A stretch of DNA of 38,919 nt from an uncultured Mycolicibacterium sp. (GCA_945957405.1 CAMFLL010000024.1:1-38919); one strand, 5' to 3'; counted from the stretch's first letter, positions 1-38,919 are shown. A program made the numbers and translations. The notes: generated by a model not told the origin, from the sequence alone.

Positions 1-87
1 GGCTTCACCGTCGAATCACACAGCGCTGTGTGGCACGGGATGCCGGCGATCGTGCACCCGTTGGCCGTGGGACGCGCAACGCGCTGA
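1..87 (+). CDS. C-terminal fragment of a convergent plus-strand gene (5' end outside window), product unknown
   Basis: Frame 1 is open from base 1 to TGA at 85-87: GFTVESHSAVWHGMPAIVHPLAVGRATR*. It is absent from the ORF track because no start lies in the window. Short, so weak. Confidence 0.35.
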   Translation, partial: GFTVESHSAVWHGMPAIVHPLAVGRATR

Positions 88-97
88 ACGGGTTCTA

Positions 98-958
98 CTA
101 CTTCGTGTCCGACCACCGGAAAACGCGGAGGCAGGCCACCAAACCCAAAATGCTCCATGCGGCGAGGACGAGGAAGATGCGCCCGTGCTCCCAGTTGCCG
201 GCCGGTTCGAAGGTCACCATCTGCGGCGGCAACAGTACCGACCGGAATCCTTGCGCCATCCACTTGACCGGGAAGATGGAGCCCACGATCAGCATCCACG
301 CCGGGAGCACCATGAGTGGCACGTAGGTGCCCGACACGAACTGCAGGCCCACGGCAGGACCGTTGGTCAGGACTGCGGCGGACACCGCGTTGCTCGCGAG
401 ATTGCTGATGAGGATGCCCAGCAACGAACAGCTGACGACACCCAGGAGGAAAACCCACATCAGCGTGAACCAGCCGAAAAGGTCTGTCGGCAAATGAAGT
501 CCGAAGATGAACACCCCGACGCACAGCAGGAGGACGGCCTCGGCGAAGCTGACGATGGCGACCAGCATGATCTTTCCGATGAAGTACGACGCCGCCGTCG
601 CCGGCGTCCCCCGCAGCCGCCGCAGCGCACCGGTGTCGCGGTCGGCGGCGATGCTGATACCCAGGTTGATGAACGACGTCGAGAGGACACCGTAAGCGAG
701 CATGCTCGCCGCGATCACTGCGCCGGTGCTGGTTTCGCTGTTGGGCAGCTTCGCGGAGAAGATCGCGCCGAGGAGGACGCAGATCACCGCAGGCATCGAG
801 AATGTCAGCGCCACCTGTTCGGGTCGGCGGTAGAACATCTTCAGCTCGGGAACGACGCGCGACAGGCCGATGCGCAGTGGCGATGGGAGCACAGGGGAGA
901 CCCCATCTGCGCGATTCCAGGCTCGTGGCACCTTCTCGGTGTGTTCGATCGCCATCAC
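98..958 (-). CDS. ABC-2 type transporter permease (DrrB-like)
   Basis: 286 aa with about 6 hydrophobic segments and an ABC-2 permease style sequence; start overlaps the stop of the upstream ATPase gene (955/958). Confidence 0.88.
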   Translation of the reverse strand: MMAIEHTEKVPRAWNRADGVSPVLPSPLRIGLSRVVPELKMFYRRPEQVALTFSMPAVICVLLGAIFSAKLPNSETSTGAVIAASMLAYGVLSTSFINLGISIAADRDTGALRRLRGTPATAASYFIGKIMLVAIVSFAEAVLLLCVGVFIFGLHLPTDLFGWFTLMWVFLLGVVSCSLLGILISNLASNAVSAAVLTNGPAVGLQFVSGTYVPLMVLPAWMLIVGSIFPVKWMAQGFRSVLLPPQMVTFEPAGNWEHGRIFLVLAAWSILGLVACLRVFRWSDTK

Positions 959-1788
959 ACCTGGCCGATCAAGTGCAGATAGGCGTCTTCGAGGGTGGGG
1001 CGGCTGACTGTCAACTGCGCCAGCTCAACACCGGCCGTCGACCGTCGCCTGATCAACTCGGTCGGCTCGCTGGTCTCCTCCTCATGGACCTCGTCGCCTT
1101 CCATCCATCTCACAGTCGCAACGGAGTCGACGTACGCGGTCAATCGGTCCGGCGAATCCACCGCCACCACTCGGCCACCCGCGATGACCGCGACGCGGTC
1201 CGCCAGCGCCGCCGCTTCCTCCAAGTAGTGGGTGGTGAGCACGATGGTCGTGCCTTCGTCCGCCAACAGCCGGATGAGGCCCCAGAACTGGCGGCGGGCT
1301 TCGGGATCGAAACCGGTGGTCGGTTCATCGAGGAAGAGCAGCTCAGGCCTGGCGATGATGCCGAGAGCGACATCGAGCCGTCGTCGCTGCCCACCGGAGA
1401 GCGTCCTGACCTTCGATCCCGGCACCGAACCGAGACCCACCAGGTCGAGAGCTTCCTCCGGGGCTCGAGAATCGCCGTAGCATCTCGCGAACATCCGCAG
1501 CGTTTCAGACACCGTCAGCATCCCGAAGTCGCTGGCCTCCTGCAGCACGATGCCGATCCTGGCGCGCCAACTCCTACCCGCTGTGCCGGGGTCCTCGCCG
1601 AGCACTAGGACATCCCCGGAGTCCCGCTTCCGGTGGCCCTCGAGAATCTCGATGGTGGTCGACTTGCCCGCTCCGTTGGGGCCGAGAATCGCGAAGACTT
1701 CGCCGTAGCCGACGTCGAGATCGAGACCCTGCACCGCGCGCAGTTGCCCGTACGCCTTCGACAGTCCCCGTACCTGAACGGGTTTCAC
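955..1788 (-). CDS. ABC transporter ATP-binding protein (DrrA-like)
   Basis: Walker A GPNGAGKST, signature LSGGQRRRLDVAL, Walker B LLFLDEPTTGFDP; start overlaps the PKS stop (1785/1788). Confidence 0.95.
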   Translation of the reverse strand: MKPVQVRGLSKAYGQLRAVQGLDLDVGYGEVFAILGPNGAGKSTTIEILEGHRKRDSGDVLVLGEDPGTAGRSWRARIGIVLQEASDFGMLTVSETLRMFARCYGDSRAPEEALDLVGLGSVPGSKVRTLSGGQRRRLDVALGIIARPELLFLDEPTTGFDPEARRQFWGLIRLLADEGTTIVLTTHYLEEAAALADRVAVIAGGRVVAVDSPDRLTAYVDSVATVRWMEGDEVHEEETSEPTELIRRRSTAGVELAQLTVSRPTLEDAYLHLIGQV

Positions 1789-4700
1789 GGATGCACACCA
1801 CCTGGGCCAGGACCAGGCTGCCCCTCGAGTTCGGCCAGCAGTTCCCGCAATTCGTCCTCCGACAGGTCGTCGATCAGACCGTCCACGTCACTGTCCACGC
1901 CAGGAGGCGGCGGTTGGTCCGTGACGACGGGTGCGGCACCGTGGGTGGCGTGGAGCTCGGTCAGTACGCGGTCGGACAGGGAGTTCACGCTGACGCCCCG
2001 AAGGATCTCCAGCACGGGGAGATCAATCGAGAACATGGTGTTGATCCGGACGCGGAAATCCATTGCCATCATGGAGTCCAGGCCGATGTCGTCCAGCATG
2101 TCGTCGGGCTCGATGTCGCCGGCGGCGCAGTCAAAGACAGCGGCCACGATGCGTCGCACATGATCGGCGATCACCGCCGATCGCTCGACTTCCGGGGTGT
2201 TTGCGAGTACGTCGAGTATCGACGGGCCCGAATCATTGTGGCGGATCGCCGTTTCGGCGGTCTCGAGTTCTGAGAACATCATCGGTAGCTGTCCGCCGAA
2301 CCCGGCCTGCCTGGCGCGGCCCCAGTCGGCGCTGATGGCGACGATGGCGGGCACTGTCTGATTGATGAGCCGATCGAGGATCCGCGTGCCCACCGCGGGG
2401 GTGATCAATTCGATTCCACGCTGCGCGTAGAGCTTCTCGAGCTTGAGCTCTTCGACCATGCCCACCGACCATGGCCCCCACCCGATGGTCAGCGCCGGTA
2501 GTCCCCGCGCCCGCCGGTAGTGCGCGAAAGCGTCGAGAAAGGCATTGGCAGCCGCGTAGTTTCCCTGCCCCGGCGCGGCGATGGTCGACCCGGCCGACCC
2601 GAACATGACGAAGAACTCCAGGTCGTGCTGTTCAAAGGTGTCGTGCAGCACGCGGGTACCGGTGATCTTGGGCGCCAACACCTTCACGAAATCTTCTTCG
2701 CTGATGTTGACCAGAAGTTGGTCGGCGACCGAGCCCGCCGCATGGACGACTCCGCGAACTGGCCGGCCCCCGGCACCGGTATGGCTGTTCAGCCACGCCG
2801 CCACTTGCCGTTTGTCGGTGATGTCGACACTCGCGGTGTCGATGTGCACGCCGAGGCGCTCGACGGCGAGGATGGTGGTGACCGTCGCGAAGTCGGCGTC
2901 GCCTTCGGTCAGGTCTGACCACAGACTTCTTGGCGGGATCGCGCGGCGGCTCAGCAGTGTGATGTGCCGTGCGCCCCGTTGGGCGAGATAGGTGGCCACG
3001 ACGCGGCCGAGTGCCCCCGCGCCGCCGGTCACGACGTACGTCGCATCGGGGCTGAGCTTGGTGGGGAACGGTTTAGTCAAGCGGCTGCACGGGCGCAGGC
3101 GCGGAACGTATGTCGTGTCACCACGGATCGCGATCTGATCTTCCGCGTCGCCGCCGAGTAGGTGCTCGCAGATGTGCGCGGCGGTCTGACCCGGGTCGTC
3201 CGCGTCGTCGATGTCGATCAGTGCGCCCCACCGGTCGCCTAATTCCTGGTGCCCGATGACCCGGCCGAGTCCCCAGAGGGCGGCCTGGTCGATCCCGGTC
3301 AGGTCGGTACCGGGTGCCGGCTGCGCGTTGGCGGTGATCAGGAACAGGCGCGACGTTCCAGAGCCGTGCTCGGCGAGGGCTTTGACGACCCGTAGGACGG
3401 CCAAGACACCGATCTGCTGATTCGCGTCGGCGTCGGTCTCGGCGCAGATGTCGAGGGGCCAGCAGTCGACGATGCCCGCGACGTCGTCGTCGAGGCGCAG
3501 ATACCGATCGATGACGTCGGTCAGCGCACCGGCAGAGTCGTGTTCGACCGTGTGCACGCGATGGCCGCGGCCGCGCAGTGCGTCCGCGACAGCCGCACCG
3601 ACACCGGTGCTGTCGACGAGGACAAGCCACGACGCGTCGTCGACCAGGGCCTCCACCGGTTGGTGGGCATCCGCGTCGTCGTCATCGGCCTTGGCACGCC
3701 ACTGCAGTTCGTAGAGTCCCTTGTCGATGCGGTCCGGCGACATCCGCGACGAAGCGCTCAGCGACTGCACGACGAATCCCTCGAAGACCGCCAACGGGTT
3801 TCCGAGCGCGTCGGTGATGGTGATGTCGCACTCGACCGCCTCTCTGGTTGCGGAGAGCACATGGGCGTGCACCGTCATACGTTCTTCGGGCGATCCGTAG
3901 ACCGCGCAGTGCCTGATTCGGGTGGGAAGGTAAGGGTCTTCGTTCTCTTCCTGCCCGAGAAATGGTGCACCGAACAGTGTTTGAAAGGCGCCGTCGATGA
4001 GGGCCGGATGGAATCGGTATGCGTCCAGCTCGCCGGCGATCGCAGCCGGGACCGCAATCTCGGCGACAGCCCAGTCTTCTCCGGCGGTCACCCTCTGGAC
4101 GCATCGGAATGCGGTGCCGTAGTCGAATCCGATGGCCTGGGTGCGCCCATAGAAGTCGTCACCACCGATCGAGGTCACCGGCTCCGTGGAGTCGGGCGCG
4201 CCCCGGCGGCACGGCGGCGTGGGCAGAGTGTTGAGTTCGGCGGTCGCCGTGATGGTCCACTTCAGTTCGCCGTCAGCCGTTGCCGTGAACGCGGCGAATT
4301 CCAGTGTGCCGTCGTCCTGATTGAGTGTCGTCCTGAGGATGGGATCGCACGTGTCGTCGAGGATGACGGCGCGGTGCAGCACCAGGTTGTCGACGCTGTG
4401 GTGCGACCCATAGGTGGCCTGGCCTGCCGCGTGGGCCATCTCGACATATACCGACCCCGGTACGACGACACTTCCCTGTATCCGGTGATCGGCGAGGAAT
4501 GCGTTGAGGATGGTGCTGAACTCGGCCTCCCAGGTCGGATGCACGGCGCTGACCGACTGCCCCAGCAGGGGGTGCACCGGATCATAGAAAAGCGCTTCGG
4601 TCGCCTCCTGGGTCTCGTTCCAGAAGCGCTTGTTCTGCCACGGGTAAGACGGCAGTTTCACCGGGTGAGTGCCGCAGGTGGGATACACGGCATCCCAGGC

Positions 4701-7292
4701 GACGTCGACGCCGTGGCAGTGCAGAGCGCCGACACAACTCAGGAAGGTGCGACCGTCGTCGTCGCCACGCCGCTGGCTCGGTATCACCGAGACCCGCTGC
4801 GAACCGGCGGTTTCCGCGATCGAAGCGGCCAGAACGGGATGAGGCCCCAGCTCGACGAAGTGGGTGTAGCCGTCGTCCAGCATCCGCCGCATCGCCGGTT
4901 CGAAGAGAACTGTTGCGCGGGTGTTCTGCCACCAGTACGCCGCGCCGGCCTGGTATCCGTCCAACTGTTCGCCGGTGACAGTCGAATACAGCGGGCGCAT
5001 CGCCGGTTTCGACGACAACCCCTCGAAGGCGCTGACCAGATCGGCCTTCACCGTCTCCATGAAATGGGTGTGGTACGGCACCTTCACGGACAGGTACCGG
5101 TTGAAGATCCCGCCCCCGTCCAACTGCCGGGCGATATCGTCCAGGACGTCGCTGTCACCGGCGACGGTCACCGCTGAGGGGCTGTTGATCGCAGCCACCG
5201 ACACCCGCCGCCCGAATTCGTCGAGTGTCCGCTCGTCGAGGGTCCGCATCAGCGACTCGGCATCAAGGCCGACGGCCAGCATGCGGCCCCGCCCGGTCGT
5301 GCGTTGTTGCAGGCGGCTCCGATGGTAGATGACTCCGATCGCCTGCTCGAAGGTGAGCAGGCCGGCGAGATGATGAGCGGCGACTTCACCGGCGCTGTGG
5401 CCGACCACGGCGTCCGGGGTGATTCCGAACTGCGCCAACTGTTCTGCCAGTGCGATCTGGATCGCGAAGTTCGCGGGTTGGGCCACGTCGGTCTCGGCCA
5501 TCCGAGAACAGGTTTCGTCGCGTCGCAGCTCGTCGATCAGCGACCAGCCCGCATATCGTGTCAACTCGCGGTCACTACGGACGATGCTTTCGGTGAAGGC
5601 CGGGAAGACGTCCAGTAGCCCACGACACATGCCCCACCACTGCGGACCCATGCCGGTACAGACGAAGGCCAGCTTGGGCGCGACAGCGGTGCGGCCGACG
5701 GAGAGTTGCCCGCCGTCGGCGAGGGCGCCGAGCCGTTGGCGCGCCTCGACGAGGTTCTCGGCGACCACGGTGTGCCGATGGCTGAGGTGCGCACGACGCC
5801 GCGCGAGCGTGTAACCGAGATCGGGCAGCGCGATGTCCGGGTGGGCGCCCACATGCTCGGCCAACCGCGCGGCCGTGTCGACCAGTGCCTCCTCGCTGCG
5901 TGCCGAGATCGGCAGGATCACCAGCGGCGGGCCGACGGAACGATCCGATGCGGGTTCGCGGTCCGGGACGGCCGGTTCGGCCAGCACCACATGGGCGTTG
6001 GTGCCGCCGAACCCGAATGAGTTGACCCCTGCAATGCGGCGCCGGCAGTCCGGAAATGCCCGGCCCGTACGGGGGACATCGATGTTGAGATCGCCGAGAG
6101 AAACATGGCGGGTGGGCGTTTGGAGATGGAGGTTCGCCGGGATGTAACCGTGTTTGAGCACCAGCGCCGCTTTGATGAGCCCGGCGACACCCGCACCGGC
6201 CTCGAGGTGACCGATGTTGGTCTTGACCGATCCGATCAGCAGAGGATTCGTCGGGGGGCGATCCGAGGTCAGCGCGCCGGCGAGTGCTCGCATCTCGATG
6301 GGGTCCCCGACGGGCGTACCGGTCCCGTGTGCTTCCACATACCCGACGTCGACGGGCTGCACACCCGCGCGTCGCAGGGCCGTCCTGATGGCTGCTTCCT
6401 GAGCCTCTTCACGTGGCACGGTGATGCCGTCGGTGTGGCCGTCCTGCGATACCGCGGTGCCGAGGATCTGCGCGTAGATCTCGTCACCGTCGCGGAGCGC
6501 CCGCTCGAGCGGTTTGATGACGACGATCGCGCCGCCTTCACCCCGTGCGTAGCCATCCGCCGAATCGTCGAACGCCTTGGAACGTCCCTCAGGGCTGAGG
6601 AACCCGCTTCTTGATTCCGCGATGGCGGTGTTGGGGCCGATCATGATGTTGACACCGCCGGCGAGCGCGACGTCGCACTCCCCGTTCCAGATACTCTGCG
6701 CAGCAAGGTGTACCGCGACGAGCGAGCCCGAGCACGCCGTGTCGATCGTGATGCTCGGCCCGCGAAAGTCGAAGGTGTACGAGATACGGTTCGCCAGCAT
6801 CGTCATCATCATCCCGGTGGCGGAATGAGACTTGAATCGGTAGCGGCTGGTGCGGCCCTGGTTCTGCAGGAGTTGATAGTCGAGCGTGAACCCGCCAACG
6901 AAGACGCCGACGTCGGTGCCCGCGAGTGTGTCGGCGGGTATCCCACCGTCCTCGAGCGCCTCCCAGGCAACCTGCAGCAGGAGGCGTTGTTGCGGATCGA
7001 GCGAGTGCGCCTCACGGGGCGAGATGCCGAAGAACTGTGGATCGAATTGATCGATCTCACCGAGGAACCCACCTCGGCGCGTGGCGATCTTGCCGATCTT
7101 CGCCGGATTCGGGTCGTGATACCGCGCGGCATTCCAACGTGTTTCGGGGACTGTGCAGGTGGCGTCGGTTCCGCTGTACAGCAAATCCCAGAAGCCGGCC
7201 GCGGAATCGGCGCCACCCGGAAATCGGCATCCGATGCCGACGAGGGCAAGCGGTGCGTGGTCATCACGTTCAGTGAGCATGGTCACGCTCAA
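1785..7292 (-). CDS. Type I polyketide synthase, single module KS-AT-DH-KR-ACP
   Basis: 1835 aa. KS: DTACSGS, EAHGTGT, KTNIGHLEAGAG. AT: GHSAGE. DH: HRIQGSVVVP (HxxxGxxxxP). KR: TGGAGALGR with FGSAGS and QGNYAAANAF. ACP: DDIGLDSMMAMDFR. No ER, methyltransferase or C-terminal thioesterase seen. Confidence 0.97.
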   Translation of the reverse strand: MSVTMLTERDDHAPLALVGIGCRFPGGADSAAGFWDLLYSGTDATCTVPETRWNAARYHDPNPAKIGKIATRRGGFLGEIDQFDPQFFGISPREAHSLDPQQRLLLQVAWEALEDGGIPADTLAGTDVGVFVGGFTLDYQLLQNQGRTSRYRFKSHSATGMMMTMLANRISYTFDFRGPSITIDTACSGSLVAVHLAAQSIWNGECDVALAGGVNIMIGPNTAIAESRSGFLSPEGRSKAFDDSADGYARGEGGAIVVIKPLERALRDGDEIYAQILGTAVSQDGHTDGITVPREEAQEAAIRTALRRAGVQPVDVGYVEAHGTGTPVGDPIEMRALAGALTSDRPPTNPLLIGSVKTNIGHLEAGAGVAGLIKAALVLKHGYIPANLHLQTPTRHVSLGDLNIDVPRTGRAFPDCRRRIAGVNSFGFGGTNAHVVLAEPAVPDREPASDRSVGPPLVILPISARSEEALVDTAARLAEHVGAHPDIALPDLGYTLARRRAHLSHRHTVVAENLVEARQRLGALADGGQLSVGRTAVAPKLAFVCTGMGPQWWGMCRGLLDVFPAFTESIVRSDRELTRYAGWSLIDELRRDETCSRMAETDVAQPANFAIQIALAEQLAQFGITPDAVVGHSAGEVAAHHLAGLLTFEQAIGVIYHRSRLQQRTTGRGRMLAVGLDAESLMRTLDERTLDEFGRRVSVAAINSPSAVTVAGDSDVLDDIARQLDGGGIFNRYLSVKVPYHTHFMETVKADLVSAFEGLSSKPAMRPLYSTVTGEQLDGYQAGAAYWWQNTRATVLFEPAMRRMLDDGYTHFVELGPHPVLAASIAETAGSQRVSVIPSQRRGDDDGRTFLSCVGALHCHGVDVAWDAVYPTCGTHPVKLPSYPWQNKRFWNETQEATEALFYDPVHPLLGQSVSAVHPTWEAEFSTILNAFLADHRIQGSVVVPGSVYVEMAHAAGQATYGSHHSVDNLVLHRAVILDDTCDPILRTTLNQDDGTLEFAAFTATADGELKWTITATAELNTLPTPPCRRGAPDSTEPVTSIGGDDFYGRTQAIGFDYGTAFRCVQRVTAGEDWAVAEIAVPAAIAGELDAYRFHPALIDGAFQTLFGAPFLGQEENEDPYLPTRIRHCAVYGSPEERMTVHAHVLSATREAVECDITITDALGNPLAVFEGFVVQSLSASSRMSPDRIDKGLYELQWRAKADDDDADAHQPVEALVDDASWLVLVDSTGVGAAVADALRGRGHRVHTVEHDSAGALTDVIDRYLRLDDDVAGIVDCWPLDICAETDADANQQIGVLAVLRVVKALAEHGSGTSRLFLITANAQPAPGTDLTGIDQAALWGLGRVIGHQELGDRWGALIDIDDADDPGQTAAHICEHLLGGDAEDQIAIRGDTTYVPRLRPCSRLTKPFPTKLSPDATYVVTGGAGALGRVVATYLAQRGARHITLLSRRAIPPRSLWSDLTEGDADFATVTTILAVERLGVHIDTASVDITDKRQVAAWLNSHTGAGGRPVRGVVHAAGSVADQLLVNISEEDFVKVLAPKITGTRVLHDTFEQHDLEFFVMFGSAGSTIAAPGQGNYAAANAFLDAFAHYRRARGLPALTIGWGPWSVGMVEELKLEKLYAQRGIELITPAVGTRILDRLINQTVPAIVAISADWGRARQAGFGGQLPMMFSELETAETAIRHNDSGPSILDVLANTPEVERSAVIADHVRRIVAAVFDCAAGDIEPDDMLDDIGLDSMMAMDFRVRINTMFSIDLPVLEILRGVSVNSLSDRVLTELHATHGAAPVVTDQPPPPGVDSDVDGLIDDLSEDELRELLAELEGQPGPGPGGVHP

Positions 7293-7301
7293 TGGCCCGG
7301 G

Positions 7302-9068
7302 TCAACTCGTCTGGAATGCCGGTGAGGCGGTGACAATCCAGTCACCGCACAGCGGGTTGATCGGCTGGTCGCGACGGTAGGCCGAACGCAGTTCGCGCAG
7401 GAGCGAATCTCGTTGCCACGCCTGCACTTGTCGCATGACGTCGTCCTCTCCGAACATAGCCGACTTCTCCGTGAGAACGGTCTCGACCAACTGACCCGCC
7501 AGCTGACGCAGCAACCGAGTGTTGGTGTCGAACTGCTCGGCGAAATTCGGGCTGGCGCTCATCATCGCGGTGTGCAATGTCACCATGAAGTTCAACGGCG
7601 CATACAGATCGACGAACGGCACTGCGGGCGTGCCACCTTCGACCGCAGCCCACTCACGGAAGAATCGTTGGGCACGGTTGCTGAGGTCGATCAGCCCCTG
7701 CAGATGGGGAACGAACTCGGGGTTGTCCGCGACGCCGACGAACCGGCCGTTCATGTACAGCAGGCCGATGAATCCCCAGTAGAAGGCGACGTCCCAGATG
7801 ATCTTCGCCGACATCACGGTGGGCGTACCCATCAAGGTGTACTGGTCCTGGTACACGTTGAGCCACATGTCGGTCAACGACCGAAACAGCGTGTCGCTGA
7901 TCTGCGATCGCGCGGCGATGTCCTCACCGTCGAGTTCCCTGATGATCATGTCTGTGATGAGGCCGTTGCCGATCGCGACCAGGTCCAGCCCTGACGAATA
8001 GAGCGGATCCAGGAATATCCCTGAATCGCCTGTCAGGCACCACCGGTCGTGGCCGTCGAACATCTTGGTCACGCCGTGGCTGTAATTCTTCATGACCCGG
8101 AAGTCTCTGATCAGGTGGTCGCTTTCCGCCAGCACCGCGGCGCACTGCGGTTCATGGTCACGAAGCCATGCCTTTGCCTTCTCCAGGGTGTTGAACGCGG
8201 CAAAAGCGTGGAACGCCGGGTCGGCGACGATTCCGACGCTGGTGGCACCGGATCCCAGCCGGATCAGCCACACCCAATAGCCTTCTCCCATCAGGTGATT
8301 GGTTGACATCGCGCGGTCGCCCTCGACCAGGCGTCCCTGCCACGTCGGGTCCTCGCTCCACCGACCGACATCGATCTCCGTCGCGACGCGCAGCCACGCC
8401 GCATTGCAGTTGTGGTCGTTGGCCCGCTTGACACCCAATTGCTTTGGTAGCGTGCGGTTCCGGCCCGATGCGTCAACCACCCACCGGGCCGTGGTGTGGT
8501 CATTCGTGCCATCGTGTTGAAAGTGGATGGTGTGTGGCCCGTCGTGACCACCGTCTATCGACCGCACGCGGCCACAGACGATGTCGACACCGGCGGCGAG
8601 GCATCGCCGGTTGAGCTCATTCTCCAGCCTGCCGCGGTCGATCTGGTAGGTCACCTGCGGGACGAACGAGGAACTTCCCAATTCCATCCGTTGTGCGATA
8701 TCGGTGTTACCGCCGTGTGAGAAGAACATCCGCAGGCCCATCTTGCGGATGTGCGATGTGCGCAGGTGCTCGGCGAGGCCGAGGCGGTCCCTCAGGTAGT
8801 GCGCCGAGACCTCGACGGTCGACTCTCCGACGGTGTGGGTGATCTCGGGCACCGGGTGGGCGTTCGACTCGATGACCAGTATCCGTGTGCTCGGTCGCAC
8901 GAGGCGGATCTCCAGTGCAAGAGTGAGCGCCGCGACGCCGCCACCCACGATCACCACATCGTGGTCCGCCGCCGGGGCATCGGTGTCTGACAGGCGCGTC
9001 TTTATCCGTTGCGCGAGGGCTTCGCGTGTCACCGCATCCATTTGCGACAGCCGCGCTCGCACGTCCAC
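7302..9068 (-). CDS. Flavin-dependent halogenase-like / FAD-dependent oxidoreductase
   Basis: VVIVGGGVAALTLALE dinucleotide fold, HTVGEST, HIRKMGLRMFF (candidate catalytic Lys), GYWVWLIRL (WxWxI), FLDPLYSSGLD (FxDPxxSxG). The ORF track start (9278) is probably too long; GTG at 9068 is preceded by GGAAGGT. ATG at 9041 is an alternative. Confidence 0.82.
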   Translation of the reverse strand: MDVRARLSQMDAVTREALAQRIKTRLSDTDAPAADHDVVIVGGGVAALTLALEIRLVRPSTRILVIESNAHPVPEITHTVGESTVEVSAHYLRDRLGLAEHLRTSHIRKMGLRMFFSHGGNTDIAQRMELGSSSFVPQVTYQIDRGRLENELNRRCLAAGVDIVCGRVRSIDGGHDGPHTIHFQHDGTNDHTTARWVVDASGRNRTLPKQLGVKRANDHNCNAAWLRVATEIDVGRWSEDPTWQGRLVEGDRAMSTNHLMGEGYWVWLIRLGSGATSVGIVADPAFHAFAAFNTLEKAKAWLRDHEPQCAAVLAESDHLIRDFRVMKNYSHGVTKMFDGHDRWCLTGDSGIFLDPLYSSGLDLVAIGNGLITDMIIRELDGEDIAARSQISDTLFRSLTDMWLNVYQDQYTLMGTPTVMSAKIIWDVAFYWGFIGLLYMNGRFVGVADNPEFVPHLQGLIDLSNRAQRFFREWAAVEGGTPAVPFVDLYAPLNFMVTLHTAMMSASPNFAEQFDTNTRLLRQLAGQLVETVLTEKSAMFGEDDVMRQVQAWQRDSLLRELRSAYRRDQPINPLCGDWIVTASPAFQTS

Positions 9069-9328
9069 GCGCGTCACCTTCCCGTGTGTCGGTCGATGAA
9101 GCCGTTCAGCAGTTCGCACGCTACCCGAAACGTTGCCGCGGCCAGCCAAGACGGATCCGGGGTACCTGCCGGAACCACCGCGCCGGTCACGGCAGGCACA
9201 TGCCCGCCTGGGGGAACAGCTAAACCTCGGCGCATCTCGTGGCGCTGTTCGATGGCACGCTGAGATTCCGTGTAGCAACGACGTGATGACGGCCGCACCG
9301 GGACCTTTCTCGAGTGATTACCGAATCC

Positions 9329-10621
9329 TTACGTTTCGCCTGCATCAACGCCGGATTGCTGGTTTTCCCTTGCTGGCGATACGACGTCCGCGGGGCGATG
9401 CCGCCCGTACACGAACTCGAAGATCGGCGAGGTCATCAGCGTCGTGATGATGGCGACGATGACGAGGATGGTGAACAGGGTCGGTGTGATGATCCCGGCT
9501 TGCAGCCCGATGTTGAGCAGGATGAGTTCGATCAGTCCGCGGGCGTTCATCAGGGAACCCAACGCGACGGACTCGCGAAGGGGAACCTTCCTCAGCCGCG
9601 CCGCCACCGTGCACGCGATTCCCTTGCCCGCGATCGAGACCATGAGAAGCCCGAGCGTCACGGCCCACAACACCGGGCTGTCGAGCAGCCCGATCTGGGT
9701 GTTCAACCCGGAATAGACGAAGAACAGCGGCAGCAGGAATGTCGTCACCAGGGGCTCGAGGGTCGCGGTGAGACGGTCCGCGAAGAACCCGGACGGCATG
9801 GCCACACCGAGGATGAATGCGCCGAAGATCGCGTAGATACCGACGATGTCGGTGAACCAGGCGCACAGCATGAGCAGGCCGAGGACCGCGCTGAGCATCG
9901 GTGCACTGATGGTGTTCCGGCGCTCTGACATGGGGCCGAGGACGCGCAACACCCGCCGCCCGACCGTCAGGAGGACCAGGGCGTAGAGGACTCCGCCGAC
10001 GATCGCCAACGTCGCCGTGCTGGGGCTGCCGCGGTGGATGGCGAGCACCACCGCCAGGATGCACCACGACAACGCGTCGTCGGCCGCCCCGCACGCCAAC
10101 GCGAGCGTCCCGAGAGATGTTCCAGTGAGTCGCTTTTCGAATATTATCCGCGCCAGCATGGGGAACGCGGTGGTCGCAATGGAGGCCCCGAGGAACAACA
10201 TCGCCATGATCAGCGTGACGTCCTCGCCGAAGAACACGCCGCTGGCAACGAGCGGCGCGGCGATCAACGCGCCCAGTGCCAGTGGCGTGAGGATACCTGC
10301 GGCCGACACGGCGGCCGCGGTACCCGCCCGGTGCCTGATGAGGTCGACGTCGAAGTTCAGACCGACGAGGAACATGTAGAGCACCAGGCCGATCTGCGCC
10401 AAGGTGTACAGCACGGTGTTGGCTTGGCCCGGCGGAAACAGGGACTGCTGCACACCGGGTGCCACCAGCCCCAGCAGCGACGGCCCGAGGAGGACGCCGG
10501 CGATCATCTCGCCGACCACCTGCGGTTGACCCAGCCGCCGTGCCACGAGTCCCACCACACGGCAGGCTGCGAGAATGACGGCCAGTTCGAGGAAGAAGTG
10601 GATGGCGATCGTTGCAGGCAT
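9329..10621 (-). CDS. Cation:proton antiporter (CPA2 / KefB-like, transmembrane domain only)
   Basis: 430 aa, about 12 TM segments; GLVARRLGQPQVVGEMIAGVLLGPSLLG is a typical CPA2 N-terminus; also NARGLIELILLNIGLQ. Confidence 0.92.
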   Translation of the reverse strand: MPATIAIHFFLELAVILAACRVVGLVARRLGQPQVVGEMIAGVLLGPSLLGLVAPGVQQSLFPPGQANTVLYTLAQIGLVLYMFLVGLNFDVDLIRHRAGTAAAVSAAGILTPLALGALIAAPLVASGVFFGEDVTLIMAMLFLGASIATTAFPMLARIIFEKRLTGTSLGTLALACGAADDALSWCILAVVLAIHRGSPSTATLAIVGGVLYALVLLTVGRRVLRVLGPMSERRNTISAPMLSAVLGLLMLCAWFTDIVGIYAIFGAFILGVAMPSGFFADRLTATLEPLVTTFLLPLFFVYSGLNTQIGLLDSPVLWAVTLGLLMVSIAGKGIACTVAARLRKVPLRESVALGSLMNARGLIELILLNIGLQAGIITPTLFTILVIVAIITTLMTSPIFEFVYGRHRPADVVSPARENQQSGVDAGET

Positions 10622-10771
10622 CGGCGTCGGGCCCTAGGTACCGGCACCCAGGCGCGGGGTACCGACATGCCCGGCGCGGCGGCACTGCGTCACGCGCCGA
10701 GACTAAACCTGCCCGTGGATCAGGCGGTGGTAGCGCGGCATCGCGTCACAAACACGACACACATCCACCGC

Positions 10772-11203
10772 CTATGCGAGCGGGGCGGTCAGTTCGATGT
10801 TGATGTCATCAGGGTCCTGGAAGGACAGGATGGCAATGCCGGCGCCGGCCAGGTCGATGATCTCGCCGTGAGTGATACCGGCGTCGCGCAGTGCTTTCTG
10901 GGCGGCCTCGAGACCGGCACGCGTATCGACGGAAAAGCTGATGTGGTCCAAGCCTGTTCGAGTCGAGTTGAATACATCTTCACCTGCCGGGCGTAATCCG
11001 AACAACGTGCCCTGCGGAGTTTGGTAGATGGTGCCGCCGAAGAAGTGGTCCGGCGAATTCTTCACCGTGAGATCGGCCACCGCGGTCGATGCGTCGACGG
11101 CGACGGGCCACCCGAATACCCTGTCGTAGAAGTCTTTCGAACGGGCGATATCCGTGACGGTGAGGCGGACGTGGTTGAAACCGGAACTGTTGATGTATGC
11201 CAT
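10772..11203 (-). CDS. VOC (glyoxalase/bleomycin resistance/dioxygenase) family protein
   Basis: GFNHVRLTVTDIARSKDFYDRVFGWP and LDHISFSVDTRAGLEAA...LSFQDPDDINIELTAP. Start at 11203 (MAYINSSGF) preferred over 11254. Confidence 0.88.
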   Translation of the reverse strand: MAYINSSGFNHVRLTVTDIARSKDFYDRVFGWPVAVDASTAVADLTVKNSPDHFFGGTIYQTPQGTLFGLRPAGEDVFNSTRTGLDHISFSVDTRAGLEAAQKALRDAGITHGEIIDLAGAGIAILSFQDPDDINIELTAPLA

Positions 11204-11263
11204 GATGATTGAATCTCTCTTTCGCGCAGCCGTTTCCATTGACATGGTCGGCATCGGACAAGG

Positions 11264-11776
11264 TCAGACGTCCGCACGCTCCAGGGCGGGCTTCTTGGTG
11301 AGCAGGTCACCCGGCCACTCTGAAGCGAAACCGAAGGCGGTGCCGAGCACTATCGCTCCGACCACCAGTACGACGGGGTGGGAGACGTTGACGGGAGCGG
11401 TGATCGCGGTTCCGGTGGCCGCAATGGTCCCCACCACGGAGGCGAAGCCGAAGAACCCCGCAGGCGTGAAACTCACCAGGCCTTCCCTGGTGATGAACAC
11501 GAGGATGCCTGCGCCGATGACCACGCATCCGGCGACCGCCCACGTGCTGCCGCCGAGCGCGGTGATCGCGAGCATGGTCGCGGTGGCGCTGGCCACGCCG
11601 AGGGCGTTCATCACCAGCGATCGGGCTGCACCATCCAGCCCGCCACCCGCGGCGAAGAACGACGCCCAGGCGATGAACAGCACCCAGATGGGCACCGGAA
11701 CGAGGAAGCCGGTGAGGAGGCAGGACAAGCCGGCCAGCAGACCGATGCTCACTGTGCTGGCGATACGTGGGGACAT
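11264..11776 (-). CDS. DUF1097-like small integral membrane protein
   Basis: MSPRIASTVSIGLLAGLSCLLTGFLVPVPIWVLFIAWASFFAAGG..., 170 aa with about 5-6 TM segments. ORF track 11264..12082 is over-extended into the GATase gene. Overlaps the GATase 3' end by 28 bp. Confidence 0.75.
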   Translation of the reverse strand: MSPRIASTVSIGLLAGLSCLLTGFLVPVPIWVLFIAWASFFAAGGGLDGAARSLVMNALGVASATATMLAITALGGSTWAVAGCVVIGAGILVFITREGLVSFTPAGFFGFASVVGTIAATGTAITAPVNVSHPVVLVVGAIVLGTAFGFASEWPGDLLTKKPALERADV

Positions 11777-12462
11777 GGGGTCACTCCTGAATCTAGGCGG
11801 GAGAAGAACTGGTTGTAGAGCCGACCCGCGGCGGCAATGGCCGCGGGCTCGAAAGTCGGTGTGGAGACGAGAATCTGCTCGATGTTGCCGCCAGCGTCGG
11901 TGATCGACCGACGGCGTCTCGGTGTGCCGAGCCAGTAGTCGATGTGATCCGCGGTGAGTTCCGGGTGGTACTGCACGCCGATGTGTCGGCCGTGGATGAA
12001 AGCATGCACACAGCGCGGGCTGGTGGCCACGACGGCGCTGTCCGGCGGGGGCGAGATCTCGTCGCCGTGCCACACGAACCACCTGCCGCCGTACGGCTCA
12101 TCACCGGCGATGTCGTACCAGCCAAGCTCCGGTTGAACCATCCGGTGTACGCCGCCACCGAGGACGAGCGCGAGAAGCTGTGCTCCGAAACAGATTCCGA
12201 GCACAGGGGTGCCGGCTTCGACGCAGGCGCCGACGAACTCGTGCTCGGCCCGGATCCAGGGCTCGTCGGTCTCGTATGCAGATCGACTGCTACCCAGCAC
12301 GGCCAGCGCACGGTAGCGGTCCGGCGGCGGCAGGGGTCCCGCGGCTACGTCGACCACGACGTACGGCATCGCATGGTCGTCGAGCCACGCCGCGAGATTG
12401 CCTGGTCCGTCGTCGGATTGGTGTTGCAGGATCAGGATCACACCGTCGGATCCGTCGTTCAC
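11749..12462 (-). CDS. Class I glutamine amidotransferase-like protein
   Basis: VLGICFGAQLLALVLGGGV (Cys nucleophile elbow) and GVQYHPEL (His-x-Glu). Confidence 0.92.
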   Translation of the reverse strand: MNDGSDGVILILQHQSDDGPGNLAAWLDDHAMPYVVVDVAAGPLPPPDRYRALAVLGSSRSAYETDEPWIRAEHEFVGACVEAGTPVLGICFGAQLLALVLGGGVHRMVQPELGWYDIAGDEPYGGRWFVWHGDEISPPPDSAVVATSPRCVHAFIHGRHIGVQYHPELTADHIDYWLGTPRRRRSITDAGGNIEQILVSTPTFEPAAIAAAGRLYNQFFSRLDSGVTPCPHVSPAQ

Positions 12463-13517
12463 GGGTAGGCCCTCAGTTCCTGTTCCAACGAGTCCTCAGT
12501 CGTGCGCCCGTCGCGCAAGCGCTCATCGGTGGTGAATCGCACCGCTTCGTTGCGTGCGCGGTTGACGACAGTGCTGAAGACGTCGGGCCGCGTGTAGTGG
12601 CCGGTGGGATCGAAGTTGAGCCGTTCCCGGAACACGTGATCGAGGTCGAGATCGGCGACGATCACTCCTTCCTCGCCGACGACCGGCGGGATGACCCAGC
12701 GCCCGTCCGGTCCTGCGATGGCGCTGCCACCGTCGAAGACCACGGTGTCAGAGGCCTCGCGGAGTTGATCCGCCAGCGGGAAGTCGCTGGGGATCGAATC
12801 GGCGGTGATCAACCCGGACGCGGCGATGCCGAATACCCGGCCCTCGGCGGCGACGAATCTCGTGATGTCGCCGGTCAATGCGCTGGACCCGGGCCACGCC
12901 GCGACATGGACGGTCTCACCCTGCGCATACAACGCGGTGCGCGCCTGTGGCATCCAGTTCTCCCAGCAGTTCAGGCTCCCCACCAGGGCCGGTCCGACCG
13001 GGTGCGTGACCAGGCCCGCGCCGTCGCCCTGGCCCCAGACCAGTCGTTCGTCGTAGGTGGGGACCAACTTCCGGTGGTGGCCTACCAGACCGTGTCGCGG
13101 ATCGAGGGTCAGCAGGGTGCACCATGCGGTGCCCCGGCCCAGCCCTCGACCGCGTTCGGTGACTCCGACGATCATGGTGATGCCGAGATCTGCTGCGGCA
13201 ATCTGCATCTCACGCTGTTCGGGACCGTCCACCTCGATCGCGGCGTCCAGGTAGTAGGCGTAGCAGTCCTTTTGGTCAGGGTGGTCGAACAGCGCGCCCT
13301 GGGTGCGTGACGGCCAGAACGGATACCCGGACAGATAGGTCTCCGGGTATGCGATCAGCGTGGCACCCGACGCGGCCGCGACGTGCGCGGCCTCGATGAT
13401 CCTTGCCAGGCGCGCCGCGGGCTTGAGCCACGGCCCTCCGAGTTGGGCGGCCGCGACCGTGATCGCGTTGGATCCCGGCTGCGGTTCCCGGTGCTCGGCA
13501 ATTACTTTCAGTGGCAT
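12459..13517 (-). CDS. Nitrilase (carbon-nitrogen hydrolase, CWEN branch)
   Basis: Catalytic triad visible: E in AYPETYLSGYPFW, K in HHRKLVPTYDERLVWGQGDG, C in GSLNCWENWMPQAR. Start overlaps the GATase (12459/12462). Confidence 0.93.
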   Translation of the reverse strand: MPLKVIAEHREPQPGSNAITVAAAQLGGPWLKPAARLARIIEAAHVAAASGATLIAYPETYLSGYPFWPSRTQGALFDHPDQKDCYAYYLDAAIEVDGPEQREMQIAAADLGITMIVGVTERGRGLGRGTAWCTLLTLDPRHGLVGHHRKLVPTYDERLVWGQGDGAGLVTHPVGPALVGSLNCWENWMPQARTALYAQGETVHVAAWPGSSALTGDITRFVAAEGRVFGIAASGLITADSIPSDFPLADQLREASDTVVFDGGSAIAGPDGRWVIPPVVGEEGVIVADLDLDHVFRERLNFDPTGHYTRPDVFSTVVNRARNEAVRFTTDERLRDGRTTEDSLEQELRAYP

Positions 13518-13561
13518 TCCGTCTCGGCTCTCGAGTTGTGGTCGGGGTGTGCTCGGCGGGG

Positions 13562-14995
13562 TCAGTAGACCTCGAAGTACTCGCGCTGCTCCCAGTCGGT
13601 GACGGCGGCGTTGAACCGCGAGATCTCCTTCTTCTTCAGCGTGGTGAGGTAGTTGACGAACGCGTCGCCCAGTTCGCGCCTCATCACGTCGCTGGTCTCG
13701 AAGTGGCGGACAGCCTCCTCGAGCGTGGCGGGCACCAGCGGTACATCGGCGGTGTACGCCTCGTCGGCCGACGGTCCCGGGTCGAGCTTGCGCGCGATGC
13801 CGTCGCGGCCGCTGATGAGTTGCGAGGCCATGTACAGGTACGGGTTGGCCGTGGGTTCGCCGATCCTGTTCTCCAGATGCGTGGAGCCGTCGCCGCGAGC
13901 ACCGGAGATACGGATCATGGCGCCGCGGTTCTCCTCGGCCCAGGCGATCCGGTCGGGCGCAAAGGAATTCGCGATGTAACGCTTGTAGCCGTTGATGGTG
14001 GGTGTGGTCAGCACCGAGCTGGCCTTGGCGTGTTCGAGGAGACCGGCCATGTAAGCCATGGCGGTGTGGGACAGAAGGTTGCCGTCCTCACCGGGGAAGA
14101 TGTTCGCCGTACCGGGCACACCCAGCGACTGGTGCAGATGCCACCCGCTGGACACGATGTTCGGGAACGCCGGCCGAGACATGAACGTGGCATGGTATCC
14201 GTGGCGGCGGCAGATCTGCTTGATGGCGCTGCGGATCAGCAGCACGTTGTCGGCCGTCTCGATGCCGGTGGTCGGCTCGAATGACATCTCGACCTGTCCC
14301 GGGCCCCACTCGTCTTCGACAGTGGCCAAAGGCATTCCGAGCGCGACGATCTCGTCGCGCAGAATCGACAGGATCGCGTCGGCCTCATCGCCGCGGTTCT
14401 CTGTCAGGTACTGGTAGCCATGGGACAGTGCCGTCACGGTGGGCGCCGCGGGGGGCCAGCCGGAATCGGCGAAACTCAGCTTCGGGTCGACCAGTCGGGT
14501 GATGTAGAACTCGAGTTCGGCGCCCGTGGTGAAGCTGTACCCCTCGTCCTGAAGTTTGGCGAGTTGGCGCTGCAGGACGCCGCGGGTGTCGAATGGCACC
14601 CGTTCGCCATTTCGGTAGTACATCTCGGACAGGACCCAGCCGGTCCGGTCGGCCCAGGGCAGGACCCGGAACGTGGTCGGGTCGGGTACCAGTACCGCGT
14701 CGGGCAGACCGGTCAGCCGGTCGTCACCGAAACCGTGGGCTTCGAAGGGCGGGACCGCTGGGTTGTTGGTGGTGTCGAAGATCAATGTCGCGGTCTGAAA
14801 GTCCTTCCCTTCGGTCATCGCCGACCGGAAGGCGTCGACCTCCAGAGTCTTGCCGCGCAGGATGCCGTGCTGGTCACCCCAGCTGATGCGCACCTGTCGC
14901 AGGTCGAGTTCGTTGAGTTGGGAGAGCAGCTTGGCCCCGGCTTCTTCCTGCTGCTGAGACCACAAACCGTTGGCGGCGATGAATGACGAGCCCAT
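13562..14995 (-). CDS. Glutamine synthetase family protein (putative gamma-glutamyl-amine/amide synthetase)
   Basis: 478 aa or less: GAELEFYI, GPGQVEMSFEP, SSGWHLHQSL, STHLENRIGEPTANPYLYMASQ. Start at 14995 with GAGGAGGAACA RBS; the ORF track start 15115 is too far upstream. Confidence 0.94.
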   Translation of the reverse strand: MGSSFIAANGLWSQQQEEAGAKLLSQLNELDLRQVRISWGDQHGILRGKTLEVDAFRSAMTEGKDFQTATLIFDTTNNPAVPPFEAHGFGDDRLTGLPDAVLVPDPTTFRVLPWADRTGWVLSEMYYRNGERVPFDTRGVLQRQLAKLQDEGYSFTTGAELEFYITRLVDPKLSFADSGWPPAAPTVTALSHGYQYLTENRGDEADAILSILRDEIVALGMPLATVEDEWGPGQVEMSFEPTTGIETADNVLLIRSAIKQICRRHGYHATFMSRPAFPNIVSSGWHLHQSLGVPGTANIFPGEDGNLLSHTAMAYMAGLLEHAKASSVLTTPTINGYKRYIANSFAPDRIAWAEENRGAMIRISGARGDGSTHLENRIGEPTANPYLYMASQLISGRDGIARKLDPGPSADEAYTADVPLVPATLEEAVRHFETSDVMRRELGDAFVNYLTTLKKKEISRFNAAVTDWEQREYFEVY

Positions 14996-15016
14996 TGTTC
15001 CTCCTCGTAAAGTTCT

Positions 15017-15031
15017 GGTGATCTGATCTCT
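15017..15031. promoter_or_regulatory. Putative FadR-type operator copy 1 (imperfect)
   Basis: GGTGATCTGATCTCT, left half identical to the perfect palindrome at 15062-15076; just upstream of the GS-like gene. Confidence 0.5.
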
Positions 15032-15061
15032 TTCGGCAGCGGCCCGAAGATGGGGTGAGCT

Positions 15062-15076
15062 GGTGATCAGATCACC
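15062..15076. promoter_or_regulatory. Putative FadR-type operator copy 2 (perfect palindrome)
   Basis: GGTGATC-A-GATCACC. Confidence 0.6.
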
Positions 15077-15135
15077 TGAAATGTAACAGGCTGTGAGACC
15101 GTCGTCACTACCCAATTTGCAAGTCGGCCTCCACG

Positions 15136-15155
15136 CGGCGCGGCGCGCCGCGCCG
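15136..15155 (-). terminator. GC-rich hairpin at 3' end of the FadR-type regulator gene
   Basis: Perfect 20-bp palindrome CGGCGCGGCGCGCCGCGCCG just past the regulator stop; no U tract, so terminator function is uncertain. Confidence 0.4.
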
Positions 15156-15158
15156 AGA

Positions 15159-15854
15159 TCACCGTCGGACGAGCTTGTCGGTGGTGTCTACCAGGTGCAA
15201 CAGCATCCTGTTCGCGGCATCGGTGGCTTCCCGCGCGCGGATCGCGTCGACGATTCCCTGGTGGTCTTCCAGCGATCGCGCCGGCTGACCGGGCCGCGTC
15301 AACGAGGTCTCCGACGTCCGGTCGAGAGCCAGCCTCAGTCCTTTGAGGAGCTTCAACAGCAGCGGATTGTGCGCGGCGGTGGCCACACCCAGATGGAAGC
15401 GGCGGTCGCCGTCCAACCCGGGCAACCCCGCGGCGATCTCGTTCCTCATCTGTTCCAACGCCGCATCGAGTTCGTCGAGGTCGTCGGCATCGGCGTGCAC
15501 GGCAGCCAATCTCGCGCACTGCGCTTCCAGGGCCTGCCTGGTCTCCCAGATGTAGGGGTGATCGACATGTGTCTCGACGAGTTCGGCGGCCAACGACGAG
15601 ATGACGTCCTCGGGTCGCTGCAGCAGATAGATGCCGTCACCGTGCCTGATCTCGACGATGCCCTGGGCACGCAGAGCGGTGATGGCCTCGCGGATGGACG
15701 ACCGCCCGACCTGCAATTCCGTGGCAAGATCGCGCACGTTGGACAACTTGTCTCCGGGCTGCATGCCACTGGTGTCGATGAATTCGCGCAGACGCTCCCC
15801 GACTTGTTCATAGAGTGGCCGCCGGTCGATCTGGCCCATCTGGCCTGTCATCAC
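15159..15854 (-). CDS. GntR-family (FadR subfamily) transcriptional regulator
   Basis: GERLREFIDTSGMQPGDKLSNVRDLATELQVGRSSIREAITALRAQGIVEIRHGDGIYL wHTH, followed by an FCD-like all-helical domain. Confidence 0.93.
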   Translation of the reverse strand: MMTGQMGQIDRRPLYEQVGERLREFIDTSGMQPGDKLSNVRDLATELQVGRSSIREAITALRAQGIVEIRHGDGIYLLQRPEDVISSLAAELVETHVDHPYIWETRQALEAQCARLAAVHADADDLDELDAALEQMRNEIAAGLPGLDGDRRFHLGVATAAHNPLLLKLLKGLRLALDRTSETSLTRPGQPARSLEDHQGIVDAIRAREATDAANRMLLHLVDTTDKLVRR

Positions 15855-15877
15855 GTCTCCCCATCAACTGCTCATCT

Positions 15878-15892
15878 GGTCGTCTGATCTCA
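15878..15892. promoter_or_regulatory. Putative FadR-type operator copy 3 (imperfect), upstream of the regulator itself
   Basis: GGTCGTCTGATCTCA resembles copy 1 GGTGATCTGATCTCT. Confidence 0.45.
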
Positions 15893-15930
15893 GTCTGGCA
15901 GACGATGCTGTGCGAACTCGCCAAACCGGG

Positions 15931-16365
15931 TCAGGATTGCGCGTCGTTGAGGCGCGCGAGGCTTCGTAGGAAGACGGCGCGCTCGTTGGCCGTCAGCACC
16001 GAGAGTCGGCGTTCCTCGCCGCATTGGATGTCGACTTGCACGGCGTTCTTGGCGGCGCGACCGGCCGGCGTGATCTCGAGGAGGCGGACCCGGCGGTCAT
16101 CGGGATCGGGGCGGCGTTCGATGTAGCCCCGAGCCTGTAATTCGTCGAGTGTGCCGATGATCCGTGTCTTGTCGGCACCGATCGCGTCGGCGAGGGCCGC
16201 CTGGGTACGCACCGGGGATCGGTCCAACGCGTTGAGCACCACGTACCCCCACATGCTCACATCGTGCGCGGCGAGGATCGGCAGTTCGGCCGCCACGAGG
16301 TCCCGCAGCAGCGGATGCAGCATCGCCGCGAGATCGTCTCGTCGGGGCTTCGATGGCATCGCCAT
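15931..16365 (-). CDS. MarR-family transcriptional regulator
   Basis: TQAALADAIGADKTRIIGTLDELQARGYIERRPDPDDRRVRLLEITPAGR is the canonical MarR wHTH. Confidence 0.94.
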   Translation of the reverse strand: MAMPSKPRRDDLAAMLHPLLRDLVAAELPILAAHDVSMWGYVVLNALDRSPVRTQAALADAIGADKTRIIGTLDELQARGYIERRPDPDDRRVRLLEITPAGRAAKNAVQVDIQCGEERRLSVLTANERAVFLRSLARLNDAQS

Positions 16366-16410
16366 ATGTTATGCGTTGTGTCCTGATCAACGTGGCTGCC
16401 GGACAACCGA

Positions 16411-17031
16411 TCAGGCGGGCGTCGCCACACTCTCGATCACGTCCGGGCAGTCGAGCTGTAAGGCCGCGAACCCGGCGAGCTTCTCGAGCACGCGCTGGCT
16501 GTCCAGGGCTGTGTTGTGCCCGATCAGGTGTAACACCAGACCGTCCTCGAGGGCGAGCAGGTGCGTGGCGAGTTCTGCGATGGGTTCGCGTGGACTGAAA
16601 ACTCCTGCGGCCGTTCCGTCTTCGATGATCTCGACGTAGAGCGCGTGTTCGCGACGCCACAGCTCGCTGAGCAGTTCGGCGTGCGGCTCGCTACGTCGCG
16701 CCAGGCCGTGCATCTCATAGAGCAGACGGATGACGTGATCGTTGGCCCACGGCGGCACGCCGGCGCGCATCACCGCCGACAAGCGCTCGACCGGGGCGGA
16801 GCTACTGGCCGCGGCCTCGTTTCGCCCCTCGACATAGCGGCGCACGGTGTCCTCGTGCACGGCGAACAACAGATCCGTGTGCTGGGGAAAGTGGTATTTC
16901 ACCGCGCCGGGCGACAGGTCGGCCTCGGCCGCGATCTGCCGTAGCCGGATCCCTTCGATACCGCGTTGAGTCACGATGCGGCCCACCGCATCCAGCACGC
17001 TGCGGCGGCTCGGATCCCCACTACGTCCCAC
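16411..17031 (-). CDS. TetR-family transcriptional regulator
   Basis: SVLDAVGRIVTQRGIEGIRLRQIAAEADLSPGAVKYHFPQHTDLLFAVHE. GTG start at 17031 inferred; the ORF track TTG at 17097 lies inside the operator palindrome. Confidence 0.9.
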   Translation of the reverse strand: MGRSGDPSRRSVLDAVGRIVTQRGIEGIRLRQIAAEADLSPGAVKYHFPQHTDLLFAVHEDTVRRYVEGRNEAAASSSAPVERLSAVMRAGVPPWANDHVIRLLYEMHGLARRSEPHAELLSELWRREHALYVEIIEDGTAAGVFSPREPIAELATHLLALEDGLVLHLIGHNTALDSQRVLEKLAGFAALQLDCPDVIESVATPA

Positions 17032-17072
17032 CAGAACAGCATGCCACCCGTTTGACAAATCACACCGTGATG

Positions 17073-17105
17073 CTGACCATATGTTCAAGTTGAACAAATG
17101 GTCAG
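17073..17105. promoter_or_regulatory. Putative TetR operator, 33-bp near-perfect palindrome
   Basis: CTGACCATATGTTCAA-G-TTGAACAAATGGTCAG, one mismatched pair. Confidence 0.75.
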
Positions 17106-17138
17106 GTTGGACTGGCCGTCGACCAAGGGAGTGTCCGG

Positions 17139-18638
17139 ATGAGCATCACCACCGATGTCCACGGCGAGGAGGGGTCGGTCCTGCGCAAGAGCCTGGGCCG
17201 TCTCGACATCGTGTTTCTGGCAGTGGCGGCGATCATCGGGATCGACACCATTGCCCAGATCGCGGCGACCGGCGGTGCGGAGGCATTCACCTGGTCAGTG
17301 GTCATCGCGGTGACGTTCCTGTTCCCGTATGCCCTGGTGACTGCCGAACTCGGCAGCACGTTCCGCCAGGAGGGCGGCCCCTACGTGTGGGTGCGGTTGG
17401 CGTTCGGCAGGCTCGCGGCCGCCGTGTCGACGATGTTCTACTGGATCACCAATCCGATCTGGCTCGGCGGCTCGCTGGTGTTCATCTCGGCTGCGACCTG
17501 GGACGCCTACATCCATCCGCTGACGCCGAATTCCGTCGGCGACTTCATGTTCAAGATCGTGTTCGTGTGGCTGGCGATCGCCACGGCGATCATCGGCTTG
17601 GAGTACGGCAAGTGGATCGTGGCCGCCGGCGCCATCTGCAAGATCGCGTTGATCGCCTTCTTCGTCGTCACCGTCGCGATCTACGCGGTCAAGAACGGCG
17701 TGCACGGGTACGCGATGGGCGACTTCTCCCCCACGACAGCCGGCTTCCTGGCCGTGACCCCTGTCCTGCTGTTCGCGTTCGTCGGATTCGAGGCACCCAA
17801 CGGCGCCGCCGAAGAGATGCGCAACCCGCGCCGGGACGTGCCCGTCGCCGTGGCGTCCTCGGGATCGGTCGCCGTGGCCTGCTATCTGATCCCGATCTTC
17901 GCGATCCTGGCCGTGATTCCCGCCGACCAGATCTCCGGCGCCAGCGGCTTCCTGGACGCCGTCGGCGAAGTGTTCAAGGTCTACGGCGGTGCCGCGGCGC
18001 CGATGATGGTGGTGACGGCACTGCTGTTCATCTTCGTCGTGCTCACCCAGGGCAGCGCCTGGATGATCGCCTCGGACCGGGTGCAAGCCAGTGCGGCCGC
18101 CGACGGCGCGTTTCCCCGTTACTTCGGCGCCTTCTCGGCGCGCTTCGGCACCCCGGTGCGGATGAACCTGCTGTCCGGTGTCATCGCCACCGTGTTCACC
18201 ATCGCGGCCAGCCTGCTGGTCTCCGGTAGCGCGGCATCGGTGTTCCAAGTCGTGCTGACAGTGGCCATCACGACGCTGCTGCTCAGCTACCTGATCATCT
18301 TTCCGACCATTGTCCGCCTGCGCCAACGTTTCCCCGACGTCGATCGCCCGTACCAGGTCCCCGGCGGCAAGGCCGGGCTGTGGATCAGCACCGTCCTGAT
18401 CTATCTGTGGGTGGCGCTCGGCGGTTGGGTCGCCGTCTTTCCCGGCACGCTGGAGCCACTGTTCGGGGTCGAGTACGACTTCACCGACACCTGGGGTGTC
18501 TCACGCGTCACCTTCGAGACGTTCACGATCGGCACCCTGGTCGTCATCGCCGTCGCGGCGCTTCTCGGCTACGCGTGGACGCGCAAGTACCAGCCCGGTT
18601 CGGAAACCGAGCGGCGCTTCCTGACGGCAGACGCCTAG
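17139..18638 (+). CDS. APC-family amino acid/amine permease
   Basis: 499 aa, about 12 TM; FAFVGFEAPNGAAEEMRNPRRDVPVAV is a typical APC motif. Confidence 0.93.
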   Translation: MSITTDVHGEEGSVLRKSLGRLDIVFLAVAAIIGIDTIAQIAATGGAEAFTWSVVIAVTFLFPYALVTAELGSTFRQEGGPYVWVRLAFGRLAAAVSTMFYWITNPIWLGGSLVFISAATWDAYIHPLTPNSVGDFMFKIVFVWLAIATAIIGLEYGKWIVAAGAICKIALIAFFVVTVAIYAVKNGVHGYAMGDFSPTTAGFLAVTPVLLFAFVGFEAPNGAAEEMRNPRRDVPVAVASSGSVAVACYLIPIFAILAVIPADQISGASGFLDAVGEVFKVYGGAAAPMMVVTALLFIFVVLTQGSAWMIASDRVQASAAADGAFPRYFGAFSARFGTPVRMNLLSGVIATVFTIAASLLVSGSAASVFQVVLTVAITTLLLSYLIIFPTIVRLRQRFPDVDRPYQVPGGKAGLWISTVLIYLWVALGGWVAVFPGTLEPLFGVEYDFTDTWGVSRVTFETFTIGTLVVIAVAALLGYAWTRKYQPGSETERRFLTADA

Positions 18639-18654
18639 CCCACCTCCGCCCGTC

Positions 18655-18686
18655 CAGATCCGTTCAGACCCAGATCCATTCAGACC
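18655..18686. repeat. Tandem direct repeat, 2 x 16 bp
   Basis: CAGATCCGTTCAGACC followed directly by CAGATCCATTCAGACC (one mismatch), in the intercistronic gap before hisD. Confidence 0.85.
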
Positions 18687-18701
18687 AGAAACGAGACACC
18701 C

Positions 18702-20012
18702 ATGATCACTGTTCGCGATCTCCGCGGCACGTCCGTCGATCTCGACGAGGTCGCGCCGCGGGCAACCCTCGACGTGAACGCGGCCCTGACGATGGTGCAA
18801 CCGATCATCGACGATGTCGCCGCCCGTGGGCAGGAGGCGCTGTTCGAGTACGCCGAACGCTTCGACGGAGTGCGACCGCCCGCACTTCGGGTGCCGCGCG
18901 AGGTGCTGCGCGATGCGCTTGCATCATTGGACCCGACGGTCCGCACCGCCCTGGAGGAGTCGATCCGGCGTGCCACCCTGGTTCACCGCGATCAACGACG
19001 CACCGACCAGGTCACGCAGGTCGCCGCCGGGGCCTCGGTGACCGAGAAGTGGGTGCCCGTCGAACGCGTCGGGCTCTACGTGCCCGGTGGTCGCGCGGTC
19101 TATCCCAGTTCAGTGGTGATGAACGTGGTGCCCGCACTGGAGGCAGGCGTGCGTTCGCTGGCAGTCGCCTCGCCCCCGCAGCGCGACAACGGTGGCTGGC
19201 CGCACCCGACCGTGCTGGCCGCCGCGGAACTGCTCGGCGTCGAAGAAGTGTTCGCCGCCGGCGGGGCACAGGCCATCGCCATGTTCGCCCATGGCGTGCG
19301 CGGCGCCGACAACGCGTGGACCTGCCGTCCGGTCTCCATCGTCACCGGTCCGGGCAACATCTGGGTCGCCGCGGCCAAGCGCGCGCTGCGCGGGAAGGTC
19401 GGCATCGACTCCGAGGCCGGCCCCACCGAGATCGCCATTCTCGCCGACGACACCGCGAACCCGGCCTGGGTGGCCGCCGATCTGATCAGCCAGGCCGAAC
19501 ACGACGTCATCGCCGCCTCGGTCCTGGTCACACCGAGTGCTGAACTGGCCCAACGTGTTCAGCGCGAACTCGAACTCCAGGTGCCGGCCGCCAAACACGT
19601 CGACCGCATCGGGCAGGCCCTGGCCGGACCGCAGTCGGCAATCCTGATCGTCGATGATCTCGAAGCCGGCCTCGCGGTGGTGGACGCCTACGCGGCCGAA
19701 CACCTCGAGATCCACGTCCGCGATGCCGCCGAAATCGCTGCGCGCGTGCGCAACGCCGGTGCGATCTTCGTGGGCCCGCACTCCCCGGTGTCGCTCGGTG
19801 ACTACTGCGCCGGCAGCAATCATGTCCTGCCCACCGGCGGATGCGCGTGCCATTCCAGTGGTCTGTCGGTGCAGACCTTCCTCCGCGGCATCCATGTGGT
19901 CGAATACGACGAACCCGCGTTGCGTGAGGTTGCCGGATACGTGACTGCCCTGGCCAACGCCGAAGACCTCCCTGCGCACGGTGTCGCGGTGGACATTCGC
20001 TTCACCGACTGA
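18702..20012 (+). CDS. hisD: Histidinol dehydrogenase (HisD family), likely paralogue
   Basis: [96 protein letters not shown], all characteristic of HisD; no hisC/hisB neighbour. Confidence 0.93.
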
Positions 20013-20038
20013 AACCGGTCAGTGGCTACGCTCGCGGT

Positions 20039-20686
20039 GTGCGCTTTGACATCGAGGCAGTCCTGTTCGACATCGACGGCACGCTGGTCGACTCGACCCG
20101 AGCAGTGGTGCGGACGTGGACTACGTGGGCAGCGAAGTACGGCGTCGACGTCGAGGCCGTCTTGCGCGTGTGCCATGGGCGTCGCAGCGAGGACACCATC
20201 GCCGAGTTCCTACCTGCCCACGAAAGAGCAGCTGCCGTCCGCTATTTGGAAGAGTTGGAGCTCGACGATCTCGACGACATCGTGGCGCTTCCGGCGACCC
20301 GTGACGTGTTGGGCCGCCTTCCCTCGAATCGCTGGGCCGCCGTGACGTCAGGCTCTCGCCGGCTCATGACGGCTAGGTTGAACGCTGCCGGGCTGCCCGT
20401 TCCTGCAGTGCTCGTCGCGGCCGAAGACGTCGCACAGGGCAAGCCCGATCCCCAGGGCTACCTGAAAGCCGCAGGCGCACTGGGATTCGACATCCGACGT
20501 TGCCTCGTGGTCGAGGACGCGCCGGCCGGCCTACGAGCAGGGCGCGCCGCCGGTGCGCAGGTGCTCGGCGTGGGGACCTCGCATCCGCTCGCTGAGCTTC
20601 GCGCGTCGGCGGATGCGGTGGCCGACGACCTGTCGGTGTGTTCGGTCGCTGTCGTACCCGGTGGATTGATCGTCGACGTCAGCTAG
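20039..20686 (+). CDS. HAD-superfamily hydrolase (beta-phosphoglucomutase/phosphatase-like)
   Basis: AVLFDIDGTLVDST (motif I), AVTSGSRRL (motif II), GKPDPQGYLKAAGALGFDIRRCLVVEDAPAG (motifs III/IV). Confidence 0.93.
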   Translation: MRFDIEAVLFDIDGTLVDSTRAVVRTWTTWAAKYGVDVEAVLRVCHGRRSEDTIAEFLPAHERAAAVRYLEELELDDLDDIVALPATRDVLGRLPSNRWAAVTSGSRRLMTARLNAAGLPVPAVLVAAEDVAQGKPDPQGYLKAAGALGFDIRRCLVVEDAPAGLRAGRAAGAQVLGVGTSHPLAELRASADAVADDLSVCSVAVVPGGLIVDVS

Positions 20687-22100
20687 CAGTGAACGCTTCG
20701 TCGATCTCCTTGGGCCCGAACGGCCACGTGTGCTCGGCCTTTGCGTACACCAGGAAGGCGATGGCGCCCAGTGCGATCCAGCACAGCGACAACAGGATTG
20801 ACGACCACGCTGCGGAAATGTAGATGTAGATCCAGCCGGCCAGCGCGATGATCGTCGGGACCGGATACAGCCACTGCCGGTAGGGGCGTACCAGATTCGG
20901 CTGGCGCCGCCGCAGCACGACAATCGCGGCGACCTGGGCCAGGGACTGGATGAGCACCAACGTGGCCACCGCGGCGTTGATTATCGTGGTCAGCGTGAAC
21001 AGCGAGCCGATGATCGTGATGGCACCCATGGTGAGCACTCCGGCCGTCGGGAGATTCAGTTTCGGATGCAGGCGCCCGAAGACCGGCAGGAACACCTTGT
21101 CGCGGGCCGCCTCATAGGGCACCCGGGAACCGCCGAGCAGACCGGCGAACACCGATCCGATGGCCGCCACGACGATGAGCACCGTGACCACCTGCGCGAT
21201 CGTGTGACCCCATGCCTGGGCGAGCACCGTTGAGGCGACTGATGTCGCAGTCTTCAACTCGTCCAACGGGATAGAGCCGAGCACGCCGATCTGGAGCAGG
21301 AAGTACAGGCCCATGATCCCGAGGATCGAGATGATGATGGACCGCGGGATCGTCCGGCCGGGATCGCGCACCTCGGCGCCGAGGTACGCGGTGGTGTTGT
21401 AGCCCAGGTAGTCGTAGATGGCGACCACCAATCCCGCGCCGAGGCCGGCCCAGAATGTGCCGTGGCTGCCGAACGCGCCGGGCGTGAACGCGAACGCCTG
21501 CGCACTGCTGAAGTGCGTGAAGGCCGCGACGATGGTGCACAACACCGCGGCGAGCATGACGACGAACAACGCGGTCGTGAGCTTGCCGATCTGCCCGATC
21601 TTGCGGAACAGCGCCACCATGATGACCAGGACGATGCCCACCCCGATGACCTTGCCCAGTGCGGTGTTCCCCGAGTCATCCGTCACGCCGGGGATCAGGT
21701 ACCCGAGGTACTGGACGAGGCCGATGATGCCGGTCGACATGATCAGCGGGATGAACAGCACGGCGCTCCACACGAAGAGGAACGGCATCAGGCGGCCGGT
21801 CCGGTACTGGAACGCTTCCCGCAGGTAGAGGTAGGTCCCGCCGGCGCCGGGCATGGCCGCACCGAGCTCAGCCCAGATCAATCCGTCCGCCAGCGCGAGC
21901 ACCGCGCCGATGATCCAGCCGAACATCGCCTCGGGACCACCGATGGTGGCCACCATGACCGGGATCGTGACGAACGGTCCGATGCCGCACATCTGCGTCA
22001 TGTTGATCGCTGTTGCCTGCAGCGGGCCGATCTTGCGTTCCAGCGCGGGTTGCGGGGACGCCACGGCGTGGGCCGACCCGGAATCCATGGATGCACTCAC
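20679..22100 (-). CDS. APC-family amino acid permease
   Basis: About 12 TM; GIGPFVTIPVMVATIGGPEAMFGWIIGAVLALADGLIWAELGAAMPGAGGTYLYLREAF. GTG start at 22100 with GGAGGT RBS preferred over 22199. Confidence 0.92.
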   Translation of the reverse strand: MSASMDSGSAHAVASPQPALERKIGPLQATAINMTQMCGIGPFVTIPVMVATIGGPEAMFGWIIGAVLALADGLIWAELGAAMPGAGGTYLYLREAFQYRTGRLMPFLFVWSAVLFIPLIMSTGIIGLVQYLGYLIPGVTDDSGNTALGKVIGVGIVLVIMVALFRKIGQIGKLTTALFVVMLAAVLCTIVAAFTHFSSAQAFAFTPGAFGSHGTFWAGLGAGLVVAIYDYLGYNTTAYLGAEVRDPGRTIPRSIIISILGIMGLYFLLQIGVLGSIPLDELKTATSVASTVLAQAWGHTIAQVVTVLIVVAAIGSVFAGLLGGSRVPYEAARDKVFLPVFGRLHPKLNLPTAGVLTMGAITIIGSLFTLTTIINAAVATLVLIQSLAQVAAIVVLRRRQPNLVRPYRQWLYPVPTIIALAGWIYIYISAAWSSILLSLCWIALGAIAFLVYAKAEHTWPFGPKEIDEAFTAS

Positions 22101-22118
22101 GACGCACCTCCGTTGTTT

Positions 22119-22137
22119 GTTAGGAAAGTTTCTTAAC
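22119..22137. promoter_or_regulatory. Putative ROK operator
   Basis: GTTAGGAAA-G-TTTCTTAAC, 19-bp near-perfect inverted repeat in the divergent intergenic region. Confidence 0.65.
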
Positions 22138-22201
22138 ATACTTTCGTCAAGTGTGGAAGAGTGCGTGTCGTACTTCCACGATTTCGCCGAGGGGAGCACC
22201 G

Positions 22202-23413
22202 TTGGTAGAGCAGGCTGCGCCGCAGGCCGGTACGCCGGCGAGCATGCGCGCGCTCAATCAACGGTTGGTGCTCAACCGACTCCGGCACCACGGTGAGGCG
22301 ACCCGACCTCAGATCGCGAGCGACACCGGCCTGTCGAAGCCGACCGTGGGGCAGGCGCTGATGGATCTCGAGCAGCACGGCCTGGTGCGGGCCATCGGTC
22401 ACAGCGCGCCGCGGCCCGGCCGGGCAGCGGTGATCTACCGGACCGCCCCGGACGCGGGCTACATCGTCGGCGTCGATGTCGGCAGGCGCGTGCTGCACGC
22501 AGCGGTGGCCGACCTCGAGGGCACTGTCGTCGCGCGCTTCGAGCAACCGAATCGCAGCCGTTCCGGCACCACGCTGTTGCGCGGCGTGGCGGACTCCGTC
22601 GGACGCGTCATAGCGGAGGCCGGCTTGGCTCCTGACGACATCGTGGTGACTGTCCTTGGGACACCGGGCATCCCCGATGTCCAGACGGGCAGCATGGACC
22701 GCGCACCGAACCTGCCCGGTTGGGAGCGTCGCGGCCTGCTGCACGAGTTGGTGGCAGTGTTGGGGGCCGATGGTTCCGAAGTGATGGTCGAGAACGACGC
22801 CAACCTCTGCGCGGTCGGAGAGCATGCACGCGGCGCCGCGAAGGGCGTCGACGTGGTCGCGTGCCTCACCGTCGGCACCGGTATCGGGATGGGAATCCTG
22901 ATCGACGGCAAGTTGTTTCGCGGCGCGCACGGTGCGGCTGGCGAGATCGCGGACCTGCCCTACAGCGGGGTCCCGGCCGGGGTGACGGCACACCGCCCCG
23001 GTCCGGTGGAAGTGGTCGCTGCCGGTCAGGCGGTGGTCACCGCCGCGCGCGACGTCGGTCTGGACGTCACGACCGCCAAGGCGGTGTTCGAGCTGGCTCG
23101 CAGTGGAGACCAACGGGCGGCCGCTGTTGTCGCAGGCGAGGCTTCGCAGTTGGCGCACGTCGTCTCGGTGGTGACCGCGGTGCTGGATCCGGGCCTGATC
23201 GTGTTGGCCGGCGGGATCGGCGGCAACGCCGACCTGCTGGCCGACCCCATGCGTCGTGAACTCGCCCTGACCACTCCGAAGGTTCCCGAGATCGTCGGCG
23301 GACACCTGGGTGATGATGCGGTTTTGGTCGGCGCCATCTCGACCGCCATGAACACTGCCTGGGACCTGGTCTTCGAGCGACGTGTGCTGCGCCGGTCGTC
23401 GAAAGAGGCATGA
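22202..23413 (+). CDS. ROK-family transcriptional regulator
   Basis: N-terminal wHTH NQRLVLNRLRHHGEATRPQIASDTGLSKPTVGQALMDLEQHGLV, then ROK core VENDANLCAVGEHARGAAKGV...LTVGTGIGMGILIDGKLFRGAHGAAGEIAD. TTG start after GAGGGGAG. Confidence 0.92.
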   Translation: MVEQAAPQAGTPASMRALNQRLVLNRLRHHGEATRPQIASDTGLSKPTVGQALMDLEQHGLVRAIGHSAPRPGRAAVIYRTAPDAGYIVGVDVGRRVLHAAVADLEGTVVARFEQPNRSRSGTTLLRGVADSVGRVIAEAGLAPDDIVVTVLGTPGIPDVQTGSMDRAPNLPGWERRGLLHELVAVLGADGSEVMVENDANLCAVGEHARGAAKGVDVVACLTVGTGIGMGILIDGKLFRGAHGAAGEIADLPYSGVPAGVTAHRPGPVEVVAAGQAVVTAARDVGLDVTTAKAVFELARSGDQRAAAVVAGEASQLAHVVSVVTAVLDPGLIVLAGGIGGNADLLADPMRRELALTTPKVPEIVGGHLGDDAVLVGAISTAMNTAWDLVFERRVLRRSSKEA

Positions 23414-23440
23414 GGGGGCGCGGTCCCCGGTCGAGTGAGC

Positions 23441-24355
23441 TCAACTGATGGCGGCAGTCTCTGTCGCGGCAGATGCCAACGCCTCCAATGCCTCCGCGAT
23501 CAATTGCCGACGCTCGTGGCCGCGTTGGATCACCGCCCACACGTGACGCACCGGCGCAGAGCCCGGCAGCGGAAACGTGCGCAATCGGTGTGCTGTGCCG
23601 CTGAACGTCCCGAGCGGAACGATGGCCACACCGAGGCCCGCGGCCACGATGGTCTCGGTCAACGAGTAGTCATCGACGGTATGGAGCACCCGGGGCTCGA
23701 ATCCGATCGTGGCGCAGACCCGGCGTAGCACTTCACGATCATCGGAACCCATCGGCCCGGCAACCCAGGGCAGGTCCTGAAGCGCCCGGCCGGACCGGGC
23801 CAGTCCGTGTCGCAGGCGGGCCGCGATCTTATCGTCGCAGACGAAACTCATGACCTGGTCGGCCAGCGGCATGGGGACCAGGCCTGCATCGGGGCGCCAG
23901 GGCATGAGGTTGTATGAGTACATCACCGCGATGTCCACCCGACCATCCTTGAGGAGCGGTAGGGCCAACTCGGGCTCAGCCTCGGTCACACGCACTTCGA
24001 CATTGGGAGCCGTCCCCATCAATTCGGCCAGTGCCGGTACGACGAACCTGCGACCCCCGGAAGGGAACGCGGCGACCTGAAGCCGGCTCCCCGCGGCCGC
24101 TCCAGTCACCTCGGCCTCCATGAGCGTCATCGCCGCGAGGATCTCCTCGGCATGCTGCGCCAATCGCTGGCCTGACGAGGTCAGTACGAGCCGCCGCCCT
24201 TCCTTCCGTGTCAAAGGATGTCCGGCAATTTTGCTCATCGAGGCCAACTGTTGACTGACCGCCGCCGCCGAGAACCCGAGTTTGGCGGCAACCGCAGCCG
24301 CTGTGCCTTCCTGCGCCAGGGCAGTGATGAGACGTAACTGCCGAATGTCGAACAT
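23441..24355 (-). CDS. LysR-family transcriptional regulator
   Basis: MFDIRQLRLITALAQEGTAAAVAAKLGFSAAAVSQQLASMSKIAGHPLTRKEGRRLVLTSSGQRL is the canonical LysR HTH. Confidence 0.95.
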   Translation of the reverse strand: MFDIRQLRLITALAQEGTAAAVAAKLGFSAAAVSQQLASMSKIAGHPLTRKEGRRLVLTSSGQRLAQHAEEILAAMTLMEAEVTGAAAGSRLQVAAFPSGGRRFVVPALAELMGTAPNVEVRVTEAEPELALPLLKDGRVDIAVMYSYNLMPWRPDAGLVPMPLADQVMSFVCDDKIAARLRHGLARSGRALQDLPWVAGPMGSDDREVLRRVCATIGFEPRVLHTVDDYSLTETIVAAGLGVAIVPLGTFSGTAHRLRTFPLPGSAPVRHVWAVIQRGHERRQLIAEALEALASAATETAAIS

Positions 24356-24358
24356 CGG

Positions 24359-25690
24359 CTAGTAGCGCCACCGCAGCAGCTCGATCCGCTCCTCGATGGG
24401 GATCGATCCGTAGGTGGCGTGCTCGTATCGGTGTACAGCGCAATAGAGATCGACCAGATCACCGCCCAAGGACTCGCGTAACACGGCATTGGCGCCGAGT
24501 GCATCGAGAGCAGCGGGCAGCGAGGTCGGTAACTCGCGTATCCCTCGGGCCACTCGCTGGTCCTGCGGTACCGAGGCGGGATCGCTGGCGACCGGTGGAT
24601 CGCACTGGGCACCTGCTCGTACACCGTGCTGGCTGAGGGCGAGCACTGCGGCAACGCCGAGATAGGGGTTCGCCGCCGGATCCAGCAGCTTCACTTCGCA
24701 GTTGGCCGACGAATCACCGAATCCTCTTGTGCCTGCGATGAATCGCAGTGCCGCTTCCCGGTTTTCCAGCCCCCAACACGCCCAGGCGCCCGACCACATG
24801 CCGGGGGCGAGTCGCTCGAAACTCACCACGCTGGGGGCGAATAGTGCCGTGGCGGCTGGGAGGTTGTGGTGCAATCCGGCGATCATCTGGCTGCCCGCGG
24901 TGTTCATGCCGTAGTGCTGGTCGCCGGTGCTGAAGACGTTGCCGCCGTCGGTACTCGCCGAGAAGTGCAGGTGCGCCCCGTTGCCGATACCGCCCAGGGC
25001 AGTCAACGGTGCGAATGAGACTCGACAACCGTGGCGGGCCGCCGCACGCATCACAACCAGCCGCACGAGCACTGCACGGTCGGCCGCGGAAACCGGCGAC
25101 GTCGGCGCTACCGAGATCTCGATCTGGCCCTTTCCGTACTCGGGGTGCATGATCTCCACCTCGACCCCGGCGTTCTCCAGAGCGCGCAGCACGTCGAGGA
25201 TGAAGTCCTCGTTCTGAAGGAACGGCAGCAGCCCGTATCCGGGTCCATCGTGCGCGGGCCGGTCGGCGGCGCCATCAGATGCCGAACGGTAGAGGGTGAA
25301 TTCGAACTCGTAGGCCATGAGGTAGCGGTAGCCCGCGCGTTCGGCCTCTTCGGTGAGCCTACGCACAGCCGAACGTTGGCAGAACGGCACGGGTTCCAGG
25401 TCCTGGGTCAGTTGGTCGGCAGGTGCCCATCTAAGCGACGCCGACAACTCTGCCGCGGCATCGAGGTCGGGTCGCAGGCGCATGTCGCCGACGGGAGCGG
25501 CGTCATCGACGTGGACGACCGCGTCGTCGACGCACATCGTGGCGAATGCCGGGGACAGTCCGACGCCGCGTTTCGTCACGGCTGAAACCTTGTTTGCCGG
25601 TACCAATTTGACTCGCGTGACGCCGGAGTTGTCCACAATGGTGGTCAGCATCGCCTGACCGGGGTCTGATGTGGCGGTGGCAGAGGGCAT
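24359..25690 (-). CDS. Glutamine synthetase family protein (second paralogue)
   Basis: AYEFEFTLY, GKGQIEISVAP, GAHLHFS, NCEVKLLDPAANPYLGVAAVLAL; 443 aa. Confidence 0.92.
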   Translation of the reverse strand: MPSATATSDPGQAMLTTIVDNSGVTRVKLVPANKVSAVTKRGVGLSPAFATMCVDDAVVHVDDAAPVGDMRLRPDLDAAAELSASLRWAPADQLTQDLEPVPFCQRSAVRRLTEEAERAGYRYLMAYEFEFTLYRSASDGAADRPAHDGPGYGLLPFLQNEDFILDVLRALENAGVEVEIMHPEYGKGQIEISVAPTSPVSAADRAVLVRLVVMRAAARHGCRVSFAPLTALGGIGNGAHLHFSASTDGGNVFSTGDQHYGMNTAGSQMIAGLHHNLPAATALFAPSVVSFERLAPGMWSGAWACWGLENREAALRFIAGTRGFGDSSANCEVKLLDPAANPYLGVAAVLALSQHGVRAGAQCDPPVASDPASVPQDQRVARGIRELPTSLPAALDALGANAVLRESLGGDLVDLYCAVHRYEHATYGSIPIEERIELLRWRY

Positions 25691-25692
25691 TC

Positions 25693-26898
25693 TTACTGTC
25701 CGATCGACGTGGTGAGAAGAGCGTCCTGGACGCTGAGATGTTCAGCGGCAGCGATGAATCCGGCGAGCAGTGTGAACGCGACGTCGACGACAGCACTGTC
25801 TGGGGGAAGGAAGTTCGGATGGTGCAGGCCCGGTGTACCGGGGAGGCCGTCTCCGGTGCCGACGAAGGCCATGACCGACGGAACCTTCTCGCTGTAATAG
25901 GCGAAGTCGTCAGCACCGCAGGACCGCAATTCCGGTGACACCTGATAACCATGCTGTTCCACCAGCGGTCGCATCCTGGCGGCGAGTTCGGGGTCGTTGT
26001 GCAGTACCGGCTCCCCCTTGATCACTGTCGTGTCGATCCGGCAGCCGTAACCTGCGGCGACATGCGTGGCGACGTCACGCAGTTCGCGGTCCATCTGCAC
26101 ACGATGCTCGGTGGAGAACGAGCGGAGCGTGCCTCGCAGGACGACTTCAGATGGCAGCGCATTCGCCGAGACCCCGCCGTAGATCGATCCGATGGTCAGC
26201 ACGGCCGGCAGCATCGGGTCGGTGCGGCGGGCGACGAGTTGTTGCAGAGCGCCGACGATCGCGCTCGCGGCGACAATGGGATCGCGGGTTCGATGAGGGT
26301 AGGCGGCGTGGCCACCCTCCCCGATCACGCGGAGCGTGAATTCGTCGGAGGATGCGTTGACGGGGCCGCCGGCCACCGAGACCTGCCCGGCAGCCAGCGC
26401 GGGCTGGACATGTGCGCCGATGACCGCGCCGATGCGGGCCGCGCCGAACTGCGTTGAGGCCAGCAGGTCCACGGCACCGCAGGGGTACACCTCTTCGCGC
26501 GGCTGGAGCAGCACCACGAGCGGCGTATCGGGAGCGACCTCGATCACAGTGAGTGCCACCGCGATGGCCGCGGCCATGTGGATGTCGTGCCCGCAGGCGT
26601 GCATGGCGCCGTTGCGCGATGCCCAGGCGACAGCGGTCTGTTCGACGATGGGCAGCGCATCCAACTCTGCGCGGATCGCCACCGCTGGTTGGCCATCGGG
26701 TCCGAAACGGAGTATTCGGCCGTCGGCGATCGAGTCCGCGTCGGGCATGTGCAAGAGGGTCGCCAGTCGCTCGGCGACAGGGCCCTCCTGCCCGCCGACC
26801 ATGGGCTGCCGGTGGAGTTCGCGGCGCAACCGCACCGCGTCAGGCATTCGCAGCCGGAGCCGCTCACCCAACGACTCGCCGTCGACAAACCCATTCAT
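25693..26898 (-). CDS. M20-family amidohydrolase/peptidase (hippurate hydrolase-like)
   Basis: LRRELHRQP, AMHACGHDIHMAAAIAVAL, FVGTGDGLPGTPGLHHPNFLPPD. Start ATGA-coupled at 26898; ORF track start 27036 is too long. Confidence 0.92.
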   Translation of the reverse strand: MNGFVDGESLGERLRLRMPDAVRLRRELHRQPMVGGQEGPVAERLATLLHMPDADSIADGRILRFGPDGQPAVAIRAELDALPIVEQTAVAWASRNGAMHACGHDIHMAAAIAVALTVIEVAPDTPLVVLLQPREEVYPCGAVDLLASTQFGAARIGAVIGAHVQPALAAGQVSVAGGPVNASSDEFTLRVIGEGGHAAYPHRTRDPIVAASAIVGALQQLVARRTDPMLPAVLTIGSIYGGVSANALPSEVVLRGTLRSFSTEHRVQMDRELRDVATHVAAGYGCRIDTTVIKGEPVLHNDPELAARMRPLVEQHGYQVSPELRSCGADDFAYYSEKVPSVMAFVGTGDGLPGTPGLHHPNFLPPDSAVVDVAFTLLAGFIAAAEHLSVQDALLTTSIGQ

Positions 26899-28031
26899 AG
26901 CCCGTACACCTGCTCGGCGTTTGTACTGGCCATCCATTGCACGTAGCGGATCGCGTCGGATGAGGACATCACACCTTCGTCGACCCACGCGCCGAACACC
27001 ATGTCCACCGCCCGCCGCCAGAGCGCGGCGCCACACAGGTACAGCTCGGGCAGTCCGTAGGTGTCCGTGGAGAACAGCACCTTGTGGAAAGGCGCCAATT
27101 CCAACGACTCCCGCACGACGTGCGTCGATCCGAAGCCCGTGTAGTTCACGGCCGCACCGGTGTCGAGGTAGACGTGCGGATACACCTGCGCCAGGAACGC
27201 CGCCTCACGCTGGAACGGGTAGCAGTGCAGCAGCGTGATCACCGAGCCTGATGTCCGTGTGCGGCGAATGAACTCGGTCATCTGGCTGGGATCGCAACGG
27301 TGCAGATTGATGTCCGAGTCGCCGTAGCCGACATGAATCTGGAGGGGTTTCGCGCGATCGATGGCCTCCCACAACAGGTGTCGCAGCAGGACCGGGTGCT
27401 TCAACCGAACGTCGGTGCCGGCTATCCCACGCTCTGTAAGGACCTCCTCGACGGCCGACCGTACTTCGTGCATGCTGGGCCGGTCGGGATCGAAGTCCAA
27501 GCCGTAGCGGTAAGCCACGATCGACTTGAAGCCCAACCCGGCGCGTGCCGCGTCGTCAAGCGCCTGGTGCACGTCATCGAGCACTTCTGTAGACGAACCT
27601 GCCTGGGCCAGTGATCTTTCGGCAATCACTTCCAGACGAGCGATGGTGTCACAAGGACGCCCGGTCACCGCCGCCAGTTCGTCGACTGACATGAAATCGG
27701 GTGCTGTGGCGCCGGTTTCGACGATGTAGCGTGCGATTCCCGTTTCTCCCAGCAGTCGCCGGGCGAGGTCGGCAGCAGACAGCGATCCACGCCGTTGCAG
27801 ATACGACGCGGCGCTGGCATGTGGTTCGAGGTCCAGAGCCGGGGCGCAGACCGCTCGGATCGCCACTCCGAAAGGGCTGTCGAAATTGCTGTGCCCGAAT
27901 GGCGCCGGCCAGTCCGACTCGGTCATCAACTGTTCGAACGCCGCGGGCTCGAGGTCACCGTTCACCACGCTGTGGCAGTGGTGGTCGATCAGCGGGACCG
28001 CGGCGATGAAGTTGGTGAGATCAGCAGGCAT
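26895..28031 (-). CDS. Amidohydrolase_2 / FluG N-terminal-like metal-dependent hydrolase
   Basis: PLIDHHCHSVVNGDL (metal-binding HxH), VITLLHCYPFQREAAFLAQVYPHVYLDTG, KVLFSTDTYGLPELYLCGA. Confidence 0.88.
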   Translation of the reverse strand: MPADLTNFIAAVPLIDHHCHSVVNGDLEPAAFEQLMTESDWPAPFGHSNFDSPFGVAIRAVCAPALDLEPHASAASYLQRRGSLSAADLARRLLGETGIARYIVETGATAPDFMSVDELAAVTGRPCDTIARLEVIAERSLAQAGSSTEVLDDVHQALDDAARAGLGFKSIVAYRYGLDFDPDRPSMHEVRSAVEEVLTERGIAGTDVRLKHPVLLRHLLWEAIDRAKPLQIHVGYGDSDINLHRCDPSQMTEFIRRTRTSGSVITLLHCYPFQREAAFLAQVYPHVYLDTGAAVNYTGFGSTHVVRESLELAPFHKVLFSTDTYGLPELYLCGAALWRRAVDMVFGAWVDEGVMSSSDAIRYVQWMASTNAEQVYGL

Positions 28032-28130
28032 GGCGTCTCCGTAGTGACGGAATTTCTATAACATTCAGTTGTCAGACTCTAGCTTTGTAATATCTGTTTC
28101 GCAATGGCGTCCGGTTGGTACGATCGCCGG

Positions 28131-29000
28131 ATGAACGTTCCGGCCGAGCCGCTGCGCAGTGATTCGGTCGCCTCGGCGGTCTATGCCTCCATGGACATCC
28201 TGACCAACGGCGAACGCAAGGTCGCGCGGTCGCTTCTGGCGGCCTACCCCGCGGCCGGGTTGACCACCGTGGCCGAGTTGGCAACAGCCGCCGGCGTCAG
28301 TCCACCGACCGTCGTCCGCTTCGTGTCACGACTCGGATACTCGGGATTCTCCGAATTCCAGAAAGCCCTCGTCCACGAAGTGAACGAAGACATGGGCTCA
28401 CCCTTACGCCAGTACGAACTCCGACCGCCATCCGAAGGCGAGGGCGCGCTGGGCCGGGCCCGCAACACCATTGTGGCAGCCCTGGACGCCAGCTTCGACG
28501 GCCTGCCCGATGGGGAGTTCGAACGTCTGGTGCGGTACCTGGCCGATGAGTCTCGTGAGATCAGGCTGGTGGGCGGCCGGTTCAGTCGAATGATCGCCGA
28601 CTATTTGACCACACATCTGCAGCTGATCCGGCCTCGCGTGCAGATCGTCTCGCGCGAGGAATTGTCACGCGCAGCGATGGTGCCCGATGCCGGAGCCTCC
28701 ACCGTGCTGATCGTCTTCGACTACCGGCGCTATGACCGCGCCACCGAACACTTCGCTGCGGAGATGAAGGGCCGCGGAGCCACCATCGTGCTGTTCACCG
28801 ATACGTGGTTGTCACCCATCGCGAAGCAGGCGAGCATCGTGCTGCCCTGCCGCGTGGATTCCCCTTCCCCCTTCGACTCGCTTGTCCCGGCGATGGCGAT
28901 GACGGAGGCGATCATCGCTGCGGTGTCCGACGCCCTCGGCGACCGTGGTCGCGCCCGCCTGGAACAGATCGAAGCGGTCCACCACCACACCGGCGACTGA
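28131..29000 (+). CDS. MurR/RpiR-family transcriptional regulator (HTH_6 + SIS)
   Basis: LTNGERKVARSLLAAYPAAGLTTVAELATAAGVSPPTVVRFVSRLGYSGFSEFQKAL plus a SIS-like C-terminal domain. Confidence 0.94.
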   Translation: MNVPAEPLRSDSVASAVYASMDILTNGERKVARSLLAAYPAAGLTTVAELATAAGVSPPTVVRFVSRLGYSGFSEFQKALVHEVNEDMGSPLRQYELRPPSEGEGALGRARNTIVAALDASFDGLPDGEFERLVRYLADESREIRLVGGRFSRMIADYLTTHLQLIRPRVQIVSREELSRAAMVPDAGASTVLIVFDYRRYDRATEHFAAEMKGRGATIVLFTDTWLSPIAKQASIVLPCRVDSPSPFDSLVPAMAMTEAIIAAVSDALGDRGRARLEQIEAVHHHTGD

Positions 29001-29063
29001 CGCCGCCCCTCCCCCAACAGCCGATCTCGGCAGTACTCAGGCATGATTTCGCGCGTCGCAGTC

Positions 29064-29079
29064 TGAAATTTTTATTTCA
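29064..29079. promoter_or_regulatory. Putative RpiR operator 1
   Basis: TGAAAT-TTTT-ATTTCA perfect inverted repeat upstream of the APC permease. Confidence 0.6.
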
Positions 29080-29102
29080 ATCGTTGCACCAAATAGCAGT
29101 TC

Positions 29103-29116
29103 GGAATAATTATTTC
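29103..29116. promoter_or_regulatory. Putative RpiR operator 2, abutting TTGACG (-35-like, 29117-29122)
   Basis: GGAATAATTATTTC, related to site 1. Confidence 0.45.
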
Positions 29117-29259
29117 TTGACGTCTGGGCTGCGACGCCGCACACTTTGAGCACCGCTGCAGTTCAGAAGAGCCCCAGAATGGCCGTCCATTTCGGATGGG
29201 CGAGGGGGCGCCCCTCCCTGCATTCACCCAGCGCCGCAATCGATCACAGGAGGACCACC

Positions 29260-30723
29260 TTGTCCAACAACGGCAAACCGACACTGCACCGAAACCTGTC
29301 CATCTGGGGTGCCATCGGCCTGTCGGTGGCATTGCTGGGGCCCAGCATGGCCGCCAACATCAACCCCCAAGCCCCCGCAGGCCACGTCGGACGCGCGGTG
29401 CCCTTGGTGTTCGCGTTGTCCACGGTCGCCGTGCTGCTGGTGGCCTACGGCTTCGTCCGGTTGTGCCAGAACTTCGCCCATGCCGGCTCGGTGTACGGAT
29501 TCGCCGGCGCCACCCTGGGTCCGAGGACCGGATTCGTCGCCGGCTGGCTGCTGCTCGCCACCTACACCGCGTTCATCGTGTGCACCACCTCCGGTGCCGC
29601 GCTGTTCTTCACCGGCTTTCTGCACAGCACCGGCCTTTGGACCGGCGCCAACTGGTTGGTACCAGGAACGCTGTCACTTCTCGGCGTGGCGTTACTGGCG
29701 TCACGTCCCGCGGTGACAGCCACCAAAGTGCTTCTGGCGCTGGAGATCATCACCATGGTCGCAATCCTGGTCCTGGCCGTGGTGGTCCTGATCAAGATCG
29801 GACTCGGCGACGTCCCCCGCGGGCAACACCTCACCACGAGTATCTTCACCCTGCCCCCCGACATGCCTACCTCGGGCCTGCTCTTCGCGATGACCTTCGG
29901 GTTCCTGTCATTCGCCGGCTTCGAGGCCGCATCGACGCTCGGCGAGGAGACCCGCAATCCGCGCCGCGCCATCCCCATCGCCCTGCTCGGCACGGTCATC
30001 CTGGCCGGTGTGTTCTTCGTCGTCGTCACCTCGGCCGAAGCCCTGGGTTTCGGCACCGACGCGCAGGGCATCGCCGATCTGATCGCCTCCCCCTCCCTGA
30101 TGGGCGACCTGGCCTCCACCTACGTGGGCTCGTGGCTGGGTCCGGCCGTCACCCTCGGCGCGGCGATCAGCGCGTTCGCATCGGCGCTGGCCTGCACGGT
30201 GGGAGCATCGCGCTTGCTGTTCGCGATGGGACGCGACGGATTCGGCCATCCGAGCCTGGGCCGCGTACGGCAGTCCGACGGTGTGCCGCAAGCCGCCGTC
30301 GGCACGACACTTATCGTGGTCGCTCTCGCCTTCGTCCTACTGCGCCTCTTCGCTACTGCCGATGTCACCGACATCTTCTTCTGGGCCGCCACCATCGGGT
30401 CGCTGGCCCTGATGGCCGCCTACGCGCTCTGCCTGATCGGGGCGACGCGCTTTCTGTTGTCCCGCGGACGGCGACCCGCTCAGGTCCTCGAGTGCGTGAT
30501 CCCGTTGTTGGGACTTCTCGCGATCGGGTTCATTCTCTACACGAACATCTATCCCGTTCCCGAAGCGCCGTACTCGCTGTTCCCCTATCTGGTTGCGGCG
30601 TGGCTGCTGGTCGGACTGTTGATCGTCGTCCTGGTTCCCGGACTGGCCGCACGCATCGGCGAGCAGTTCATCGAGGACGAGGCGGTGACCGAGCAGACCG
30701 TCAGCCCTGCGCCGCACCGCTGA
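29260..30723 (+). CDS. APC-family amino acid permease
   Basis: About 12 TM; FGFLSFAGFEAASTLGEETRNPRRAIPIALLGTV. TTG start preceded by AGGAGG; ORF track start 29146 lies in the leader. Confidence 0.93.
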   Translation: MSNNGKPTLHRNLSIWGAIGLSVALLGPSMAANINPQAPAGHVGRAVPLVFALSTVAVLLVAYGFVRLCQNFAHAGSVYGFAGATLGPRTGFVAGWLLLATYTAFIVCTTSGAALFFTGFLHSTGLWTGANWLVPGTLSLLGVALLASRPAVTATKVLLALEIITMVAILVLAVVVLIKIGLGDVPRGQHLTTSIFTLPPDMPTSGLLFAMTFGFLSFAGFEAASTLGEETRNPRRAIPIALLGTVILAGVFFVVVTSAEALGFGTDAQGIADLIASPSLMGDLASTYVGSWLGPAVTLGAAISAFASALACTVGASRLLFAMGRDGFGHPSLGRVRQSDGVPQAAVGTTLIVVALAFVLLRLFATADVTDIFFWAATIGSLALMAAYALCLIGATRFLLSRGRRPAQVLECVIPLLGLLAIGFILYTNIYPVPEAPYSLFPYLVAAWLLVGLLIVVLVPGLAARIGEQFIEDEAVTEQTVSPAPHR

Positions 30724-30783
30724 TCTCACAGCCAAACCACCCGAACCGTCCTTCGACGTCATGAACACAGTGAATGAGTCCGA

Positions 30784-31008
30784 ATGAGCATCCTCGGTCT
30801 GCTGACCACACTGCCCATCACGCAGCCATCCACCGCCGCGGACCCAGACGTCCTCACAGCCTGGCTTGATGCCAAAGCCGAACTGCTGCAGATGATCGCC
30901 GAGGAACACGGAGAGGATGCCGGCGACGCGAAGCGGCTGGCCGAGAGAGCGCGCCGACGCGCAACCGTGCTGCGAAACACCGGTCAGCTCACACCACGAA
31001 GGTGTTGA
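30784..31008 (+). CDS. Small hypothetical protein (74 aa)
   Basis: MSILGLLTTLPITQPSTAADPDVLTAWLDAKAELLQMIAEEHGEDAGDAKRLAERARRRATVLRNTGQLTPRRC, plausible helical composition; weak RBS. Confidence 0.4.
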   Translation: MSILGLLTTLPITQPSTAADPDVLTAWLDAKAELLQMIAEEHGEDAGDAKRLAERARRRATVLRNTGQLTPRRC

Positions 31009-31034
31009 TTGTCATTGCACGCGTGCGACGGTCA

Positions 31035-33152
31035 TCACATCGACACCGGATAGTCCTCGGACAGCCCGGTGACCTCGCGACGGATCGCCAACGCCGGATC
31101 ATCGACATCGTGTCCGAATCCACGGGCGAGCTTGTGCCCCGCATAGACCGCTGCCGCGATGGTCGACGGGGCTTCGGCGTCGCCGACGGCAACGACCTGC
31201 GCAATGCCGGCGTCGGACCACTCCGCCCGGCGATCGTTCAGTTGCTCCAACAGTGAACTGTTGGGTGTTCTCGCCGTCACCAAAACGACTGTGTCGGTGG
31301 CGACCTCGGTGAGGGCCGCAGTATAGGCGCAGCTCAGTGTGACAGAGGCAGCGCCGACGGCAACCAGCGCCTGGTTGGTGGTCAACTGCACTCCGGCACG
31401 CATCAGGCGCGCCTGAATCCTGTCGACCTCCAACGTATTACGCGTCCAGCCCGAGACCTGCGGTTTGGGGCAGACAACCCTGACCTCGAAACCATCGCCG
31501 ACAAGTTTTTCGGCCAGCACACCCGCGAGGTAGTAGTGGTCGTCATCGAAGATAGTGACCCGTGCGCCCTGTGGCCGGACGCCGGCGAAGATGTCGTCGG
31601 GGGTCAGCACTTCGGCGGCGTCGTCGATCGGGATGGGTCGCTGATGCCAACGGCCGATACCGTCGCGACGCCATGTTGCGCCCGTCGCCAGCACGATGTG
31701 GGAAAAGCCGAATTGCAGTGCGTCGTCGGCCGTGACGGGGCTCTGTCGGTACACCTCGACGTTCTTGAGGTTGGTCAGTTGATACTCGCGGTAGTCGACG
31801 ACGCGGATCCATGCCGACAGCCCCGGCAAGCGTGCCTCGTGCCGCACGCGGCCACCGAGTTCGCGCCCCGCTTCGAGCAGTGCGACGTCGTGACCGCGAT
31901 GGCCCAGGATCCGAGCGGCCTCCATACCTGACGGCCCGGCGCCGACGACGAGTATTTGGCGCGCATGATCGGCGGTCTTCACACGTTCGGGGTGCCACCC
32001 TCGGCGCCACTCCTCCCCCATGGTGGGATTCTGCGTGCATCGGATCGGCGACATGGTGTGGTCGCCGGACACGCAGATGTTGCAACCGATGCACTCTCGG
32101 ATGTCTTCGAGCAACCCCAGCTCGATCTTCCGGGGCAGGAATGGATCGGCAATCGAAGGCCGCGCCGCACCGATGAGATCCATTACCCCAGAACGGATCT
32201 GATCGACCATGAGATCCGGCGAGGTGAATCTCCCGACACCCACGACGGGTTTGGTGGTCAATTGCTTGAGTCCGCGCAGTCTTTCGCTGTGCACGCCCTC
32301 GGGGCTGAAGCGCGATGTGGAGGAGTCGTCGGACCACTCACCGACCATGAAATCCCACAGGTCTGGCAGTTCACCCAGCTCGCCCACTACCTGCTTGGTG
32401 TCCTCACCGGTCAGTCCCGCCGGACCGGACAGTTCGTCGACGCACAGTCTGACCGCTACTGCGGCCCGGCCGGCGCACTCTTCGACGGCCCCCTCGATCA
32501 GTTCACGCAGCAGGCGCATGCGATTGTGCAGCGAGCCGCCGTACTCGTCGGTGCGGTGGTTGTACCGAGGCGACAGGAAATGCTGGGCACCTCCCAGGTT
32601 ATGGCCCGCATACACGTAGACGAGGTCGAAACCGGCCTGCAGCGAACGCCGCACGGCCGCCCGATGCCACCGGCGCAAGGCCTCGATATCCGCTTTGGTC
32701 ATCCTGCGCGCCTGCACCGGATGATCAGACAGGACCGGCAGATCCGACGGTCCCAGCGGTACCTCTCGGCTCGTCAGATTGGCTGCGGCCATACCGTTGT
32801 GGGTGAGCTCGACACCGGCCAGTCCGCCACCTCGATGAACAGCCTCGGCGATCCGCGCCAGCGCAGGTATGTCGCGGTCATCCCACAGCCGACCCTCGAT
32901 ATACGGCGTGACATCCGAACTCGGGTGTATCTCGACTTCTTCGGTGCACACCACCGCCCAGCCACCCTCGGCCTTGACCTGTCGCATCACCGCGAGGGCC
33001 GACACGTCGCGGTAACCCATACCGTTGCAGTGCGGTACCTGGAAGAACCTGTTCCTGGCCGTCACCGGCCCGATCTGCACCGGCTCGAAGAGGACGTCGT
33101 AGCGCGGCAACCGGCTCATGCCCTCGGGGTGAATCAAAGTCTCTGCCGTCAT
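31035..33152 (-). CDS. FMN/4Fe-4S/FAD oxidoreductase of the trimethylamine/dimethylamine dehydrogenase family
   Basis: DVLFEPVQIGPVTARNRFFQVPHCNGMG (Cys matching the flavinylated Cys), VKAEGGWAVVCTEE, DEYGGSLHNRMRLLRELIE, ARPSIADPFLPRKIELG, CIGCNICVSG...CTQNPTMGEEWRRGWHPE, VVGAGPSGMEAARILG. Confidence 0.93.
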   Translation of the reverse strand: MTAETLIHPEGMSRLPRYDVLFEPVQIGPVTARNRFFQVPHCNGMGYRDVSALAVMRQVKAEGGWAVVCTEEVEIHPSSDVTPYIEGRLWDDRDIPALARIAEAVHRGGGLAGVELTHNGMAAANLTSREVPLGPSDLPVLSDHPVQARRMTKADIEALRRWHRAAVRRSLQAGFDLVYVYAGHNLGGAQHFLSPRYNHRTDEYGGSLHNRMRLLRELIEGAVEECAGRAAVAVRLCVDELSGPAGLTGEDTKQVVGELGELPDLWDFMVGEWSDDSSTSRFSPEGVHSERLRGLKQLTTKPVVGVGRFTSPDLMVDQIRSGVMDLIGAARPSIADPFLPRKIELGLLEDIRECIGCNICVSGDHTMSPIRCTQNPTMGEEWRRGWHPERVKTADHARQILVVGAGPSGMEAARILGHRGHDVALLEAGRELGGRVRHEARLPGLSAWIRVVDYREYQLTNLKNVEVYRQSPVTADDALQFGFSHIVLATGATWRRDGIGRWHQRPIPIDDAAEVLTPDDIFAGVRPQGARVTIFDDDHYYLAGVLAEKLVGDGFEVRVVCPKPQVSGWTRNTLEVDRIQARLMRAGVQLTTNQALVAVGAASVTLSCAYTAALTEVATDTVVLVTARTPNSSLLEQLNDRRAEWSDAGIAQVVAVGDAEAPSTIAAAVYAGHKLARGFGHDVDDPALAIRREVTGLSEDYPVSM

Positions 33153-33609
33153 CGCATCAGCATGTGCTGTCCGGCATCGTTGGACAATAGAGCGTTACGT
33201 CAACCGCACTTCACCGTCACTTACGCAATGTGCGGATACGGACGTGCTGACACTTAAGTGTTCTCGGACCACCACGATGCAGGCAGAGTCGGCGTCCGAC
33301 GCGGGTACTCCTCTACTACGTTGCTGAGCAACACTATTGGGCACCCCGCTGGATGCGATACCGCCCGCGCCGGTATCCGCGCTGTCTGTCCCGTGCCGGG
33401 CAACCATCAAGTCGGAGTGAACTCATGCCAGTCGATGTCGCAACGATCAACGGCGCTGGCCCAACCCGGCGGCGTTACGCGTCGCACGCGTGAAAATTGT
33501 TCCTTGACACCACCCAGACCGACTGCTTGACTCCAAGCATCTGTCGAGCGCAAGGGCTCACAGACTGGGTCGCATTGTCCTCTTCGATATGTATCGAGTT
33601 CTGGGGCCG

Positions 33610-34599
33610 ATGTTCATGACCACTGTTCCCGTAGTTTCTGCTACACCCTCTCAGCTGACCTTCCTGGGCAGCGACCGAATCGACGATCCTCGAAGGAGCG
33701 AGACGCCGTATGCGTTCCTGGGCATACCATTTGGCCCGCCGTACGGGATAAAAGACATCGTTGTCTGCGCTGACGCGCCCCAGGTGGTCCGAGAACTCAG
33801 TCATCGCATGGAGTACGCCACGCTGGGGCATCATTTTGATTTCGATCTGGGTGGTCCCCTCTTCGAAGACGGGCGGCCGACCGTGACGGATCTCGGTGAC
33901 GTCGTCTGCGACGTCCGCGATCCTGACGCAATCTGGGACTCCGCGGTCGAGACGGTCCGTGCCGTGGTGGCCAACGGCCAGGTACCGCTGGTGGTCGGTG
34001 GCCTCGACGCCATCCCACCCATGGTCGTCGAGGGATTCCTGGGACGCGAAACGGTCAACGTTCTGCATGTCGACGCGCACCTCGACTTCCGCGACGAAGT
34101 CGGCGGTGTCACCAGGGGGTATTCCAGCCCGATCCGGCGGATCCGCGACCTGGACTGCGTCAGTGAGATCGTCCAAGTGGGCTTGCGTTCAGTGGGTAGT
34201 GCCCGACCGACCGACGTCGCGGAGGCGCTCGCGGCGGGCAATCGACTGGTGACAGCCGACGAGTTGCACCACACCGGAGCTCGGGCAGTGTTGGACAGTC
34301 TGTCGACCGAGCATCGATGGGTCATCACCATCGACTGTGACGGACTGGACCCGAGCATCGCGCCCGGTGTGGGTTGGCCAGAGCCCGGTGGCCTCACGTA
34401 CCACGAGATCCGCACGCTGGTGGCGGGACTCGCATCGAAGAATCGGGTGGCCGCGATTGTCTTCACAGAGTTTCAGCCGGCCCGGGATATCCAGGACCTG
34501 ACGGCGCTGACGATCAATCGCCTGTTGATCAACGTCATCGGCAACCAACGCCACCCCACGCCGATGTCGGCGTCTGGAGCCGAGGAGAACGGCCGATGA
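33610..34599 (+). CDS. Ureohydrolase (agmatinase/arginase) family protein with altered metal motif
   Basis: VNVLHVDAHLDFRDEVGG and WVITIDCDGLDPSIAPGVGWPEPGGLTYHE; motif I reads VVGGLDAIP instead of GGDHS. Confidence 0.9.
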   Translation: MFMTTVPVVSATPSQLTFLGSDRIDDPRRSETPYAFLGIPFGPPYGIKDIVVCADAPQVVRELSHRMEYATLGHHFDFDLGGPLFEDGRPTVTDLGDVVCDVRDPDAIWDSAVETVRAVVANGQVPLVVGGLDAIPPMVVEGFLGRETVNVLHVDAHLDFRDEVGGVTRGYSSPIRRIRDLDCVSEIVQVGLRSVGSARPTDVAEALAAGNRLVTADELHHTGARAVLDSLSTEHRWVITIDCDGLDPSIAPGVGWPEPGGLTYHEIRTLVAGLASKNRVAAIVFTEFQPARDIQDLTALTINRLLINVIGNQRHPTPMSASGAEENGR

Positions 34600-35522
34600 G
34601 TCCTTGGTTGAGGGCACAGGGTGTGCGTGGCATGGCGATCCTCGCGTTGTGTGCAGCCGCCACGGTTGGGTGTACCACGGCCAGCCAAACTGATGAGGCC
34701 CGCGATTCTGCGTCGCCGGTAGCGGCGACGTCGGCGAAGGACCCGGAAATCAATGCGATGCTGCCCGCGGCCATCAAATCCGCCGGTGTCATCCGGGTCG
34801 CCACAGATGCGACATACCCACCGATGGAGTTCTTCGGCCCGGACAACAAAACGTTGCAGGGCTTGGACATCGACCTCGGCGCGGCGCTCGGCGCGGTCAT
34901 GGGAGTCAAGTTCGCCTTCGACAACGTCGCTTTCGACACCATCCTGCCGTCGTTGGGTGTCAGGTACGACATCGGCATGTCATCACTGAACGACACCAAG
35001 CTCCGCCAGGAGGTGGTCGATATGGTCGACTACTACACCGCCGGGGCAACCTTCATGGTTCGTAAGGGACAGAACCAAGACCTGGGCTCGCTGACCGCGC
35101 TGTGTGGGAAGCATGTGGCGGTCGGGAAGGGGAGCATCCAATTCGACGACGTCGTAAAACAGTCGGACACCTGCCGTTCCGAGGGTAAGCCGCAGATCGA
35201 CGTGCAGGCCTATCCGGATCAGACCGGGGCGAATCTTGCGGTGGTGAGTGGCCGCGCTGACGTCGTCCTGGCCGATCGGCCAACAGTGGCATTCGCGGTG
35301 TCGCAGTCCAACGGCACGCTCGAAGAGGTGGGCCAGCCCTACAATTCGGCGCTGGCAAGTATTGCCGTGCCGAAGGGCGCGGAGTACCAGGGCTTGGCCG
35401 AGGGCCTGCAGGCAGGCTTGCGCAAGCTCGCCGACGATGGCACATACCAAGAGATTCTGTCGAAGTGGAACCTTCAGGCCGGCGCCATCACCGATTTCAC
35501 CATCAATGGCGCGCAGAGTTGA
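34596..35522 (+). CDS. Polar amino acid ABC transporter substrate-binding lipoprotein
   Basis: Signal/lipobox-like ILALCAAATVGCTTA; IRVATDATYPPMEFFGPDNKTLQGLDIDLGAALG; IGMSSLNDTKLRQEVVDMVDYYTAG. ATGA-coupled start at 34596. Confidence 0.93.
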   Translation: MSPWLRAQGVRGMAILALCAAATVGCTTASQTDEARDSASPVAATSAKDPEINAMLPAAIKSAGVIRVATDATYPPMEFFGPDNKTLQGLDIDLGAALGAVMGVKFAFDNVAFDTILPSLGVRYDIGMSSLNDTKLRQEVVDMVDYYTAGATFMVRKGQNQDLGSLTALCGKHVAVGKGSIQFDDVVKQSDTCRSEGKPQIDVQAYPDQTGANLAVVSGRADVVLADRPTVAFAVSQSNGTLEEVGQPYNSALASIAVPKGAEYQGLAEGLQAGLRKLADDGTYQEILSKWNLQAGAITDFTINGAQS

Positions 35523-35532
35523 TCGGCGAACG

Positions 35533-36453
35533 ATGACGATGAATGACACCAAGACCGACGTCATCACCTCGGGCGCAACCGAACTGACAGTCGTCCGCTC
35601 CAAACATCCACTGCGCTGGGCGGTGGCGTGTGCGCTACTGGTGATCTCCGCGGCATTGCTGCACTCGGTCGCGACAAATCCCCGCTTCGGGTGGGACGTG
35701 GTGTACGCCTACATCCGCGACGTATCGATCGTGCGCGGCTTGATGGTGACGCTGCAGATGACAGTCGTGTGCATGGCCGTCGGGATTGCGCTCGGTGTTG
35801 TGCTGGCCGTGATGCGCCTCTCGACAAACCCGGTGGTCCAGTCATTCGCATCCTGTTACGTGTGGTTGTTCCGCGGTACGCCGGTGCTTGTGCAGTTGCT
35901 CTTCTGGTACAACCTGGCCGCGCTCTACCCGAGTATCTCGTTGGGCATTCCTGGCGTGCACCTCGATGCGAACACTCTGATCACACCGCTGGTCGCCGCG
36001 ACGCTGGGGTTGGGTTTGAATGAGGCCGCGTACATGTCCGAAATCGTCAGGGCGGGGATCCTGTCGGTCGATCACGGTCAGGCGGAAGCGGCTGCCGCAC
36101 TGGGGATGACAAGGGCACGCACTTACCGCCGGATCATTCTTCCGCAAGCGATGGGAGTGATCATTCCGCCGACAGGCAACGAGGTCATCGGCATGCTCAA
36201 GACCACATCGTTGGTCAGCGTGCTGGCCGTCCCGGATCTGCTCTACTCCGCTCAGATCATCTATGCGCGCAACTACGCCACCGTGCCGCTGTTGATCGTG
36301 GCAAGCATCTGGTACGTCCTCGTGACGTCGGTCTTGAGCATCGGGCAGCACTATCTCGAACGGCGATACGCACGGGGCAACAGAAACGCCGGGCCGCCCT
36401 CGCTGTTCGACCACTTCACGCGCCTGGTCATTCCCGAGGGGGTGCGGCGATGA
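35533..36453 (+). CDS. Polar amino acid ABC transporter permease (HisM/GltK type)
   Basis: GLMVTLQMTVVCMAVGIALGVVLAVMR, VWLFRGTPVLVQLLFWYN, EAAAALGMTRARTYRRIILPQAMGVIIPPTGNE. Confidence 0.94.
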   Translation: MTMNDTKTDVITSGATELTVVRSKHPLRWAVACALLVISAALLHSVATNPRFGWDVVYAYIRDVSIVRGLMVTLQMTVVCMAVGIALGVVLAVMRLSTNPVVQSFASCYVWLFRGTPVLVQLLFWYNLAALYPSISLGIPGVHLDANTLITPLVAATLGLGLNEAAYMSEIVRAGILSVDHGQAEAAAALGMTRARTYRRIILPQAMGVIIPPTGNEVIGMLKTTSLVSVLAVPDLLYSAQIIYARNYATVPLLIVASIWYVLVTSVLSIGQHYLERRYARGNRNAGPPSLFDHFTRLVIPEGVRR

Positions 36454-37217
36454 ACAGCACACCGCTGGTTCGGGCCGAGAACGTATGCAAATCATTTGGA
36501 CGCCAGGCAGTGCTGCGCGGAGCCGATCTCGAGATCGCTGACGGTGAAGTGGTCTGCATCATCGGGCCCTCGGGGTCCGGCAAGAGCACGTTTCTGCGCT
36601 GCATCAACCACCTGGAGACCATTGATGCCGGCCGGATCTGGGTCGACGGCAACGTGGTGGGTTACGAGCAGCGTCGGGACAAGCTCCATGAACTCGCGCA
36701 TCGGGAGATCTGTCGTCGCCGGACGCAGATCGGCATGGTGTTCCAGCAGTTCAATCTGTTCCCGCACATGACGGTTCTCGGCAATCTGGTGGAGGCGCCG
36801 CGTCGGGTCCTGAAGGAACCGAAGTCCGTTGTCAGGGACCGTGCACATGATCTGCTGACGCAGGTCGGGCTCGGCGACAAGGCGGACGCGTATCCCCGTC
36901 AGCTGTCCGGTGGCCAGCAGCAGCGGGTGGCGATCGCCAGGGCCCTGTGCATGCAGCCCAAGTTGATGCTCTTCGACGAGCCCACGTCGGCACTAGACCC
37001 GGAGTTGGTCGGTGATGTGCTTGCGGTGATGCGTCGGCTGGCCGACACCGGGATGACCATGATCGCGGTCACGCACGAGATCGCATTCGCCCGTGACGTG
37101 GCGGACCGGGTTGCGTTCTTCGACGAAGGTCGCGTGGTGGAAATCGGTACGGCACAACAGATCTTCGGCGATCCACGGCATCCGAGGCTGCAAGCGTTCC
37201 TCGCCGCGGTGCGCTGA
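36450..37217 (+). CDS. Polar amino acid ABC transporter ATP-binding protein (GlnQ type)
   Basis: IGPSGSGKSTFLRCINHLE, GMVFQQFNLFPHMTVLGNL, LSGGQQQRVAIARAL, LMLFDEPTSALDPELV. Confidence 0.96.
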   Translation: MNSTPLVRAENVCKSFGRQAVLRGADLEIADGEVVCIIGPSGSGKSTFLRCINHLETIDAGRIWVDGNVVGYEQRRDKLHELAHREICRRRTQIGMVFQQFNLFPHMTVLGNLVEAPRRVLKEPKSVVRDRAHDLLTQVGLGDKADAYPRQLSGGQQQRVAIARALCMQPKLMLFDEPTSALDPELVGDVLAVMRRLADTGMTMIAVTHEIAFARDVADRVAFFDEGRVVEIGTAQQIFGDPRHPRLQAFLAAVR

Positions 37218-37236
37218 ACCCACTCGACCTCGAACA

Positions 37237-38286
37237 TCAGGTCAACGCCATCCCCGGGATTCGGGCCCGCATCGCGTCGAGCTCGGCCTCATCGGAGATC
37301 CCCTGGAAGTCGTGCCGGGGCGTGTACGGCGCCTGCAGCCAGCGCACCTCGTCGTCGGTCAGCTCGACATCGAGGGACGCGACCGCGTCGTCGATATGCC
37401 TGGTGGCGCCGGCGCCGACCAGGGGCGCCGTCACGACGGGCTGATGATGCAGCCACGCCAGCGCGATCGACGCGCGACTCATGTTGCGAGCCTGAGCAAT
37501 CCGCCCGACTGCGTCGATGATGGCGCGGTTGGCGTTCTCGTCGGCCGGCGAATAGAGCAGATCGGCGAAATCGCCGTCGGATTCCGATCGCGCCGTCGAC
37601 TTCGCGTCATCCCAGCCACGGGCGAGACGGCCGCGGGCAAGAGGACTCCAGACGATGGTCCCGACACCTTCGTCGAGGCACAACGGGATCATCTCGCGTT
37701 CCTCTTCCCGAGCCAGCAGGTTGTAGTGGTCCTGCATGGAGACGAATCGGGCCCAGCCGTTGCGGTTCTGCAGATGTAACGCTTTCGCGAACTCCCACGC
37801 GTGCATCGACGAGGCGCCCAGGTAGCGGACCTTGCCGACCTTCACGAGGTCGTTGAGCGCGTCGAGCGTCTCCTCCAGCGGGGTGGCGTGGTCGTTGCGA
37901 TGGACCTGGTAGAGATCCACGTAGTCTGTGCCGAGCCGCCGCAGCGAGTGGTCGATCTCGGTCATGATCGCCTTGCGTGACAGTCCGCGGCCGTTCGGTC
38001 CTGGCCGCATCGGGTGACGCAGTTTGGTGGCAATCACCACATCGTCGCGGTTGGCGAAGTCCTTGAGCGCGCGGCCCAGGATCTCCTCACTTGACCCGTT
38101 GGAGTACATGTTGGCGGTGTCGAAGAAGTTGATACCGGCCTCGAGCGCGTACTGGATGAGCGGGCGGGCGTCGTCCTCACCGAGCGACCACACCGGGTGA
38201 CCGCAATCGGGCTGTCCGTAGGTCATCGCACCGATCGCGATGGGCGAGACATCGAGGCCTGATGTGCCGAGCTTGCGGTATCGCAT
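37237..38286 (-). CDS. Aldo/keto reductase
   Basis: MRYRKLGTSGLDVSPIAIGAMTYG, INFFDTANMYSNGSSEEILGRAL, DYVDLYQVHRND. Start 38286 preferred over 38325. Confidence 0.95.
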   Translation of the reverse strand: MRYRKLGTSGLDVSPIAIGAMTYGQPDCGHPVWSLGEDDARPLIQYALEAGINFFDTANMYSNGSSEEILGRALKDFANRDDVVIATKLRHPMRPGPNGRGLSRKAIMTEIDHSLRRLGTDYVDLYQVHRNDHATPLEETLDALNDLVKVGKVRYLGASSMHAWEFAKALHLQNRNGWARFVSMQDHYNLLAREEEREMIPLCLDEGVGTIVWSPLARGRLARGWDDAKSTARSESDGDFADLLYSPADENANRAIIDAVGRIAQARNMSRASIALAWLHHQPVVTAPLVGAGATRHIDDAVASLDVELTDDEVRWLQAPYTPRHDFQGISDEAELDAMRARIPGMALT

Positions 38287-38311
38287 GCGAACTCCTTCAA
38301 TAGGACGAGGC

Positions 38312-38323
38312 GGAGACTTCTCC
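38312..38323. promoter_or_regulatory. Operator-like inverted repeat, copy 1
   Basis: GGAGA-CT-TCTCC. Confidence 0.5.
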
Positions 38324-38333
38324 ACTTGAACAT

Positions 38334-38351
38334 AGCGGAGAACTCTCCGCT
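38334..38351. promoter_or_regulatory. Operator-like inverted repeat, copy 2
   Basis: AGCGGAGA-AC-TCTCCGCT perfect palindrome; shares the GGAGA-N2-TCTCC core with copy 1. Confidence 0.65.
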
Positions 38352-38366
38352 TAGCCAGGAGGATAT

Positions 38367-38919
38367 GTGGCGGACAGTCGACGCGCTGATGCGCAGCGGA
38401 ATCGGTCGCGCATCCTGGATATTGCGCGTTCGGCGTTCGCGACCGACCCCGACGTATCGCTGAACACCATCGCGAAGAGTGCGGGCGTCGGACCCGGCAC
38501 GCTGTACCGCCACTTCCCCACCCGCGAAGCGTTGCTGCTCGCGGTCTACCAGCAGGAGATCGAGTTGCTCGGCACGTCGGTCGGGCAATTGCTCACTATA
38601 GAAGCGCCACTGGAGGCATTTCGCAGGTGGGCAAGGAAGCTCGCCGAGCTCGTGCGTATCAAGCACGGCCTCGGCGAGGCGCTGGCCAGCCCGGCGGCCC
38701 AGGCGGTGATCGACGCAACCTACGAACCCGTGACGAGTGCGATCGGGGAGTTGCTCGATGCTGCCGAGGCTGCGGGCGACATCCGCGCCGGGGTCGATGC
38801 AGCAGACGTACTGTTACTCCTCAGCGCACTCTGGCGAGTGCCTCCCGGCGACGCGGGCCTGGTCCAAGCCGATCGCATCCTCGACATGGTCGTCGATTCA
38901 CTGGCGAGTCCCCCGCGGT
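38367..38919 (+). CDS. TetR-family transcriptional regulator, truncated by window end
   Basis: GTG after AGGAGGATAT; reads VADSRRADAQRNRSRILDIARSAFATDPDVSLNTIAKSAGVGPGTLYRHFPTREALLLAVYQQEIELLG..., open to the last base, so absent from the ORF track. Confidence 0.92.
   Translation, partial: MADSRRADAQRNRSRILDIARSAFATDPDVSLNTIAKSAGVGPGTLYRHFPTREALLLAVYQQEIELLGTSVGQLLTIEAPLEAFRRWARKLAELVRIKHGLGEALASPAAQAVIDATYEPVTSAIGELLDAAEAAGDIRAGVDAADVLLLLSALWRVPPGDAGLVQADRILDMVVDSLASPPR

Follow-up and report, generated by a model that had tools for sequence, protein, structure and literature searches.

The glutamylation of an amine is already known as a step before oxidation. In the aniline, chloroaniline and 1-naphthylamine systems (AtdA1-A5, TdnQT, DcaQT and NpaA1-A5 with their neighbours) a glutamine synthetase (GS)-like gamma-glutamyl amide synthetase lies beside a class-I glutamine amidotransferase (GATase)-like gene, the amine is processed as glutamyl amide, and a two-component Rieske oxygenase and a reductase are used. 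Studied members of the NpaA1/AtdA1/DcaQ group make gamma-glutamyl amides which are then used by the next enzyme (PMC11335346). In the breakdown of aniline and naphthylamine it is the enzyme beside the GS that acts on the gamma-glutamyl amide, and the GAT-like protein (AtdA2) is thought to reverse the tagging and is dispensable (PMC11335346). Two further operon types carry GS-like genes of the same glutamyl-organic-amide synthetase (GoaS) group. One is linked to a Rieske alpha gene in Alpha- and Betaproteobacteria (Methylobacterium, Polaromonas, Cupriavidus plasmids and others), in some cases near branched-chain/urea-type ABC transporters. In the other (Prescottella plasmid p1-WH99, G513 and G578) the GS-like enzyme lies beside a carbon-nitrogen hydrolase of the amidase-signature type, in Prescottella also with a GATase and a small permease (AmiS/UreI). 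The Puu pathway of E. coli (PuuA, B, C, D) shares the logic: the amine is glutamylated, the other end is turned into a carboxylate by an oxidase and an aldehyde dehydrogenase, and PuuD removes the glutamate.

The window analyzed here, a stretch of 38,919 nucleotides, carries a cassette in which a nitrilase is found instead of these oxidative enzymes. Five minus-strand ORFs at 10772-14995 encode a GS-like protein, a nitrilase, a class-I GATase, a DUF1097 protein and a VOC protein, with a GntR/FCD regulator gene upstream (Table 1). All five ORFs and both overlapping junctions of the original prediction were confirmed: nitrilase and GATase overlap by 4 bp (12459-12462), GATase and DUF1097 by 28 bp (11749-11776). 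The gap between GS and nitrilase is 44 bp, and the spacing between DUF1097 and VOC is 9 bp with the VOC start at 11254 or 57 bp with the start at 11206. Among the annotated genes of the window no two-component Rieske oxygenase with reductase adjoins the cassette, and an oxidase and aldehyde dehydrogenase of the PuuB/PuuC type are absent from the operon. Neither a GS/nitrilase/GATase operon nor the combination of nitrilase, glutamine synthetase and aminonitrile was found described in the literature searched, which included few subscription journals. Our analysis suggests that the cassette represents an unrecognised way to eat amino-nitriles.

Table 1. Features of the nitrilase cassette and its upstream region (window positions)
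Feature	Position	Strand	Basis
GS-like ligase, GoaS group, nitrilase-linked clade	13562..14995	-	PF00120 2.3e-84; ATG at 14995 as in homologues
Branch-1 nitrilase (Nit6803-like), motif NCWENWMP	12459..13517	-	PF00795 (CN_hydrolase) 1.2e-36
Class-I glutamine-amidotransferase-like hydrolase, candidate gamma-glutamyl amide hydrolase	11749..12462	-	PF00117 6.5e-14
DUF1097 small all-helical membrane protein, candidate permease/channel for nitrile, amide or product	11264..11776	-	PF06496 1.6e-28
VOC/glyoxalase-fold protein, start 11254 or 11206	10772..11254	-	PF00903 3.8e-12
GntR/FadR (FCD) regulator	15159..15854	-	PF00392 + PF07729
Candidate operator GGTGATCAGATCACC (palindrome GGTGATCWGATCACC), upstream of GS start	15062..15076	.	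perfect palindrome in window
Second site, related to the 15062-15076 palindrome, upstream of GS start	15017-15031		

For the GS-like protein the originally proposed likeness to TdnQ/AtdA1 was right. By tblastn it shared 47% identity with the DcaQ-type proteins of chloroaniline plasmids, whose GS genes lie together with a GATase, a two-subunit Rieske oxygenase and a reductase and which we presume to be DcaQ/TdnQ from this context; identity to the aniline-type synthetases as a whole was 46-47%. The best match in the PDB (phmmer) was 8wwu with 4.6e-141, about 85 orders of magnitude ahead of the next best (6.4e-56). We take 8wwu to be NpaA1, the 1-naphthylamine glutamylase of PMC11335346; this assignment relies on the protein length and on what the paper deals with rather than on a database link. 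The NpaA1 gene sequence was taken from plasmid pJS3066. In a tree of 69 rows the GoaS group, including the window GS and NpaA1/AtdA1/DcaQ, was set apart from GSI with a support of 100/100. All nitrilase-linked GS proteins formed one clade within this tree (94/97), beside the Rieske-linked and the amidase-linked clades, the latter being monophyletic as well. The sister proteins adjoin mostly Rieske oxygenases and otherwise amidases; those of the Rieske-alpha type share approximately 50% identity with the window GS but carry Lys instead of Phe at tunnel position 75, and PuuA belongs to a distant GS branch. Based on its sequence we assign the window protein to the glutamyl-organic-amide synthetases, distinct from the ammonia-using GS.

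This placement bears on the simplest explanation of the gene pair, namely that nitrilases release ammonia and that the adjoining GS-fold enzyme merely assimilates it. The ammonia-flap glutamate of StGS (E327) corresponds to F345 in the window GS. All 16 proteins of the nitrilase-linked clade carry this Phe, and NpaA1 carries Leu. Because of the lost flap Glu and the position within the GoaS clade, an ammonia-only activity of the window protein appears unlikely. Furthermore, none of the GoaS proteins has been reported to use ammonium (PMC11335346), and the window's genome, a 7.8-Mb mycobacterial draft, contains 17 GS-domain matches. We therefore regard mere assimilation of ammonia as extremely improbable. 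The text of PMC11335346 prints Glu357 for the lost flap residue; in our alignment the Glu357 position is conserved.

The extra N-terminal amine-binding loop (15th motif), which is a gap in E. coli GlnA, is present at residues 64-81 of the window GS. Within the nitrilase-linked clade this loop has the invariant signature GKDFQ..T.IFDTTN.P (residues 64-79), of which K64, Q67, T76 and P79 are absent from every relative in the alignment. The position of Asp50' is ambiguous in the alignment, since a conserved IFD motif adjoins the loop. Residue W230 of the window GS was noted along with F345 and the loop signature. The residues F75, F86 and W235 of the NpaA1 tunnel are identical in 16/16 nitrilase-linked GS proteins, and V201 is replaced by Tyr as in AtdA1 (PMC11335346). 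As judged from these residues, the tunnel would suit a small aminonitrile no better than an aromatic amine. The cassette might accordingly serve an aromatic amino-nitrile or arylamine (e.g. aminobenzonitrile) which is handled like aniline, with the nitrilase replacing the Rieske oxygenase. However, the loop beside the tunnel is more polar than in NpaA1 (A69->Q, P72->T, V78->T, S79->N), the flanks of the cassettes showed no recognisable ring-cleavage genes, and certain neighbours point to metabolism of the glycine type. We consider this aromatic route unlikely, while aromatic amino-nitriles stay in play since the tunnel is kept.

The catalytic residues of the nitrilase (E59, K150 and C184 as triad, with E157) and of the GATase (C91, H166 and E168) are all present, as had been predicted. 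The triad of the nitrilase is kept in 16/16 GS-linked nitrilases. According to this Glu-Lys-Cys triad and the CWEN-type motif the window protein is classified as a branch-1 nitrilase, with fold and catalytic residues common to the Nit6803 family and NIT4. It differs from the Nit6803 family in its fixed GoaS gene partner and in its score against the equivalog model TIGR04048 (4.2e-48), where 163.8 bits lie far below the cut-off of 502.6. Its closest solved relatives are without exception nitrilases, NIT4 or cyanide-degrading enzymes, and amidases follow far behind. This, together with the link of DUF1097 to nitrile hydratase described below, argues against a reading without any nitrile, in which the nitrilase-fold enzyme is an amidase that frees the amine from the gamma-glutamyl amide itself or from a precursor amide. 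Amidases do exist in the nitrilase superfamily, and in the third type of GoaS operon the corresponding place is filled by a true amidase; nevertheless, we judge this reading to be very unlikely. In the nitrilase tree GS linkage is reconstructed as one change. Most actinobacterial GS-linked members (12 rows) are grouped with a support of 99, likewise the alphaproteobacterial ones, and the node joining all of them is weak (46). They fall within a large clade in which most of the nitrilases are stand-alone. The cassette gives a natural context to a nitrilase branch for which we found no substrate record.

The triad of the GATase-like hydrolase aligned with those of NpaA2, DcaT and PuuD. Its identity is approximately 30% to NpaA2 and 26%, over a short stretch, to PuuD. 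The gene lies beside the GS-nitrilase pair in 11 of the 16 cassettes and is missing in five, including the nearest cassette, that of M. yunnanensis (GS identity 91%).

Searches with nitrilase or GS as bait yielded 16 genomes or plasmids of Actinomycetota and Alphaproteobacteria, the window's included, in which the two genes are paired. In the genus Mycobacterium four further cassettes were present (L009, L010, G008, G055) and in Pseudonocardia three (L011, L012, L015). The others belonged to Kineosporia (L013), a Streptomyces tendae plasmid (L119), Patulibacter (L026), the actinomycetes G142 and G477, and the three Alphaproteobacteria Azorhizobium oxalatiphilum, G912 and G691. A FadR/GntR regulator gene adjoined 13 of them, in place of the LysR regulator of the AtdA/NpaA systems. 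DUF1097 was encoded in five, at three different positions, and an APC permease in three others. The distribution is patchy: of 395 evenly sampled class members just two, one of them the window's genome, gave a GS match within the nitrilase-linked range. The conserved core consists of GS and nitrilase, usually with GATase and GntR. With 16 genomes from two phyla showing it, the adjacency of GS and nitrilase is more than chance. The order of these two genes is thus kept well beyond one strain, as the original prediction had asked. In contrast, its five families did not hold as one set: five of the 16 cassettes lack the GATase, DUF1097 is an optional member and VOC shows no conservation.

The absence of the GATase from some cassettes, and the many stand-alone members of the nitrilase clade, would fit a two-substrate scavenging of nitrogen. 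In such a scheme one regulator would control a nitrilase for a nitrile and a GS-like ligase that glutamylates a different, co-occurring amine, with the GATase recycling the glutamyl amide; each of the two enzymes is indeed self-sufficient. However, the nitrilase-paired GS clade is monophyletic across two phyla and has a private amine loop, which suggests a matched substrate, and we find two separate substrates doubtful.

The chemistry of amine plus nitrile that had been predicted is supported, since the nitrilase-linked GS proteins are monophyletic, their amine loop is distinct and DUF1097 is tied to nitrile and amide enzymes; this support does not extend to the set of five families. We infer a substrate-induced catabolic operon in which an amino-nitrile, with amine and nitrile on the same molecule, is handled via glutamate tagging, and we hold the case for it to be evenly balanced. 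The GoaS-type ligase would first join the gamma-carboxyl of L-glutamate to the amine of the substrate with ATP. The nitrilase would then turn the nitrile of the tagged molecule into a carboxylate and release ammonia. Finally, the GATase-like hydrolase would remove the glutamate and free the amino acid; cassettes that lack it would rely on a different gamma-glutamyl hydrolase. By analogy, the nitrilase would thus act on the gamma-glutamyl aminonitrile and the GATase in the manner of PuuD. Substrate or product may be transported by DUF1097, or by the APC permease in other species. Tagging would keep alpha-aminonitriles from giving off cyanide.

In favour of glutamate tagging are the place of the GS in the NpaA1/AtdA1/DcaQ group, the 16 GS-nitrilase pairs with an adjoining GATase in 11, the monophyletic GS, the grouped nitrilases, the conserved palindrome and the DUF1097 and glycine-type neighbours. 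Additionally, sister GS genes lie beside enzymes that act on the tagged product (Rieske), or beside amidase, GATase and AmiS/UreI. Against it stand the GATase, which is not universal and whose counterpart AtdA2 is considered to undo the tagging, the retained aromatic tunnel of NpaA1 and the weak joint node of the nitrilases. The pairing with a nitrilase would widen glutamate tagging to a general handle for varied chemistries (oxygenase, nitrilase, amidase).

The genes around other cassettes gave hints about the substrate. In three Pseudonocardia a gcvT-gcvH-glyA-sdaA cluster lies beside the cassette, and a second glyA is located elsewhere in the same genomes. In G477 a gene for a dimethylglycine/sarcosine-dehydrogenase-like flavoenzyme and ETF genes are found near the cassette. 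In Azorhizobium a BhcA-like aminotransferase, below the model's cut-off, is encoded approximately 8.5 kb away. These neighbours hint that the pathway yields glycine or a methylglycine and starts from substrates of the aminoacetonitrile type. The pattern was noticed post hoc in two or three lineages, and the Pseudonocardia neighbours are a hint only because they represent one lineage. Our leading guess for the substrate is a small aminonitrile such as aminoacetonitrile, giving glycine. A more specific version is a protective-group pathway: aminoacetonitrile, or a close relative to which cyanide, formaldehyde and ammonia give rise, would be gamma-glutamylated and so kept from decaying to cyanide, its nitrile hydrolysed to gamma-glutamyl-glycine and glycine released, with DUF1097 as a nitrile/amide-linked transporter family. 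In this detail the proposal is tentative and rather improbable.

The GntR/FCD protein is probably a repressor of the operon, and the palindrome ahead of GS would be the site through which it acts. The palindrome GGTGATCWGATCACC, a candidate operator, precedes GS in the window as well as in L009 and L010. Related palindromes of the TGGTCnGACCA type precede GS in most other actinobacterial cassettes; none was seen in the cassette of the S. tendae plasmid. In the M. yunnanensis genome the only perfect match is the cassette's own, and one extra match each was found in the window's genome and in G580. A search for further regulon members by means of the palindrome was not productive, as the other perfect matches in G000 and G580 adjoin genes without an evident link.

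Outside the cassette DUF1097 lies beside nitrile hydratase genes at 27 loci, mostly of mycobacteria but also in G395, G1100 and the alphaproteobacterium G691, and beside acetamidase/formamidase in two Pseudonocardia. A further 17 loci above the cut-off have neither a nitrile hydratase nor an acetamidase neighbour; the locus counts are non-independent, many coming from one genus. A role as nitrile hydratase cobalt carrier is disfavoured because DUF1097 also accompanies the nitrilase cassette and acetamidase, and because G691 has a separate gene of the CbtA type. The AlphaFold (AF2) model (pLDDT 87.6) is an all-helical bundle. Foldseek against the PDB gave no match at E<=0.001, UreI was absent among the 50 matches listed and only weak ALMT-like matches were seen, so that a fold like that of UreI (the AmiS/UreI small amide channel) received no support. 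A permease or channel related to nitriles or amides is the natural inference. The neighbour data give this uncharacterised family a functional lead in nitrile/amide metabolism; its link with nitrile hydratase was not found in the literature searched, with few subscription journals covered.

The VOC gene was rejected as a core member, having no conserved counterpart among the 16 cassettes. It is part of the operon in the window only, and elsewhere a relative of 27% identity is located 5 kb from one other cassette. In the window it is probably co-transcribed with the operon.

Genes for the alpha and beta subunits of nitrile hydratase adjoin DUF1097 genes at 27 of the compared loci, and in two further loci (L214 and L215) the neighbour is an acetamidase. 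These neighbours provide a functional lead for DUF1097, a family so far uncharacterised.

Besides the nitrilase-linked and Rieske-linked types, a third type of GoaS operon was found at the loci L186, L130 and L142, in which an amidase accompanies the GS-like gene. The operon of L186 additionally carries a GATase and an AmiS/UreI transporter. The GS proteins of the amidase-linked operons formed a separate clade.

In M. yunnanensis and genome G084 (loci L082 and L095) a histidinol-dehydrogenase-like gene adjoins a different nitrilase, sharing 46-47% with that of the window.

Features of the window and of compared loci
Feature	Location	Remarks
Single-module PKS (KS-AT-DH-KR-ACP), halogenase-like flavoenzyme, ABC-2 exporter	window 98-9278	
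APC permease, histidinol-dehydrogenase-family, HAD hydrolase genes	window 17139-20686	
Second GS-like gene and neighbours	window 24359-28031	PuuA/glutamylputrescine-synthetase-like
Amidase-linked GoaS operon	L186:2017-6485	Prescottella equi plasmid p1-WH99
Different nitrilase, histidinol-dehydrogenase-like gene	L082 6743-8939	
DUF1097 with nitrile hydratase	L187-L192, L194-L199, L202-L207, L209, L211, L212, L216, L220, L223, L225, L244, L247	DUF1097 near 1.5 kb in most

The second GS-like gene of the window, unrelated to the GS of the main operon, comes after genes for an M20 peptidase and an amidohydrolase, and a LysR gene lies downstream of it; this is possibly another glutamylation locus. 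The PKS gene set resembles a small lipid/polyketide cluster. Two long ORFs (window 22133-23305 and 29196-30764), possibly coding, had no Pfam match. TetR, MarR and GntR regulators are divergent from the permease gene group.
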